From positions 3,782,001 to 3,846,000 of the forward strand of contig NZ_CP019420.1 of the NCBI RefSeq assembly GCF_001984215.1: 64,000 nucleotides of DNA, given 5' to 3'. This document shows, one piece after another, positions 1 through 64,000 of this stretch. Made by a program: the position numbers and the translations under genes. Each line of letters begins with the position of its first letter. Position 1 is the first letter of the stretch. This DNA comes from Mycobacterium sp. MS1601 (lineage in GTDB: Bacteria > Actinomycetota > Actinomycetes > Mycobacteriales > Mycobacteriaceae). The notes below the pieces were generated by a model, which saw only the letters and a list, made by a program, of their open reading frames with translations, searched no databases and was not told where the DNA came from.

Positions 1-808
1 CACCCGTGGTCTCCGTCATGATCACGATCGCCACGATCAGCAGGGCGATGATGGAGCTGACCTGGAAGGACGGCAGCCCGAACTGGAACGGCGCGACGAA
101 TCCCACCCAGTCGTAGTCACCCATGTGGCTCCAGTCGGTCATCCCCAGCGGGATCGCCACGACGGTGCCGATCATCAGACCCAGCAGGATCGACACCCGG
201 CGCATGCCCTCAGGGGCGAACCGCTCGATAGCGATGATCACCACGAGGGTGAAGAACCCCATCCCGATGGCCTTGGGGTCACCGAAGCTGGGCCCGGTGC
301 CGCCGCCGAACCAGCCGGCCGCCACCCGCATCAGCGACACCCCGATGATCAGGATGATGGTGCCCGTGACCAGCGGCGGGAAGAACCGGATGAGCCTGCC
401 GAACACCGGCGCCAGCAGCATCATGAACAGACCGCACGCGATCACCGAGCCGTAGATGGCCGTCACACCGTGGGTGGTGCCGATGGTGATCATCGGACCC
501 ACGGCGGCGAACGTCACCCCTTGCATCAGCGGCAGGCGCACCCCGAACCGCCAGAAACCGACCGCCTGGATGATGGTCGCGATACCGGCGACGAACAGGT
601 CGGCCATGATCAGGTGCACGATGTCGGACTGCTGCAGCTGACCGGCGCCCACCATGGCGCCGCCCACGATCAGCGGCACCGCCACCGCGCCGGCGTACAT
701 GGCCAGCACGTGCTGGATGCCCAGCGGGAGCAGCCGCTTCAGCGGGGGGATGTCGTCGACGGGGCGCTGCGCCGGCCGCCCTTCGGTGACAATTTTCGCC
801 AGGGTCAT
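1..808 (-). CDS. NCS2-family uracil/xanthine permease (C-terminus outside window)
   Basis: Reading leftward from an ATG at 808 the frame stays open to the window edge, giving about 269 residues of a polytopic membrane protein. It begins M-T-L-A-K-I-V-T-E-G and then shows alternating hydrophobic segments and loops typical of the UraA/PbuX (nucleobase:cation symporter-2) family, including LPLGIQHVLAMYAG near residue 28 and the conserved QGVTFAAVGPM stretch. The role would be proton-coupled uptake of uracil or a purine base across the inner membrane. Substrate cannot be told from this part alone. A second ATG at 816 is out of frame. The C-terminal half lies beyond position 1. Confidence 0.85.
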   Translation of the reverse strand, partial: MTLAKIVTEGRPAQRPVDDIPPLKRLLPLGIQHVLAMYAGAVAVPLIVGGAMVGAGQLQQSDIVHLIMADLFVAGIATIIQAVGFWRFGVRLPLMQGVTFAAVGPMITIGTTHGVTAIYGSVIACGLFMMLLAPVFGRLIRFFPPLVTGTIILIIGVSLMRVAAGWFGGGTGPSFGDPKAIGMGFFTLVVIIAIERFAPEGMRRVSILLGLMIGTVVAIPLGMTDWSHMGDYDWVGFVAPFQFGLPSFQVSSIIALLIVAIVIMTETTG

Positions 809-872
809 TGCGTCATCTTTGGTGCCCCGCGTTTCGTGAACTTTCCGCAGCGATGACCGCTGTATTACATGG

Positions 873-1412
873 TTACCGGCGTTCGTGCAGTTGTAGCAGC
901 GTCCACGCCGCGATCGACTGGGCGTCGGTGATCTCTCCGGAGCGGATCATCGCCTCGACCGCGGCGCGCTCGAACCAGGCGCTGCGCAGATCCTGCTCCT
1001 CGAGCTCCAGTTCGGGCTCGCCCTCGGTGAGGCCCGTGGCCAAGAACACCCGCCCGCGCTGGCTGCTCATTCCCGGTGCGACGTCCAACATCCCCAGCGG
1101 TGTCATGGTGGTCGCCCGCAGCCCGGTCTCCTCGCGCAGCTCGCGCTCGGCCAGTTCAGCGGGCTCCAGTTCCGCACGGTCGGGTGCGGTGCCCTGGGGA
1201 AACTCCCACCGCCGCAACCCGAGGGGGTAGCGGAACTGCTCCACCAGCCGGAAGGAATCCTCGTGGCGGGCGATGATCAGCGCATACGTGGGCTTGTCCA
1301 CCACACCGTAGATTCCGGTGGACCCGTCGGGCCGGTGAATCGTGTCTTCGCGCAACGTCATCCAGGCGTTGCGGTAGGCCTCGCGAGTACCGGTGCACCG
1401 GATGTGATTCAT
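873..1412 (-). CDS. NUDIX hydrolase (ADP-ribose pyrophosphatase-like)
   Basis: A 179-residue protein starting M-N-H-I-R-C. The Nudix signature is visible as a Gly followed by RELREETGL, supplying the Mg-binding REUXEEXGU core; the spacing from the leading Gly to the core is two residues longer than the classical GX5EX7RE pattern. The preceding LRRWEFPQG matches the NudF/ADP-ribose pyrophosphatase group, which cleave nucleoside-diphosphate sugars in the cytosol. The frame is open upstream into the neighbouring gene, but ATG 1412 is chosen because Nudix homology begins just after it. It is divergent from the acyl-CoA ligase with only about 30 nt between starts, so both promoters must overlap and messages are probably leaderless or nearly so. 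Confidence 0.8.
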   Translation of the reverse strand: MNHIRCTGTREAYRNAWMTLREDTIHRPDGSTGIYGVVDKPTYALIIARHEDSFRLVEQFRYPLGLRRWEFPQGTAPDRAELEPAELAERELREETGLRATTMTPLGMLDVAPGMSSQRGRVFLATGLTEGEPELELEEQDLRSAWFERAAVEAMIRSGEITDAQSIAAWTLLQLHERR

Positions 1413-1443
1413 GCGGCCATTATCGCCGGGTAGCGTCTTGTGC

Positions 1444-2844
1444 GTGCTGTTGGCATCTCTGAACCCGTCTGCGGTCGCCGGTGGCGCCGACATCCCGAAC
1501 GCCGTGACCGTCGGCGACACCACGCTGAGTCGCAGCGACCTGCTCGGTGCGGCGACGTCGGTCGCCGAACGGGTGGGCGGGGCGTCGCGCGTCGCCATCC
1601 TGGCCACGCCCTCGGTGACGACGGTGCTGGCGGTGACCGGGTGCCTGATTGCCGGCGTCCCGTTCGTCCCGGTGCCGCCGGACGTGGGCGTCGCCGAGCG
1701 AGCCCACATCCTGTCCGACTCGAAGGCGCAGGGCTGGCTGGGCGAGGTGCCCGACGATGCAGGCGGGCTGGGGCACATCCCGGTGCGGGTGCACGCCCGC
1801 TCCTGGCATCGTTACGCCGAGCCGCACCCCGACCGCGCCGCGTACATCATGTACACCTCCGGGACCACCGGTGCGCCCAAGGGTGTGCAGACCTCTCGAC
1901 GGGCCGTGGCTGCCGATATCGACGGCCTCGCCGCGGCCTGGCAGTGGAGCCCCGACGACGTGCTGGTGCACGGGCTGCCGCTGTTCCACGTCCACGGCCT
2001 GGTGCTGGGCCTGCTGGGGTCCCTGCGAATCGGAAACCCCTTCGTGCACACCGGAAAACCCAAGCCGGAGCTGTATGCGGCCGCTGGCGGCACCATGTAC
2101 TTCGGAGTGCCGACGGTGTGGTCACGGGTGGTTGCCGACCCGTCCGCGGCGCGGGCACTCTCAGCAGCGCGATTGCTCGTCTCCGGTAGTGCCGCGCTGC
2201 CGGTGCCGGTGTTCTCCCGCCTGGTTGAACTGACCGGACACACCCCCATCGAGCGGTACGGCAGCACCGAGTCGCTGATCACGCTGAGCACGCGCGTCGA
2301 CGGTGAACGTCGCCCCGGCTGGGTCGGTCTCCCGGTGGCGGGAGTGCAGACCCGGCTGGTGGACGAGGCCGGAGCTGATGTTCGGCACGACGGAGAAACT
2401 CTGGGGCAGTTGGTGGTTCGCGGACCGATGCTGTTCGACAAGTACCTGAACCGCCCCGAGGCCACCGCTGAGGTGCTCGACGACGACGGCTGGTACCGCA
2501 CCGGTGACATCGCCGTCATCGATGACACCGGCATGCACCGCATTGTCGGTCGTGAGTCCGTGGACCTGATCAAGTCGGGCGGCTACCGCATCGGAGCCGG
2601 TGAGATCGAGACGGCTCTGCTGGGGCATCCCGGAGTGTCCGAGGCCGCGGTGGTGGGTGTGCCCGATGACGACCTGGGGCAACGGATTGTCGCCTACGTG
2701 GTGGGAACCGCCACGCCGGAGGAGTTGATAACCCATGTCGGCGAACAGCTTTCGGCGCACAAGCGCCCACGTGAGGTGCGTCTGGTCGACGAGTTGCCGC
2801 GCAACGCGATGGGCAAGGTGCTCAAGAAGGAGCTGATGCGATGA
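1444..2844 (+). CDS. fadD36: AMP-forming acyl-CoA ligase, FadD36/malonyl-CoA synthetase (MatB)-like
   Basis: ANL-superfamily adenylating enzyme of about 466 residues. Visible motifs are the P-loop YTSGTTGAPKG, the hinge region YRTGDIAV, and the C-terminal PRNAMGK with the catalytic lysine. The central segment (LPLFHVHGLVLGLLG, FGVPTVW, ERYGSTESL, DGERRPG) resembles actinobacterial MatB malonyl-CoA synthetases more than long-chain FadD proteins, so the substrate may be malonate or a methylmalonate-like diacid (inference). The position relative to dapD/dapE matches M. tuberculosis Rv1193. GTG 1444 (V-L-L-A-S-L-N-P) is preferred over the in-frame ATG at 1411, which lies inside the divergent Nudix start. 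The stop overlaps the next ATG. Confidence 0.75.
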   Translation: MLLASLNPSAVAGGADIPNAVTVGDTTLSRSDLLGAATSVAERVGGASRVAILATPSVTTVLAVTGCLIAGVPFVPVPPDVGVAERAHILSDSKAQGWLGEVPDDAGGLGHIPVRVHARSWHRYAEPHPDRAAYIMYTSGTTGAPKGVQTSRRAVAADIDGLAAAWQWSPDDVLVHGLPLFHVHGLVLGLLGSLRIGNPFVHTGKPKPELYAAAGGTMYFGVPTVWSRVVADPSAARALSAARLLVSGSAALPVPVFSRLVELTGHTPIERYGSTESLITLSTRVDGERRPGWVGLPVAGVQTRLVDEAGADVRHDGETLGQLVVRGPMLFDKYLNRPEATAEVLDDDGWYRTGDIAVIDDTGMHRIVGRESVDLIKSGGYRIGAGEIETALLGHPGVSEAAVVGVPDDDLGQRIVAYVVGTATPEELITHVGEQLSAHKRPREVRLVDELPRNAMGKVLKKELMR

Positions 2845-3188
2845 GCCTTCGTTTGACCGAGGTGTGCATCGACGCGGTCGACGTCCACAGCCTCGGCCAC
2901 TGGTGGTCGGAGGTTCTGGGCTGGCCGTCCGAGGTCACCGAGGACGGCGACGTGCAGTTGAGCCCGCCCGACGGAGGACCGGTCTGGCTGTTCCTGCCGG
3001 TGCCGGAGGGCAAGAGTGTCAAGAACCGCCTGCACTTCGACTTCACCCCTGACGATCAGCAGGCCGAGGTGACCCGACTGGTCGATCTCGGAGCGCGGCA
3101 CGTCGACATCGGGCAGGGCGAGCAGTCCTGGGTGGTGCTCGCCGATCCCGAGGGCAACGAGTTCTGCGTGCTGTCAGCCCGCAGCTGA
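2841..3188 (+). CDS. VOC-family (glyoxalase-like) protein
   Basis: A 115-residue single-domain protein of the vicinal-oxygen-chelate fold, starting M-S-L-R-L-T-E-V-C-I-D. The ending VVLADPEGNEFCVL is the typical last strand of glyoxalase/bleomycin-resistance proteins, where the final Glu is usually a metal ligand. Its ATG overlaps the TGA of the upstream ligase in an ATGA, so the two are translationally coupled. Members of this family act on diverse substrates as isomerases, lyases or dioxygenases; nothing here fixes the reaction. Coupling to a MatB-like ligase could suggest acyl-CoA chemistry such as methylmalonyl-CoA epimerisation, but this is speculative. Confidence 0.75.
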   Translation: MSLRLTEVCIDAVDVHSLGHWWSEVLGWPSEVTEDGDVQLSPPDGGPVWLFLPVPEGKSVKNRLHFDFTPDDQQAEVTRLVDLGARHVDIGQGEQSWVVLADPEGNEFCVLSARS

Positions 3189-3203
3189 CTCATGCTCGCC
3201 GCC

Positions 3204-4147
3204 CTAGTTGGCGTGCAGTGCCTCGTTGAGGGTGATGCCCTTGCCCTCGCGGGTGACGACCTCGACCGCGCCAGTCAGCGAATTGCGGCGGAACAGCAGG
3301 TTGTTGGCGCCGGAGAGCTCGCGCGCCTTGACCGTCTTGCCGTCACTCAGGGTCACTTTGGTGCCCGCGGTGACGTACAGCCCGGCCTCGATCACGCAGT
3401 CGTCGCCCAGCGAGATGCCCAGCCCGGCGTTGGCGCCCAGTAGGCACCGCTTGCCCACGGAGATGACCTCGCTGCCACCACCGGACAGGGTGCCCATGAT
3501 GGATGCGCCGCCGCCGATGTCGGAGCCGTCGTCCACCACCACGCCCGCCGAGATGCGGCCTTCGACCATCGACGAGCCCAGCGTGCCGGCGTTGAAGTTC
3601 ACAAAGCCCTCGTGCATCACCGTGGTCCCCGACGCGAGGTGTGCGCCGAGGCGGACGCGGTCGGCGTCGGCGATCCGCACCCCGGCGGGAACCACGTAGT
3701 CGACCATGCGGGGGAACTTGTCGACGCCGTACACCGTCACCGGTCCACGCTTGCGCAGCTTCGCCCGGACGAACTCGAAGCCCTCGACCGCGCAGGGGCC
3801 GTAGTTGGTCCACACCACATTGGCCAGCAGCCCGAAGAAGCCGGCGGCGTTGAGCCCGTGCGGCGGGACCAGGCGGTGCGAAAGCAGATGCAGCCGCAGA
3901 TAGACGTCGTAGGCGTCCGCGGGGCGTCGTCGAGGGAGCCGATCGAGGTGCGTACCAATACCGTCTGCACGTCGCGGTCGTCGTCGCGACCGGTGAGTTC
4001 GGCCAGCTCCGCGGTGGCCTCGGCCACCGAGAGCTGCACGGTGCCAGGCACATCGACATCACCGAGTTCCGGCGCGGGGAACCAGGCGTCGAGCACAGTT
4101 CCGTCGGCCGCCAGCGTTGCCACACCAATACCCGAAGCTCCAGTCAC
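3204..4147 (-). pseudogene. dapD: 2,3,4,5-tetrahydropyridine-2,6-dicarboxylate N-succinyltransferase, frameshifted in this sequence
   Basis: DapD adds succinate to tetrahydrodipicolinate in the lysine/meso-diaminopimelate pathway. The N-terminal part reads from GTG 4147 ([16 protein letters not shown]) to S-L-D-D-A-P. The remaining part, with the left-handed beta-helix repeats ([54 protein letters not shown]), continues in another frame to the stop at 3204. Restoring one base around 3919-3926 (a GC-rich CCCCGCGG site) gives a continuous 314-residue DapD, close to the usual mycobacterial length. Since DapD is normally essential in mycobacteria, the lesion is more likely a sequencing error or very recent mutation than old decay. 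Divergent from dapE. Confidence 0.8.
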
Positions 4148-4194
4148 GATGCACCAGGCTACTGGATGCGCCCGGGCCGTTACGCTGGCACATT

Positions 4195-5271
4195 GTGCTG
4201 GACTTACGCGGTGACCCCATCGCCCTGACCGCAGCGTTGGTGGACATCCCGAGCGAATCGCGCCACGAGAGTCGCATCGCCGACGAGGTGGAGAACGCGC
4301 TGCGCGGGCAGGCCTCGGGCTTCGAGATCATCCGCAACGGCAACGCCGTGCTGGCCCGCACCCAGTACGGACTGCCCACCAGGGTGATGCTGGCCGGGCA
4401 TCTGGACACCGTGCCCGCCGCCGACAATGTGCCGTCGCGCCGCGAGGGCGAGATCCTGCACGGCTGCGGCACCGTCGACATGAAGGCCGGGGACGCGGTG
4501 TTCCTACACCTGGCCGCCACCATCGACAAGCCGGCCCACGACCTGACCCTGGTGTTCTACGACTGCGAGGAGATCGAGGCCTCGGCCAACGGGCTGGGTC
4601 GCATCGAACGGGAGCTGCCGGACTGGTTGCATGCCGACGTCGCGGTACTCGGTGAGCCTTCCGACGGCTTCATCGAGGCCGGCTGCCAGGGCACCCTGCG
4701 GGTGGTCGTCAGCGCCACCGGCACCCGGGCGCACTCGGCACGATCCTGGTTGGGCGACAACGCCATTCACAAGTTGTCCGGTGTGCTGGCCCGGTTGTCG
4801 CAGTACCGTGCCCGCGACGTGGACATCGACGGCTGCGTCTACCGGGAAGGCATGTCTGCGGTGCGGGTGGACGGGGGAGTGGCGGGCAACGTGATCCCCG
4901 ACGCCGCCTCGGTGACGGTGAACTTCCGGTTTGCGCCCGACCGCACCCCGGCGCAGGCGCTCGACCACGTGCGCGAGGTGTTCGACGGCCTGGACGTGAC
5001 CATCGAACAGACCGACGCCGCCGCCGGCGCCCTGCCCGGCCTGCAGATGCCGGCCGCGGCTGCGCTGGTCAAAGCGGCGGGCGGGCAGGCCCGCGCCAAG
5101 TACGGCTGGACCGACGTCGCCCGGTTCGCCGCCCTGGGCATTCCTGCGGTGAACTATGGCCCGGGAGATCCGAACCTGGCCCACCGCCGCGACGAGCGGG
5201 TGCACGTCGGGCAGATCACCGCCGCCGTCGACATGCTGCGCGGCTACCTCACCGCAGCCGCTTCGGACTGA
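4195..5271 (+). CDS. dapE: Succinyl-diaminopimelate desuccinylase
   Basis: M20-family zinc aminohydrolase of 358 residues acting two steps after DapD, releasing succinate to give LL-diaminopimelate for peptidoglycan cross-links and lysine. Motifs are AGHLDTVP (His metal ligand and Asp), [11 protein letters not shown] (bridging Asp), YDCEEIE (catalytic Glu and metal ligand) and LGEPSDG. GTG 4195 (V-L-D-L-R-G-D-P) is chosen because family homology begins exactly there; an upstream in-frame ATG at 4117 lies inside the divergent dapD. The GTG is 47 nt from the dapD start. Matches Rv1202 in gene order. Confidence 0.92.
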
Positions 5272-5280
5272 CACTGCCGA

Positions 5281-6288
5281 TCACCTCAACGTCGTCGCGG
5301 TTTCGGTGACCAACCGGTGCAGTGCGGCGTCGGCGCGGGAGTCGCCCAACTCGGACGCATCACGCCAGGCCAGGATCGCCACGCAGTGCTGCCCGGACCG
5401 TTCGGCGGTCTGAGCGGCTTGCCTGGCCGCGGCGATCGCGCCGTGCTGGTCATGGGCCGCCGCCAACCGCCACGCCCGTGCCAATCCGAGTTCGGGGGCG
5501 AACAACGCCGACTTGGTGCCGTGCCGGGACTCTGCCCGCGACAACGCTTTTGCCGCTTCCGCCAGCTCGCCGGACCGGGCCAGCGCGGTCGCGAGCAACA
5601 TCAGTGCCAGTGGGCCCCACGAATAGCCGGTGCGATCAAGAATCGGTGCGGCCGCACTCAGCAGCTTCGCGGCCGCCGCGTCGTCACCGCGGCGCATCAG
5701 CACCGACGCCAGCAGGACGTCGGCGATCGAGGTCGCGGGTTGCCCGCCGGACGTCAGGGCCCGCGCGGTGGTGTCGGCGTCCTCGAGCGCGCCTGCCATG
5801 GTCGACGTGGTGATCCGTGCCAGCCCGATGGTGTAGCGCAGCAGCCCCGGATGCCCGGCGGCCTCGGCACGCTCGGCGAAACCCTGCACCTCGGCGACGC
5901 GGCCGACCCGCGCCGCGCACAGCGACGACGTGCTGGCCGCCCACGCCACGGCCATGTCGGAGGCCGCGGGCGCGGCGAGTACCTGTCCCGCCAGCTCCAA
6001 CGCCCGCACCGGGTTGCCGGCATTCATCGCGAAGGTGGCAAGCAGCGCGTCGACCGTCAGGCCGGCCGACCCGGCAACACGGTTGCGCACGGCACGCAGA
6101 TACGCCGTCGCCCGCTCGGGTTCACTGAGCATCCAGAACTGGTTGGCCGCTCTGGGCAGCGCCACCGCCAACAGCTGCGCCTCGGACAGGACATCGGTGT
6201 CGAGAGCCGACAGCACCTCCTCGGCCTCGCGACCACGGCCCTGCCAGGCCAACGCCTGCGCCGCCTCGGCGGCTGCGGTGATCGACAC
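5281..6288 (-). CDS. Alanine-rich helical (TPR-like) protein, function unknown
   Basis: A 335-residue soluble protein built of repeated Ala/Leu-rich helix pairs of about 35-40 residues (for example AQALAWQGRGREAEEVLSAL, LALMLLATALARSGELAEAA, AWRLAAAHDQHGAIAAARQA), the look of tetratricopeptide repeats. No catalytic motif, signal peptide or membrane segment is visible. The pattern resembles the central TPR region of large mycobacterial LuxR/MalT-type regulators, but neither an N-terminal ATPase nor a C-terminal helix-turn-helix is present, so it may be a truncated derivative or an independent scaffold. The start is a GTG at 6288, only 23 nt from the divergent log gene. It occupies the place of Rv1203c/Rv1204c, which I cannot confirm as homologues. 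Confidence 0.6.
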   Translation of the reverse strand: MSITAAAEAAQALAWQGRGREAEEVLSALDTDVLSEAQLLAVALPRAANQFWMLSEPERATAYLRAVRNRVAGSAGLTVDALLATFAMNAGNPVRALELAGQVLAAPAASDMAVAWAASTSSLCAARVGRVAEVQGFAERAEAAGHPGLLRYTIGLARITTSTMAGALEDADTTARALTSGGQPATSIADVLLASVLMRRGDDAAAAKLLSAAAPILDRTGYSWGPLALMLLATALARSGELAEAAKALSRAESRHGTKSALFAPELGLARAWRLAAAHDQHGAIAAARQAAQTAERSGQHCVAILAWRDASELGDSRADAALHRLVTETATTLR

Positions 6289-6311
6289 CGCCGGAGTCTA
6301 AGGTTTTTCCA

Positions 6312-6875
6312 GTGCGCTCCGACCAAGAATCCGACCGGCAGTGGGCCGTCTGCGTCTACTGTGCCTCCGGCCCCCGCGACCCTGAACTCCTGGCGTTGGC
6401 CACAGCTCTCGGGGCGGCAATCGCCGACCGGGGATGGACCCTGGTATCGGGCGGCGGCAACGTCTCGGCCATGGGGGCCATCGCGACGGGAGCCAGAGCG
6501 CACGGCGGCAGCACCGTCGGCGTCATCCCCAAGGCACTGGTGCATCGCGAACTCGCCGACGTCGACGCCGAAGAGCTGATCGTCACCGACACCATGCGGC
6601 AGCGCAAACAGATCATGGAGGACCGTGCCGACGCGTTCATCACGTTGCCCGGCGGCATCGGCACCCTCGAGGAACTGTTCGAGACGTGGACAGCCGGCTA
6701 CCTCGGAATGCACGACAAGCCCGTCGTGATGCTGGACCCCGGCGGCCACTACGACGGCCTGCGGGACTGGCTCTCCGGGCTGGTGGCGACCGGCTATGTC
6801 GGTGCGACAGCGCTGGATCGACTGCTGGTGGTGCGTGACGTCGAAGCAGCTCTGGACCTCTGCGCGCCCCGCTGA
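6312..6875 (+). CDS. LOG-family cytokinin riboside 5'-monophosphate phosphoribohydrolase
   Basis: A 187-residue Rossmann-like protein with the LOG hallmark LPGGIGTLEELFE (PGGxGTxxE) and the upstream SGGGNVSAMGA nucleotide-binding loop. LOG enzymes cleave N6-modified AMP to a free cytokinin-type base and ribose-5-phosphate. The M. tuberculosis gene in this position, Rv1205, is known to make cytokinins. A GTG at 6312 follows a T-rich stretch and leaves 23 nt to the divergent neighbour. It probably shares direction, but not necessarily a transcript, with fadD6 downstream. Confidence 0.85.
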   Translation: MRSDQESDRQWAVCVYCASGPRDPELLALATALGAAIADRGWTLVSGGGNVSAMGAIATGARAHGGSTVGVIPKALVHRELADVDAEELIVTDTMRQRKQIMEDRADAFITLPGGIGTLEELFETWTAGYLGMHDKPVVMLDPGGHYDGLRDWLSGLVATGYVGATALDRLLVVRDVEAALDLCAPR

Positions 6876-6942
6876 CAACGGCAGTTGTACCGATCCGGTT
6901 ACGCTAGCCTCCGAATCCGCTGAAGACGAGGGGCGCACGCGC

Positions 6943-8730
6943 ATGTCCGAGCAGAACGGTTCCCGATCCTCTGTCGGCCTGGCTGACATCGTTACGCAGG
7001 TGCCGGCGGTTCTCGCCGATGCCCCGCAGATCCTGCGAGGAGTGACGACGGGGTTTTTGGCTCGGCCCACATCGAAGACCTCGATCGGCAAGGTGTTCCA
7101 GGACCGTGCCGAGAAGTACGCCAACCGGCCGTTCCTGAGGTTCGAAGACCAGACCCTGACCTACGCCGAAGCCAATGCCACCGCCAACCGGTATGCCGCG
7201 GTACTGGCCGCGCGCGGGGTCGGGCACGGCGACGTCGTCGGCATCATGCTGCGCAACTCACCCGACGCGGTGCTCACCATGCTGGCGGCGGTCAAGTGTG
7301 GCGCCGTCGCGGGGATGCTGAACTATCACCAACGCGGTGACGTGCTGGCACACAGCATCGGGCTGTTGAAGGCCACGGTCATCATCGCCGAGACGGAATT
7401 CATCGAACCGATCGTCGAATGCGGCGCGGTGGCCGACGGCGCCCCCGAACCCACCACCGTCGACGAGCTGCACCGGCTGGCCGAGACGGCACCCACCGGC
7501 AATCCGGCGTCTGCCTCCGCGGTGCTGGCCAAGGACACCGCGTTCTACATCTTCACCTCCGGGACCACCGGGCACCCGAAAGCCAGTGTGATGACCCACT
7601 TTCGGTGGCTGCGTGCGCTGGCCGGGTTCGGCGGTCTGACGCTGCGACTCAAGAGCGACGACGTGCTGTACTGCTGTCTGCCGCTCTATCACAACAACGC
7701 GTTGACGGTGGCCTTGTCCTCGGCACTGACCTCGGGGGCGACGCTGGCGCTGGGCAAGTCGTTCTCGGCGTCGCGGTTCTGGGACGAGGTCATCGGCTAC
7801 GACGCGACGGCATTCGTCTACATCGGCGAGCTGTGCCGGTATCTGCTGAACCAGCCGGAGAAGCCGACCGACCGCGCCCACAGAGTGCGGGTGATCGCCG
7901 GAAACGGTCTGCGTCCGGAGATCTGGGACGAGTTCACCACCCGGTTCGGCATCAAACGGGTGGCCGAGTTCTATGCCGCCAGCGAGGGCAACACCGCCTT
8001 CCTCAATGTCTTCAACGTCGCGAAGAGCACCGGCATCAGCCCGATGCCGCTGGCCTATGTCGAGTACGACGCCGACACCGGCGAGCCCACGCGCGACTCT
8101 TCCGGCCGCGTGCGAAAGGTGCCTGCCGGTGAGCCTGGGCTGCTGATCAGCCCGGTGAACAAGCTGTCGCCCTTCGACGGCTACACCGACAAAGCGGCCA
8201 CCGAGAAGAAGCTGGTGCGCAATGCCTTCAAAGACGGCGACGTCTGGTTCAACACCGGTGACGTGATGAACCCGCAGGGCATGGGGCACGCGGCCTTCGC
8301 TGACCGGCTCGGGGACACCTTCCGCTGGAAAGGGGAGAACGTCGCCACCACCCAGGTCGAGGGTGCGTTGGTCGATCTGCACGACATCGAGGAATGCACC
8401 GTCTACGGCGTCGAGGTGCCCGACACCGGCGGGCGCGCCGGCATGGCCGCGGTGAAGCTGCGCGACGGCTCGTCCTTCGACGGCAAGGCCCTGGCCGCCG
8501 CGGTGTACGGCAAGCTGCCCGCCTACGCCGTGCCGCTGTTCGTCCGGTTGGTGGAGTCGTTGGAGCACACGTCGACGTTCAAGAGTCGCAAGGTGGATCT
8601 GCGCAAGGAGGGTTACGGCTCCGACGTGCAGGACCCGCTGTACGTGCTCGCCGGCCGGGACGAGGGTTATGTCGAGTTCTATGAGGAGTACGTGACCGAG
8701 GTGGCGGACGGGAAGCGTCCGAAGGGCTGA
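6943..8730 (+). CDS. fadD6: Long/very-long-chain fatty-acid-CoA ligase FadD6 (FATP-type)
   Basis: A 595-residue ANL-family enzyme beginning M-S-E-Q-N-G-S. The ATP-binding loop FIFTSGTTG-type motif reads YIFTSGTTGHPK; the FATP-like signature WFNTGDVMN and the GDTFRWKGENVATTQVE block place it with fatty-acid transport/very-long-chain ligases rather than classical FadD. It would activate imported fatty acids to acyl-CoA at the membrane. Length and position match Rv1206. The last codons (V-A-D-G-K-R-P-K-G-stop) lie inside the first copy of a 58-bp tandem repeat, so the C-terminal end of the protein is part of repeat unit 1. Confidence 0.9.
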   Translation: MSEQNGSRSSVGLADIVTQVPAVLADAPQILRGVTTGFLARPTSKTSIGKVFQDRAEKYANRPFLRFEDQTLTYAEANATANRYAAVLAARGVGHGDVVGIMLRNSPDAVLTMLAAVKCGAVAGMLNYHQRGDVLAHSIGLLKATVIIAETEFIEPIVECGAVADGAPEPTTVDELHRLAETAPTGNPASASAVLAKDTAFYIFTSGTTGHPKASVMTHFRWLRALAGFGGLTLRLKSDDVLYCCLPLYHNNALTVALSSALTSGATLALGKSFSASRFWDEVIGYDATAFVYIGELCRYLLNQPEKPTDRAHRVRVIAGNGLRPEIWDEFTTRFGIKRVAEFYAASEGNTAFLNVFNVAKSTGISPMPLAYVEYDADTGEPTRDSSGRVRKVPAGEPGLLISPVNKLSPFDGYTDKAATEKKLVRNAFKDGDVWFNTGDVMNPQGMGHAAFADRLGDTFRWKGENVATTQVEGALVDLHDIEECTVYGVEVPDTGGRAGMAAVKLRDGSSFDGKALAAAVYGKLPAYAVPLFVRLVESLEHTSTFKSRKVDLRKEGYGSDVQDPLYVLAGRDEGYVEFYEEYVTEVADGKRPKG

Positions 8731-8960
8731 GGAACGAAGCCCTGAAGGAGCGCTGACCCGGAGACACGGGAAGCGTCCGAAGGGCTGAGGAACGAAGCCC
8801 TGAAGGAGCGCTGACCCGGAGACACGGGAAGCGTCCGAAGGGCTGAGGAACGAAGCCCTGAAGGAGCGCTGACCCGGAGACACGGGAAGCGTCCGAAGGG
8901 CTGAGGAACGAAGCCCTGAAGGAGCGCTGACCCAGAGACACGGGAAGCGTCCGAAGGGCG
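8710..8960. repeat. 58-bp tandem repeat, four full units plus a partial fifth
   Basis: Units start at 8710, 8768, 8826 and 8884, each beginning GGGAAGCGTCCGAAGGGCTG; a fifth, truncated copy starts at 8942 and diverges after about 18 nt. Copies are identical except an A for G at 8934 in the fourth. Unit 1 includes the fadD6 stop codon. There are no spacers, so it is a minisatellite (VNTR-like) and not CRISPR. Together with the inverted repeat at 8987 it accounts for the 340-nt gene-free interval before folP2. Confidence 0.95.
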
Positions 8961-8986
8961 GCGCCTGACGACGAGGCGGTTCTACT

Positions 8987-9037
8987 TTTCTGCGCCAGGG
9001 CTGCTCTGAGCGCTGAGTCACAACCCTGCTGCAGAAA
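8987..9037. repeat. Imperfect inverted repeat (TTTCTGCGCCAGGGCTG ... CAACCCTGCTGCAGAAA)
   Basis: Left arm 8987-9003 and right arm 9021-9037 can pair over 17 nt with three mismatches, enclosing a 17-nt loop. The same arrangement, with an identical right arm, occurs at 49523-49574, so this looks like a dispersed intergenic hairpin. It lies 35 nt before the folP2 start. It has no U-tract on either side, so a plain intrinsic terminator is not certain. Confidence 0.6.
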
Positions 9038-9071
9038 CTGAGCGCCGTTCTCGCGCGGTTAGCCTGGGTAT

Positions 9072-9947
9072 GTGCAGGCGACGTTTCTGGGCCGGCCGGT
9101 CGCCGGCGACCGGGCTCTCATCATGGCGATCGTCAACCGCACACCGGACTCGTTCTACGACCGCGGTGCCACCTTCACCGACGAGGCGGCCAAGGCTGCG
9201 GCGTACACGGTTGTGGAGGACGGTGCTGACGTCATCGACATCGGCGGGGTGAAGGCCGGACCCGGCCAGTTCGTCGACGCCGATGAAGAGGTGGCCCGGG
9301 TGGTGCCTTTCATCGAGTGGCTGCGCGCCACCTTCCCGGACCAGTTGATCAGCGTCGACACTTGGCGGGCGTCGGTGGCGAAGCTGGCCTGTGCGGCGGG
9401 GGCGGATCTGATCAACGACACCTGGGCGGGCGCTGATCCGGGCCTGCCGGAGGTGGCGGCAGAGTTCGGAGCGGGGTTGGTGTGCTCGCACACCGGCGGC
9501 GCGACCCCACGCACGCGTCCGTTCCGGGTCAACTACGGGACCAGTACCCGCGCAGTGGTGGACGACGTGATCGCCGACGTCACCGCCGCGGCAGAAAACG
9601 CCGTGAGCAAAGGTGTTCAGCGCGAGCGGATTCTCATAGACCCCACTCATGATTTCGGGAAGAACACTTACCACAGTCTTAGTTTGTTGCGGCATGTAAA
9701 AGACCTTGTTAAGACTGGATGGCCGGTCCTGATGGCCCTGAGCAACAAGGATTTTGTCGGGGAGACTTTGGGTGTGGGTCTGACCGAGCGCCTGGACGGC
9801 ACCCTGGCGGCCACCGCACTGGCAGCGGCCGACGGAGCGCGGATGTTCCGGGTACACGAGGTCGGACCCACTCGGCGCGTACTGGAAATGGTCGCGTCGA
9901 TCCAAGGAGTGCGTCCACCGACGCGCACGGTGAGGGGACTGGCATGA
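9072..9947 (+). CDS. folP2: Dihydropteroate synthase homologue FolP2
   Basis: A 291-residue TIM-barrel pterin-binding protein. It has IVNRTPDSFYDRG in place of the DHPS loop NVTPDSFSDGG, IDIGGVKAGPG, SVDTWRASVAK and LINDTWAG. These match the second mycobacterial DHPS-like gene (Rv1207, FolP2), which is not thought to supply the main sulfonamide-target activity. The altered loop argues against normal pABA condensation. The GTG at 9072 is the chosen start; an ATG at 9070 is out of frame. The stop overlaps gpgS in ATGA, so the two genes are coupled. Confidence 0.88.
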   Translation: MQATFLGRPVAGDRALIMAIVNRTPDSFYDRGATFTDEAAKAAAYTVVEDGADVIDIGGVKAGPGQFVDADEEVARVVPFIEWLRATFPDQLISVDTWRASVAKLACAAGADLINDTWAGADPGLPEVAAEFGAGLVCSHTGGATPRTRPFRVNYGTSTRAVVDDVIADVTAAAENAVSKGVQRERILIDPTHDFGKNTYHSLSLLRHVKDLVKTGWPVLMALSNKDFVGETLGVGLTERLDGTLAATALAAADGARMFRVHEVGPTRRVLEMVASIQGVRPPTRTVRGLA

Positions 9948-10897
9948 CGACAACACCTGACCTGGCCATCGAGAGCAAATTGCGCACCGACACCTGGCTC
10001 GCAGAGAACAGCTGGAACCGCCCCACCTGGACGGTCGCCGAACTGGAGGCGGCCAAGAAGGGCCGCACCATCTCCGTGGTGCTGCCCGCACTCAACGAAG
10101 AAGAAACCGTCGCCTCTGTCATCGACACCATCTCACCCATGCTCGGTGGCCTGGTCGACGAGCTGATCGTGCTGGACTCCGGCTCCACCGACGACACCGA
10201 GATCCGCGCCATCGCCGCAGGCGCCAAGGTCGTCAGCCGTGAGCAGGCGCTACCCGAGCTTCCCCCCAACCCCGGCAAAGGCGAAGTGCTGTGGCGGTCG
10301 CTGGCGGCCACCACCGGCGACATCGTGGTCTTCGTCGACTCCGACCTGATCGATCCGTCGCCGATGTTCGTCCCCAACCTGGTGGGCCCGCTGCTCACCC
10401 GCGAGGGCATCCATCTGGTCAAGGGCTTCTACCGCAGGCCGTTGAAGGTCAGTGGCAGCGAGGATGCCAACGGTGGCGGCCGGGTGACCCAGCTGGTGGC
10501 CCGTCCCATGCTGGCCTCGCTGCGCCCCGAGCTCAGCGGCGTCTTCCAGCCGCTCGGCGGCGAGTACGCAGGAACCCGTGAACTGCTGATGTCGGTGCCG
10601 TTCGCCCCGGCCTACGGCGTGGAGATCGGCCTGCTGGTCGACACCTACGACAAGCTGGGCATCGACGCCATCGCCCAGGTCAACCTCGGTGTGCGGGTGC
10701 ACCGCAATCAGCCGCTGACCGCGCTCGGCGACATGAGCCGTCAGGTGATCGCGACCCTGCTCTCGCGCTGCGGCATCACCGACTCCGAGGTCGGGTTGAC
10801 GCAGTTCTTCGCCGACGGCGACGACTTCACGCCGCGGGTGTCCAAGGTGTCGCTGGACGACCGCCCGCCCATGAACACGCTGCGCCCCATGAGGTAA
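9944..10897 (+). CDS. gpgS: Glucosyl-3-phosphoglycerate synthase
   Basis: A 317-residue GT81 retaining glycosyltransferase that moves glucose from UDP-glucose to 3-phosphoglycerate, the first step of methylglucose lipopolysaccharide synthesis. It shows the GT-A nucleotide-sugar region ISVVLPALNEEETVASVI, the LDSGSTDDTEI segment, the metal-binding DSD in VVFVDSDLIDP, and the conserved FQPLGGEYAG and GVEIGLLVDTY regions. ATG 9944 overlaps the folP2 stop. It matches Rv1208 in order. Confidence 0.95.
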   Translation: MTTTPDLAIESKLRTDTWLAENSWNRPTWTVAELEAAKKGRTISVVLPALNEEETVASVIDTISPMLGGLVDELIVLDSGSTDDTEIRAIAAGAKVVSREQALPELPPNPGKGEVLWRSLAATTGDIVVFVDSDLIDPSPMFVPNLVGPLLTREGIHLVKGFYRRPLKVSGSEDANGGGRVTQLVARPMLASLRPELSGVFQPLGGEYAGTRELLMSVPFAPAYGVEIGLLVDTYDKLGIDAIAQVNLGVRVHRNQPLTALGDMSRQVIATLLSRCGITDSEVGLTQFFADGDDFTPRVSKVSLDDRPPMNTLRPMR

Positions 10898-10912
10898 GGC
10901 AATATCGATGGC

Positions 10913-11224
10913 GTGACGATGGTTCTGCTGTACCTGGTTGTGCTCATCCTCATCGCCATTGTGCTGTTCGGCGTGGCAAGTGTGGTGTTCGGTCGCGGCG
11001 AGCAGCTGCCTCCGCTACCCCGCGCCACCACAGCGACGGTTTTACCGGCCTCCGGCGTCACGGGCGCCGACGTCGAGGCGGTGAAGTTCAGTCAGGCCGT
11101 GCGCGGCTACAAGACCAGCGAGGTGGACTGGGTGCTCGAGCGGCTCGGTCAGGAGCTCGACGCACTGCGTGCCGAGGTGGCGACGCTGCGCGCGGAGACG
11201 GTTGACGCCGACGCCCGTGAGTGA
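10913..11224 (+). CDS. Small DivIVA-domain membrane protein
   Basis: A 103-residue protein with one N-terminal membrane helix (VLLYLVVLILIAIVLFGVASVVF, residues about 4-26), a short linker and a DivIVA-type segment (FSQAVRGYKTSEVDWVLERLGQELDALRAEVATLRAE) expected to form a coiled coil. Such proteins recruit partners to curved or polar membrane; the specific partner is unknown. GTG 10913 starts 15 nt after gpgS. Its TGA overlaps the tagA start. Corresponds to Rv1209 by position. Confidence 0.8.
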   Translation: MTMVLLYLVVLILIAIVLFGVASVVFGRGEQLPPLPRATTATVLPASGVTGADVEAVKFSQAVRGYKTSEVDWVLERLGQELDALRAEVATLRAETVDADARE

Positions 11225-11783
11225 CGACGGCAAAGTGCGCTGCGGCTGGGCCGACAGCGGTTCCGAGCTCTATCGCGACTATCACGACACCGAGTGGGGC
11301 CGGCCGCTGCGCGGCACCGTCGCGCTGTTCGAGCGGGTGAGCCTGGAAGCCTTTCAAAGTGGGTTGTCGTGGCTGGTCATCCTGCGTAAGCGGGAGGGTT
11401 TCCGAGCTGCGTTCGACGGCTTCGACATCGATTCCGTTGCTGCCTTCGGCGACGACGACGTCCAGCGCCTGATGGCTGATGCCGCGATCGTGCGCAATCG
11501 GGCCAAGATCGAGGCCACCATCAACAACGCCCGGGTAGTGGCGGAGTTGGACACCGACCTGTCGGACCTGTTGTGGTCCTATGCGCCCGCTCCGCGGCCC
11601 CGTCCCGCCACCATGGCCGACGTCCCCGCTGTCACGCCAGAGTCCACTGCGATGGCCCGCGACCTCAAGCGTCGGGGGTTCAAATTCGTCGGCCCCACCA
11701 CGGCCTACGCCTTGATGCAGGCCACCGGGATGGTCGACGACCATGTCGCAACGTGTTGGGTTCCGGCGGTTGCCGACCGTTAA
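11217..11783 (+). CDS. tagA: DNA-3-methyladenine glycosylase I
   Basis: TagA removes 3-methyladenine from alkylated DNA. The 188-residue protein has the family N-terminus VRCGWADS followed by YHDTEWGRP, and near its C-terminus DDHVATCW. The Cys and His of the first region with the His and Cys of the last correspond to the zinc-snap ligands of E. coli Tag. FQSGLSWLVILRKREGFRAAF is the conserved helix region. A GTG at 11217, overlapping the preceding gene by 8 nt, is chosen because homology starts there; an upstream in-frame start at 11169 lies deep in that gene. Confidence 0.92.
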   Translation: MSDDGKVRCGWADSGSELYRDYHDTEWGRPLRGTVALFERVSLEAFQSGLSWLVILRKREGFRAAFDGFDIDSVAAFGDDDVQRLMADAAIVRNRAKIEATINNARVVAELDTDLSDLLWSYAPAPRPRPATMADVPAVTPESTAMARDLKRRGFKFVGPTTAYALMQATGMVDDHVATCWVPAVADR

Positions 11784-11933
11784 CGGCCGGGTCTTACACA
11801 CGTTGCGGGCCCGATAAGGAACAATGGATTCGTGAACTGGCCTTTCGGCGCTGCTGGTTGGAACGGGTGGACAACCAACGCGCCGGTCTGGTCCATGACG
11901 GGGACGAGTAGTCCAACTTGGAGGGAGCACTCG

Positions 11934-12101
11934 ATGGCGGCCATGAAGCCCCGGACCGGCGACGGTCCATTGGAAGCAACCAAAGAGGGGCGTGGCATCG
12001 TGATGCGGGTACCGCTCGAAGGCGGTGGCCGACTGGTTGTGGAACTGACACCCGACGAAGCCGCCGCGCTCGGTGACGAACTCAAGAACGTGACCAGCTG
12101 A
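11934..12101 (+). CDS. DUF3117 small protein
   Basis: A 55-residue acidic protein (M-A-A-M-K-P-R-T-G-D-G-P-L-E) found almost unchanged across Actinobacteria; its function is unknown. ATG 11934 is preceded by a strong Shine-Dalgarno GGAGGGAG at about 11920-11927. An in-frame ATG at 11832 exists but has no conserved coding sense upstream of M-A-A-M. The roughly 150 nt before the start probably hold its promoter. Equivalent to Rv1211. Confidence 0.88.
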   Translation: MAAMKPRTGDGPLEATKEGRGIVMRVPLEGGGRLVVELTPDEAAALGDELKNVTS

Positions 12102-12121
12102 GGCCACCCGCTGTTGGTGAT

Positions 12122-12148
12122 CGAACCCCGCGCTTTGCGCGGGGTTCG
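12122..12148. terminator. Bidirectional intrinsic-type hairpin
   Basis: A perfect 12-bp stem CGAACCCCGCGC / GCGCGGGGTTCG with a TTT loop, between the convergent DUF3117 gene and glgM. Confidence 0.8.
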
Positions 12149-12159
12149 GCATGCCGGGC

Positions 12160-13314
12160 CTACCCCGACACCGCGCGATAGATCTCCAGCGTCTGCTCGG
12201 CGATGTGCGCCCACGAGAATTCATCGATGCAGCGCTGACGTCCCGCAGCGCCATATTGTGCTGCGCGAGCGGGGTCTGCCACCAACGCATTGACCGCCGC
12301 AGCGATGCCGGCCTCGAAGCTGCGGGTGTCAGCCGCGTCGTAGTGCACCAGGGTGCCGGTGGTGCCGTCTGCCACCACTTCTGGGATGCCGCCGACGTCG
12401 GAGGCCACCACGGCCGTGGAACAGGCCATGGCTTCGAGATTGACGATGCCGAGCGGTTCGTACACCGACGGGCATACGAAAACTGCTGCAGCTGAAAGTA
12501 TTTCGCGAATCTTGTCGACGGGCAGCATGTCACGCACCCAGAACACGCCCGTCCGTGTCTCCGACAGCCGCTCCACCGCGCCGGAGACCTCGGCGGCAAT
12601 CTCGGGGGTGTCCGGTGCGCCCGCACACAGCACCAGCTGGATCTCGGGGTCGAACTGGTGGGCGGCGGCCACGAGGTGTGGCACCCCCTTTTGGCGCGTG
12701 ATCCGGCCGACGAACGCGACCACGGGCCGCGACGGGTCCACTCCGAGTTCGGCGAGCACCGATCCCGCCTCGACCGGATACCAGACATCGGTGTCGATGC
12801 CGTTTTTCACGACGTGCACCTTGGTGGGATCCAGTGCCGGGTATACCTCGAGCACGTCTTTGCGCATTCCGGAACTGACGGCGATCACCGCGTCAGCGCC
12901 CTCCATGGCCGTCTTCTCCACCCAGGACGACACGCGATAGCCGCCACCGAGCTGCTCGGCCTTCCATGGCCGCAGGGGTTCGAGAGAATGCGCGGTCACC
13001 ACGTGCGGGATGCCGTGCAGTAGTTTCGCGAGGTGACCGGCCATCCCGGTGTACCAGGTGTGGGAGTGCGCGATGTCGGCACCGGCGGCCGCGTTGGTCA
13101 TCACCAGGTCGGTGGACAGCATCGACAACGCGGCGTTGGCGCCTGCGAGCTGCGGATCGGGCTGGTGGACGAACGCGCCCGGTCGCGGGGCGCCCATGCA
13201 ATGGACGTCGACATCACACAGTTTGCGCAGTTGTGCGACCAGTTCGGTGACGTGGACGCCGGCGCCCCCGTACACCTCAGGTGGATATTCCCGTGTCATC
13301 ATCGCCACCCGCAT
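12160..13314 (-). CDS. glgM: Alpha-maltose-1-phosphate synthase (GT4 glycosyltransferase)
   Basis: A 384-residue GT-B enzyme, annotated glgA or glgM in mycobacteria, that joins ADP-glucose and glucose-1-phosphate to make maltose-1-phosphate for the GlgE alpha-glucan pathway. Motifs are MMTREYPPEVYGGAG at the acceptor side, HSHTWYTG, FVGRITRQKGVPHL, and the donor-binding PSVYEPLGIVNLEAMAC. ATG 13314 (M-R-V-A-M-M) is chosen; the upstream open extension to 13464 has no family similarity. Divergent from glgC, which supplies its ADP-glucose. Matches Rv1212c. Confidence 0.9.
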   Translation of the reverse strand: MRVAMMTREYPPEVYGGAGVHVTELVAQLRKLCDVDVHCMGAPRPGAFVHQPDPQLAGANAALSMLSTDLVMTNAAAGADIAHSHTWYTGMAGHLAKLLHGIPHVVTAHSLEPLRPWKAEQLGGGYRVSSWVEKTAMEGADAVIAVSSGMRKDVLEVYPALDPTKVHVVKNGIDTDVWYPVEAGSVLAELGVDPSRPVVAFVGRITRQKGVPHLVAAAHQFDPEIQLVLCAGAPDTPEIAAEVSGAVERLSETRTGVFWVRDMLPVDKIREILSAAAVFVCPSVYEPLGIVNLEAMACSTAVVASDVGGIPEVVADGTTGTLVHYDAADTRSFEAGIAAAVNALVADPARAAQYGAAGRQRCIDEFSWAHIAEQTLEIYRAVSG

Positions 13315-13478
13315 ACGCACGACCGTAGTAGTCGGGACGCGCCGGCGCAGGTATTGGGTCAACCTGACGCCCGTCACGTGCCAAATACCTTGAACAGCAA
13401 TCCGACTTCGGGACAAGAAGGGCACATTCTCGGCGATTGCCCTAGCCGCAGTTCGCCGCTGCAAGCTAGGTTTGTCTC

Positions 13479-14693
13479 ATGAGGGAAGCGCCACATGTGC
13501 TGGGGATTGTCCTGGCGGGCGGGGAGGGCAAGCGGCTTTACCCGCTGACAGCGGATCGGGCGAAGCCCGCGGTTCCCTTTGGTGGTGGATACCGGTTGAT
13601 CGACTTCGTGCTGTCGAATCTGGTGAACGCGCGGTTTCTGCGGATCTGCGTTCTCACGCAATACAAGTCGCACTCCCTGGATCGGCACATCTCGCAGAAT
13701 TGGCGGCTGTCCGGTCTGGCGGGCGAATACATCACGCCGGTTCCGGCACAGCAACGCCTTGGTCCGCGCTGGTACACCGGTTCGGCCGACGCGATCTATC
13801 AGTCGTTGAACCTGATCTACGACGAAGACCCCGACTACATCGTGATCTTCGGCGCTGACCACGTGTATCGGATGGACCCTGAGCAGATGCTGCAGGCGCA
13901 CATCGAGAGCGGCGCGGGTGCCACCGTCGCCGGCATCCGGGTGCCGCGGGCGGAGGCATCGGCGTTCGGATGCATCGACGCCGACGACTCCGGCCGGATC
14001 CGTGGTTGGGTGGAAAAACCCACCGACCCGCCCGGCACTCCCGACGATCCGGAGATGACGTTCGCCTCCATGGGCAACTACATCTTCACCACCAAGGTGT
14101 TGATCGACGCCATCCGCGCCGATGCCGACGAGGACCACTCCGACCACGACATGGGCGGCGACATCATCCCGCGGCTGGTGGCAGACGGCATGGCGGCGGT
14201 CTACGACTTCAACAACAACGAGGTTCCCGGCGCCACCGAACGTGACCACGGCTACTGGCGTGACGTCGGAACCCTCGACGCGTTCTACGACGCGCACATG
14301 GATCTGGTGTCCGTGCACCCGATCTTCAACCTGTACAACAAGCGCTGGCCCATCCGCGGTGGCTCGGAGAACCTGGCTCCGGCCAAGTTCGTCAACGGTG
14401 GGTCCGCGCAGGAGTCCGTCGTCGGTGCCGGAAGCATCATCTCGGCGGCGTCGGTGCGCAACTCGGTGTTGTCCTCCAACGTCGTCATCGACGACGGTGC
14501 CATCGTCGAGGGCAGCGTTTTGCACCCGGGTGTCCGGGTGGGTCGCGGCGCCGTGGTGCGACGGGCGATCCTCGACAAGAACGTGGTCGTCGGGCCTGGG
14601 GAGATGGTTGGCGTCGACCTCGAGAAGGACCGGGAGCGGTTCGCCGTCAGCTCCGGTGGCATCGTCGCCGTCGGTAAGGGTGTCTGGATCTGA
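13479..14693 (+). CDS. glgC: Glucose-1-phosphate adenylyltransferase (ADP-glucose pyrophosphorylase)
   Basis: A 404-residue enzyme making ADP-glucose from ATP and glucose-1-phosphate. It shows the pyrophosphorylase loop [30 protein letters not shown], the glucose-1-P site [18 protein letters not shown] and YWRDVGT. The C-terminal beta-helix repeats ([30 protein letters not shown] region) form the regulatory/oligomerisation domain. It starts 164 nt from the divergent glgM, so the shared interval should hold both promoters. Equivalent to Rv1213. Confidence 0.95.
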
Positions 14694-14704
14694 CGCGGCG
14701 TCAC

Positions 14705-14842
14705 CTCGTCGATGCACCTGTTCCTTGATGCGGAGGCCCTCGCCCATGGACCGCATCAACGCACCGAATTCCGGGATGTCGTCCGGATGCACGATCTCGA
14801 CGGCGCGTTTTCCCACCAGCTCGTGGGCCTCCGTGATCGTCC
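14705..14842 (-). pseudogene. PAS-domain relic
   Basis: The minus strand encodes about 45 residues with clear PAS character: TEAHELVGKRAVEIVHPDD followed by IPEFGALMRSMGEGLRIKEQVHRR. The HPDD motif and the downstream R-x-K-E-x-V-x-R-R are usual in sensory PAS repeats. No start, upstream domain or proper end is present; the fragment stops at the end of glgC. It abuts a GGDEF relic on the opposite strand at about 14843, so it seems to come from a PAS-GGDEF gene rearranged by inversion. Non-functional as it stands. Confidence 0.55.
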
Positions 14843-14844
14843 AC

Positions 14845-15084
14845 GTCACCGATGCGGTGCTGCCGGAATCGGCGGTGGCGCTGGCCGACCGCCTGCTCGA
14901 TGCGCTGGCGGCGCCGCTGCCGCTGGGGTCGACGACGGTGGCCATCGGACTGAGCATCGGGATTGCGGTGGCGCCGGGATCCGGTGTCGAGGCCGAGGCG
15001 CTGTTGCGGGCGGCGGACGATGCCATGTACGGCGCCAAGATGGCGGGCCGCAACTGCTACCGGGTGGGCGACGAACCGCGTTGA
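14845..15084 (+). pseudogene. C-terminal GGDEF-domain relic
   Basis: About 79 residues of a diguanylate-cyclase fold: LADRLLDALAAPLPLGSTTVAIG then LSIGIAVAPGSG and ALLRAADDAMYGAKMAGRN, which are the last strands and helix of GGDEF domains. The catalytic GGDEF loop, which lies upstream in intact domains, is missing, and so is any start region. It ends at a stop at 15082-15084, overlapping the tail of the DUF4126 gene on the other strand. Together with the PAS relic it fills the 360-nt gap after glgC. Confidence 0.65.
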
Positions 15085-15653
15085 CGTCTGCGTCGGCGCC
15101 ACAGTGCCAGCGCGCCCCAGATCAGCAACGCCACGACCACCAACACCAGGACCGGAATCACCAGCGCCACCAGTACCAGTGACACGCTGATGCCGTCTTC
15201 GACCGTGCTCAGCACCGGCGCCGCTACCCCTGCGGTCGCCACGTTGGCGGCGGGGCGTACCGCGGACTTCGCCAGATGCACCGCCAGTGCCACCACGACG
15301 CCGATGACCACCGGTATCCACTGGCCCGAGCGGGCGAACTCGGCGGGGTCGGTGACGGCCGTGGTCTCGGCGGCGGTGCCGGAACCGAACACGATGCCAC
15401 CGGCGGTCGGCCGGACAATGGTCTGCACGACGTCGTTCACCGAATCCAGTGCCGGGACCTTGTCGGCGACGAACTCGACCACCAACAACAGGGTGACGAT
15501 CGTCAGCACCCAGCCGTTCTCCATCCACGACCAGGTGCCAGGCAGGGTGACGATGTCGGTGAACCGGGCCAGCAGTCCCAGCATGAGCATGGGGATGTAG
15601 GCGTTGAGCCCGGCGGCCGTCGCCAACCCCAAACCCGTGAGCAACTGCTCCAT
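15057..15653 (-). CDS. DUF4126 integral membrane protein
   Basis: A 198-residue protein with about five hydrophobic segments, starting MEQLLTGLGLATAAGLNAYIP, the typical opening of DUF4126 proteins, and ending in an Arg-rich tail (LWRRRRRQRG). Segments include VLTIVTLLLVVEFVADKVPAL and IPVLVLVVVALLIWGALALW. The function of the family is unknown. It lies 18 nt downstream of the exporter permease gene on the same strand and may be the last gene of that operon. Confidence 0.75.
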   Translation of the reverse strand: MEQLLTGLGLATAAGLNAYIPMLMLGLLARFTDIVTLPGTWSWMENGWVLTIVTLLLVVEFVADKVPALDSVNDVVQTIVRPTAGGIVFGSGTAAETTAVTDPAEFARSGQWIPVVIGVVVALAVHLAKSAVRPAANVATAGVAAPVLSTVEDGISVSLVLVALVIPVLVLVVVALLIWGALALWRRRRRQRGSSPTR

Positions 15654-15671
15654 GTGCTCAGTATGGGACGG

Positions 15672-17305
15672 TCAGCGTAGGTCGCGTCGCCGGAAAGCCA
15701 CGATGCCCACCGTCATCAGCGCGGCGTCGAGCGTCAACAACCACAGCAGGGGAGTCGCGCTGAACGTTCCCGTACCGACGTGGGGGATGTGGGTGTAGGG
15801 CTGAAGATCCAGCAGCCATTGCGGTGCGCCGGACAAGGACCCCAGCAGGTACACCGCGATCAGCCCTGCCAGCACACCCCACGCGACTGCGTTGAACCGC
15901 GGCAGCACCCCCAACAGCGCCAGCGTGACCGCGGCAGGCAGCCACACCGCGGGCACCTGTACCAGCGCGGTGCCGACCACGGCAGGCAGTTCGGTGCCGA
16001 CATCTCCGGCCGCAGCGCCGTAGGTCAGTCCCGCCACCACTGCGGCGAGTGTCAGCGCTGCAGCTGACCCGAGCAATGCCACCACCAGATGGCTTGCCAG
16101 CCAACGTGTTCTGCTGACGGCGCCGGCCAGCAGGACTTCGGCACGCTGGCCGCTTTCTTCCTGGTGCAGACGCAACACCAGCGACACCACGAACGCCGAT
16201 GCCACCATCGCCAGCATCGTGAACGCCACGGCCAGGAAAGCCTGTTCCATAGCAGCCGTTCCGCCGAGTCTGGTCACCACGTCGCGGGCGAGATCGGAGT
16301 TGCCGATCTCGTCCCCGATGCCGTGCGCCACGCTGCCGATGAGCAGCCCGTAGAGCGTCAGCCCGACCGTCCACAACATCACCGCTCCGCGGTCGAGGCG
16401 CCACGCCAGACCGAGTGGCCCCGCCAGACCTGCTGCCGCCGTTGCAGGTCCGGGGCGCTCGGCCAGCAGACCAGAGCCGATGTCACGGCGCCCCAGAAGT
16501 GCGAAGGCGACTGCTGTCACGGCTGCAGTGGTGCCGAGGTGCAGCACCAGCACCCACCAGTGATCACCCGCGAATGGCCGCACCTGCAGTGACCAGCCCA
16601 GCGGCGAGAGCCAGGCCATCCAGCCGGCACCGGCGTCGCCGACTGCGCGCAACGTGAAGGCCGCTGCGAGAACGGAAAACGCGATGCCCCGCGCGGACCG
16701 TGCACTCGGACAGAGTTGAGCGGCGACGGCGGCCACGGCGGTGAACACCAGTCCGGAACCGATGAGCGCCAGGCAGAACGCCAGCGAGCCCGCCGCCGGA
16801 TGTCGGCGGTGAGCAACCCGGCGAAGCCGATGAGCCCGGTCAGCGTTGATGCCCCGAACGACAGCATCAGCGCCGCGGTGAGCCCCGCTCGTCGTCCCAC
16901 CACCGTCGAGTCGAGGAGTTCGGTGCGCCCGCTTTCCTCGTCGGCTCTGGTATGGCGGATCATCGTCATGATCACCGCGACAGCGATCAGCAGATGAAAA
17001 ACCCCGGCCTTCCAGATGCCGACGGCGCCGACACTGTCGTTGTAGACGTTGCCGTAGAGGGCCCGCTGGGCCGGGCTGGCCATGATCGACGCGGCGAACG
17101 CGGCCCGGTCGGCGGCTGTCGGGTAGACGGCTTCGACGCTGCCGATGTACACCGTGGCCAGTGGCACCGACAGCATCAGAATCCACAGTGGTGCGACCAG
17201 TCGGTCCCGGCGCAGGTACAGCCGGAGCAACTGCGTGGTGCCGGTGAACTCCGACGGTGTTGATGCGGCCCGGTGCGCGGGATGGTCCAGCAGTGCGGTA
17301 CTCAT
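15672..17305 (-). pseudogene. ABC exporter permease (Rv1217c-like), frameshifted in this sequence
   Basis: Membrane component of a drug-efflux ABC transporter. Reading from ATG 17305 (M-S-T-A-L-L-D-H-P) the frame runs to LLTADI, then jumps: the continuation PAAGSLAFCLALIGSGL lies in the next frame and goes to the stop at 15672. One missing base at about 16790-16800 (a CCGGCGGCGGG site) explains this; restored, the protein is about 544 residues with roughly 12 membrane helices, as expected for a duplicated-core permease. ATG 17305 overlaps the stop of the ATPase gene in ATGA. With the lesion taken literally, the exporter would be non-functional. Confidence 0.78.
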
Positions 17306-18186
17306 GCCGCGCCGACGTCGTAGTGCCGAAGAAAGAGGTCTTCGAGCGTGGGTGGTTGGCTGACGAGGCTCCGGACTCCGGCTTGTCCGAGCACCCGGAT
17401 CAGTTCACCGAGGCTGTCGCTGTCGACCTGAGCGTGCAGTGTGCGTCCCTGGACAGAGACGTCTTCGACCCCCGGTATGTGACTGATGTCGCCCGGGTCG
17501 CCCAGCAATTCAGCGGTGATGGCGGTGCGACTGAGGTGGCGCAGTTCTTTCAGGGTGCCGCTCTCGACGGTCTTGCCGGCCCGGATGATCGTCACCCGTT
17601 CACACAGTGCCTCGGTCTCGGCCAGGATGTGGCTGGACAACAGGACGGTGACGCCGCGGCTGTGGGCTTCGGTCACGCATTGCTGAAAGATGTTCTCCAT
17701 CAGGGGATCCAGGCCCGAGCTGGGTTCGTCCAGCAGAAGCAACCGGGCGTGTGAGGAGAAAGCCGACACCAGGGAGACCTTCTGCCGGTTACCTTTCGAA
17801 TACGTGCGCGCCTTCTTGGTGGGATCGAGAGCAAAGCGTTCGATGAGTTCGGCGCGCCGCCGGTCATCCAGGCCGCCGCGCATGCGACCCAGCAGATCGA
17901 TGGTCTCGCCGCCGGTCAGGGTGGGCCACAGTGTGACGTCACCGGGAACGTAGGCCATGTGACGGTGCAGTCGCACGGCATCGGTCCAGGGATCGCCACC
18001 CAGCAATCGGACTCTGCCGCCATCGGGTTTCACGAGTCCGAGAAGGATCCGGATGGTGGTGGATTTCCCCGCCCCGTTGGGCCCGAGGAATCCGTGGACC
18101 TCACCTTCACGCACACTCAGATGCAGCCCGTCCAGCGCGGTGGCTGTTCCGAATCTCTTTGTCAATCCTTCGATTTCAATCGTCAT
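17302..18186 (-). CDS. ABC exporter ATP-binding protein (Rv1218c-like)
   Basis: A 294-residue ATPase with Walker [11 protein letters not shown]-loop region, degenerate signature [12 protein letters not shown], Walker [14 protein letters not shown] and H-loop LLSSHIL, plus a C-terminal extension typical of DrrA-like multidrug ATPases. ATG 18186 ([12 protein letters not shown]) is chosen over an in-frame start 12 nt upstream. It overlaps the TetR gene by 11 nt and the permease by 4 nt, so TetR, ATPase and permease form one operon. In M. tuberculosis the equivalent Rv1219c represses Rv1218c-Rv1217c. Confidence 0.88.
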
Positions 18187-18811
18187 GTCGATCTCCAACT
18201 TCTCGGGCCAGGAACGCGTCGTACATCGACGAATCCGTCATCAATCCGTGGGAGTAGACCTCGAGTGCGGGTAGCACCATGTCCTGGGCGTAGTCGTGCA
18301 GCACTGTGCGCATGTCCTCGGGATGCTCGTGCAACTGCAGATACAGCAGGAACCCGCCGCCGCCGATGATTCCCAGGAACTTGGCCCGTGCCTTGGGGTC
18401 TCGCGACTCTTTGATGGTTCCTGCTTTCACGCCCTCTTCGAGGTAGGCCTCGGCGTTGGTGATCATGGTGCGCCACAAGCTCTTTGCGAGTTCACTGCCT
18501 TCCTGCATGTTGCGTACCAGGTAGGACATCGCCGGTGCGAATTCTTCGATCTCAGCGAGTTTGGCAAACCACGCCGCCGGGTCGTGTGTCCGCAGTGACT
18601 CCGACTTCGAGCTGCGAATCAACTCCGTGATGTAGTCGTCGCATGCCGCTCGCAGGCCGGCTTTGGAACCGAAGTGATGGATCACCAGGCCGGGGCTTAC
18701 GCCCGCGGCCTCGGCGATGGCCCGGACGCCGACGCCGAAGCCCTTCTCGCCGAACTGCGCGATGGCGGCATCACGGATTCGGGCGGTTGCCGTCAGATCC
18801 ATTGAACGCAT
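18176..18811 (-). CDS. TetR-family repressor of the ABC exporter (Rv1219c-like)
   Basis: A 211-residue regulator. The N-terminal helix-turn-helix is visible: [42 protein letters not shown]. The C-terminal domain ([28 protein letters not shown]) is a ligand-binding TetR_C fold. ATG 18811 (M-R-S-M-D-L-T-A) matches the start of Rv1219c. This codon lies within one of two repeated palindromes, so the protein probably represses its own leaderless transcript and with it the whole exporter operon, until a drug-like ligand binds. Confidence 0.88.
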
Positions 18812-18837
18812 GTTCAGAATGCTAAACGCATGTTCAG
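18804..18837. promoter_or_regulatory. Double palindromic operator for the exporter TetR regulator
   Basis: Read on the minus strand, two near-palindromes TGAAC-ATGC-GTTYA are repeated 20 bp apart, sharing the 13-mer CTGAACATGCGTT (plus-strand 18805-18817 and 18825-18837). The downstream copy contains the TetR start codon at 18811. Two sites on one face of the helix at an autoregulated TetR promoter is a common arrangement; binding is inferred. Confidence 0.65.
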
Positions 18838-18849
18838 TTTGCGTCAATC

Positions 18850-19237
18850 AACAGGTGTTGGACGTCATCTCATGTGTTTGCCTAGGGCGGGTGGATCTTT
18901 TGCGTGTGGGCTCCTCGAGTGGGGCTCTATCCACTGTTGAGCAAACCATGAATTCAAATTCAGAGAATGATGATCAGTCCTGTTCGTTCAATGTACTTAC
19001 TTTCGTATTCAGGCCCTTGGTTGTGATGAGATTCGGGCGCTACCCGATAAGAGTCCAGCTAAACCCTGATCTTGATATGTTCCGACCTCATCGAGTCCGG
19101 TGTGGTTCGGAAATCCGCGAGTCGGCCGACCGTGTGACCTCAGCTATTTTCGAGTGCAAGATTCGCAAAGAAATGGTCTCAGATTTCACCTCTTGTCCAC
19201 AGTGGGGGTGCTACGTTGCTGCGACGTGCGTCAGCGC
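18850..19237. other. AT-richer intergenic region upstream of the PGRS gene
   Basis: About 390 nt with visibly lower GC than its neighbours (for example around 18940-19060) and no convincing gene. A 97-codon frame from ATG 18948 has no recognisable protein and no ribosome binding site. The region must hold the promoter of the PGRS gene and may be a xenogeneic-silencer-prone tract. Confidence 0.5.
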
Positions 19238-19251
19238 GTGATGTACGTCAC
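19238..19251. promoter_or_regulatory. CRP/FNR-like palindrome GTGA-N6-TCAC
   Basis: GTGATGTACGTCAC is a 14-bp palindrome with one mismatched pair, centred 28 nt before the PGRS start codon. GTGA-N6-TCAC is the core of cAMP-receptor-protein sites; mycobacterial Crp (Rv3676-type) prefers a related sequence. The position suggests an effect on the PGRS gene. Binding is inferred. Confidence 0.4.
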
Positions 19252-19272
19252 TTTTGTGGAGGGGATTCCTAC

Positions 19273-20802
19273 ATGGCAAAGCACTCAACACAGCGCAACA
19301 GACCCGCAGCCAGGCTCGGTGTGGCGGTCGCGGGCGCAGGCCTGATCCTCGGTGCTCCGGCGGTCGCGATGTTGGCGACGGCCGGCACAGCCCAGGCGGC
19401 GCCTGTCGACGAAGTATGCGTGCCCTTGGTCAGTTGTGAGCTCAACGACACCAGTTCGTTCTTCGGCGCGGGCTTCAACGGCCTGTCGTCGGTGCCCACG
19501 CCCAACTCTTTGGTTGGCCCCATGCTCGCGCCATCCCCCTTCACCGATCCCATCGAGGGCTTCCTCGACATGGCTGGCGCCATCCCCGGGCTGAACTTCT
19601 TCATCGGCAACGGTGCTGACGGCACAGCTCTGAATCCCAACGGCCGCAACGGCGGCATCTTCATGGGAAGCGGTGGCGATGGTTGGACCGATCCGCTGGG
19701 CCTCGCGGCCGCAGGAAACGGCGGCCGGGGCGGTCTGTTCTACGGCGACGGCGGTGACGGGGGCGACGGCGGCCTGGGCAAGGCCGGCGGAAACGGCGGC
19801 AACGCCGGTGAATTCGCCTTCTTCGGCAACGGCGGAAACGGCGGCAACGGCGGCGCCGGGTACAACCCGCCGGGCTCGCTCGGGCCGGCCGTCAACGGCG
19901 GCAATGGCGGACGAGGCGGCAGCGCAGGCGTGCTGGGGCTCTTCGGACAGGGCGGTAACGGCGGGAACGGCGGCGCAGGCGTCGACGGAGACGACGTGTT
20001 CCTCAATCCGCTGTTGGGCGGGAAGGCGGGAACCCCCGGCACGCCCAATTTGACCCCGGGCGGTGACGGCGGTGATGGCGGGAACGGAACTGGTGAAGGC
20101 ATTCTCGGCGTCGGCGGAGCCGGAGGTGCGGGCGGATCCTTCGTCGGCCTGACTCCGGGAACAGGCGGTGACGGCGGCGATGGTGGTGACGGATCCGCTG
20201 GCGGTGCGGCCGGCGGTCTCGGCGGTCTCGGCGGGTCGTCGGTGTCGCTGGTCGGCGGATCCACCGGTGGTGCCGGCGGAAACGGTGGAAACGGTGGCAA
20301 CGGCGCTCCCGGTGAGAACGGTTCCGCTGGTGGTAACGGTGGAGCCGGTGGTAACGGCGGTCTGTTCGGAAATGGCGGCAAGGGTGGCAATGGCGCTGCC
20401 GGCGGTAACGGCGGCAACAGTTCCACCACCGGCGGCACCGGCGGCGCCGGGGGCGCCGGGGGCAGTGCTACCGGCGTGACCCCCTCCACGGGCGGCGCGG
20501 GTGGTGACGGTGGTGACGGTGGTGACGGTGGCGACGGTGGCGACGGCGGCAACGGCGGCAAGGCCGGAGCGGGCGGCGGATCCAGCTTCCTGGGCTCCGG
20601 AGGAGCTTCCGGCACGGGAGGCAAGGGTGGCAAGGGTGGCACCAGTACCGGAACCGGCGGTCTGGGCGGTCTGGGCGGTCCCGGTGGTCTCGGTTTGTCC
20701 CCGGGTGGCGTCTCGGGGGCCGGCGGCAACCCGGGCTCCGTGGGCGGTGCCGGTCAGTCCGGTTCGGACGGCGCCGACAACGCCGGGGCGGACGACGACT
20801 GA
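19273..20802 (+). CDS. Secreted PGRS-type glycine-repeat protein without a PE domain
   Basis: A 509-residue protein. Residues 1-42 form a Sec-type signal peptide with basic start (MAKHSTQRNRPAAR), hydrophobic core and a likely cut after ATAGTAQA. Residues about 43-120 are a unique linker with two Cys. From about 125 to the end come GGxGGxGG / GGNGG / GGDGG repeats like the PGRS part of PE_PGRS proteins, ending in an acidic tail (D-N-A-G-A-D-D-D). The PE domain that normally carries PGRS regions to the ESX-5 secretion system is absent. GGAGGGGA just upstream of ATG 19273 is a good ribosome binding site. Ca-binding or wall anchoring is possible, but the function is unknown. Confidence 0.85.
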   Translation: MAKHSTQRNRPAARLGVAVAGAGLILGAPAVAMLATAGTAQAAPVDEVCVPLVSCELNDTSSFFGAGFNGLSSVPTPNSLVGPMLAPSPFTDPIEGFLDMAGAIPGLNFFIGNGADGTALNPNGRNGGIFMGSGGDGWTDPLGLAAAGNGGRGGLFYGDGGDGGDGGLGKAGGNGGNAGEFAFFGNGGNGGNGGAGYNPPGSLGPAVNGGNGGRGGSAGVLGLFGQGGNGGNGGAGVDGDDVFLNPLLGGKAGTPGTPNLTPGGDGGDGGNGTGEGILGVGGAGGAGGSFVGLTPGTGGDGGDGGDGSAGGAAGGLGGLGGSSVSLVGGSTGGAGGNGGNGGNGAPGENGSAGGNGGAGGNGGLFGNGGKGGNGAAGGNGGNSSTTGGTGGAGGAGGSATGVTPSTGGAGGDGGDGGDGGDGGDGGNGGKAGAGGGSSFLGSGGASGTGGKGGKGGTSTGTGGLGGLGGPGGLGLSPGGVSGAGGNPGSVGGAGQSGSDGADNAGADDD

Positions 20803-20811
20803 CAGCTGAAC

Positions 20812-20854
20812 ACAACAGTGGGGGTGCCGGCGGCGCCGGCACCCCCACTGTTGT
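20812..20854. terminator. Strong bidirectional hairpin terminator
   Basis: A perfect 18-bp stem (arms 20812-20829 and 20837-20854, containing CAGTGGGGGTGCCG and its complement) with a 7-nt loop, between the convergent PGRS and methyltransferase genes. Confidence 0.85.
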
Positions 20855-20868
20855 TGCTCTGCAATCGG

Positions 20869-21915
20869 TTACGAGCCCGGCGTGCCGATCTTGCCGTAGA
20901 CGTGCCAGCGCATCTCCACCGGAGTCTCCTCCCGCGGCATGTCGAACACGTCCTGACCGCTGACCCACTCGGCGTACCAACTGGTGGGTGGCCACTTGTC
21001 CGGGGGCAGGTTTTTCTTCTCGTAGTCGTACACCGACTCATCGCTCAGCAGAATCAGCCGCAAACCGGCTGCAGCCGCGGCAATCTCGTCAGGGGAGAAG
21101 ATGGCGGCATAACACTGTTGGCCGAGTTCGCGTGTGGCGTCGTCCAACTCGTAGCCGGGTTTGGTGACGAACACGTTGAACACCAGCTGCCCGCCGGGAG
21201 CCAGATGCGCCGACGCCAATTCGAACAGGGCGCGTAGCTGGTCGGTGGTGCGGAAGTCGGAGACCACCTCCGACAGCAGAATCATCATGTAGTCGTCGCG
21301 AAGCCCTTGGGACGACGCGAAGATGTCACCGATGACCACCCGCACGGGCAGCGACTCCCGCTCGGCGTCGTCGGCGATCTGTTCGGCGAACTTGCCGGTG
21401 AGTTCCACCGCGTCCACGGGGTGTCCGCGGCGCGCCAAAGCCATGGTGTTACGGCCGGTTCCGGCGCCGACGTCGAGAACAGGAAAAGCAGCCGGGTCGG
21501 GTGCCGCGGCGGCCAGAGTCCACACCCGGGCATCGGGTTCGGTGCCGAAAAGCGGTGGCTTACGCGTGGCGATCCAGTTCTCGTAGGTCTTCTCCAGTGA
21601 CCACCATTCGATGTTGATCTCATAGTTCAGCAGCGCCGCTACGCCTGCGCTGTAGGAGATGGTGATCGAGGATCGCGGTGACTGCTTGAACGCCTCATCG
21701 AGCTGGCGCTGCAGCAGCTGTCGCAGGTTGTCCAGCTCGACCTCGTTGAATGCCCGCCCCACGTCGGAGAAGACGTTGCCGCACAGTGCGACGTAGTCGT
21801 CGACCATGCTGGGCACGGCGGGCAGCTGGATCTGGCCGGAGACCGCTGAGCGACGCATCAAACGTCGCGACATCGCCTCGCGTTGCGGGCTCGAACTCTG
21901 GTGTTGGTTAGCCAT
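20869..21915 (-). CDS. SAM-dependent methyltransferase
   Basis: A 348-residue protein whose central class I methyltransferase fold shows motif I VLDVGAGTGRNTMALA, followed by VDAVELTGKFAEQIADDA (acidic residue at the end of strand 2) and the VRVVIGDIFAS segment. The N-terminal 130 residues (VDDYVALCGNVFSD, LDNLRQLLQRQLDEAF) are helical and may bind the substrate. The C-terminus contains SWYAEWVSGQDVFDMP. The substrate is not recognisable. ATG 21915 (M-A-N-Q-H-Q-S-S-S) is chosen; the open frame upstream to 21978 lacks similarity. Convergent with the PGRS gene. Confidence 0.75.
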   Translation of the reverse strand: MANQHQSSSPQREAMSRRLMRRSAVSGQIQLPAVPSMVDDYVALCGNVFSDVGRAFNEVELDNLRQLLQRQLDEAFKQSPRSSITISYSAGVAALLNYEINIEWWSLEKTYENWIATRKPPLFGTEPDARVWTLAAAAPDPAAFPVLDVGAGTGRNTMALARRGHPVDAVELTGKFAEQIADDAERESLPVRVVIGDIFASSQGLRDDYMMILLSEVVSDFRTTDQLRALFELASAHLAPGGQLVFNVFVTKPGYELDDATRELGQQCYAAIFSPDEIAAAAAGLRLILLSDESVYDYEKKNLPPDKWPPTSWYAEWVSGQDVFDMPREETPVEMRWHVYGKIGTPGS

Positions 21916-22043
21916 CAGCACCTTTGCTACACCACGGGGTCTGTATTTGACCAGTCCGACGACGAAAGTGAGATGCACTGCGCTCTCGACGGATTCAGGA
22001 CGTACCGGCCAAACTCGGCGACCAGTGCCGTTACTATCGCCGC

Positions 22044-22598
22044 ATGCCTGACGACGCGGACGACGAAGTTCTCACCAGCGCAACCCCCGCCGGCCATCGC
22101 CAGCAGCCGGCCTCGGGGTGGATCGCGCCTCTGGCACTGGTGGTCGCGCTCGTCGCGGTCGCGGTATCGGTGTGGGCTCTGACATCCAAGTCCGCCGAAC
22201 CGGCAACGGTGTCCGAATCCGAACCCGAAACCACCACCGCTGAGGCCGCTCCCGCCGATCCCGCTGCGGCAAAGGCCCGGGTGTGTGCCGCCGTCGACAC
22301 CGTGAGTCGGGCAGTGCAACTGCAGACCAACGGCAACCTCGGCCCCGATCCGGTGGCGCAGACAGCTGTCGCGGGCAATGCCCGCCTCGCGCTGCTGGGT
22401 GGTGGGCTCTACCTCGAACAACAGCTGGGCGACGACGCCGCACCCGAACTCGCCGGTCCTGTTCGACAGTTCGCCGTAACCCTTCAGGACATCGGTGCCA
22501 ACGCGCTCACCGGCGTCACCAACCAGGATCCGGTGCAGCAGGGTCGACTCGCCGAGGGAGACCGGCTGCGGCAGGAGATCATCGGGCTCTGTGCCTGA
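22044..22598 (+). CDS. Single-pass membrane protein of unknown function
   Basis: A 184-residue protein with a short acidic cytoplasmic start, one membrane helix (WIAPLALVVALVAVAVSVWAL, about residues 26-46), an acidic Thr/Pro linker and an Ala-rich helical external domain (ARVCAAVDTVSRAVQLQTN through the C-terminal EIIGLCA). Two cysteines near the ends of the external domain could form a disulphide. This layout is common among mycobacterial membrane-anchored proteins, including Mce-associated ones, but no family is identified. The gene stands alone between divergent and convergent methyltransferase genes. Confidence 0.75.
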   Translation: MPDDADDEVLTSATPAGHRQQPASGWIAPLALVVALVAVAVSVWALTSKSAEPATVSESEPETTTAEAAPADPAAAKARVCAAVDTVSRAVQLQTNGNLGPDPVAQTAVAGNARLALLGGGLYLEQQLGDDAAPELAGPVRQFAVTLQDIGANALTGVTNQDPVQQGRLAEGDRLRQEIIGLCA

Positions 22599-22619
22599 CC
22601 GCTTCGTAGCCCGACGCTG

Positions 22620-22646
22620 AAGGCCCCCAGCTCGGCTGGGGGTCTT
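22620..22646. terminator. Intrinsic-type hairpin
   Basis: AAGGCCCCCAGC-TCG-GCTGGGGGTCTT forms a 12-bp stem with one G-U pair, between the convergent membrane-protein and O-methyltransferase genes. Confidence 0.75.
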
Positions 22647-22661
22647 CCCGTCGCGGCCTGG

Positions 22662-23324
22662 TCAGCCGGTCTGGATCACCTCGCGGGCGGCAGCCAGGAT
22701 GCCGTCGCCCAGCGGGATGAGGACAGGTGTCAGTCGCTCGTCCTCGGCGATCAATCGCGCAGCCTCGCGCACCGCGGACACCTCGGCGTCATTGGCGGCG
22801 GGATCACCCGCGCGTCCGCCCAGTGCGGCCCGGTGGACGACGATCACCCCTCCGGGACGCAGCAGCCGGATCCCTTGGACCACGAAGTCGGGCTGGTCGA
22901 CTGGTTCTGCGTCGATGAACACCAGGTCATAGGACTCGTCGGCCAGCCTTGTCAGCACTTCCTGGGCGCGGCCGCTGATCAGCCGGGTCCGCGACGGGCC
23001 GATACCGCCTTCGTTGAAGGCCTGCTTGGCGGTCCGTTGGTGCTCTGGCTCGATGTCGATGGTGGTCAGGACGCCGTCGTCGCGCATGCCGGACATCAAC
23101 CAGAGCCCGCTGACACCGGCGCCGGTGCCCACTTCCACCACTGCTTTGCCGCCGCTGACCCGGGCCAGCAGGCTCAACAATGCGCCGACTGCGGGTGTCA
23201 CCGCGCCGGCGCCGATGTCGGTGGCCCGTTCGCGCGCCGCCGCCAGCACTGCGTCCTCGGTGATGGCGCTCTCGGCATGCGACACGATGGCTTCGGCCGG
23301 GGACGGCTGGTCTTCGGGGGCCAT
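22662..23324 (-). CDS. Class I O-methyltransferase (Rv1220c-like)
   Basis: A 220-residue SAM-dependent methyltransferase of the catechol/caffeoyl-CoA O-methyltransferase fold. Motifs are [19 protein letters not shown] (SAM loop), [10 protein letters not shown], and [16 protein letters not shown] with metal-binding acidic residues. ATG 23324 (M-A-P-E-D-Q-P) aligns with the M. tuberculosis Rv1220c start region. It is divergent from sigE, as in other mycobacteria. The substrate is unknown. Confidence 0.88.
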
Positions 23325-23520
23325 GCCCGCAGCGTAGATGGCTGCGCCCGCGGGGGTGTGCAGGCGCGCCATCCGGGAGCTGTGACACGACGGCACCCTG
23401 TGGCGACACGCACGTTTGAAGATCACGATTTGGGGCATGAGCTGGGGCAACCAATCATTCTTAGGAAAAGATCAGATTGCTCACATGGCCAACACACGCC
23501 GATGCAGCACGGTATGGGGC

Positions 23521-24291
23521 ATGGAACTCGGTGGTCGCTGGTCAGGGAATAGCGTTCACCCCTCGCGCGTTCCCACCACTATCGAACTGCCGGTTCCATC
23601 TGGCACTAGAATGCAGCAACACGTTGATCAGGAGGATCCGACGACCACGATGACGGCGCCGCAAAACATGTCGCACGTCGCCAGCACTGTAGACACCGAA
23701 TGGGCTCAGCCCCCGTCGGAGGAGTTGCAGGGCACGGCTGTCTTCGACGCCACCGGCGACATCGCAACCATGCCGTCGTGGGACGACCTCGTACGCCAGC
23801 ACGCAGACCGCGTGTATCGCCTGGCCTATCGTCTGTCCGGTAATCAGCACGACGCCGAGGACCTCACCCAGGAGACGTTCATCCGGGTGTTCCGATCCGT
23901 GCAGAACTACCAGCCCGGCACCTTCGAAGGCTGGTTGCACCGCATCACCACCAACCTGTTCCTCGACATGGTCCGCAGGCGTGGTCGCATCCGCATGGAG
24001 GCGCTGCCCGAGGACTACGACCGGGTGCCCGCGGATGAACCCAACCCCGAGCAGATCTATCACGACTCGCGTCTGGGGCCTGACCTGCAGGCTGCGCTGG
24101 ATTCACTGCCGCCGGAGTTCCGTGCCGCGGTCGTCCTGTGCGACATCGAAGGTCTGTCCTACGAGGAGATCGGCGCCACCCTGGGCGTCAAGCTCGGTAC
24201 CGTGCGGAGCCGCATTCATCGGGGTCGGCAGGCACTGCGGGAGTTCCTTGCCGCTCAGCAGCGCGTTGACGCTGCGGCAAATTCTGACTGA
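23521..24291 (+). CDS. sigE: ECF sigma factor SigE
   Basis: Extracytoplasmic-function sigma factor for envelope, heat and oxidative stress; 256 residues from ATG 23521 ([10 protein letters not shown]), which resembles the annotated M. tuberculosis start. Region 2 spans about residues 82-155 ([20 protein letters not shown], then [17 protein letters not shown]) and region 4 about 193-245 ([28 protein letters not shown]). The N-terminal 60 residues are variable and contain in-frame ATGs at 23611, 23650 and 23668. Shorter isoforms from these are likely because a candidate stress promoter lies inside the long reading frame. Followed by its anti-sigma factor, rseA. Confidence 0.95.
23546..23571 (+). 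promoter_or_regulatory. Candidate SigH/SigE-type promoter inside the sigE long frame
   Basis: GGAATA (23546-23551), a 17-nt spacer and GTT (23569-23571) fit the mycobacterial SigH consensus GGAAYA-N16-20-GTT. A transcript would begin near 23578, downstream of the ATG at 23521 but upstream of the in-frame ATGs at 23611 and 23650. M. tuberculosis sigE is known to have a SigH-dependent promoter giving a shorter SigE, so the site is in the expected place. Confidence 0.6.
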
Positions 24292-24387
24292 AAAGATGCC
24301 GAGTCGGGGTGTCCGACGGCCGATTGCGCGCTACATTTGATAAGGAATCGCTAAGACTGCAGCGCGTGATCGGAAGGAGCGGGGTGA

Positions 24388-24810
24388 ATGAGCGACCGGG
24401 GACACGTATTTCGACGGGCGTTCTCCTGGCTCCCCGCCCACTTCGCCTCTCAGAGTGATGCACCGGTAGGTGCTCCTCGTCAATTCGGCTCCACCGAACA
24501 CCTCTCCATCGAGGCAGTTGCCGCGTTCGTCGACGGCGAACTCCGGATGAATGCGCACCTGCGCGCTGCCCACCACCTGTCGATGTGTGCCGACTGTGCG
24601 GCAGAAGTGGATGCGCAGCGGCAGGCCCGGGAGGCGCTTCGCGACTCATGCCCCATTCACATCCCCAGCGGTCTGCTCGGCATGCTGTCGCAGATACCCC
24701 ACGCCCCGCTCACGCCGCCCGATGATGCGCCTGAGCACATTGCCGAGCGTTTGGTCGACGACACCCGGTTGACAGACGACTCCGAGCGACCTCGCCGCCG
24801 CCGCCGGTAG
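24388..24810 (+). CDS. rseA: Anti-sigma-E factor RseA
   Basis: A 140-residue cytoplasmic zinc-associated anti-sigma protein. The ZAS motif HxxxCxxC is seen as H63-L-S-M-C67-A-D-C70, preceded by LSIEAVAAFVDGELRM, the usual helix 1. There is no membrane helix, as in Rv1222. It binds SigE and releases it on redox or kinase/ClpC-driven signals in M. tuberculosis. It starts 96 nt after sigE with GGAAGGAG as ribosome binding site. Confidence 0.92.
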   Translation: MSDRGHVFRRAFSWLPAHFASQSDAPVGAPRQFGSTEHLSIEAVAAFVDGELRMNAHLRAAHHLSMCADCAAEVDAQRQAREALRDSCPIHIPSGLLGMLSQIPHAPLTPPDDAPEHIAERLVDDTRLTDDSERPRRRRR

Positions 24811-24850
24811 GGTGGATGGGGCCGAGTCCGCTGCGATGCGGGCTCGATAG

Positions 24851-26421
<1,571 letters not shown>

Positions 26422-26422
<1 letters not shown>

Positions 26423-26820
26423 TGTTCGCCAATCTCGGCTGGGGCGAGATGCTGCTCCTGGTCATCATCGGTCTGGTGGTGTTGGGCCCGGAGCGGCTGC
26501 CCGGCGCCATCCGGTGGACGGCCGGGGCCGTGCGCCAGGCCCGCGAATACGTCTCCGGTGCCACATCGCAGTTGCGTGACGACTTCGGTGCCGATTTTGA
26601 CGATCTTCGCGAACCGCTGTCCGAGTTGCAGAAGCTGCGCGGCATGACTCCGCGTGCTGCACTGACGAAACACCTTCTGGACGGCGATGATTCGCTGTTC
26701 ACCGGCAAGTTCGACAACAAGCCCGATCAGAGCCCTCCCGCCCCGCCGGCTGACACTGCGGCCAAGCCGGCTGTGCCCCCAGCTCCGACGGCGACGCCGT
26801 TCGACACTGACGCCACCTGA
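26422..26820 (+). CDS. tatB: Twin-arginine translocase subunit TatB
   Basis: A 132-residue protein: [28 protein letters not shown] gives the short periplasmic end, one membrane helix, the conserved GPERLP hinge, then an amphipathic helix ([16 protein letters not shown]) and a long, acidic, Pro-rich tail. TatB binds twin-arginine signal peptides together with TatC to export folded proteins. GTG 26422 overlaps the htrA TAG by one base, so translation is coupled. Convergent with mrp: the 10-bp palindrome TGAGCGCTCA at 26818-26827 supplies both stop codons. Confidence 0.92.
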
Positions 26821-26824
26821 GCGC

Positions 26825-27964
26825 TCAGCGCCGGGTGGTGTCCAGGCCCAGCGACATTCCGGCGAGACCGCGCTTGCGTGCGGTGAGTGCGTCGGCGATG
26901 CCCCGAAGCTCTTTCCCCGCAGCCGAATCCGGTGCGCTGAGCACCAGCGGCACGCCGGAGTCGCCCGCGTTCACCAGCGCTGGGTCCAGCGGGACCTGAC
27001 CGAGCAGCGGGACATCGCCGCCCACGGAGCGTGACAGGCTCTCGGCGACCTGCTTGCCGCCGCCTTCCCCGAACACCTGCATGGTGGTGCCGTCGGGCAG
27101 CACCAACCCCGACATGTTTTCCACTACGCCAACCACGCGTTGGCGCGTCTGCAAAGCGATGGCGCCTGCACGTTCGGCCACCTCGGCGGCGGCCAGCTGG
27201 GGAGTGGTGACCACCAAGATCTCGGCGCCGGGGATCAGCTGCGCCACCGAGATGGCCACGTCGCCGGTGCCTGGTGGCAGGTCGAGCAGCAGCACGTCCA
27301 AGTCGCCCCAGTACACGTCGGCGAGGAACTGCTGCAGCGCGCGGTGCAGCATCGGGCCGCGCCACACCACCGGAGTATTGCCTTGGGTGAACTGGGCGAT
27401 CGAGATGACCTTCACGTCGTGGGCGACGGGCGGGACGATCATCGACTCGACCTGTGTGGGCCGGTCGTTGGTGCCCATCATCCGCGGGACGGAATGGCCG
27501 TAGATGTCGGCGTCGAGTAGGCCCACCGACAGGCCGCGTGCGGCCATGGCCGCCGCCAGGTTGACCGTGACGCTGGACTTGCCGACGCCGCCCTTGCCGG
27601 AGGCCACCGCGTACACCCGCGTCAAAGAGCCCGGTAGAGCGAATGGGATCACTGGCTCCGGAGAGTCTCCGCGCAGCTGTTTGCGCAGTTCGGTGCGCTG
27701 CTCGTCGTTCATCACGTCGAGGGCGACCTTGACAGCCCCGGTGCCGGGTACATCGGCGACGGCCTTGGTTACCGTCTCGGTGATCTCGGACTTCTTGGGA
27801 CAGCTGGCAGTGGTCAGGTAGATCTCGACGTGCACGGCGGAGTCGGCGCCGACGTCGATGCTCTTGACCATGTTGAGCTCGGTGATCGGTCGGCGTAGTT
27901 CCGGATCGATCACCTTGGCCAGGGCCGCACGGATGGCGGGGATGAGGTCGCTGCTTTGAGACAT
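26825..27964 (-). CDS. mrp: Mrp/ApbC-type P-loop ATPase, iron-sulfur carrier
   Basis: A 379-residue protein. Residues 1-95 are a DUF59/MIP18-type Fe-S assembly domain (IDPELRRPITELNMV, TTASCPKK). Then comes the deviant Walker A GKGGVGKS at 123-130 with LLDADIYGHSVPRMMG, LLDLPPGTGD and VVENMSG. These proteins carry and transfer Fe-S clusters to apoproteins. The CPxC cluster ligands common in other ApbC proteins are not seen after VVENMSG; the segment reads LVLPDGTTM. ATG 27964 (M-S-Q-S-S-D-L) is selected; the open frame upstream crosses a direct repeat and has no homology. Matches Rv1229c. Confidence 0.92.
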   Translation of the reverse strand: MSQSSDLIPAIRAALAKVIDPELRRPITELNMVKSIDVGADSAVHVEIYLTTASCPKKSEITETVTKAVADVPGTGAVKVALDVMNDEQRTELRKQLRGDSPEPVIPFALPGSLTRVYAVASGKGGVGKSSVTVNLAAAMAARGLSVGLLDADIYGHSVPRMMGTNDRPTQVESMIVPPVAHDVKVISIAQFTQGNTPVVWRGPMLHRALQQFLADVYWGDLDVLLLDLPPGTGDVAISVAQLIPGAEILVVTTPQLAAAEVAERAGAIALQTRQRVVGVVENMSGLVLPDGTTMQVFGEGGGKQVAESLSRSVGGDVPLLGQVPLDPALVNAGDSGVPLVLSAPDSAAGKELRGIADALTARKRGLAGMSLGLDTTRR

Positions 27965-27980
27965 ATCACCGCTGAGTGTA

Positions 27981-28082
27981 GGCGGGTCGACGAGCCGGGC
28001 GAGGGACGAGTCCGGGGAGGGAGGGCCCGGCTGGTGTGTGGGGCGGGTCGACGAGCCGGGCGAGGGACGAGTCCGGGGAGGG
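27981..28082. repeat. 41-bp direct repeat (two copies)
   Basis: GGCGGGTCGACGAGCCGGGC followed by GAGGGACGAGTCCGGGGAGGG occurs at 27981-28021 and again at 28042-28082, separated by a 20-nt spacer. It sits between the lytic transglycosylase stop and the mrp start, so it forms the mrp leader/promoter region. Confidence 0.9.
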
Positions 28083-28095
28083 CGAAGCGGAAGCG

Positions 28096-29334
28096 TCAGG
28101 CGCCGGGTGCGGGCCCTGGCAGTGGCCCCAGCGGTGCCGGTGCCGGCGGCGGAGGAGGCGGTGGAGGCGGGGCGAACAGATTGGCCCACGGCGGCGGAGG
28201 CGGCGGAGGCGCCAGGGGAGCAGGCGGCAGCCCCGGCACTTCCAATGCCGGCGCTGCGGGAGTGTCGACGATGCAGAAGATCGCGCACGGCGCGGCAGCC
28301 GGTGGCCCGCCGGTGTCAGCCGGACCGGGCGGCACCGGCAAGCGGTTGGCGACATCGGTCTGCGACAGGCTCAGCGGCGTCAACGCCAGCGGATCGCCTG
28401 CGGGCAAACCGGCCGCGTTCATGGGGAAGTCGGGGCCGATGCCGCTGCCGCCGTCGAGGTGGGCGTTGGTGATGAGCTCGGGCACCGACCCGGTGATCGC
28501 CGGCAGGTCCACCGGTTCCACGCCGGTGGCGTAGGAGGCCGCCCAGCCCAGCACGTTGCGGGCGTAGGCCACCGAATTGTTGTACCGCAGAACCGAGGTC
28601 ATCACCTGACCGGGATCGCGCAGATTCAACCCGCCGCTGCACAGGTAGCGGGCGGCGGCCAGGGTGGAGTCGTAGAGATTCTGCGGATCGGACTTGCCGT
28701 CTCCGTCTCCGTCGGAGGCGTACCGCGACCACGTGCCGGGCAGGAACTGCATGGGGCCCATGGCGCGGGCGTAGACGGTGCGACCGGCCTGGGTGCTGTG
28801 CACGATCACCTCGTTGCCCGGCAGTGTCCCGTCCAGGGCTGGGCCGTAGATGGGCCGCGTCGCCGTGCCCCGGGCGTCGGTCGCCCCGCCATTGGCGTGC
28901 ATGGACTCGATGCGTCCGATACCCGCCAGCAGATTCCAGCTGACGCCACAGTTCGGCTGGGCTCGAGCCATCATCACTTCGGCATTGCGATACGCCGACA
29001 GCGCCATCGTCGGGATCCGCAGCGTCCCGGGTGCGGAAACCACCATGGGCGGAGGTGGCGCGGAATTGGTGGTGGCGGCGAAGCGGAAGTGGGTCGGCGG
29101 TCGTTTCACCGAGATGACCAAGGGCCCGGACATGTCCACGGGTGCGACGGCGGCCAGGGGAGTGATGGCCTCCTCACGCACCGGGTGCATAGCGGGGGCG
29201 GAGGCGCCGACGGCCGCTGCCAGGACCAGGGGTGTGAGTGCCGCGGCACTCAGTACGGAGGCCTTGGGCCCTTGGGAAACCTTGCGGCGGGCAGACTTCA
29301 GCGCGTCAGGGAGACCGTGTCCCGGTATGCGCAC
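28096..29334 (-). CDS. Lytic transglycosylase (MltB-like, SLT_2) with Pro-rich tail
   Basis: A 412-residue exported protein: basic N-terminus, hydrophobic export segment (ASVLSAAALTPLVLAAAVGASAPA, about 26-49), then a murein transglycosylase domain at about 105-300. Seen there are NCGVSWNLLAGIGRIESMHANGG with the catalytic Glu, AMGPMQFLPGTW, DGDGDGKSDPQNLYDSTLAAARYLC and VLRYNNSVAYARNVL. The C-terminus is a long Pro/Ala tail, which may span or bind the wall. It cleaves peptidoglycan non-hydrolytically. Corresponds to Rv1230c in position. It and mrp run in the same direction. Confidence 0.88.
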   Translation of the reverse strand: MRIPGHGLPDALKSARRKVSQGPKASVLSAAALTPLVLAAAVGASAPAMHPVREEAITPLAAVAPVDMSGPLVISVKRPPTHFRFAATTNSAPPPPMVVSAPGTLRIPTMALSAYRNAEVMMARAQPNCGVSWNLLAGIGRIESMHANGGATDARGTATRPIYGPALDGTLPGNEVIVHSTQAGRTVYARAMGPMQFLPGTWSRYASDGDGDGKSDPQNLYDSTLAAARYLCSGGLNLRDPGQVMTSVLRYNNSVAYARNVLGWAASYATGVEPVDLPAITGSVPELITNAHLDGGSGIGPDFPMNAAGLPAGDPLALTPLSLSQTDVANRLPVPPGPADTGGPPAAAPCAIFCIVDTPAAPALEVPGLPPAPLAPPPPPPPWANLFAPPPPPPPPPAPAPLGPLPGPAPGA

Positions 29335-29406
29335 TGGACCGTCCTGGGTGAGACCGTGTGAACTCAGTCACCATACATAGTCCTGTGACACCTGTGGCCA
29401 CATTTG

Positions 29407-29973
29407 TCAGGGTTGACTGGAGGGGCTACCGGGCGGGTTCTGCCTGATCTGTTTTTTCGTCTTGCGCACCTGGCGTTCGGTCCTGGCGAGCGCGGGTTCG
29501 ATCCCCTCGATCATCTCGCGGATCTCGTCGAGTTCACGGCGCAGATAGTCGCGGGTGGCCACCTCACCGACGGCCAGTCGCAGTGCCGCCAGTTCCCGCG
29601 CCAGGAACTCGGTGTCGGCCTTGGTCTGCTGGGCCCGTCGCCGGTCTTCCTCGAGTGCCACCCGGTCGCGGTTCTCCTGCCGGTTCTGGGCCAGCAGGAT
29701 CAGCGGAGCAGCGTAGGCGGCCTGCGTGGAGAAGGCCAGGTTCAGCAGGATGAACGGGTAGGGGTCCCACTGCCAGGCGAAGGCACCCATGTTCAGCAGA
29801 ATCCAGACGATCACCACGATTGTCTGGATGGCCAGATAGCGGCCGGTCCCCAGGAAGCGGGCGATGGACTCGCTGACTCGCGCGGCCGCCTCGACGTCGA
29901 TCCTCGGGGTGAACCGCCGACGGTAGACACGCGGAGTAGCCAGCCGGTCCCGGCTGCTGCTGGATTCGCTCAC
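29407..29973 (-). CDS. DUF1003 membrane protein
   Basis: A 188-residue protein with two membrane helices (LAIQTIVVIVWILLNMGAF and YPFILLNLAFSTQAAYAAPLILLA), the DUF1003 core with the conserved WDPYPFILLNLAFS and LAQNRQENRDR, and a basic coiled-coil tail (LRRELDEIREMIEGIEPALARTERQVRKTKKQIRQ). The start is a GTG at 29973 that overlaps the stop of the upstream MgtE-like gene, so the two proteins are translationally coupled and likely work together. Equivalent to Rv1231c. Confidence 0.85.
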   Translation of the reverse strand: MSESSSSRDRLATPRVYRRRFTPRIDVEAAARVSESIARFLGTGRYLAIQTIVVIVWILLNMGAFAWQWDPYPFILLNLAFSTQAAYAAPLILLAQNRQENRDRVALEEDRRRAQQTKADTEFLARELAALRLAVGEVATRDYLRRELDEIREMIEGIEPALARTERQVRKTKKQIRQNPPGSPSSQP

Positions 29974-31256
29974 GGCGCGGGGTCCAATTCGGGTTCGTCG
30001 GTGCGCTCGCGCCAGTCATGGGGCAGCAGGTGGTCCAGCACGTCGTCGACGGTGACGGCGCCCAGCAGGTGGTTCTCGTCGTCGACCACCGGCCCGCACA
30101 CCAGGTTGTAGGCGGCGAAGTATCGGGTCACGCCGGCCAGCGAGGTGTCCGGTGTCAGGCTGGGCAGGTCCTTGTCGATCATGCCGCTGACCAGCGAGGC
30201 CGGCGGCTCCCGCAGCAGCCGCTGCAGGTGGACGCAGCCCAGGTAGCGGCCGGTCGGCGTGGACGTCGGCGGCCGCACCACGAACACCAACGACGACAGC
30301 GCCGGGGTCAGGTCCGGATCACGGACGCGGGCCAGGGCTTCGGCCACGGTGGTGTCGGGGGCGAGCACCACCGGTTCCGGCGTCATCAAACCGCCCGCTG
30401 TGTCGGGGGAGTGCTGCAGCAGCCGTCGCACCGGGTCGGAGTCCTCGGGATCCATCCGGGCCAGCAGTACCTCGGCCTCGCCGGGGTTCATCACCCCCAA
30501 CAGGTCGGCGGCATCGTCGGGATCCATGGCTTCCAGCACGTCGGCGGCGCGTTCGGTGCCCAGCTGCATCAGCAGTTCGGTCTGGTCGTCCTCGGGGAGC
30601 TCCTGCAGCACGTCGGCCAACCGTTCGTCGTCGAGAGCGTTGACCACCTCGTTGCGCCGTTTGGAAGGCAACTCGCGGATGGCGTCGGCGACCTCGATGG
30701 GACGCTGCCCCTCGAACTGGTGCAGCAGTTGCGCGACGTCCTGGCCCGGCATGGCCAGTGCCGACGGGGTGAGGCCGTGCACGTTCTGCCAGTCCACGAC
30801 GTGCACCGTGGTGCGACGGCCGAGCCGCCGATGGCTGCGCACGGCCACCCGAGTCACCATCCAGTCCCGGGAGCGCACCGGTTCGATGGCCAGGTCGACC
30901 ACCACCACGTCCACGGCCTGCAGCTGTGGCAGTTCGGGGTCGTTGACGCGGACCCGCGTGTCGAGCACCTGGCCGAGCACCAGCACCTCGCCGGGCCGCT
31001 GCGCGAAACGACGGAGCGACAGGCTGGCGGTGTTGAGGGTGATCGCCTGCGGTTCGATGGCGGTGACGCGCAGAATCGGCACGAAAATTCTTCGGCGCGA
31101 GAGCAATTCGACCACCAGACCCAGTACTCGTGGTTGCTGGCGCACGATACTGATGCTGATCACGACGTCGCGCACCCGGCCCAGCGATTCGCCGTCGGGG
31201 CCGAGAACCCCCAAGCCCGCTAGGCGGGCTGCATAGACCCTGTTGACCGACGCCAT
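29970..31256 (-). CDS. MgtE N-domain/CBS protein with N-terminal PRC-barrel-like region, no channel domain
   Basis: A 428-residue soluble protein. Residues 1-140 contain PRC-barrel-like segments (GVLGPDGESLGRVRDVVI). Residues about 165-280 are an MgtE intracellular domain made of repeated L-P-x-x-x-x-x-x-L-x-x-L-x-x-E helices (IRELPSKRRNEVVNALDDERLAD, LQELPEDDQTELL, AMDPDDAADLL). Residues 280-415 carry two CBS motifs (TAGGLMTPEPV, AYNLVCGPVVDDENHLLGAVTVDDVLDHL). In true MgtE these form the Mg2+-sensing gate below a channel, which is absent here. It may be a Mg2+ or nucleotide sensor acting through the coupled DUF1003 protein (inference). ATG 31256. Confidence 0.85.
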   Translation of the reverse strand: MASVNRVYAARLAGLGVLGPDGESLGRVRDVVISISIVRQQPRVLGLVVELLSRRRIFVPILRVTAIEPQAITLNTASLSLRRFAQRPGEVLVLGQVLDTRVRVNDPELPQLQAVDVVVVDLAIEPVRSRDWMVTRVAVRSHRRLGRRTTVHVVDWQNVHGLTPSALAMPGQDVAQLLHQFEGQRPIEVADAIRELPSKRRNEVVNALDDERLADVLQELPEDDQTELLMQLGTERAADVLEAMDPDDAADLLGVMNPGEAEVLLARMDPEDSDPVRRLLQHSPDTAGGLMTPEPVVLAPDTTVAEALARVRDPDLTPALSSLVFVVRPPTSTPTGRYLGCVHLQRLLREPPASLVSGMIDKDLPSLTPDTSLAGVTRYFAAYNLVCGPVVDDENHLLGAVTVDDVLDHLLPHDWRERTDEPELDPAP

Positions 31257-31281
31257 AACTACAAAGGGTAGGAGTGAATGG

Positions 31282-32238
31282 GTGAACACCGCCTATCGAC
31301 CCCGTAGAACGTGTCTGTCAGTTCCCGGCAGCAGCCGCAAATTCATCGACAAGGCCAAGGGCCTGCCCGCAGACGAGGTGTTCCTGGACCTCGAAGACGC
31401 GGTGGCGCCGGAGGCCAAGGCCGCTGCCCGACCCGTCGTTGCGGCCGCGCTGGCCGAACCGGGTTGGGGGCACCAGCTGCGCGGCGTGCGGGTCAACGAC
31501 TGGACCACACCGTGGACCCACGCCGACGTCATCGAGGTGGTGGCCGGAGCCGGGGACGCCCTCGACGTCATCGTGTTGCCCAAGGTCACCGACGTCGCGC
31601 ACGTCACCGCGCTGGACCTGCTGCTCACCCAGCTGGAACACACCCACGGACTGGAAGTCGGCGGCATCGGCATCGACGCCCAGATCGAAGACGCCCGAGG
31701 GTTGACCCAGATCAACGCGATCGCCGCCCACCCGCGGGTTCACGCGCTGGTCCTGGGGCCTGCGGACATGATGGCGAGCCTGAACATGCGCACCCTGGTG
31801 GTCGGTGAGCAGCCGGAGGGCTACGACGTCGGCGACGCCCATCACCACGTGCTGATGACGATCCTGGTGGCGGCCCGAGCCCACGGGAAGGCCGCGATCG
31901 ACGGGCCGTATCTGAAGGTGCGTGACACCGACGCGTTCCGGAAGGTGGCCGGCCGCGCGGCGGCGCTCGGGTACGACGGCAAGTGGGTGCTGCATCCCGA
32001 CCAGATCGCGGCGGGCAACGAACTCTTCAGCCCGCGCCAGGCCGACTACGACCATGCCGAGTTGATCCTGGAAGCGTACGAGTGGCACACCTCGACCGCC
32101 GGCGGTGCACGCGGTGCGGTGATGCTCGGCGACGAGATGATCGACGAGGCCAGCCGCAAGATGGCGTTGGTGATCGCCGGGAAAGGCCGCGCCGCCGGCA
32201 TGCAGCGCCAGTCGCCGCCGTTCACCCCGGACAGCTAA
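31282..32238 (+). CDS. HpcH/HpaI-family CoA-ester lyase (CitE-like)
   Basis: A 318-residue TIM-barrel protein of the citrate-lyase beta/malyl-CoA lyase family. Motifs are RTCLSVPGSSRKFIDKA (substrate entry), DEVFLDLEDAV (metal-binding acidic residues), VLPKVTD, IDAQIEDARG (metal Glu), LGPADMMASL and GKWVLHPDQIAAGNELF. Such stand-alone CitE-like proteins act on short acyl-CoAs such as malyl-, beta-methylmalyl- or citramalyl-CoA, in the cytosol. GTG 31282 with GGTAGGAG upstream is chosen. The last four bases overlap the DUF4190 gene on the other strand. No counterpart is recalled at this place in H37Rv. Confidence 0.85.
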   Translation: MNTAYRPRRTCLSVPGSSRKFIDKAKGLPADEVFLDLEDAVAPEAKAAARPVVAAALAEPGWGHQLRGVRVNDWTTPWTHADVIEVVAGAGDALDVIVLPKVTDVAHVTALDLLLTQLEHTHGLEVGGIGIDAQIEDARGLTQINAIAAHPRVHALVLGPADMMASLNMRTLVVGEQPEGYDVGDAHHHVLMTILVAARAHGKAAIDGPYLKVRDTDAFRKVAGRAAALGYDGKWVLHPDQIAAGNELFSPRQADYDHAELILEAYEWHTSTAGGARGAVMLGDEMIDEASRKMALVIAGKGRAAGMQRQSPPFTPDS

Positions 32239-32837
32239 TAGGGGTAACTGGAGGTGTCGGCGGCGATGACCACGAGGAACACGATGTACAGGATCCCCAA
32301 CACCACGACCAGGCTGCCGATGATCAGGCCCGCCAGTGCCAGACCGTAGCCGTCCTGGCCGGTCTGTTTGGTCTCACGCATGGCGATGATGCCCAAGATG
32401 ATGCCGGCGATGGACGGCAGCCCGCACAGCAGCAGACCGCCGACGGCGGTGACGAGTGCGGCGATCGCCTTGCCGTTGGTGCCCGGCGGCTTGCCCTGGC
32501 CGTAGGGGTCGTACGGGTTGTAGACCGGGTAACCCGGATACGCACCGGGGTGCGGTGGATACGGCGGGTAGGGCGGGGGATAGGCACCCGCGTTGGGTGG
32601 GTAGCCGGCCGCGCTCGGCGGCGGGAACGCACCGCCCGCCGGCGGGGGATACCCACCGCCGGCCGGAGGCGGATATCCACTGTCGGTCGGTGGCGGATAG
32701 CCCGGCGACGGCGGGGAGTATCCGGGATCCGGGTAGTGCGCCGGATAGTCGACCGGCGCGTACGGATCGGCCTGCGGGGGCGAGTTCTCCAGCGACGGGT
32801 ACTCGTTTCCGCCCGACTGTGGTTCCGGGTTGGTCAT
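32235..32837 (-). CDS. Pro/Tyr/Gly-rich DUF4190 membrane protein
   Basis: A 200-residue protein: about 115 residues of PGYPPP/GGYPPP-type repeats, cytoplasmic or disordered, followed by two membrane helices (ALVTAVGGLLLCGLPSIAGIILGIIAM and GLALAGLIIGSLVVVLGILYIVFLVVI) separated by RETKQTGQDGYG, the DUF4190 loop. Related in architecture to the next gene, so they look like tandem duplicates. Function unknown; Rv1233c is the positional equivalent. The stop region overlaps the convergent CitE-like gene. Confidence 0.8.
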   Translation of the reverse strand: MTNPEPQSGGNEYPSLENSPPQADPYAPVDYPAHYPDPGYSPPSPGYPPPTDSGYPPPAGGGYPPPAGGAFPPPSAAGYPPNAGAYPPPYPPYPPHPGAYPGYPVYNPYDPYGQGKPPGTNGKAIAALVTAVGGLLLCGLPSIAGIILGIIAMRETKQTGQDGYGLALAGLIIGSLVVVLGILYIVFLVVIAADTSSYPY

Positions 32838-32856
32838 GAGGTGCCTGCTCCCAGCA

Positions 32857-33300
32857 TCAACGAAGCGCGAAGATGGTCCAGATTAGTCCGACGATGAGCA
32901 TCGCCACACCGACGACGATTCCGGCGACGGCGATTCCGTAACCCTCTTGCCGTGTCTCCTTGATCTGACTCAGTGCCACGGCACCGAGCACGATGCCGAC
33001 GATCGAGAGGATGCCGCCGCAGAAAGGCACGATACCCAGCCCTGAGGTCACCAGCGAGGCGATGGCCATCGTGTTGGTGGTGGTCCGCTGCGGTGGGGCG
33101 TACCCGTAGTCGTACTGGTCATTGCCGGGGAAGCCGGGCTGGTACTGCGGGCCGTACTGGTGATAACCGGGCGGCGGCGGATAGTTGCCCGGCGGCGGGT
33201 ACTGCGGCGGGGGCGGTTCGAGGCCAGACTGCTCGGGTGACGGGTCCGTGCCTGACTGCTCATCCGGCTTGTCGCCGGAGTCTCCGCCGGGCATGGTCAT
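32857..33300 (-). CDS. Pro-rich DUF4190 membrane protein (paralogue)
   Basis: A 147-residue protein with a shorter Pro/Gln/Tyr-rich head and the same two-helix DUF4190 core: IASLVTSGLGIVPFCGGILSIVGIVLGAVAL, loop SQIKETRQEGYG, then IAVAGIVVGVAMLIVGLIWTIFAL. ATG 33300 (M-T-M-P-G-G-D-S) is preferred over an in-frame start 9 nt upstream. It lies 19 nt before the previous paralogue on the same strand, so the pair is likely cotranscribed and may form a complex. Function unknown. Confidence 0.78.
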   Translation of the reverse strand: MTMPGGDSGDKPDEQSGTDPSPEQSGLEPPPPQYPPPGNYPPPPGYHQYGPQYQPGFPGNDQYDYGYAPPQRTTTNTMAIASLVTSGLGIVPFCGGILSIVGIVLGAVALSQIKETRQEGYGIAVAGIVVGVAMLIVGLIWTIFALR

Positions 33301-33450
33301 GCTCCTCAACCTATCGTATGCGCTGGTGAAGCGGCAGGATCGAAGGTCAGGGCACCAAAGCCCCGGTTGTCTCGTTGACCAAGGAGAAGCAGGCGCACGG
33401 ACACCGGAAACACTGGCCGAAATCGTGTGTCTAGAGGAGGATGACGAGCT

Positions 33451-33975
33451 ATGACCAGTCCGTTCCAGTCGGGGCAGACGCCGGGCGGCGCCGCCGGCGG
33501 TGCGCGAGGCCGGCGTGCTCCTGTGGGGTTGCCGACGCCTCCGAAGGGGTGGCCTATCGGGTCCTACCCCACCTACGCCGAGGCGCAGAAAGCCGTCGAC
33601 TACCTGTCCGACAACGCCTTCCCCGTCGAACAGGTGACCATCGTCGGCGTGGACCTGATGCAGGTCGAGCGCGTCACCGGTCGCTTGAGCTGGGCCAAGG
33701 TACTCGGCGGCGGTGTGTTGACCGGCGCGTGGCTCGGTATCTTCATCGGCCTGGTCCTCGGTTTCTTCAGCCCCAATCCGTGGTCGTCGCTGCTGACAGG
33801 CCTGATCGCCGGTATCTTCTTCGGCTTGATCACCTCGGCGATCCCGTACGCGATGGCCAAGGGCACAAGGGATTTCAGCTCCACCATGCAGCTCGTGGCC
33901 GGCCGGTACGACGTGTTGTGCGACCCGCAGAACGCTGAACGTGCCCGCGACATGCTGGCGCGCCTGACGCTGTAA
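33451..33975 (+). CDS. General-stress-protein-17M-like membrane protein (Rv1234-like)
   Basis: A 174-residue protein. The region GSYPTYAEAQKAVDYLSDNAFPVEQVTIVGVDL matches the N-terminal fold of YflT/GSP17M proteins. Two hydrophobic helices follow (VLTGAWLGIFIGLVLGFF and LLTGLIAGIFFGLITSAIPYAM), and a soluble end (VAGRYDVLCDPQNAERARDMLARL) resembling a ferredoxin-like repeat. Good ribosome binding site AGAGGAGG before ATG 33451. Divergent from the DUF4190 pair across 150 nt. Function unknown. Confidence 0.75.
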   Translation: MTSPFQSGQTPGGAAGGARGRRAPVGLPTPPKGWPIGSYPTYAEAQKAVDYLSDNAFPVEQVTIVGVDLMQVERVTGRLSWAKVLGGGVLTGAWLGIFIGLVLGFFSPNPWSSLLTGLIAGIFFGLITSAIPYAMAKGTRDFSSTMQLVAGRYDVLCDPQNAERARDMLARLTL

Positions 33976-34076
33976 CGGGCTGGTTTGAAGATCTGCTGAG
34001 CTCTTTGGCCTGCCGTCGATTCAGGCGCTCACAGCGCGGGGAGTGTTGCATCTCACCGTCCTGTCGCTTTACGGTT

Positions 34077-34104
34077 CACGCGCGGGACCAGCCCGCGCCC
34101 GTGA
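34077..34104 (+). promoter_or_regulatory. Hairpin in the lpqY leader
   Basis: GCGCGGG-ACCAG-CCCGCGC (arms 34080-34086 and 34092-34098), flanked by TCAC/GTGA, lies 22 nt before the lpqY start. It could be a terminator of the upstream gene, an RNA element or an operator; there is no U-tract. Confidence 0.35.
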
Positions 34105-36429
<2,325 letters not shown>

Positions 36430-36446
<17 letters not shown>

Positions 36447-37275
36447 GCAAGTGACCGGCCGCCGCGCCGCCGGGTGGATCATCATCGACGTCCTGGTGGT
36501 CACCTACGCGCTGTTCCCCGTGCTGTGGATCTTGTCGCTGTCGTTGAAGCCGACGTCGAGTGTCAAGGACGGCAAGCTGATTCCGTCGGAGATCACCTTC
36601 GAGAACTACCGGGCGATCTTCGCCGGAGACGCGTTCAATTCCGCGCTGGTCAACTCCATCGGTATCGGGCTCATCACCACCGTGATCGCCGTGGTGATCG
36701 GCGCCATGGCCGCCTATGCCATCGCCCGGTTGTCCTTTCCGGGCAAGAAGGTATTGGTAGGGGTGGCACTGCTGATCGCCATGTTCCCCCAGATCTCGCT
36801 GGTGACACCGTTGTTCAACATCGAGCGGCAACTGGGGCTGTTCGACACCTGGCCGGGCCTGATCATCCCGTACATCACGTTTGCGCTGCCGCTGGCCATC
36901 TACACCCTCTCGGCGTTCTTCAGGGAGATCCCGTGGGATCTGGAGAAGGCTGCCAAGATGGACGGCGCCACACCGGGTCAGGCGTTCCGCAAGGTCATCG
37001 CGCCGTTGGCTGCGCCTGGCATCGTCACCGCCGCCATCCTGGTGTTCATCTTCGCGTGGAACGATCTGCTGCTGGCGCTGTCGCTGACTGCCACCACGTC
37101 CGCGATCACCGCTCCGGTGGCCATCGCGAACTTCACGGGCAGTTCACAATTCGAGGAACCCACCGGCTCCATCGCGGCGGGAGCCATTGTGATCACCATT
37201 CCGATCATCATCTTTGTCCTGATTTTCCAGCGACGCATCGTCGCGGGACTGACCTCCGGTGCCGTGAAGGGATAG
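36430..37275 (+). CDS. sugB: Trehalose ABC importer permease SugB
   Basis: A 281-residue MalG-type permease. The first helix is [24 protein letters not shown], followed by [16 protein letters not shown] typical of MalG proteins; the ATPase-docking loop is [30 protein letters not shown] 36430 (M-L-T-V-A-E-Q) is chosen from homology; it overlaps sugA by 17 nt, so translation is coupled. Four nucleotides separate it from sugC. Equivalent to Rv1237. Confidence 0.93.
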
Positions 37276-37279
37276 CGCG

Positions 37280-38452
37280 ATGGCAGAAATCGTGTTGCAG
37301 AACGTCAACAAGACCTACGCCGACGGAGCCATCGCCGTAAAGGACTTCTCCATCTCCATCGCAGACGGCGAGTTCATCATCCTGGTGGGACCGTCAGGGT
37401 GTGGAAAATCCACCACCCTCAACATGATCGCCGGGCTCGAGGACATCACCTCCGGTGACCTGCTGATCGACGGGTCCCGCGTCAACGACAAGGCGCCCAA
37501 GGACCGCGACATCGCCATGGTGTTCCAGTCCTACGCGCTGTACCCGCACATGACCGTGCGTGAGAACATCGCATTCCCACTCACCCTCGCCGGCAGCGCC
37601 AAAGCGGACGTCGCCAGAAAGGTGGACGACACCGCGAAGATCCTGGACTTGACTGCGCTGCTGGACCGCAAGCCGTCGCAGCTCTCGGGTGGACAGCGCC
37701 AGCGAGTTGCCATGGGCCGCGCCATCGTTCGCAATCCCAAGGCGTTCCTGATGGACGAGCCACTGTCCAATCTGGATGCCAAGCTGCGGGTACAGATGCG
37801 CGGTGAGATCGCGCGGCTACAGCAGCGTCTGAAAACCACCACCGTCTACGTCACACACGACCAGACCGAGGCGATGACGCTGGGGGACCGGGTGGTGGTG
37901 ATGCGCGGTGGTGTGGCTCAGCAGATCGGCACGCCGACTGAGCTTTACGAACGTCCTGCCAATCTCTTCGTGGCCGGTTTCATCGGGTCTCCCGCCATGA
38001 ACTTCTTCCCTGCCACCCGCACCGACATCGGGGTGATGCTGCCGTTTGGCGAAGTGACGTTGACGCAGGAGGCTGATGACCTGCTGGCCCAGCATCCCTC
38101 GTCGAAGAACCTGATTGCCGGCATCCGCCCCGAACACTTCGAGGATGCGGCGGTGCTGGACGGTTACGCCCGGATTCGTGCGCTGACCTTCACCGTCACG
38201 GTGGATCTGGTGGAATCGCTGGGCGCCGACAAGTACCTGTACTTCACGACATCAGGCAGCGGTGCCAGGGCCGAGCAGTTGACCGAGTTGGCCGCGGAAT
38301 CCGGCGCGGACGAAAACGAGTTCGTCGCGCGGGTGTCCACCGAGTCCAGGGCCACCAAGGACCAGGATGTCGAGTTGGCATTCGACACCTCCAAACTGGT
38401 GCTCTTCGATGCTGATTCGGGCGCGAACCTCAGCGTCCCGCCGTCACGATGA
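37280..38452 (+). CDS. sugC: Trehalose ABC importer ATPase SugC
   Basis: A 390-residue MalK-type ATPase. Walker A GPSGCGKST, Q-loop VFQSYALYPHMTV, signature LSGGQRQRVAMGRA, Walker B FLMDEPLSNLDAKLR and H-loop VYVTHDQTEAMT are all present, followed by a C-terminal regulatory OB-fold (NLIAGIRPEHFEDA). It drives import by the LpqY-SugAB complex. Its TGA overlaps the next ATG, so the downstream Sufu-like gene belongs to the same operon. Confidence 0.95.
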   Translation: MAEIVLQNVNKTYADGAIAVKDFSISIADGEFIILVGPSGCGKSTTLNMIAGLEDITSGDLLIDGSRVNDKAPKDRDIAMVFQSYALYPHMTVRENIAFPLTLAGSAKADVARKVDDTAKILDLTALLDRKPSQLSGGQRQRVAMGRAIVRNPKAFLMDEPLSNLDAKLRVQMRGEIARLQQRLKTTTVYVTHDQTEAMTLGDRVVVMRGGVAQQIGTPTELYERPANLFVAGFIGSPAMNFFPATRTDIGVMLPFGEVTLTQEADDLLAQHPSSKNLIAGIRPEHFEDAAVLDGYARIRALTFTVTVDLVESLGADKYLYFTTSGSGARAEQLTELAAESGADENEFVARVSTESRATKDQDVELAFDTSKLVLFDADSGANLSVPPSR

Positions 38453-39018
38453 CGCAGGTACTCGACATCGTCCGCGCCCATCTGCGCGGGCATTTCGCCG
38501 GCGCCGAGCCCGACTCGGCCAGCGTCACCTTCCTGGGCGTCGAGCGGATCGAGATACTGAGGTTCGGTCCGGGTCCCGACGGGCTGGTGCACTATGTGTC
38601 GCTGGGCTGTTCCCGTCACCCGATGGGGGACCCGACGCAGCTCGCCGCCGACCCGCTCCATGGGCCACGCGCCGAACTGGTTGTCAGCCTTCGTGATTCC
38701 GTTCCCACTCCCGGTATCGCCAGGGCCATCGCCCTGCTGGCTGCCACCCCGGCCGTCGACGGTGTGGTCCTGCAGCAAGACGCCCTGATCGATCTGGGCG
38801 CCACGTTGTGGGAGGGTGCCAGGGTCAGCGCGGTGGTGCTCGGCCGTAGCGAGATCCCCGATGCCACACTGGATCCTCCGCGGGAGCCGGTGGTCTTCCT
38901 GTCGGCCACCCCCATCTCGGCCAACGAGGCAGCCTGGGTTCGGCTCAAGGGAATCGACGAACTGCGTCGCACCTGGGAGCAGGACGGCGTGGACGTGCGG
39001 GACCCCGCTCGCCTCTAG
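38449..39018 (+). CDS. Suppressor-of-fused (SUFU)-like domain protein
   Basis: A 189-residue cytosolic protein. Segments LGVERIEILRFGPGPDG, VHYVSLGCSRHPM, PRAELVVSLRD and PVVFLSATPISANEAAWVRLKG fit the bacterial SUFU-domain family, where such proteins often act as immunity or accessory factors, mostly of unknown role. Its ATG overlaps the sugC stop (ATGA), so it is translated with the trehalose importer; a functional link is only inferred. It ends convergent to corA, 32 nt away. Confidence 0.7.
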   Translation: MTQVLDIVRAHLRGHFAGAEPDSASVTFLGVERIEILRFGPGPDGLVHYVSLGCSRHPMGDPTQLAADPLHGPRAELVVSLRDSVPTPGIARAIALLAATPAVDGVVLQQDALIDLGATLWEGARVSAVVLGRSEIPDATLDPPREPVVFLSATPISANEAAWVRLKGIDELRRTWEQDGVDVRDPARL

Positions 39019-39049
39019 CCAGGTCCGATCGCGCCGGCTCGCCTTGCCA

Positions 39050-40144
39050 CTAGAGCCAGTGGTTCTTGCGGAACGTCCGGTACAGCGACGTGCAGATGGT
39101 GAACATGACCAGCAGTACCGTGGGATACCCCCAGGTCCACTGCAATTCCGGCATGTGCTCGAAGTTCATCCCGTAGATGCCGGCGATCATCGTTGGCACG
39201 GCGGCGATGGCCACCCACGCCGAGATCTTGCGCATGTCGGTGTTCTGCTGCATTCCGACCTTCGCGAGTTCGGCCTGCACCAGTGAGCTCAACATCTCGT
39301 CGTAGCTGTTGATCTGATCGGCGGCCTGATTCTGGTGGTCCACCACGTCGCGGAAGTAGCGCAGGATCTCCTTGGAGATCAGGTCCTTGTGCTCGGTGAG
39401 CCGCTGCAGTGCGATCGACAGCGGCGCGATGGCGCGCCGCATCTCGACCACCTCGCGTTTGAGCATGTAGATCTGCGCGATGTCGGTGTTGCGGGTGGAG
39501 AACGCGTCCTCCTCGATGGCGTCGATGTCGCACTCCATCAGCGCGGTGACGCTGCGGTAGCTGTCCACCACGTGGTCGGCGATGGCGTGCATCACCGAGT
39601 ACGGCCCCAGCGCCAGGTGCTTCTGCTCGGATTCCATCGCATGGCGTACTCCGGCCAGCCCGGTGTGCTCACCGTGGCGCACCGTCACCACAAAATCCGG
39701 CCCGACGAACACCATGATCTCGCCGGTCTCGACGATCTCGCGGGCGGCGGCCACCGATTCGTGCGCCACATAGTTCACCGTCTTGAGCACCAGGAAGAGC
39801 GTATCGTCGTAACGCTCGAGTTTGGGACGCTGATGGGCGTGCACGGCGTCCTCGACGGCCAACGGATGCAGATCGAAAACCTTTGCCACTGCTTGCATCT
39901 GGTGTTCGTCGGGCTCGTGCAGGCCAATCCAGACGAACGTCTTGTGGTCGGTGCACTCGATGTCACGCACTTTCTCCAGTGCGGCCAGGTGGGTGTATTT
40001 GCCGGGCAGGCGTTCACCGTCGACGTAGATGCCGCAGTCCACCATGGCCCTGGCAACCGGGACATGGATGCGTTTGGCGTCGACCTCGGGTTTGGCCCCG
40101 TTCTTGTTGAGCAGCGACTGCGGACGGGCACGAAACGTGGGCAT
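39050..40144 (-). CDS. corA: CorA-type magnesium/cobalt channel
   Basis: A 364-residue protein: large N-terminal cytosolic funnel domain (FVWIGLHEPDEHQMQAV, DAVHAHQRPKLERYDDTLFLVLKTV), long stalk helix (AEELSSLVQAELAKVGMQQNTDMRKISAW-type region), and two C-terminal membrane helices with the diagnostic GMN ion-selectivity motif (YGMNFEHMP). It ends in a basic KNHWL tail. ATG 40144 (M-P-T-F-R-A-R-P) is chosen; the open frame continuing to 40327 is not conserved. Equivalent to Rv1239c. Confidence 0.93.
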   Translation of the reverse strand: MPTFRARPQSLLNKNGAKPEVDAKRIHVPVARAMVDCGIYVDGERLPGKYTHLAALEKVRDIECTDHKTFVWIGLHEPDEHQMQAVAKVFDLHPLAVEDAVHAHQRPKLERYDDTLFLVLKTVNYVAHESVAAAREIVETGEIMVFVGPDFVVTVRHGEHTGLAGVRHAMESEQKHLALGPYSVMHAIADHVVDSYRSVTALMECDIDAIEEDAFSTRNTDIAQIYMLKREVVEMRRAIAPLSIALQRLTEHKDLISKEILRYFRDVVDHQNQAADQINSYDEMLSSLVQAELAKVGMQQNTDMRKISAWVAIAAVPTMIAGIYGMNFEHMPELQWTWGYPTVLLVMFTICTSLYRTFRKNHWL

Positions 40145-40258
40145 CGTCAGGCCTTTCCTCAATCGGTGATCTCGGGCAGATGGTACGCGCGGCAGGTGTA
40201 CGGAGTTGTTCGTCATGGTGGCGCAACCCCCTTCGGTTGGGTAGTTAGGTGAAGTAAC

Positions 40259-41361
40259 GTGACGTTCGTGGCTGAATCTGCAAACCGTCACCTCGTCATC
40301 GACGACGAGGAGATCTTCACAGCGCACGAGGGCGGAAAGCTCTCGGTGGAGCTCAAGTCACCACTGGACACCCGGCGCGCCCTGTCCATCGCCTATACCC
40401 CTGGTGTCGCCCAGGTCAGCCGGGCGATTGCCGCCGACGCGACTCTGGCCAAGCGCTACACCTGGGCAACCGACTGGTGGCGGTGGTCAGCGACGGCAGT
40501 GCGGTCCTCGGTCTCGGCAACATCGGCGCCGCCGCGTCGCTGCCGGTGATGGAGGCGTCGAAACCCTGGTGCGGTTGCGACCCACCTTCGGTGCGGTGAA
40601 CCTCGAGGACATCTCCGCTCCCCGGTGCTTCGAGATCGAACGCCGTGTCATCGAGGCGTTGGACTGCCCGGTGATGCACGACGATCAGCACGGCACGGCC
40701 ATCGTGGTGCTCGCCGCGTTGCAGGGCGTGGCCACGGTGCTGGGCCGGGACATGCGCACCCTACGGGTGGTGATCTCCGGCGCCGGAGCCGCAGGCGTGG
40801 CATGCGCCGACATCCTGCTGGCCAAGGGCATCACCGACATCACGGTGCTGGATTCCAAGGGCATCGTGCACACCGGCCGTGACGATCTCAACACGTCCAA
40901 GGCCGAACTGGCCGCACGCACCAATCCGGCCGGGCGCACCGGTGGCATTGCTGAGGCACTCGACGGCGCCGACATGTTCCTGGGCCTGTCGGCGGGAGTG
41001 GTGCCCGGAGATCATCGCGACCATGGTCCCGGGCGGCATCGTGTTCGCGTTGTCCAACCCGGACCCGGAGATCCATCCCGACGCGGCCAAGAAGTACGCC
41101 GCCGTGGTGGCCACGGGCCGCAGTGATTTCGCCAATCAGATCAACAATGTGCTGGCGTTTCCCGGTGTGTTCCGCGGTGCGCTGGACGCCGGCGCCAGGC
41201 GTATCACCGAACGGATGAAAGTGGCTGCGGCAGAAGCAATTTTCTCGGTCGTTGGCGACGATCTGCGTGCTGACCACATCGTGCCCAGTCCATTGGATCC
41301 GCGGGTGGGACCCGCAGTGGCGGCCGCTGTAGCATCGGCTGTCGATGAGGCCGACAACTGA
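40259..41361 (+). pseudogene. NAD(P)-dependent malic enzyme, disrupted by three lesions
   Basis: Malic enzyme (malate to pyruvate and CO2). Frame 1 codes VELKSPLDTRRALSIAYTPGVAQVSRAIAAD to Y-T-W. A missing base at about 40466 shifts the frame; the expected NRLVAVVSDGSAVLGLGNIGAAASLPVME then reads to 40554. There a stretch of some 25-30 codons expected in the family (substrate/metal loop between PVMEG and VETLVRLRP) is absent. The third part, CPVMHDDQHGTAIVV and the NAD-binding VVISGAGAAGVACADILL, runs to 41006, where one extra G shifts the frame again before EIIATMVPGGIVFALSNPDPEI and the stop. H37Rv carries mdh at this place. Confidence 0.82.
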
Positions 41362-42199
41362 TCTGCGCCGTTTCGCGCTCGCCGCACTGGTGGTGACGCT
41401 CACCGCCTGCGGCGCCCCGCAGTCCGATGGTGTGTCCCTGGCGGTCGGTGCGGGCCCCAGCCCGGAGTCCGAGCTGTTGGCCAACCTGTACGCAGCGGCG
41501 TTGCGGTCCTACGGCACGGCGGCCCATGTCGAGGTGACGCCGGACCCGATGGCCGGACTCGATTCCGGCACGCTGACCGTGGTGCCCGGTTTCACCGGCA
41601 CCCTGCTGGAGACGTTCGCGCCGGGCGCCTCGGTGCGCGCCGACGACGAGGTGTACGACGAGATGGTGGGAACGCTGCCCGAAGGGCTGGCGGCGGGGGA
41701 CTACACCACCGCGGCCGAGGACAAGCCCGCTGCCACCGTCACCGAAGCCACCGCGGCGGCCTGGGGCGATAGTGATCTCGAAGCTTTGGTGTCGTCGTGC
41801 GACGAGGTGTCCGCAGGTACCGTCCGCGGGGTCACTCCGCCTCTGAAGGTGGGCCGCTGCGCGCTACCGCCGCCACGCGAATTTCCCACGGACGCCGCGC
41901 TTTTTGACGCGTTGAAGGCCGGCGAGATCAATGTGGCATGGACCACCACGGCTGATCCGGGAGTGCCGGGCGATGTGGTGATGCTGGCCGACGGCAAACC
42001 GGTGCTGATCCGGGCCGAGAACGCCGTACCGCTCTACCGCCGCAATGAGTTGACAGCCAGACAGGTGCTGGCGGTCAACGAGGTGGCCGGTGTGCTGGAT
42101 ACCGCCTCACTCAAGCGGATGCGTGCCGACGTGGCCGACGGTGCCGATCCCCGTCAAGTGGCCGATGCCTGGCTGGCCGACAACCCGATCGGCCGCTGA
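41345..42199 (+). CDS. lpqZ: Lipoprotein LpqZ, glycine-betaine/osmoprotectant-type binding protein
   Basis: A 284-residue lipoprotein: signal peptide RRFALAALVVTLTACGAPQ with lipobox LTAC (Cys22). The mature protein resembles OpuBC/ProX-type solute-binding proteins (LAVGAGPSPESELLANLYAAAL, LTVVPGFTGTLLETFAPG, ADGKPVLIRAENAVPLYRRNEL). No transporter genes sit beside it, so it may work with a distant importer or have another role. ATG 41345 overlaps the end of the malic enzyme remnant by 17 nt. Equivalent to Rv1244. Confidence 0.87.
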   Translation: MRPTTDLRRFALAALVVTLTACGAPQSDGVSLAVGAGPSPESELLANLYAAALRSYGTAAHVEVTPDPMAGLDSGTLTVVPGFTGTLLETFAPGASVRADDEVYDEMVGTLPEGLAAGDYTTAAEDKPAATVTEATAAAWGDSDLEALVSSCDEVSAGTVRGVTPPLKVGRCALPPPREFPTDAALFDALKAGEINVAWTTTADPGVPGDVVMLADGKPVLIRAENAVPLYRRNELTARQVLAVNEVAGVLDTASLKRMRADVADGADPRQVADAWLADNPIGR

Positions 42200-42204
42200 C
42201 CAGC

Positions 42205-43035
42205 TCAGTGCGTGCCGGGAAGCGCCTTGGCCATCGCCGAGGAGAACAGTTTCTGGTAACCCGAGCCGGTGATGCGGACGATGACGTCGAGCACCTTGGC
42301 ATCGGGACCGACGAGCACCCTGGCCTTCTTCTTGCGTACGGCATCGAGGATGATCTTGGCCGCGCGCTCGGGGGTGGTGTTGGCCAGCTTCTTGTCGAAG
42401 ACCTGCGCCAGTTCCTTCGGGTCGAGCCCCTCGGCGGCGGTGGCGTTGCGGGCGATCGCGGTCTTGATGCCGCCGGGATGCACACAGGTCACCGCGACGG
42501 GCCGCTTCTTGGCGAGCATCTCCTGGCGCAGTGACTCGGTGAACCCGCGAACCGCGAATTTGGCTGCGTTGTAGGCGGATTGGCCTGGAACCGAGAAAAT
42601 GCCGAACAGGCTGGAGACGTTGACCACGTGGCCGTCGCCGGATTCGACGAGGTGCGGAAGGAAGGCTTTGGTGCCGTTGACCACGCCCCAGAAGTCCACG
42701 TCCATGACCCGTTCGATGTCCTTGAACTGGCTGATCTCGACGTCTCCGGTGAACGCGATGCCGGCGTTGTTGTAGATCTGGTTGACCTTCCCGAAGTGTG
42801 CTTTCACCGCGTCGGCGTAGAGCAGGAAGGCCTCGCGCTCGGTCACGTTGAGCCGGTCGGCTTTGACCGGGGCCCCGATGGCTTTGAGCTTTTCCTCGGT
42901 GACGGCCAGTCCTTCGGTGTCGACATCGCTGATGGCCAGCTTGGCTCCGCGTCGGCCCAGTTCGATGGCCAGTGCCTGACCGATACCCGATCCGGCGCCC
43001 GTGACGACGGCGACTTTCCCGGCGAAGCCCTCCAT
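42205..43035 (-). CDS. Short-chain dehydrogenase/reductase (Rv1245c-like)
   Basis: A 276-residue classical SDR. Rossmann motif VVTGAGSGIGQALA, NNAG, the catalytic Ser in VNVSSLFG, and YNAAK (Tyr and Lys) are all present, with VHPGGIKTAIA after. The C-terminal region (ILDAVRKKKARVLVGPDAKVLDVIVRI) resembles fatty-acyl or retinol-type SDRs of mycobacteria. ATG 43035 (M-E-G-F-A-G-K-V). It lies 63 nt downstream of the island amidohydrolase on the same strand and could be read through from it; in H37Rv it follows lpqZ directly. Confidence 0.9.
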   Translation of the reverse strand: MEGFAGKVAVVTGAGSGIGQALAIELGRRGAKLAISDVDTEGLAVTEEKLKAIGAPVKADRLNVTEREAFLLYADAVKAHFGKVNQIYNNAGIAFTGDVEISQFKDIERVMDVDFWGVVNGTKAFLPHLVESGDGHVVNVSSLFGIFSVPGQSAYNAAKFAVRGFTESLRQEMLAKKRPVAVTCVHPGGIKTAIARNATAAEGLDPKELAQVFDKKLANTTPERAAKIILDAVRKKKARVLVGPDAKVLDVIVRITGSGYQKLFSSAMAKALPGTH

Positions 43036-43098
43036 ACCCAACACTCCTTCGGATCGCTATTCGACTTGTGTTGAGTTTAGTCGGTACCGCCGGTATCG

Positions 43099-44097
43099 CT
43101 ACCGGCGGGTAATGGCGGATCCTGACGGCGTCGACGCCAGCCGGGGGAACAGGGTGGCCGCGGTGCTGGCCATGGCGGCGAGCTGGCCGTCGTCGAGCAC
43201 CGTCGTGTCGCGCAGGAGCTGCATGTTCGCCTCGATCACGGTATCGCCGGCCGGTGGGTAGTCCGACCCGAAGAGCACGTGGGATGCGGAGGTGGTCTCC
43301 AGCAGCGGCAACAACGAGTTGGGGTGCGCGGACAAGGCGGTGTCGTAATAGAGCCCGGCCAGTTGGCTGCGGACCTCCTCGGCGCTCAGGTTCCGGGGGT
43401 TGGGCACCCAGGGCAGCATGCCGGTGGTCGCCACCCGGGTCGCCAGTGTCGGCAGAACCCCACCGGCGTGGGCGATGATGAACCTGATGCGCGGATAGCG
43501 CCGGAACACCCCTGCGTAGAGCGCATCGATGACGGTGCGCGCAGTGTCCATGGGGAACTCGATCACCGGCCCCGGCCGTCCACACGCCAACTGGTCGAAG
43601 CCCGCGGGGTCCACCGGGTGCACGAACACCGTTGCAGCGCCGTCGTCGAGCGCGGCGAAGACCTCGTCGAAGCTGGGGTGGCCCAGGTACCGCCCGTCGT
43701 AGTTGGTGATGAGCGCGAAGCCGTCGGCGCCGAGTTCGTCTCGGGCGCGGGCGATCTCGGTCAGTGCGGCGGCAGGATCGAGCAGTGGCACGTTGGCCAG
43801 CAGTCCGAATCGGTCTGGATGCCGGGCGACCACGTCGGCGCCGAAGTCGTTGTACCGGCGGGCGGAACCGGCCGACAGCTGGTTCGGATTGGACAGCATC
43901 TGCACTCCGATCGCGTAGCTGTCCATGAACGCGATGGCCTGCTCCGGTGACCACGAGCTGGCCGGAGGCGCCAGGAAGTTGGCCCGTCGGTAGGCGGCCT
44001 CGATGTCCGGGAGCGCAGCTTCCGGTATGGGCGGCCCGTAGTGGGCATGGACGTCGACGAGGGTGCCGCCGGTGCGTCGTCGCAGGTTCGTGGGCAA
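43099..44097 (-). CDS. Amidohydrolase-related (ACMSD-type) metal-dependent hydrolase/decarboxylase
   Basis: A 332-residue TIM-barrel protein of the amidohydrolase-2 family. VDVHAHYGPP gives the first metal-binding HxH, FVHPVDPAGF and IIAHAGGVLP the later histidines, and FGSDYPPAG the catalytic Asp. This family includes decarboxylases such as ACMSD and hydrolases of ring-cleavage products. The start is a TTG at 44097 preceded by AAAGGAG; no in-frame ATG or GTG fits so well. It is the third gene of an SDR-MBL-amidohydrolase run with gaps of 16 and 33 nt, and so probably part of the TetR-controlled operon. Confidence 0.8.
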   Translation of the reverse strand: MPTNLRRRTGGTLVDVHAHYGPPIPEAALPDIEAAYRRANFLAPPASSWSPEQAIAFMDSYAIGVQMLSNPNQLSAGSARRYNDFGADVVARHPDRFGLLANVPLLDPAAALTEIARARDELGADGFALITNYDGRYLGHPSFDEVFAALDDGAATVFVHPVDPAGFDQLACGRPGPVIEFPMDTARTVIDALYAGVFRRYPRIRFIIAHAGGVLPTLATRVATTGMLPWVPNPRNLSAEEVRSQLAGLYYDTALSAHPNSLLPLLETTSASHVLFGSDYPPAGDTVIEANMQLLRDTTVLDDGQLAAMASTAATLFPRLASTPSGSAITRR

Positions 44098-44130
44098 CCC
44101 CTGCTCCTTTCCGAACAGTCGGGCGTGGTG

Positions 44131-45036
44131 TCAGCGGGGCGGGCCGGACACGACATCGGTGGGCACAGGGTGCCAGCGCGCCGTGTCCGCGTCGCACACC
44201 ACCTGCCCGAACGGCTGGTCGCCGAAGTGGATCGCGAACGCGAAGGTGTCGGGCCGGCAGAGTTCGTCGAGAAGTCGAGCCCGCGCCGCCGGCACCAGCG
44301 CCGGCATGACGTCCGGCGCGGAGCCCCATTCGGGATGGCCGAGCTGTGCCGGAACGTGGAAGGCGTCGCCGAAGGCGATCAGTCTGTTCCCGGCAGCGGA
44401 CGTGATGACATAGGACGTGTGGCCGGCGCTGTGCCCCGGAGTCACGAGCGCCCGCACGCCGGGCGCGACCTCGTCCCCATCGGAGATCAGGGTGAGATTC
44501 GGGTGCTCGCGCAGCGGGTCCAGCACCGCCTCCCGGTCGCTCGTGCCGAGCGGATGTTCCCCGCGCAGCAGCGGTACCCACTCCGCCTCGGCCATCGCGT
44601 ATTTCGCGCGGGGAAAGCTGGGTTGTCGAGACCCGCCCTCGTCGTGGGTGAACGTCCATCCCGCGTGGTCGACGTGCAGGTGGGTCAGGGCGCACACGTC
44701 GATGGCGTCGCGCTCGACGCCCAGCCCGGCCAAGATGTTGAGGAACTCTCCGCAGTCGTTGCGGCCCAGCAAACTCTCGGCGACCACCTGACCCATTCCG
44801 GCGTCGATGAGCATTGTCACGTCGGGAGATTCGACCAGCAGGCCACCGGTCGACATCGCCACGTAGCCGTCCGGCCCCAGTTCGTCGGGATGAGCGTCCC
44901 AGTATGCCTGGGGGATCGCCCGCAGGAAGGCGCGCGCGGCCAGCCACATCGCCCCGTCCACCACGTAGGTGAACGTCAGGTCGTCCAGTTGCCAACGGCG
45001 GACCGAAGCCTGAGCCGCAATGCTGCCCGGTGTCAC
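44131..45036 (-). CDS. MBL-fold metallohydrolase
   Basis: A 301-residue metallo-beta-lactamase-fold hydrolase with the metal motif THLHVDHAG (HxHxDH), GGLLVESPDVTMLIDAGMG before it, TPGHSAGHTSY and IAFGDAFH after. It is close in layout to quorum-quenching lactonases and other ester/lactone hydrolases. GTG 45036 is chosen because GGGAGG lies just upstream and it starts 16 nt after the SDR stop; the open frame upstream overlaps that gene. In the island it could open a lactone made by the oxygenases (inference). Confidence 0.82.
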   Translation of the reverse strand: MTPGSIAAQASVRRWQLDDLTFTYVVDGAMWLAARAFLRAIPQAYWDAHPDELGPDGYVAMSTGGLLVESPDVTMLIDAGMGQVVAESLLGRNDCGEFLNILAGLGVERDAIDVCALTHLHVDHAGWTFTHDEGGSRQPSFPRAKYAMAEAEWVPLLRGEHPLGTSDREAVLDPLREHPNLTLISDGDEVAPGVRALVTPGHSAGHTSYVITSAAGNRLIAFGDAFHVPAQLGHPEWGSAPDVMPALVPAARARLLDELCRPDTFAFAIHFGDQPFGQVVCDADTARWHPVPTDVVSGPPR

Positions 45037-45052
45037 GACATACCTCCCAGTG

Positions 45053-45808
45053 CTACATCTGTGCGCCGCCGCTGACCAGCAGGTGCTGGCCGCTGATCCA
45101 CCCGGCCAGGTCGCCGGCGAGATACTCGGCGGCGTCCGCGACGTCCTCTGGTCGGCCCATGCGTCCTCCAATGGGGCGAAAACCCGCGTTCATCGTCCGG
45201 TAGCGATCGTCGTCGCCGATGTCGGTGAACACCCCGGCGCCTTCGATGACGGTGGGCAGGATGGTGTTGACGGTAACGCCCCGGGTGCCCAGCTCGAGAG
45301 CGAGCACGCCGACCAGGTATCGCGGCGCGGTCTTGCTGGAACCGTAAAGGCCGACCCCGGCAAACGGACTGCAGGTGGTGCTGGACCCGATGTAGATGAT
45401 CCGCCCGTTGTCGGCCACGTGTTTGCCGGCCTTCTGCAGCGTGAAGAACGCCCCCTTGGTGTTGATCGCGAACAGTCGATCGAATTGTTCTTCGGTGACC
45501 TCGAGGGCGGGTTGATCGATGATCTCGACGCCGGCATTCGCGACGACGATGTGCACGGCATCGAAGTGCGACAGCGTGGTCTCGAAGAGCCGGTCCAGAT
45601 CAGCGGTGCTGGCGACATCGGCTTCGACGGCGATCGCGGCGCTGCCCAGTCGCTCGATCTCGGCCACCGTGGCGACGGCATTGGGCTGGTCGTCAACGTG
45701 GTTGACCACGATGCTGGCTCCGAGCGACGCGTAACGCAGTGCGATGGCGCGACCGATGCCCCGCGTCGAACCGGTGACCAGGGCCACCTTGCCGGTCAGA
45801 TCGGTCAT
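45053..45808 (-). CDS. Short-chain dehydrogenase/reductase, first gene of island operon
   Basis: A 251-residue classical SDR similar to glucose-1-dehydrogenase/3-oxoacyl-ACP reductase types: LVTGSTRGIGRAIALRYASLGA, VANAG, IIYIGSSTT (Ser), and YGSSKTAP (Tyr, Lys), ending DLAGWISGQHLLVSGGAQM. It probably oxidises an alcohol produced in the same pathway. ATG 45808 follows AAGGAG. The palindrome CTTGCGCGCAAG lies 47 nt upstream, between this gene and the TetR stop, suggesting direct repression. MBL and amidohydrolase genes follow closely. Confidence 0.88.
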   Translation of the reverse strand: MTDLTGKVALVTGSTRGIGRAIALRYASLGASIVVNHVDDQPNAVATVAEIERLGSAAIAVEADVASTADLDRLFETTLSHFDAVHIVVANAGVEIIDQPALEVTEEQFDRLFAINTKGAFFTLQKAGKHVADNGRIIYIGSSTTCSPFAGVGLYGSSKTAPRYLVGVLALELGTRGVTVNTILPTVIEGAGVFTDIGDDDRYRTMNAGFRPIGGRMGRPEDVADAAEYLAGDLAGWISGQHLLVSGGAQM

Positions 45809-45854
45809 GGGGCTCCTTGGTGGGTGGTCTCACCCGACCGTACCGAGCTCCTTG

Positions 45855-45866
45855 CTTGCGCGCAAG
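45855..45866. promoter_or_regulatory. Palindromic operator copy 1 (CTTGCGCGCAAG)
   Basis: A perfect 12-bp palindrome within the longer shared string TTGCTTGCGCGCAAGTA (45852-45868). It is placed upstream of the SDR-MBL-amidohydrolase operon. The same string occurs before the MpaB-1 gene. Confidence 0.75.
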
Positions 45867-45872
45867 TACAGA

Positions 45873-46502
45873 CTATCCGGTGGTGTTGCGCAGGCCTGAA
45901 ATGGCAATGCGCGCAGTCTGTTCCGCCAGTTCCTCGATGGAGTCACCGCCCCGATCGGGGTCGTACCACTCGGTGGTGCTGTTGCACATCCCGACGATCA
46001 GCAGGGCGTGTGTGACGGGGCGGGCGGCGAAGAAGAGTCCGTCGTGCTGGCCGGCTTCGATCACCCCGGCGACGCGCTGCACGTAGCCGAACATCCCCTT
46101 CTGCAGGGTCTCGGCGCGGTCGCCGCTCAGTTTGTCCAATTCGCGGAACTGGACGCGGAAGGTGTCTGGTTGGGTCAGTACGACGGTGACGTGGTTGCGC
46201 ACGATCTCGGTGAGTGCCCGGTCGGCGGGCAGGTCGGCGTCGAAGATCGGTTGCGACGACGAGATCATGGCCTCGCCTGCCTGTGCGATCAACTCGTAAA
46301 GGATCTCGTCCTTGGCGGGGAAGTAGTGATACACCGCCTGGCGGCGGAAGCCGAGCTCGACAGCGATCTGGTTCAGGTTGGTCTCGCGGTATCCCTGCTC
46401 GGCGAACAGCTTGGTGGCTGCCCGCAGGATGTCCCGGCGTCGCGCCACATCCTTGTGCTCCACGGGCCGCGCTTCGTGCTCCGGCCGGACGCGATCCACC
46501 AT
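45873..46502 (-). CDS. TetR-family regulator of the MpaB/SDR island
   Basis: A 209-residue regulator. The N-terminal HTH reads RRRDILRAATKLFAEQGYRETNLNQIAVELGFRRQAVYHYFPAKDEILYELI. The C-terminal domain (TEIVRNHVTVVLTQPDTFRVQFRELDKLSGDRAETL) resembles KstR2/FadR-like TetR_C domains that sense acyl-CoA-type ligands; the actual ligand is unknown. It is divergent from MpaB-1 across 107 nt that contain operator copy 2, so it should control itself and both flanks. Start ATG 46502 with an AGAGAGGG ribosome binding site. Confidence 0.88.
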   Translation of the reverse strand: MVDRVRPEHEARPVEHKDVARRRDILRAATKLFAEQGYRETNLNQIAVELGFRRQAVYHYFPAKDEILYELIAQAGEAMISSSQPIFDADLPADRALTEIVRNHVTVVLTQPDTFRVQFRELDKLSGDRAETLQKGMFGYVQRVAGVIEAGQHDGLFFAARPVTHALLIVGMCNSTTEWYDPDRGGDSIEELAEQTARIAISGLRNTTG

Positions 46503-46575
46503 CGCCGTGCCCTCTCTTCTCTATCGGCTCATCAGGCTACTTCGGTAGTGGCGCATCGCCGACCGCGACCGATCA

Positions 46576-46603
46576 TTGACTTTTGCTTGCGCGCAAGTAA
46601 GCT
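46576..46603 (+). promoter_or_regulatory. Leaderless promoter with operator copy 2 in its spacer
   Basis: A -35 element TTGACT (46576-46581) and a -10 element TAAGCT (46598-46603) are 16 nt apart, and the spacer contains the perfect palindrome CTTGCGCGCAAG (46586-46597). Transcription would start at about 46610, the A of the MpaB-1 start codon. TetR bound there would block polymerase directly. Confidence 0.65.
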
Positions 46604-46609
46604 GACGGC

Positions 46610-47860
46610 ATGGAGCTGGTGGATACCGACGAAGCGCTTCCGGGCGCGTTCGTCTACTTCGAAGACGAGAAGCGACCCGGGGCGGTCAGGCTCACCGAGC
46701 ATTTACAGAAGATCGCCGGAACCGATCTTGATCTGCCGCCGAGCGTGGTCACGGCCATGGGGCATTCGCTGGACCAGGGTGACCGGCTCGGTGATGCCTG
46801 GTACGCCGACGCCAGGAGCCGGGGCACGGTGCGCCAGGCTCGCGACGAGTTCAACACCGCGGTCGCGCGGGGCATCGACAGCATCGACGATCCATCGCCG
46901 GCGCTGGTCGCGCTCTTCGCCCGGATACACCTGGAGCCGGAATGGCTGGACTGGGATCTCTTCGACCGCGGAGCCGCCGTGTTCCGGCGCTACGGCAAAG
47001 AGCTCTACCCCTACTTCGGGATGGCGACCTTCGCCGGCTATCGCACCCCGTCGGTCACCAAACCCCTGATCCTCACCGGTGCCTACACGGGGAACTCGGC
47101 GCTCAATCGGTTCTGGGAGACCTGCAAACACTGGACCGACGTCAGTGAACCCGGGGGGATGCGGCCGGGGCGGGCGGGGTTCGTCACCTCACTGCATGTG
47201 CGGCTGCTGCACTGCATGATCCGGGCCCGCATCATCAATCACCGGGAATGGGATCGAGCTCACCTCGGCGTCCCGATCAGTCAGTTCAACATGTTCAACA
47301 CATTGATGGCCGGATCGGTCATCTCCGGCCAACAGCTTCGTTCCCTGGGATACCGCACCAGTGACGACGACATCGTGGCGATGCTGCACATGTGGCGCTA
47401 CATCGGCTTCGTCATGGGTGTCGAGACTCCGTGGTATCCGGAGACCATCGAGGACGGCTACCGGGCCATGCGGTTGATCGCCTTGGCGCAGCGTACGGAG
47501 GACAACGAGGACAGCCGAAAGCTGTGTCACTCGTTCATGGATGCCTACAAGCCGGACCCAACGGCGCGCGGCTGGTCCCGGGCGAAGGCCGAGCTGAACT
47601 ACCGCTTCCAGCTGGGGCACGCGTACTTCTACACCCCGGGGTCCTACGTGAAGTCCGGATTCCCCGATGTCGGACTGTGGCGCTTCGCTCCGCTGGTGCG
47701 GTTTGCGCCGAATTACCTTCGCGACACGGCATGTCAGCGCAGCCCCTGGGTTGCGCGGCAGGTGGACCGTCGGCACCGCGACTGGCGGCAGCGGGAACTG
47801 GAGCGGACGTTGGGGGCCGGCAAGGGTAGTTACAGTCCGGTGGAAACGTTGTCCCGTTAG
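46610..47860 (+). CDS. Oxygenase MpaB family (DUF2236) protein 1
   Basis: A 416-residue all-helical protein of the DUF2236 family, which includes the haem-dependent rubber oxygenase Lcp and fungal MpaB. Conserved regions seen are FGMATFAGYRTPS, FWETCKHWTDVSEPGGMRPG, the VRLLHCMIR helix with His201 (candidate axial haem ligand by analogy with Lcp), GVPISQFNMFNT, and MWRYIGFVMGVE. There is no signal peptide, so it should be cytosolic. The reaction is probably oxidative cleavage or oxygenation of a hydrophobic substrate; the substrate is unknown. The start lies 13 nt after the operator, consistent with a leaderless message. Its TAG overlaps the stop of MpaB-2 (TTAG). Confidence 0.82.
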   Translation: MELVDTDEALPGAFVYFEDEKRPGAVRLTEHLQKIAGTDLDLPPSVVTAMGHSLDQGDRLGDAWYADARSRGTVRQARDEFNTAVARGIDSIDDPSPALVALFARIHLEPEWLDWDLFDRGAAVFRRYGKELYPYFGMATFAGYRTPSVTKPLILTGAYTGNSALNRFWETCKHWTDVSEPGGMRPGRAGFVTSLHVRLLHCMIRARIINHREWDRAHLGVPISQFNMFNTLMAGSVISGQQLRSLGYRTSDDDIVAMLHMWRYIGFVMGVETPWYPETIEDGYRAMRLIALAQRTEDNEDSRKLCHSFMDAYKPDPTARGWSRAKAELNYRFQLGHAYFYTPGSYVKSGFPDVGLWRFAPLVRFAPNYLRDTACQRSPWVARQVDRRHRDWRQRELERTLGAGKGSYSPVETLSR

Positions 47861-49020
47861 GACCCGGAAGTCTCGTAGAGCGCAGAACCTCGCTCCTGCA
47901 ACGACATCCGAGCGGTAGCGAGGTTCTTCTGCAGTGCAGACTCCCACTGCGCCGGCTCTGCGCGCAGCGTGCGTCTGGCCGACCGCACCCGCTCGGTCGC
48001 GGTCGCGATCACGGTGTCCGCAGCTCGGGATCGGGGAATCTGGAGCTCGTCTGCCACGACGTCGCCGTGGAACATGCGCGCCAGCGACGCCAAGCCCCGG
48101 GAGCCCAGCCGCTCGGGAATGTGCAGCGCCGCGCCCAGCAGGTCGGTGATCGAGTTCAAGGTTGCGGCCGCGAGCGTGACGGACTCGTCGATCAGGGCGC
48201 CGGTGGCGTACTGCAGCAGCGCATCCACCCGAGCCGCCTGTTCGTTGTTCGAAATGCCCTGCACCAGGCGGGGATCGACGCCGAGTAGATGTGCGAGCAG
48301 CCACCAGTAGGAGTAGATGGACCGCGTCTCGCGTGAGGTCAGGGAGAATCCCATGATCTCCTCTGCGCGCAGCGAGGTGTAGGTGAAGTCCAACCAGGTC
48401 CGCGCCAGGTCAACTTGGTTGATGGCCACGCCGTGGCGGGCCTCGTCGAATCCACGGCTGCGGGCCAGTCTCCGCATGTTGGCGTGCAGTATCCGAACCT
48501 GCAGTGTCGCAATGTAACCCGGCTGTCCCGGGCGTAGGCCTCCTGGAATCATGGCGGTGGAGACCCACTTGCCGGTTTCGCGGATGCGACGGTCTGCCCC
48601 TTCGATCAGTCGCCCCGTCGTAGCGAGAACCTCCGAGATGGAGGGGGATTCGTAGACGCGGATCAGTGCGCCGGCGCTCAGCGAGATGATGTGTACGGGT
48701 GGGGGTGCGGAGTAGAACGGGAGGGACCCGGTGTCGAGCAGCTGGTCGTCGGCGAAGTCCGGCAGTGTCTCGGTGTGTCTGAGAAACTCCGCGATGGCGG
48801 CAGGTGGGTCGGCAACGGTGGCCAGGCCCGATCTGATGCCGGCATCCAGGCAGGCGCGCGCCGGACGACCGCGCACGTGAATCTCCTCGGCCACGGCATC
48901 GGCCAGGGGATCGCCGGTCTGCAGCGCCCACTGCAGCAGGTCTGCGCGGCTGTCCCCGAATTGCAGCGCGGCCCCCGCGTGGGTCCCTCTGCCGGTGGGG
49001 AAGGGCGGTCGGCCTTCCAT
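47857..49020 (-). CDS. Oxygenase MpaB family (DUF2236) protein 2
   Basis: A 387-residue second DUF2236 protein, only distantly similar to the first. It has RETGKWVSTAMIPGGLRPGQPGYI, the helix VRILHANMRR with His179 (candidate haem ligand), GVAINQVDLARTWLDFTY and IYSYWWLLAHLLGVD, i.e. the same motif order as protein 1. There is no signal peptide. ATG 49020 has AGGAG 7 nt upstream; an in-frame ATG at 49068 is an alternative. Operator copy 3 lies 60 nt upstream. The two genes converge and overlap by four bases, and may give related activities on one substrate, or a heteromer. Confidence 0.8.
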   Translation of the reverse strand: MEGRPPFPTGRGTHAGAALQFGDSRADLLQWALQTGDPLADAVAEEIHVRGRPARACLDAGIRSGLATVADPPAAIAEFLRHTETLPDFADDQLLDTGSLPFYSAPPPVHIISLSAGALIRVYESPSISEVLATTGRLIEGADRRIRETGKWVSTAMIPGGLRPGQPGYIATLQVRILHANMRRLARSRGFDEARHGVAINQVDLARTWLDFTYTSLRAEEIMGFSLTSRETRSIYSYWWLLAHLLGVDPRLVQGISNNEQAARVDALLQYATGALIDESVTLAAATLNSITDLLGAALHIPERLGSRGLASLARMFHGDVVADELQIPRSRAADTVIATATERVRSARRTLRAEPAQWESALQKNLATARMSLQERGSALYETSGS

Positions 49021-49080
49021 GCTGGCACTCCTGTTCGCCGTTGTTCCGAGCGGTTCCCTCACCACCATGCCAGATGTTTG

Positions 49081-49092
49081 CTTTCGCGCAAG
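49081..49092. promoter_or_regulatory. Palindromic operator copy 3 (CTTTCGCGCAAG, one mismatch)
   Basis: Upstream of MpaB-2. Read on the minus strand, TTACTTGCGCGAAAGCAAA matches copy 2 (TTACTTGCGCGCAAGCAAA) in all but one base, so similarity extends beyond the 12-bp core. Confidence 0.65.
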
Positions 49093-49143
49093 TAATGGCG
49101 CGGGGGACGTAACGTAGGCCCGTCTCGCGGCGATGCTCATGGC

Positions 49144-49506
49144 ATGAAGTTCACCCCGATCGCTGTGGCCGCGATGGCCGCCGGTGTCATGCTGGCCTCG
49201 GCCACTCCCGCGCAGGCCGACCCCGGTGCCGACGCCTTCCTGGCCGCCATCTCACAAGCCGGAATCACCGGTATCGACCCCGGTACCGCGGTGTCCGTCG
49301 GCCAGCAGGTGTGCCCCATGCTCGCCGAGCCCGGCCAGCGGATGGCCGACGTCGCCGCCGATGTGTCCAGTGCCATCGGTCGCCCACTCGGCCCGGCCAC
49401 CATGTTCACCGGCGTGGCCATCTCGCTGTTCTGCCCGGGAGCCGTCGCCGCCCTCGGTGACCGCATCAACAACCCGGTGATCCTGCCGGCCCTGCTCGGC
49501 ATCTAG
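49144..49506 (+). CDS. Secreted DUF732 protein
   Basis: A 120-residue small exported protein. The signal peptide KFTPIAVAAMAAGVMLASATPAQA is cut before D-P-G-A-D. The mature part DAFLAAISQAGITGIDPGTAVSVGQQVCPML is the DUF732 opening, and two Cys (VCPML, LFCPGA) are placed for a disulphide. DUF732 proteins are abundant, mycobacteria-specific and of unknown function. It is divergent from MpaB-2 with operator copy 3 in between, so the TetR might also touch it. Confidence 0.82.
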   Translation: MKFTPIAVAAMAAGVMLASATPAQADPGADAFLAAISQAGITGIDPGTAVSVGQQVCPMLAEPGQRMADVAADVSSAIGRPLGPATMFTGVAISLFCPGAVAALGDRINNPVILPALLGI

Positions 49507-49522
49507 ACGGTAAAACCTTCGA

Positions 49523-49574
49523 TTTCTACGGCAGGGCTGTGCGGCCGCGGGCTTCGACAACCCTGCTGCAGAAA
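49523..49574. repeat. Imperfect inverted repeat, second copy of the 8987 element
   Basis: Left arm TTTCTACGGCAGGGCTG (49523-49539) and right arm CAACCCTGCTGCAGAAA (49558-49574). The right arm is identical to that at 9021-9037, and left arms are alike in 14 of 17 positions. Confidence 0.6.
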
Positions 49575-49600
49575 ACAAGAACCCTGCTGCAGAAAACAAG
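49559..49600. repeat. Perfect 21-bp tandem duplication
   Basis: AACCCTGCTGCAGAAAACAAG at 49559-49579 and 49580-49600. The second copy supplies the AACAAG at the base of the following terminator stem. Confidence 0.95.
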
Positions 49601-49635
49601 CGCGGCCGCCCCGAACGGGACGGCCGCGCTTGTTT
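49594..49635. terminator. Bidirectional terminator hairpin
   Basis: AAACAAGCGCGGCCG and its exact complement at 49621-49635 form a 15-bp stem with a 12-nt loop, with A- and T-rich ends on the two sides. It ends both the DUF732 gene and kgd. Confidence 0.85.
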
Positions 49636-49648
49636 CAGCCTTCGCGCC

Positions 49649-52600
49649 TCAGTTGAACGCTTCGTCGAGAATTTCCTGGTGCTCGACCGCGTGCACCTTC
49701 GACGAGCCCGACGACGGCGCACTCATGGCCCGTCGCGACACCCGCTTGATCCCGCTCAGCTTCTCCGGCAGCAGCTCCGGCAGCGCCAGGCCGAAGGTCG
49801 GCCATGCACCCTGGTTGGCCGGCTCCTCCTGCACCCAATAGAACTGCTCGGCATTCGGGTAGGAGTCCAGCGTACGACCCAGCCGGCGCGGCGGCAGCGG
49901 GTACAGCTGCTCGACGCGGACGATGGCGATGTCGTCGCGCTTGTCCTTGGCCTTGCGGGCGGCCAGGTCGTAGTACAGCTTGCCGCTGCACAACAGGATC
50001 CGCTTCGCCTTCGACCGATCGCCTTCGCCGTCGGTATAGGCCGGCTCCTCCATGATCGACTGGAACTTGGCCTCGGTGAACTCCTTGATGTCGCTGACCG
50101 CGGCCTTGTTGCGCAGCATCGACTTCGGGGTGAACACGATCAGCGGGCGGTGGATCCCGTCGAGGGAGTGCCGCCGCAGCAGGTGGAAGTAGTTGGCCGG
50201 TGTCGACGGCTGAGCCACCGTCATCGACCCTTCCGCGCACAGCTGCAGGAACCGCTCGATGCGACCCGAGGTGTGGTCGGGGCCCTGCCCTTCGTGACCG
50301 TGCGGCAGCAGCAGCACCACGTCGGACAGCTGACCCCACTTGGCCTCACCGGAGCTGATGAACTCGTCGATGATCGACTGGGCACCGTTGACGAAATCGC
50401 CGAACTGCGCCTCCCACAGCACCAGCGCCTCGGGGTTGCCCACGGAATAGCCGTACTCGAAGCCCACCGCGGCGAACTCCGACAGCGCCGAGTCGTACAC
50501 CAGGAACTTGCCGCCGGTGGGGGTGCCGTCCTCGTTGAGCGCCAGCAGCTGCAGCGGGGTGAACTCTTCGCCGGTCTTGCGGTCGATGATCACCGAGTGC
50601 CGCTGGGTGAAGGTGCCACGGCGGGTGTCCTGACCGGAGAACCGGATCAGCTTGCCCTCGTTGATCAGTGACCCCAGGGCCAGCAGCTCGCCGAACGCCC
50701 AGTCCACCTTGCCTTCGTAGGCCATCTCGCGCCGCTTCTCCAGCACCGGCTTGACGCGCGGGTGCACGGTGAAACCTTCGGGGATCGCCAGGTGCGCGTC
50801 ACCGATCTTGGCCAGCAGCGACTTGTCCACCGCGGTGGTCAGGCCCTTGGAGGGAACCTGCTCGGATTCCACCGACTCGCTGGGTTCGACGTCGTGCTTC
50901 TCCAGCTCGCGTACCTCGTTGAAGACGCGCTCCAGCTGGCCCTGGTAGTCACGCAGGGCGTCTTCGGCTTCCTTCATCGAGATGTCGCCGCGGCCGATCA
51001 GCGCTTCGGTGTAGGTCTTGCGGACACCGCGCTTGTGGTCGATCACGTCGTACATCGCCGGCTGCGTCATCGACGGGTCGTCGCCCTCGTTGTGCCCGCG
51101 GCGGCGGTAGCACAGCATGTCGATCACGACGTCCTTCTTGAACTTCTGCCGGAAGTCGACCGCCAGCCGGGCCACCCAGACGCAGGCCTCGGGATCGTCG
51201 CCGTTGACGTGGAAGATCGGCGCGCCGATCATCTTCGCGACGTCGGTGCAGTACTCCGAGGAGCGGGAGTTCTCCGGCGAGGTGGTGAAGCCGACCTGGT
51301 TGTTGACAATCATGTGGATGGTGCCGCCGGTGCGGTACCCGCGCAGCAGCGCCAGGTTCAGCGTCTCGGCCACCACACCCTGGCCCGCAAACGCCGCGTC
51401 GCCGTGCAGCATCAGCGGCACAACGCTGAAACCATCGTCGCCGTCGCCCTTGTCCAGCAGATCCTGCTTGGCCCGCACCAGGCCTTCGAGCACCGGGTCC
51501 ACGGCTTCCAGGTGCGACGGGTTGGCGGTCAGCGACACCTCGATGTCGTTGTCGCCGAACATCTGGATGTAAGTGCCGGAGGCGCCCAAGTGGTACTTCA
51601 CGTCACCGGAGCCGTGCGCCTGCGACGGGTTCAGGTTGCCCTCGAACTCGCTGAAGATCTGCGCGTACGGCTTGCCGACGATGTTGGCCAGCACATTGAG
51701 GCGGCCGCGGTGCGGCATGCCGATGACCACTTCGTCGAGGCCGTGCTCGGCGCACTGGTCGATGGCGGCGTCCATCATCGGAATGATGGTTTCGGCGCCT
51801 TCGAGTGAAAAGCGCTTCTGGCCAACGTATTTGGTCTGCAGGAAGGTCTCGAAAGCCTCGGCTGCATTGAGCCGGCTCAGGATGTACTTCTGCTGCGCAA
51901 CCGTGGGCTTGTCGTGCTTGACCTCGATGCGGTCCTGCAGCCACTTCTGCTGCTCGGGCTCGAGGATGTGGGTGTATTCCACGCCGACGTGGCGGCAGTA
52001 CGCGTCGCGTAGTACCGACAGCACGTCACGCAGCTTCTTGTACTCGGCGCCGGCGAATCCGTCGACCTTGAACTCACGGTCCAGGTCCCACAGGGTCAAG
52101 CCGTGTGAGAGCACGTCGAGGTCGGGGTGGCTGCGGAAACGGGTCTTGTCCAGGCGCAGCGGATCGGTGTCCGACATCAGGTGACCGCGGTTGCGGTAGG
52201 CCGCGATCAGCTCGATGATGCGGGCGTTCTTGTCCGCGATCGAGTCCGGGTTGTCGGTGCGCCACCGGACCGGCTCGTAGGGGATGCCGAGTTCGAAGAA
52301 GATCTCGTCCCAGAACTCGTCGGCCAGCAGCAGCTGGTGGACGGTGCGCAGGAAGTCGCCGGACTCCGCGCCCTGGATGATGCGGTGGTCGTAGGTAGAG
52401 GTCAGCGTGATCAGCTTGCCCATGCCCAGTTCGGCGATGCGCTCCTCGGAGGCGCCCTGGAACTCGGCCGGGTACTCCATGGCCCCGGCACCGATGATCG
52501 CGCCCTGGCCCGACATCAGACGCGGCACCGAGTGCACGGTGCCCAGCGTGCCGGGGTTGGTCAGCGAGATCGTCACACCGGCGAAGTCCTCGGCGGTGAG

Positions 52601-53410
52601 CTTGCCGTCGCGGGCGCGTCGCACGATGTCCTCGTAGGCAGCGATGAACTGCCCGAACTTCATGGCCTCGCAGCCCTTGATGGCGGCAACCACCAGTGAG
52701 CGGCTGCCGTTCTTACCCTGCAGATCGATGGCCAGACCGAGATTGGTGTGGGCCGGGGTGACGGCGTTGGGCTTGCCGTCGATCTCGGCGAAGTGCCGAT
52801 TCATGTTGGGGAACTTCTTGACGCCCTGGACGATCGCGTAGCCCAGCAGGTGGGTGAAGCTGATCTTGCCGCCGCGGGTGCGCTTGAGGTGGTTGTTGAT
52901 GACGACGCGGTTGTCGATCATCGCCTTGGCCGGGATGGCCCGGACGCTGGTGGCGGTGGGCACCTCCAGCGAGACGTTCATGTTCTTGACCACGGCTGCG
53001 GCGGCCCCACGCAGCACCTGCGTCTCGTCGCCGGCGGGTGCGGCACCCTTCTCGGAGGCGGCAGCGGGCTTCTCAGCGGGCTTGGCCGGAGTGGGCTGCT
53101 TGGTGGGTGCGGACGCGCCGTTGCTGGTGGGCGGAGTCTTGGCGGGTGGCGCCTGCTTGGCCGGCGGGGGAGCGGGCTTGGGCTCCGCAGGGGCGACGGG
53201 CGCTTGCGCGCGGACGTTGGCCGGGGCGGCCTTGGTGGCGGTGCTGGTGCCGCTCGACGGGGCCGGGGTGTCAATCACCTGGTCGGGGTTGTAGTCGACC
53301 AGGAACTCGTGCCAACTCGGATCGACCGAGGAAGGATCTTCACGAAACTTCCGGTACATCTCCTCGACCAACCATTCGTTCTGCCCGAATGGTGAACTTG
53401 TACTGCTCAC
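49649..53410 (-). CDS. kgd: Multifunctional 2-oxoglutarate decarboxylase/dehydrogenase E1-E2 (KGD)
   Basis: A 1253-residue enzyme. N-terminal [18 protein letters not shown] (E1-type peptide), then a Pro/Ala linker, an E2-like acyltransferase domain at about 125-350 ([26 protein letters not shown]), and a thiamine-diphosphate E1 domain from about 390 on ([68 protein letters not shown]). It serves the TCA cycle and in mycobacteria is controlled by GarA and acetyl-CoA. GTG 53410 (V-S-S-T-S-S-P-F-G) is chosen because homology begins there; the frame is open to 53518. Equivalent to Rv1248c. Confidence 0.95.
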
Positions 53411-53602
53411 AGCAGCTGCTCGCCTCGATTCAGTGCTCTTTAGTTCTGTGTTCTGTGTTTGTTCCAAGGCAAGCGGTCTGCGGTGGCTGCTTGCCACATG
53501 AGGCGTGTTGCGCCGCACTAAAGGCTATCGCGTGTGTCGCACGCCAGACCATGCCCGCAGCAGAGACGTTATGCACAGTTTTGCTGCGGGCGCCCGTCGC
53601 GG

Positions 53603-54355
53603 TCAGTGCAGCACGTGCAGGGTGCCCGGCCAGCGCCCCGGCGCAGGTCCGAACGCCGCGTGTGCGTTCTTCACGATCCGCTTGCCCATCAGTCGGTTGC
53701 CGCCGCCGCCGATCACGGCGCCAATGCCCACCGGCAACATCTTGCCGAACGCCAGGGCGCCGCGTTTCAGCGCGTACTTCTTCACGAAGAATTTCAGCAG
53801 CCGCGAGTTCAGCTGCGACACCGCGGGTAGCGGCAGCGACGCGGCGCCCTCGGTGAGCCAGGCACCGCTGGTGCGGCCCGGCCCGATCAGGTCCGCGATG
53901 GCGCCCTTGCTGTCCTCGCCCACCAGGACCGCCAGCACCAGTGCCCGCCTACGCTCGCGATGCTCGGCCGGAATGCCGTGCACCTCGGCCACCGCCAGCA
54001 CGAACACCGCCGTGGCCTCCAGGAACACCACCGTTTCGCCGGCCACCGCGGACATCGCCACGAGTGTGCCAACGCCGGGGAAGGCTGCCGCTGACCCGAC
54101 GGCGGCACCGCTGGCCATCACCGCGGCCAGGTAGTGCTTCTCGAGTTTGGTGACGATCTCGGCCGGGGTGGCGTCGGGGTTGGCGGCCCGCAGCCGCCCG
54201 ACGTAGGCCCGGATGGCCGGTGCCTGTACACGCGACCCCGTCTCGATCAGGTTCGAGAGAACCTTGGCCGCCATGCCCGGATCCTCGTCCGCCTTCGCAG
54301 GCAGATTGGAGGTGGAGCGGGCCATGAGTTTCTCGCGGGACCGTTCCATGTTCAT
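53603..54355 (-). CDS. Membrane-associated protein (Rv1249c-like), function unknown
   Basis: A 250-residue protein. Amphipathic N-terminus; AAVMASGAAVGSAAAFPGVGTLVAMSAVAGETVVFLEATAVFVLAVAEV forms hydrophobic segments in the first half, and MLPVGIGAVIGGGGNRLMGKRIV a Gly-rich one near the end, like EcsC-type proteins. No catalytic motif is recognised. ATG 54355 (M-N-M-E-R-S-R-E) has AGGGAGG upstream. The 190 nt between it and kgd hold the kgd promoter. Same strand as kgd, divergent from the MFS genes. Confidence 0.7.
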   Translation of the reverse strand: MNMERSREKLMARSTSNLPAKADEDPGMAAKVLSNLIETGSRVQAPAIRAYVGRLRAANPDATPAEIVTKLEKHYLAAVMASGAAVGSAAAFPGVGTLVAMSAVAGETVVFLEATAVFVLAVAEVHGIPAEHRERRRALVLAVLVGEDSKGAIADLIGPGRTSGAWLTEGAASLPLPAVSQLNSRLLKFFVKKYALKRGALAFGKMLPVGIGAVIGGGGNRLMGKRIVKNAHAAFGPAPGRWPGTLHVLH

Positions 54356-54480
54356 CGAGCCTCCCTGGACGTCCTTCTGTTCAAGGCTAGCGAAAAGGCA
54401 ACGAACCGCGGGCCGAGACGGTGCCCGGCAGTGAACCCGGTCACTGTTTGTTCGCTTGGGAAGAAATTCATTGGCTGTCG

Positions 54481-55734
54481 ATGCTGTTGTGGAGCGTGGT
54501 TTATTCCGAGCAGGCGGCACCGAACCGCATCCGCATGATCCTGGTCCTCGGCGCTCTCGTCGCCCTCGGGCCGCTGACCATCGACATGTACCTTCCGGCG
54601 TTGCCCACCATTGGCGAGGACCTCGCGGTGACGTCCTCGGTGGTGCAGTTGACGCTCACGGGCACCTTGGCCGGGTTGGCGCTGGGGCAGCTGATCATCG
54701 GGCCGCTGTCGGATTCGCTGGGCCGTCGTCGCCCGCTCATCGGGGGCATCGTCTTGCACATCGTGGCCTCGGTGATCTGCCTGCTGGCGCCGAACGTCGC
54801 TGTTCTGGGTGTCGGGCGCGTCCTGCAGGGCATGGGCGCCGCGGCCGGCATGGTCGTGGCCCTGGCGGTGGTCGGCGATCTGTATCGCGACCGGGCCGCA
54901 GCCACCATGATGTCGAGGCTGATGCTGGTGCTGGGGGTGGCGCCGGTGCTGGCTCCGTCCCTGGGTGCGGCCGTTCTGCTGCACGGCTCGTGGCGCTGGG
55001 TCTTCGCGGCTCTGGTGGTGCTGGCCGGCCTGCTGCTGCTCATGGGCGCGCTTTCGCTGCCGGAGACGCTGCCACCGTCCCACCGCCCTCCGCTGCGGAT
55101 CCGCGGTGTCGCGGGTACCTACGTCCGGCTGCTCAAGGACGTGCGGTTCGTGGTTCTCATTTTTGTCGCCGCCCTCGCGATGGCCGGATTGTTCGCCTAC
55201 ATCGCCGGCGCGTCATTCGTGCTGCAGGACCGCTATGGCATCGATCAGCAGCAGTTCGCGTTGCTGTTCGGAGCCGGTGCGGTGGCCCTGATCGCGTCGA
55301 CCCAGACCAACCCGGTGCTGCTGAAGTGGTTCTCGCCACTACGGATCGTGATCACGGCACTGAGCGTGGCCGCCGTGGCCAGCGCCGTCTTCCTTGGCCT
55401 GGCAGCGACGCACACCGGCGGGGTGTACGGCTTCCTGGTGCCGGTCTGGACCATCCTGGCCGCGATGGGCCTCGTCATGCCCAATGCGCCGGCCCTCGCG
55501 TTGTCACGACACCCGGAGTCGGCCGGAACGGCGGCGGCTCTGATGGGCGCGGGACAGTTCGGCCTGGGGGCCGTGGTCGCACCGTTGGTGGGCGTTCTGG
55601 GCAACGACCAATTGGCCATGGCGGTGGTGATGGCCGTCAGCGTCGTCATTGCTCTGGTGGCGCTGCTGACCGTGCGTCCGCCCGCACACAGCCCCGCTCT
55701 TGCCGACGCTGCGCTGTCCACAGAAGTCGCCTGA
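54481..55734 (+). CDS. MFS multidrug exporter, Bcr/CflA type
   Basis: A 417-residue, 12-helix drug:proton antiporter. Motif D1-like LGPLTIDMYLPALPTIGEDL is diagnostic of the Bcr/CflA group, with motif A GPLSDSLGRRRPLIGG and motif C-like LVLGVAPVLAPSLGAAVLLHGSWRWVF. Efflux of chloramphenicol-, bicyclomycin- or sulfonamide-like compounds is typical. ATG 54481 (M-L-L-W-S-V-V-Y) is chosen; an in-frame ATG at 54421 would add 20 residues that overlap the putative promoter. Followed 76 nt later by a second MFS gene. Confidence 0.85.
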   Translation: MLLWSVVYSEQAAPNRIRMILVLGALVALGPLTIDMYLPALPTIGEDLAVTSSVVQLTLTGTLAGLALGQLIIGPLSDSLGRRRPLIGGIVLHIVASVICLLAPNVAVLGVGRVLQGMGAAAGMVVALAVVGDLYRDRAAATMMSRLMLVLGVAPVLAPSLGAAVLLHGSWRWVFAALVVLAGLLLLMGALSLPETLPPSHRPPLRIRGVAGTYVRLLKDVRFVVLIFVAALAMAGLFAYIAGASFVLQDRYGIDQQQFALLFGAGAVALIASTQTNPVLLKWFSPLRIVITALSVAAVASAVFLGLAATHTGGVYGFLVPVWTILAAMGLVMPNAPALALSRHPESAGTAAALMGAGQFGLGAVVAPLVGVLGNDQLAMAVVMAVSVVIALVALLTVRPPAHSPALADAALSTEVA

Positions 55735-55810
55735 CATCGCTGCCCTCCGCGCGACCGGGACAGGTTGAGATGGCACCATGCCCGGAGGCATTGATCGATA
55801 GTTAGGCGGC

Positions 55811-57691
55811 GTGATGACGGAAACCGGCGGGCCGAACGCCCGGAGGTTGACCACCGCTGCCGAGGCCCAGACCAACCCGTGGAACGCCCTGTGGGCCATG
55901 CTCATCGGGTTCTTCATGATCCTGGTCGACTCGACCATCGTCGCGGTCGCCAACCCCAGCATCATGGAGAACCTGTCCGCGAGCTATGACGCGGTGATCT
56001 GGGTGACCAGCGCGTATCTGCTGGCATACGCCGTCCCGCTGCTGGTTGCCGGTCGCCTCGGAGATCGGTTCGGCCCGAAGAACCTCTACATCGTCGGGTT
56101 GGCCGTCTTCACCGTCGCCTCCCTGTGGTGCGGGCTGTCCGGTTCCATCGGCATGTTGATCGCCGCCCGGGTGCTGCAGGGCATCGGTGCGGCGCTCCTG
56201 ACGCCGCAGACGCTGTCCACCATCACCAGGATCTTCCCGCCGCAACGCCGTGGCGTGGCGATGAGCGTGTGGGGCGCCACTGCCGGTGTGGCCACGCTGG
56301 TGGGTCCGCTGGCCGGCGGTGTGCTGGTGGACCACCTCGGCTGGCAGTGGATCTTCATCGTCAACGTGCCGATCGGCGTGCTCGGTATCGCGCTGGCGGT
56401 GTGGCTGATTCCGGTGCTGCCCACCACCAACCGTGGCTTCGACCTGCTCGGGGTCGCGTTGTCGGGCCTCGGCATGTTCCTGATCGTGTTCGGTCTGCAG
56501 GAGGGGCAGGCCAACAGCTGGGCGTGGTGGATCTGGCTGATGCTCATCGCGGGGCTGGCGGCCATGGGTGGGTTCGTCTACTGGCAGGCGGTCAACACCA
56601 ACGAGCCACTGATCCCGCTGCGCATCTTTGCTGACCGCAACTTCAGCCTGGCCAATGCCGGCGGCGCCGTCATCGGCTTCGTCATCACCGCGTTCATCGT
56701 GCCGCTGATGTTCTACGCGCAGGCGGTGTGCGGGCTCACCCCCACCCAGTCGGCATTGCTGACCGCGCCCATGGCGGTCACCACCGGTGTGCTGGCGCCG
56801 TTTGTCGGTCGCATCGTGGACCGGGCCCACCCGAGTCCGATCGTCGGTTTCGGATTTTCTGTGTTGGCGATCGCCCTGACCTGGCTGTCCATCGAGATGA
56901 CGCCGACGACGCCGATCTGGCGGCTGGTGGTGCCGCTGATGGCGCTCGGGGTGGCGACGGCGTTCATCTTCGCGCCGCTGGCAGCCACGGCGACGCGCAA
57001 CCTGCCGCCGGATCTTGCCGGTGCCGCTTCGGGTGTGTACAACGCCACCCGGCAGGTGGGGTCGGTGATCGGCAGTGCGGCCATCGCCGCGTTCATGACG
57101 GCCCGGATCAGCGCCGAGATGCCCGGCACCGGCACCGGACCGCCGCCGGGGGAGGGTGCCGTGACGGAGCTGCCCGCGGTCCTGCGGGAACCGTTTGCCG
57201 CGGCGTTGTCCCAGTCGCTGCTGTTGCCCGCGTTCATCGGTCTGTTCGGGGTGGTCGCCGCGATCTTCCTGCTCGGATCGGTGCGGCGAGCTCCGGTGTC
57301 GACGACCGCCCGCACCGAGGTGATTCCCGCGGTGGTCGACAAACCCGATGACGAGCCCGAATACGACGGCTACGCCGACGATTACGACGACGACTTCGCC
57401 GACGACGCCTATATCCCGGTCGAGTTCGTCCGCGCTCCCGCGGTCGAGAAGTTCGAGCGAGTCTCCGACGTCGAGCCGGCCACGGACCCGCTGCCGGTAC
57501 GGGCGACCCCCAGTGACCCGGTGCAGTACTGGAGCTCGTTGATCGATGAGGACGTCGTCGTGGCGGGGTACGGGCGCGACGCCGACTATCTCGACGATCT
57601 CGAGCCGTATGACGGGGTTCGGCCGGTGTCGGAGATCGAACCGATCGACGCGCCACGCTACGGGCGGCACTCCAGCTCGCGCGGGGACTAA
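55811..57691 (+). CDS. MFS exporter, DHA2 (14-helix, EmrB/QacA) type, with acidic C-terminal tail
   Basis: A 626-residue transporter: 14 predicted helices to about residue 490, with motif [29 protein letters not shown], and motif [29 protein letters not shown]. It is followed by about 130 residues of a very acidic, Tyr/Asp-rich cytoplasmic tail ([21 protein letters not shown]) not needed for transport and perhaps a protein-interaction region. The start is GTG 55811, with ATG 55814 next. It corresponds to Rv1250. Ends overlapping the convergent nuclease-helicase by four bases. Confidence 0.88.
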
Positions 57692-60600
57692 GCGGTCAGC
57701 GTCAGGAACGCGCCCAGGTCGATCAGGCCCGCCGGCGTGGCGGGCAGGTACTCGGTGAGCAACACCGAGCGCACGATCACAGCGGTGTACTGGGCGCGGC
57801 TCACGGCGACGTTGAGTCGGTTCCGGTTGAGCAGGAACGAGATTCCGCGCGGTACGTCGTCGATCGAGGACACCACCATCGACACGAAGACAACGGGTGC
57901 CTGCTGGCCCTGGAACTTGTCGACGGTGCCGGCGCGCACCTCCTGCAGACCCGCCGCATCGAGATGGTCGCGCAGTGTCGCCACTTGGGCGTTGTACGGA
58001 GTGACGACCAGGACGTCGGCCGGCCTCAGGGGCCGCGAGCCGTCCTCGTCGCTCCAGGTGTTACCGATCATCGTGGTGATCTCGGTGACGATCGCGTCGG
58101 CTTCCTCGCGGCTCTCGGTGGCGTTGCCGTCGTGTGCCACGGCCAGTACCCGCACTCCTGGTGCCACCCCGTCGAGGTGGCGCCGCCCACTCACCTCGTC
58201 CACCGCGGTCAATCGATTGTCGTAGGACAGGCGAGACACCGCAGAACAGACCAGTGGATGCATCCGCCATGAGCGGTCCAGGAAGTATCCGAGGTCGTCG
58301 GCCAGAGTGTGCTGGCCGTCGACGAGCCAGCCGAGAGCCGATTCGTCCACCGGCTCAGGATGGGTGCCCTGACTGACCTGGGGGAGCTGCTGGGGGTCAC
58401 CGAGCAGCAGCAGGTTCTGCGCAGCCGGTGCCACTGCGATGGTGTTGGCCAGGCTGAACTGTCCGGCTTCCTCGACCACCAGCAGATCCAGACAGCCAGG
58501 CGGAATGCGGGCTGTGTTGGCGAAGTCCCAACTGGTGCCACCGATCACGCACCCCGGGTGGTCGGCGATGAAGCCGGCATGCGCATTGGCGTCGAGTTCC
58601 TGCCATGGGGCGTTCTCGGTGCGGGTGTCACGTTTGGCGATCACGTCGGGATCCACCCCGGCCTTGAGCAACCCGCAGAACAGGTTCTCCACCACGGCAT
58701 GCGACTGTGCCACCACCCCCACCCGCCAGTGCTGTCGGGCGACCAGGTTCGCGATCACCGCGGCGGCGGTGTGGGTCTTGCCGGTGCCGGGCGGACCGTG
58801 CACCGCCAGGTACGACGAGTCCAGATCCTCCAGCGCGGCGGTGATGTCGTCGACAGGTGCCCCGTCATGGGGCAGCGGGGCACCGGTGCGGGTTCGCGGC
58901 GGGCGGCGCAACAACAGGTCCATGATGGCGTTGTCGGGCAGCTTCGGCAGTCCATCGGCAATGAATTGTGCTGTGGTGTTGATGGATTCGCGCATCGCCT
59001 TGGTGGCGATCGGCGGGCCGGGGGTCAATGCGAACGGCACCTGGTCGAAGGTGGTGCCGTCCTTGGGGGCTCTTTCGATCACCGTCACCGAGTTCGGGGT
59101 GTCGGGGTTGTCGCACTCGGCGACGGTGACGGGGCCGGCCGCGCGGCGCTCTACGTCGTCGGTGAGCCCGGCCGGCGACGGCGGCGCGTAGAGGGCGAAC
59201 ATGTCGCGGGCCAGTTCACCCGCGGCCAGGGTGCCGGAGACGAGAACTCGTCGTTGTGGTTTGCGGGCCCGTGGCGGGGTGTGCCAGTCGGTGATGATCT
59301 CCGCGTTCTCGATCAGGAAAACGTCTGTCTCATCACCCCATTCGTCCACGGGATTGTTCAGCCGGTCGAAATGCGCCCACCAGAAGGGCTTGTCCTCGCG
59401 GCGGTGGTATCCACGCGCTGCGGCCAGCAATGCCACCGCGGTCTGCTGTGGGGTTCGCGCGCCGGGATCCTCGCCGACGAACTTGGCCAGCTTGCGGCCA
59501 GCTGATCGTCCTCGTCGGGTTCCGCGCCGTCGCGCACCGGCTGGGCGCCCAGCGGCGGCACTCCGGCTTCGAAGGCGATGCCCACCAGCCAGTCCCGCAG
59601 CCGTCGGGTCGATCGGCAGTCGTATCGGTTGTACTCGGCGATCTCGTGCAGCAACGCCGCCGCGTCCTCCTCACGGCCGTCGTCGCGCAGCTCGCAGTAG
59701 TGCGCGTACTCGGTGATGGACGCGGTGGCCGTGGTGACCTCGCCGGTGCGAAGTTCAGCGCCCATGTAGAGCGGCTCGAGCGATTTGATGCTGTAGTTCT
59801 CGGTGCCCACCCGAATGCTCTTGCGTACCAAGGGGAAAAGGTCAACCAGAATGCCGTTGCGCAGCAGGTCGTCCACCTCGTCCTCGCCGACACCGTGACG
59901 TCCGGCCAGTCGCAGCAGCGCCGTCTTCTCGTAGGCGGCGTAATGGTAGATGTGCATGTTCGGGTAGCGTTTACGCCTCTTGGCCACCAGCTTGAGGAAG
60001 TCCTGCAAGGCTTTTCGCTCCGAAGCCCGGTCATGTGCCCACAGCGGCCTGAACTCGTCGGCGCAGTCCAGCACGCCGAAGAGGTACTCCAGGCCCCACT
60101 GGCTGCCGTCGGCGGTCCACAGTGGGTCGCCCTCGAAGTCGAAGAACAGGTCGCCTTTGTCCGGATTCGGCAGCACCATCAGCGGCTGCGGATCCGCCAC
60201 CTCGTAGGGCGGTTTGCCCTCGACCCGAGGTCGCCGTTGCAAACGGGCCTGGGCGCTCAGGGCGGTGATGGTGCGCGCAGGCAGGTCGGGAACCGGTTCG
60301 GTTCGCTCGGCCAGCTCGGCGACGGTGTTGACACCGGCCTCGATCAGGCGGGCTCGTTGGCTCACCCGCATCCCGGCGACCAGCAACAGGTCGTCGTGCT
60401 CGCGGACCTTCACGTCGCATTCGGGACAGCGGAAGCACGCTCGCACCCCGTCGTCCTCCCAGCGCACCGGTTGCCCGCCGGCGAAATGGGCGTCCAGCAG
60501 CCGTTGCAGGTCGGCGCGACGCGGCCGGTACACCGGGATGATCTCGTCGAGCCGGTACCGCACGGCGGTCCCGTTGCCCAGGACCAGCTCCGCCTCGTCG

Positions 60601-61082
60601 TGCACCGGAACTCCGGCGCGGGACAGCGTGTCGGCGTAGGCCGCCAGCTGCAGCAGCGCCTCGACCTTCGCCGAGAGAGCCAACTTGGTGTCGGCGACGC
60701 GATACCGGTCGCCATCGAGGACCAGGAAGTCGGCGAATCCCAGGAAACGGCCGTCGAACATGGCGGCCTGGTACACCACCGGTGCCCGATCGGTGATGGC
60801 GCGCATGGTCTGTGTCGCGGCGGCGGTCAGGCCGCCTGCGGTGTAGGTGGGTCTGCCGATCGTGGTGACGTCATCACCGAACCGACCGCGCAGCTCGTCG
60901 AGGCGGCGATGCTCATGTTCGTCACCGAGAGCCGATGTGCGTGCCAGCAGTTGATCCTCGGTGCTGATCTGCGGACCCCAGCCCAGCTTCGCGTCGAAGG
61001 CCCGTAACAGGGCGTACTCGCAGCGCGCGGCAGCCGCCAGATCCGACGCGCTGTACAGCACGCTGCCCCCGTCGACGAACAC
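57688..61082 (-). pseudogene. TM0106-type RecB nuclease / DEDD exonuclease / SF1 helicase (Rv1251c-like), frameshifted in this sequence
   Basis: A protein of about 1131 residues if one base is restored. From GTG 61082: RecB-like nuclease (SASDLAAAARCEYALL; VADTKLA; QLAAYADTL) with a Cys cluster (Cys20 plus CFRCPEC) like the Fe-S staple of AddB/Dna2; then an RNase-H-like exonuclease region (LFFDFEGDPLW with D-x-E); then a Dna2/Upf1-like SF1 helicase (Walker A HGPPGTGKT near 58780, VVEEAGQF near 58470, GTVDKFQGQQAP, NRLNVAVSRAQ). The frame breaks at about 59490 (CTGGCCGCAAG-CTGGCC), where one missing base changes frame. Equivalent to Rv1251c; roles in DNA/RNA processing or repair are inferred. 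Confidence 0.82.
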
Positions 61083-61114
61083 GCCAGCCACTGTAGGTGG
61101 GGGCGGGGACAGCC

Positions 61115-61696
61115 CTACCCGGTGTTGCCGATGAGCTCCACCCCGTTGCCGTTCCAGCGGAACTTCACGATGCTGTCCAGACCCAATCCGTCGGTGTACT
61201 TCAATGCCACGGTGTCGCCGGTGCTCTGCGTGGGCTCGATGCCGTTGAAGCCGAAGGTGTCGGGAACGCCGGTGGGGATGAACTTGCCGAGGTGGAACAG
61301 CACGGCCCGGGTATTGGGGTTGTCGGCGTTGGTGTTGGCCCTGATGATCACCGCCGACAACGGTGCGCACTCGTTGTAGTTGCCCGCCACCGGTTCGGGG
61401 TTCCAGCCCTGCCCGCTGCGCGGGTCTTTGGGCAGCTCCGAGACCGCTGCGACAATCGCGGGCGCGGCCAGGTTCACCGCACACGGATCGGCGGGCTCGC
61501 TGGTGGGCGGCGGCGCCACGGTGCTGACCGGCGGTGGCGCGGGAGGAGGCGCGGAGCTGGTGGCGCTGGCCTCTGGCGTCTGCGACGCAGTGGAGTCACC
61601 GGAGCCACAGGCCGGCACAAACACCACAGCCAATGCCGCCGCGACGCACCCGATGAAACGGCCGGTCAGCGCTGTCCTCTCGCTTGTGCCACACAC
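61115..61696 (-). CDS. lprE: Lipoprotein LprE (LppP/LprE family)
   Basis: A 193-residue exported lipoprotein: hydrophobic segment FIGCVAAALAVVFVPACGSG with a candidate lipobox Cys at VPAC, then a Pro/Ser/Ala-rich spacer (about 40 residues) and the conserved LppP/LprE domain (DPCAVNLAAPAIVAAV, PRSGQGWNPEPVAGNYNEC, GVPDTFGFNG, VKFRWNGNGVELIGNTG). GTG 61696 is selected since it gives a normal signal; an ATG at 61698 is out of frame. In M. tuberculosis LprE (Rv1252c) is linked to TLR2 signalling. Divergent from deaD. Confidence 0.88.
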   Translation of the reverse strand: MCGTSERTALTGRFIGCVAAALAVVFVPACGSGDSTASQTPEASATSSAPPPAPPPVSTVAPPPTSEPADPCAVNLAAPAIVAAVSELPKDPRSGQGWNPEPVAGNYNECAPLSAVIIRANTNADNPNTRAVLFHLGKFIPTGVPDTFGFNGIEPTQSTGDTVALKYTDGLGLDSIVKFRWNGNGVELIGNTG

Positions 61697-61783
61697 ATCG
61701 CGCCACGCTACCGGCTCGACGTGACGACCCCGAACCACCGATGGTCAGGCGTTACCCGCTGCGGGCTCTAGACTGATACCCCG

Positions 61784-63523
61784 ATGACCACTCCGGAACC
61801 CGATCAGACAACCACGTCCAGCGACGCTGCACCGACGCCGGCGACGTTCGCTGATCTGCAGATACACCCAGCGGTCCTGGAGGCAGTCTCCGAGGTCGGC
61901 TACGAAACCCCGTCCGCCATCCAGGCAGCCACCATCCCGGCCCTGCTGGCGGGCTCTGATGTCGTTGGCCTGGCGCAGACCGGCACAGGCAAGACCGCGG
62001 CCTTCGCGATCCCGATCCTGTCCAAGATCGACACCAGCAGCAGGACCACACAAGCGCTGGTGCTGGCGCCTACCCGCGAGCTGGCACTGCAGGTGGCCGA
62101 GGCATTCAGCCGTTACGGCGCCAAGCTCAAGGTCAACGTGCTGCCGATCTACGGCGGCTCGTCCTACGTGCCGCAGATCGCCGGTCTCAAACGCGGCGCT
62201 CAGGTGGTGGTCGGTACCCCCGGCCGCGTGATCGACCACCTCGAGAAGGGCAACCTGGACCTGTCGCACCTGGACTACATGGTGCTCGACGAGGCCGACG
62301 AGATGCTGCAGATGGGCTTCGCCGAGGACGTCGAGCGCATTCTGTCCGAGACACCGGAGTACAAACAGGTTGCCCTGTTCTCGGCGACCATGCCGCCGGC
62401 CATCAAGAAGATCACCGCCAAGTACCTGCATGACCCGGTCGAGGTCACGGTCAAGGCCAAGACGCAGACGGCCGAGAACATCACGCAGCGCTACCTGCAG
62501 GTGTCCTACCCGCGCAAGATGGACGCGCTGACCCGGTTGCTCGAGGTCGAACAAGGCGACGCCATGATCGTCTTCGTCCGCACCAAGCAGGCCACCGAAG
62601 AGGTGGCCGAGAAGCTGCGGGCACGGGGCTTCGCCGCGGCCGCCATCAACGGCGACATCCCCCAGGCGGTGCGTGAGCGCACCATCTCGGCGCTCAAAGA
62701 CGGTTCCATCGACATCCTCGTCGCCACTGACGTCGCCGCCCGCGGGCTCGACGTCGAGCGCATCTCGCACGTGGTGAACTTCGACATTCCGCATGATCCG
62801 GAGTCCTACGTGCACCGAATCGGGCGCACCGGTCGAGCTGGACGCTCGGGTACCGCGTTCCTGTTCGTGACGCCGCGAGAACGCCATCTGTTGGGGGCGA
62901 TCGAGCGGGTGACCAGGCAGAAGCTGGTCGAGATCGATCTGCCGTCGGTGGAGGACGTCAACGAGAAGCGGGTGCAGAAGTTCCGCGACTCGATTTCCGA
63001 TGCGCTGGCCAAGCCGGGAATCGACTTGTTCCGCCAGCTCATCGAAGGCTACGAGCGCGATCACGACGTGCCGCTGGCCGACATTGCCGCCGCGCTGGCG
63101 CTGCAGAGCCGCGACGGTGAAGAGTTCCTGCTGACCGAGCCGCCGCCGGAGAAGCGCAAGGAACGCCCCGATCGTCCGCCGCGGCCCGACAAGCCGATGC
63201 GCCGCGACGGTGGTTTCGCGACTTACCGGATCGAGGTTGGCAAGCGGCACAAGGTGATGCCGGGTGCCATCGTCGGCGCCATTGCCAACGAGGGCGGACT
63301 GCATCGCAGCGATTTCGGGCACATCACCATCAAGCCGGAGTACTCACTGGTGGAGCTGCCGCCGAATCTGCCTGCCGAGACATGGGCGAAGTTAGCCAAG
63401 ACGCGTATCCAGGGCAACCTGATCAACCTGCAACTCGACGACGGTCCCGGCGGCGCGGCGCCCCACCGGTCAGGTCCTCCCAAGCGCGACACGAAGCCCA
63501 AGAAGTACCGCAAGTCGCAATGA
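61784..63523 (+). CDS. deaD: DEAD-box ATP-dependent RNA helicase (DeaD/CsdA type)
   Basis: A 579-residue RNA helicase. Q motif TFADLQIHPAVLEAVSEVGYETPSAIQ, motif I AQTGTGKT, Ia PTRELALQ, II VLDEADEML, III SATMP, V DVAARGLDVE, VI HRIGRTGRAGRSG; the C-terminal region from about 480 has a DbpA-type RNA-binding domain (TYRIEVGKRHKVMPGAIVGAIANEGGL) and a basic tail. Roles are ribosome assembly, RNA decay and cold adaptation. The stop overlaps the next ATG (ATGA), so it is coupled to the acyltransferase. Equivalent to Rv1253. Confidence 0.95.
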   Translation: MTTPEPDQTTTSSDAAPTPATFADLQIHPAVLEAVSEVGYETPSAIQAATIPALLAGSDVVGLAQTGTGKTAAFAIPILSKIDTSSRTTQALVLAPTRELALQVAEAFSRYGAKLKVNVLPIYGGSSYVPQIAGLKRGAQVVVGTPGRVIDHLEKGNLDLSHLDYMVLDEADEMLQMGFAEDVERILSETPEYKQVALFSATMPPAIKKITAKYLHDPVEVTVKAKTQTAENITQRYLQVSYPRKMDALTRLLEVEQGDAMIVFVRTKQATEEVAEKLRARGFAAAAINGDIPQAVRERTISALKDGSIDILVATDVAARGLDVERISHVVNFDIPHDPESYVHRIGRTGRAGRSGTAFLFVTPRERHLLGAIERVTRQKLVEIDLPSVEDVNEKRVQKFRDSISDALAKPGIDLFRQLIEGYERDHDVPLADIAAALALQSRDGEEFLLTEPPPEKRKERPDRPPRPDKPMRRDGGFATYRIEVGKRHKVMPGAIVGAIANEGGLHRSDFGHITIKPEYSLVELPPNLPAETWAKLAKTRIQGNLINLQLDDGPGGAAPHRSGPPKRDTKPKKYRKSQ

Positions 63524-64000
63524 CCGCGTCCGGGGGGCTGGACGCAGTAGGCGGGCTCGAACAGGTTTCCACCGCGGACCGGGTGGCGTCGCTGACCGGA
63601 ATCCGGGCTGTGGCAGCCATTTTGGTGGTCGCCACCCATGCCGCGTACACCACGGGTCGTTATCCGCAGGGCTATCTCGGGTTGGTGTACTCGCGCATGG
63701 AGATCGGCGTGCCGATCTTCTTCGCCCTGTCGGGGTTCCTGTTGTTCCGTCCGTGGGTGCAAGCCTCCGCGGCTGGTCGCGAAGCCCCTTCGGTGAAACG
63801 GTATGCCTGGCACCGGGTGCGACGCATCATGCCTGCGTACGTGGTGACCGTGCTGTTGGCCTATCTGCTGTATCACTTCCGGACAGCGGGCCCCAATCCC
63901 GGGCACACCTGGGAAGGTCTGTTCCGTAACCTGACGCTGACCCAGATCTACACCGACGGTTATCTGTATTCCTATCTGCACCAAGGGCTTACGCAGATGT
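63520..64000 (+). CDS. Acyltransferase-3 family membrane protein (C-terminus outside window)
   Basis: The first 160 residues of a polytopic O-acyltransferase. RVASLTGIRAVAAILVVATHAAYTTGRYPQGYLG contains the catalytic-type His, and GVPIFFALSGFLLFRPWV is the family signature; VKRYAWHRVRRIMPAYVVTVLLAYLLY follows. Such enzymes acylate sugars or lipids at the membrane. ATG 63520 overlaps the deaD stop. Equivalent to Rv1254. It is cut by the window edge at 64000. Confidence 0.88.
   Translation, partial: MTASGGLDAVGGLEQVSTADRVASLTGIRAVAAILVVATHAAYTTGRYPQGYLGLVYSRMEIGVPIFFALSGFLLFRPWVQASAAGREAPSVKRYAWHRVRRIMPAYVVTVLLAYLLYHFRTAGPNPGHTWEGLFRNLTLTQIYTDGYLYSYLHQGLTQM

Follow-up and report, generated by a model that had tools for sequence, protein, structure and literature searches.

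What six genes are doing between an SDR gene and kgd, and what controls them, is the question raised by this part of the 64,000-nucleotide window (the whole stretch of DNA that we analyzed). The gene calls of the first-pass annotation proved right: the set encodes Amidohydro_2, Lactamase_B, adh_short, TetR_N/TetR_C_24, and two MPAB_Lcp_cat (PF09995) proteins, here called AMH, MBL, SDR-b, TetR, MPAB1, and MPAB2 (Table 1). The gathering cutoff for PF09995 is 23 bits; TetR scores 54 bits against PF00440 (TetR_N; cutoff, 24) and 79.1 bits against PF17932 (TetR_C_24; cutoff, 26.4), and AMH scores 96.3 bits against PF04909 (cutoff, 26.4). We prefer 49020 to the open reading frame (ORF) limit of 49140 as the start of MPAB2, because the operator would otherwise fall inside the ORF; the match in locus L074 is consistent with this choice.

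Table 1. Features of the island, in window coordinates
Feature	Coordinates	Strand	Description
AMH	43099..44097	-	ACMSD-subfamily amidohydrolase, third gene of unit; PF04909 (Amidohydro_2)
MBL	44131..45036	-	Metallo-beta-lactamase-fold hydrolase, lactonase/esterase-like; PF00753
SDR-b	45053..45808	-	Short-chain dehydrogenase, first gene behind Operator 1; PF13561/PF00106
Operator 1 (putative)	45852..45869	.	TTGCTTGCGCGCAAGTAC; 43 bp upstream of SDR-b
tetR	45873..46502	-	TetR-family regulator, divergent from MPAB1; PF00440 and PF17932 above cutoff
Candidate MPAB1 promoter	46576..46603	+	TTGACT-16 nt-TAAGCT, read by eye; encloses Operator 2
Operator 2 (putative)	46583..46600	.	TTGCTTGCGCGCAAGTAA; tetR/MPAB1 intergenic, end 9 bp before MPAB1 ATG
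MPAB1	46610..47860	+	DUF2236/MPAB_Lcp_cat heme oxygenase candidate; PF09995, 44.7 bits
MPAB2	47857..49020	-	Second DUF2236 heme oxygenase candidate; PF09995, 60.7 bits (longer ORF scanned)
Operator 3 (putative)	49078..49095	.	TTGCTTTCGCGCAAGTAA; one mismatch, 57 bp upstream of MPAB2

The set appears to be an insertion. SDR and kgd are neighbors in 11 of 15 same-genus relatives, with about 44 to 606 bp between the aligned parts (the stretches examined in the remaining 4 showed no kgd), whereas here six genes interrupt the neighborhood and the gap is 6.6 kb. This comparison supports the insertion before kgd that had been proposed earlier, and we infer that the island was acquired horizontally. 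Its ends show no composition break (0.64 to 0.70 inside, 0.63 to 0.68 around), and no flanking pair of the mobile-element type was apparent by eye among the repeats listed.

Three related palindromes lie within the island. The window scan found CTTGCGCGCAAG perfect at 45855-45866 and 46586-46597 and with one mismatch at 49081-49092, just as first described, and the reported extension of similarity on the minus strand was also right. The bare 12-mer is not rare in the window at ≤2 mismatches (4 observed versus 5.27 expected), and at ≤1 mismatch it occurs 25 times in the genome (2 perfect), close to the 22 matches of a reversed-pattern control; we therefore used an extended motif, although the perfect 12-mer has no genome copy outside its two island sites. 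The first-pass annotation had suggested a genome-wide search. In a scan of the 6.83-Mb genome, the 18-mer TTRCTTGCNNGCAAGYAA was confined at 0 to 1 mismatches to the three island sites (0, 1, and 1 mismatches); there were none at 2 mismatches and 19 background sites at 3, for a total of 22 matches versus 37 for the reversed control. Operator 2 is the exact 18-mer and its sole exact copy in the genome; Operator 3 also lies 48 bp upstream of a divergent DUF732 gene. The core has a third match in the genome, C1:1014162, which we dismissed: it differs from the 18-mer at 3 positions and falls within a 583-amino-acid ORF. Matches to a 17-mer at 3 mismatches in 198 genomes were uninformative, being by eye mostly below the reversed control among those listed. 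We found no match to the motif letters in open-license PMC papers. A consensus promoter scan reported no promoter, including the MPAB1 candidate in Table 1. One terminator-like site was found inside SDR-b.

Might these sites belong to another regulator, TetR being merely a neighbor? Palindromes are bound by several transcription factors, and the binding of TetR is a prediction from sequence, but the exact site follows TetR genome by genome. TetR relatives (E ≤ 1e-40, the cutoff that defines the TetR-bearing set) occur in 11 of 396 genus genomes; the exact 18-mer occurs in 9 genomes, all of them TetR bearing, and in none of the other 385 (Fisher P = 9e-17, with the caveat that species are not independent), and the reversed pattern occurs in 2. 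The core CTTGCNNGCAAG is present in all 11 examined loci with a TetR relative, a count that takes L046 to L048 and L072 to L074, which are the same contigs, once, and leaves out 11 distant loci (L050 to L060; 24 to 38% identity) of a 15-locus set. When those distant loci were scanned for the 12-mer, L050 alone matched, with 1 mismatch and about 4.7 kb from its TetR. The TetR-relative loci (211,832 bases) contain 18 exact cores; 29 palindromes with permuted half-sites averaged 0.28 matches there and never exceeded 2. In addition, loci L079 and L080 retain TetR and the site with no MPAB1 neighbor detected, which indicates TetR as the probable binder, and the TetR helix-turn-helix stretch FRRQAVYHYF is unchanged in 12 of 12 aligned relatives. 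A different regulator thus seems extremely improbable, and the three matching sites very probably place the cassette under the control of its own TetR repressor. Comparative genomics strongly supports the proposal, already made from the window, of an accessory island with one TetR and a dedicated three-operator regulon. An order-wide search placed TetR matches within one genus only, in 2 of 298 genomes at E ≤ 1e-35; its PDB matches are too general to indicate a ligand.

An MPAB1-like gene (E ≤ 1e-90) is present in 6 of 297 genomes, and all 6 are TetR bearing; in genome G263, a different contig carries an MPAB1-like gene (40%), with no site within the 4.2 kb examined. A site lies upstream of MPAB2 relatives in 3 of 3 TetR-bearing genomes versus 0 of 2 without TetR. 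In L136 and L137, MPAB2 is preceded by the same variant core as in Operator 3, the sites being 3 and 2 mismatches, respectively, from the 18-mer. Because 3 mismatches alone amount to background, the argument for MPAB2 rests on position and the common variant core, and since 2 to 3 mismatches separate two of these three sites from the 18-mer, our confidence in the overall explanation is slightly reduced.

The genome encodes seven DUF2236/MpaB-type proteins, and to our knowledge few members of this family have assigned substrates. The predicted model of MPAB1 has the rubber-oxygenase/t-anethole-oxygenase fold, at a distant 12 to 15% identity to the solved C=C-cleaving enzymes. We aligned MPAB1 and MPAB2 with 34 of the best 120 of 181 MPAB1 relatives: the heme-pocket residues R167, T171, and H201 are present in all 36, their equivalence to Lcp residues being drawn through alignments (PMC5522427 gives roles for Lcp R164/T168/H198). 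In a crude test, not a signal-peptide program, the first 35 residues of MPAB1 and MPAB2 contain no Arg-Arg and their N termini no strongly hydrophobic 19-residue stretch. Given this fold, the Arg/Thr/His pocket, and the lack of an obvious export signal, MPAB1 is probably a cytosolic heme oxygenase that cleaves C=C bonds and not a rubber degrader. The oxygenase chemistry suggested in the first-pass annotation draws support from the modeled fold and pocket residues for MPAB1 and only from aligned residues for MPAB2.

Lcp is nonetheless the sole PDB relative found by sequence for the MPAB proteins and also the best fold match, as would be expected if they were polyisoprene oxygenases and the island a latex degradation locus. 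However, the three Lcps tabulated in PMC6311187 are Tat exported, unlike what the crude test indicates for MPAB1 and MPAB2, and the position of the distal Lys167 of Lcp is a glutamate (Glu170) in 36 of 36 aligned sequences, although Lys167 itself is conserved in just 59% of Lcps according to PMC5522427. On these two grounds, a polyisoprene role is disfavored and we consider it very unlikely.

The PDB relatives of the three other enzymes suggest what could follow oxygenation. Those of AMH include ACMSD, 5-carboxyvanillate decarboxylase, and gamma-resorcylate decarboxylase; those of MBL include methyl parathion hydrolase, a reconstructed lactonase/dihydrocoumarin hydrolase, and AHL lactonases; those of SDR-b are too general to indicate a substrate. 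MBL was rejected as an AHL lactonase equivalog against NCBIfam cutoffs (AidB, 75.2/360 bits; YtnP, 69.6/425; AiiA, 42.7/375). AMH has matches of 68 to 74% identity in TetR loci L072, L074, and L049, and SDR-b has matches of 78 to 80% in L072 and L074. Kindred loci also carry genes for P450, FAD ring hydroxylase, FAA hydrolase, ALDH, ADH, dioxygenase-superfamily, and Mce proteins. The P450, FAD, and dioxygenase-type genes occur in kindred loci only, outside the window, and for most of them no directly preceding site was seen; together with Mce, they hint at a hydrophobic, perhaps aromatic, substrate. Given how much the accessory genes differ, the loci are unlikely all to act on a single substrate.

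Whether the cassette feeds the cell or protects it is a closer question. TetR repressors often guard detoxification, and such control would fit the removal of a natural product or xenobiotic (mycotoxin, plant phenolic, or antibiotic). So would the small versions in L076 to L078, which consist of operator-MPAB1-tetR and have no detected neighbor among the other enzymes of the window, and the organophosphate and lactone hydrolases among the MBL relatives. The larger versions, however, lie near P450, ring-hydroxylase, dioxygenase-type, and Mce uptake genes, an arrangement more typical of catabolism, and we regard detoxification as a serious but rather unlikely alternative.

The explanation that we favor as a whole, and think likely, is a horizontally acquired, TetR-controlled catabolic cassette with C=C-cleaving heme oxygenases, which may let the cell break down a compound, probably a greasy aromatic one. 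A TetR dimer would bind the palindrome CTTGCTTGCGCGCAAGCAAG at the three operators and repress, rather than activate, three units: SDR-MBL-AMH, MPAB1 and probably tetR itself, and MPAB2. An inducer would release TetR, and the units would be expressed. MPAB1, and probably MPAB2, would act as cytosolic b-type heme oxygenases on a hydrophobic small molecule, probably an aromatic or alkenyl-substituted one, splitting a C=C bond in it to yield carbonyl products. SDR would handle the resulting carbonyl or alcohol, MBL would be the enzyme that opens an ester or lactone, and the acid would be decarboxylated or hydrolyzed by the ACMSD-type enzyme. More tentatively, it is possible that the loci represent a catabolic system of mycobacteria not described before, a portable TetR-MPAB module in which a cytosolic clade of MpaB-type heme oxygenases, with Glu where Lcp has its distal Lys, opens the alkenyl side chains of hydrophobic aromatics (phenylpropenes, stilbenes, or prenylated phenols), with Mce uptake, interchangeable cargo for ring hydroxylation and ring cleavage, and one shared operator; dedicated lone Mce proteins would admit the substrate in some relatives.

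With its operator predicted to 20 bp, this TetR offers a clean handle: an inducer screen could hint at the substrate class of the MPAB clade. The cassette is also a compact example of a constant regulator and operator whose cargo genes change between species. Searches of open-license PMC papers found none pairing an oxygenase MpaB with Mycolicibacterium and, judged by title, none on DUF2236 and Mycobacterium that treats such a regulon.

In rubber degraders there are lcp-linked TetR regulators, which, as here, join a TetR to a DUF2236 oxygenase gene. Lcp itself (5o1l and 5o1m) shares 14 to 15% identity with MPAB1. The t-anethole oxygenase of Stenotrophomonas maltophilia (8s1j) has the same fold as the MPAB1 model at 12% identity; a profile search for its chain gave no match up to an E value of 1. 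MpaB of mycophenolate biosynthesis and the nitrile-rubber oxygenase Nro1, as presented in PMC12724181, extend C=C cleavage by the MpaB family to prenyl and polymer chains; a b-type heme is suggested there for Nro1, which by its description is set apart from the cytosolic MPAB1 candidate as a membrane-bound protein of 323 amino acids. The closest regulatory likeness is to the KstR2 regulon as outlined in PMC3068626: a single TetR with a palindrome in each of three promoter regions near the regulator gene, catabolic genes, and autoregulation (predicted here). The KstR2 operator AnCAAGnnCTTGnT is not matched: our sites read CTTGCnnGCAAG, with the half-sites in reverse order. KstR2 is described there as strongly conserved across actinomycetes and as linked to cholesterol, whereas the TetR of the island was found in 11 of 396 genus genomes. 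The island appears, from comparative evidence, to be a new and well-supported instance of an already known kind of system, the local TetR regulon.

Six genes lie between a short-chain dehydrogenase gene (SDR) and a DUF732 gene: AMH (ACMSD-subfamily amidohydrolase), MBL (metallo-beta-lactamase-fold hydrolase), SDR-b (a second short-chain dehydrogenase), and tetR (all four on the minus strand), MPAB1 (plus), and MPAB2 (minus), the last two being DUF2236/MPAB_Lcp_cat heme oxygenase candidates. Both SDR and kgd are visible in 11 of 15 same-genus relatives (named close relatives are Mycolicibacterium or Mycobacterium). Because only ~44 to 606 bp separate the aligned parts there, 43045-49143 is, by this alignment, an insertion relative to those 11, bearing out the first-pass annotation that an island interrupts the SDR-kgd order; the stretch read in the remaining four showed no kgd, which places them outside the spacing comparison. 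The G+C content of the island (0.64 to 0.70) hardly differs from that around it (0.63 to 0.68). The DUF732 gene lies between SDR and kgd in 4 of the 11 relatives and adjoins SDR in 5 of the 15; with operator 3 lying 48 bp from its start, it may have come to be controlled by TetR through the insertion. Between this gene and kgd, an exact 21-bp tandem duplication, AACCCTGCTGCAGAAAACAAG, runs into a 20-bp hairpin (95% complementary) and is probably a terminator.

Features of the island, its flanks, and related Mce units (window coordinates unless a locus is named)
Feature	Position	Strand	Placement
Short-chain dehydrogenase	42205-43044	minus	left flank of island
Operator 1	45852-45869		between tetR stop and SDR-b; 43 bp upstream of SDR-b start
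Operator 2	46583-46600		between TTGACT and TAAGCT; 9 bp from operator end to MPAB1 start
Operator 3	49078-49095		57 bp upstream of MPAB2; 48 bp upstream of divergent DUF732 gene
DUF732 gene	49144-49506	plus	right flank of island, then kgd
21-bp duplication running into hairpin	49559-49600 and 49594-49635		
G370 Mce unit	L132: site 1504, gene 1601-2815		
G389 Mce unit	L134: site 5174, gene 5263-6495		

A motif scan confirmed two perfect copies of the palindrome CTTGCGCGCAAG, at 45855 and 46586, and a third with one mismatch at 49081. Matches to this 12-mer at ≤2 mismatches have little meaning in DNA this GC rich (4 in the window versus 5.27 expected). The extended motif TTRCTTGCNNGCAAGYAA fits the three operators with 0, 1, and 1 mismatches, and across the 6.83-Mb genome it occurs at 0 to 1 mismatches only there; the scan gave no match at 2 mismatches, and 19 more at 3 mismatches were taken as background (22 in total versus 37 for the reversed control). 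The hexamers enclosing operator 2, read by eye as a candidate promoter with a 16-nt spacer, would put it in the classical position for repression; an automatic promoter scan, stricter on the −10 match, did not report the pair.

TetR relatives were found at E ≤ 1e−40 in 11 of 396 genus genomes, this one included, and at E ≤ 1e−35 in 2 of 298 genomes searched across the order, both within the genus. We compared 11 related loci (ten from the E ≤ 1e−40 set plus L049; 16.2 to 20 kb read each). When the palindrome was sought in these loci, its exact core, CTTGCNNGCAAG, was present in all 11, with 18 copies in 211,832 bases, versus an average of 0.28 and a maximum of 2 for 29 palindromes built from permuted half-sites. 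The consensus of 21 sites, the window's included, is CTTGCTTGCGCGCAAGCAAG. Nine of the 396 genomes carry the exact 18-mer, all among the 11 with TetR; cores in the other two (G263 and G389) differ in their flanks. None of the 385 genus genomes outside the TetR set has the 18-mer, and the reversed pattern matches 2 genomes (Fisher p 9e−17 for co-occurrence, with species not independent). All 12 TetR sequences compared share the DNA-recognition stretch FRRQAVYHYF without a single change.

MPAB1 relatives (49 to 81% identity) adjoin TetR in nine of the 11 loci; L079 and L080 show none beside TetR in the stretch read. Six of 297 genomes have MPAB1 at E ≤ 1e−90, and each of the six also carries the TetR. 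G263 has a 40% identical relative on a different contig, with no operator site in the 4.2 kb read. MPAB2 relatives (E ≤ 1e−60) occur in 5 of 376 genomes: all three with TetR have an upstream site (1, 3, and 2 mismatches; common variant core CTTGCGCGAAAGCAAAC), and the two without (G290 and G092) have a best match of 5 mismatches or worse in the 4.1 kb read. The SDR-b, MBL, and AMH trio recurs in L072 and L074, L049 has MBL and AMH without SDR-b, and the trio is absent from the other eight loci within the stretch read.

Sequence comparison strongly supports the control part of the one-TetR, three-unit regulon proposed at first pass (operators, TetR link, and units); its chemistry is inferred from fold and neighbors. 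Most likely, TetR would repress its own promoter region and the three catabolic units until a substrate or product lifts repression; MPAB1 and MPAB2 would cleave C=C bonds in the cytosol, and the carbonyl products would pass to the SDR, the MBL hydrolase, and the ACMSD-type enzyme. MPAB1 residue 170 is Glu in all 36 sequences of alignment A2 (MPAB1, MPAB2, and 34 relatives), whereas the rubber oxygenase Lcp has its distal heme ligand, Lys167, at the equivalent position; Glu170 may mark a distinct MPAB clade.

Cargo genes at kindred loci are neighborhood observations, with a site directly in front only where noted. L076 to L078 share only the operator, MPAB1, and tetR with the window. Additional genes in L074 encode a Zn-alcohol dehydrogenase, another MBL protein, an FAA-type hydrolase, a DoxX-like protein, a cutinase, and, near MPAB2, an aldehyde dehydrogenase; an FAD aromatic-ring hydroxylase is common to L072 and L074, and a P450 is present in L072. 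In L079, positions 3094-15402 resemble a gene cluster for aromatic ring cleavage, close to a TetR of 55% identity: around two exact cores lie P450, ADH, SDR, Amidohydro_2, and FAD hydroxylase genes, a glyoxalase/dioxygenase-superfamily protein, an FAA hydrolase, a CMD protein, and a multicopper oxidase. In L080 a site heads a gene run with two amidohydrolase-like genes. G370 and G389 each have a lone Mce-family (Mce4_CUP1/MlaD) gene behind a TetR-type operator, their proteins being 62% identical. By eye, the gene after that of G370 is aldehyde dehydrogenase-like, and a variant palindrome missed by the core pattern, GCTTGCTTGTAAGCAAGG, lies at ~5,000 in L134, upstream of its MPAB1. Neighbors in L075 (DUF3375, MFS, and thioredoxin-like genes), L076 (HD-domain and hydrolase genes), and L049 (DUF1800/DUF1501 genes) give no pointer to any substrate. 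Taken together, the cargo hints at hydrophobic, often aromatic substrates.

The TetR-MPAB island is an unusually testable system. As far as our literature searches reach, the instance is new; in kind it is an ordinary local TetR regulon, similar in layout to the KstR2 regulon (PMC3068626) but with a different operator.
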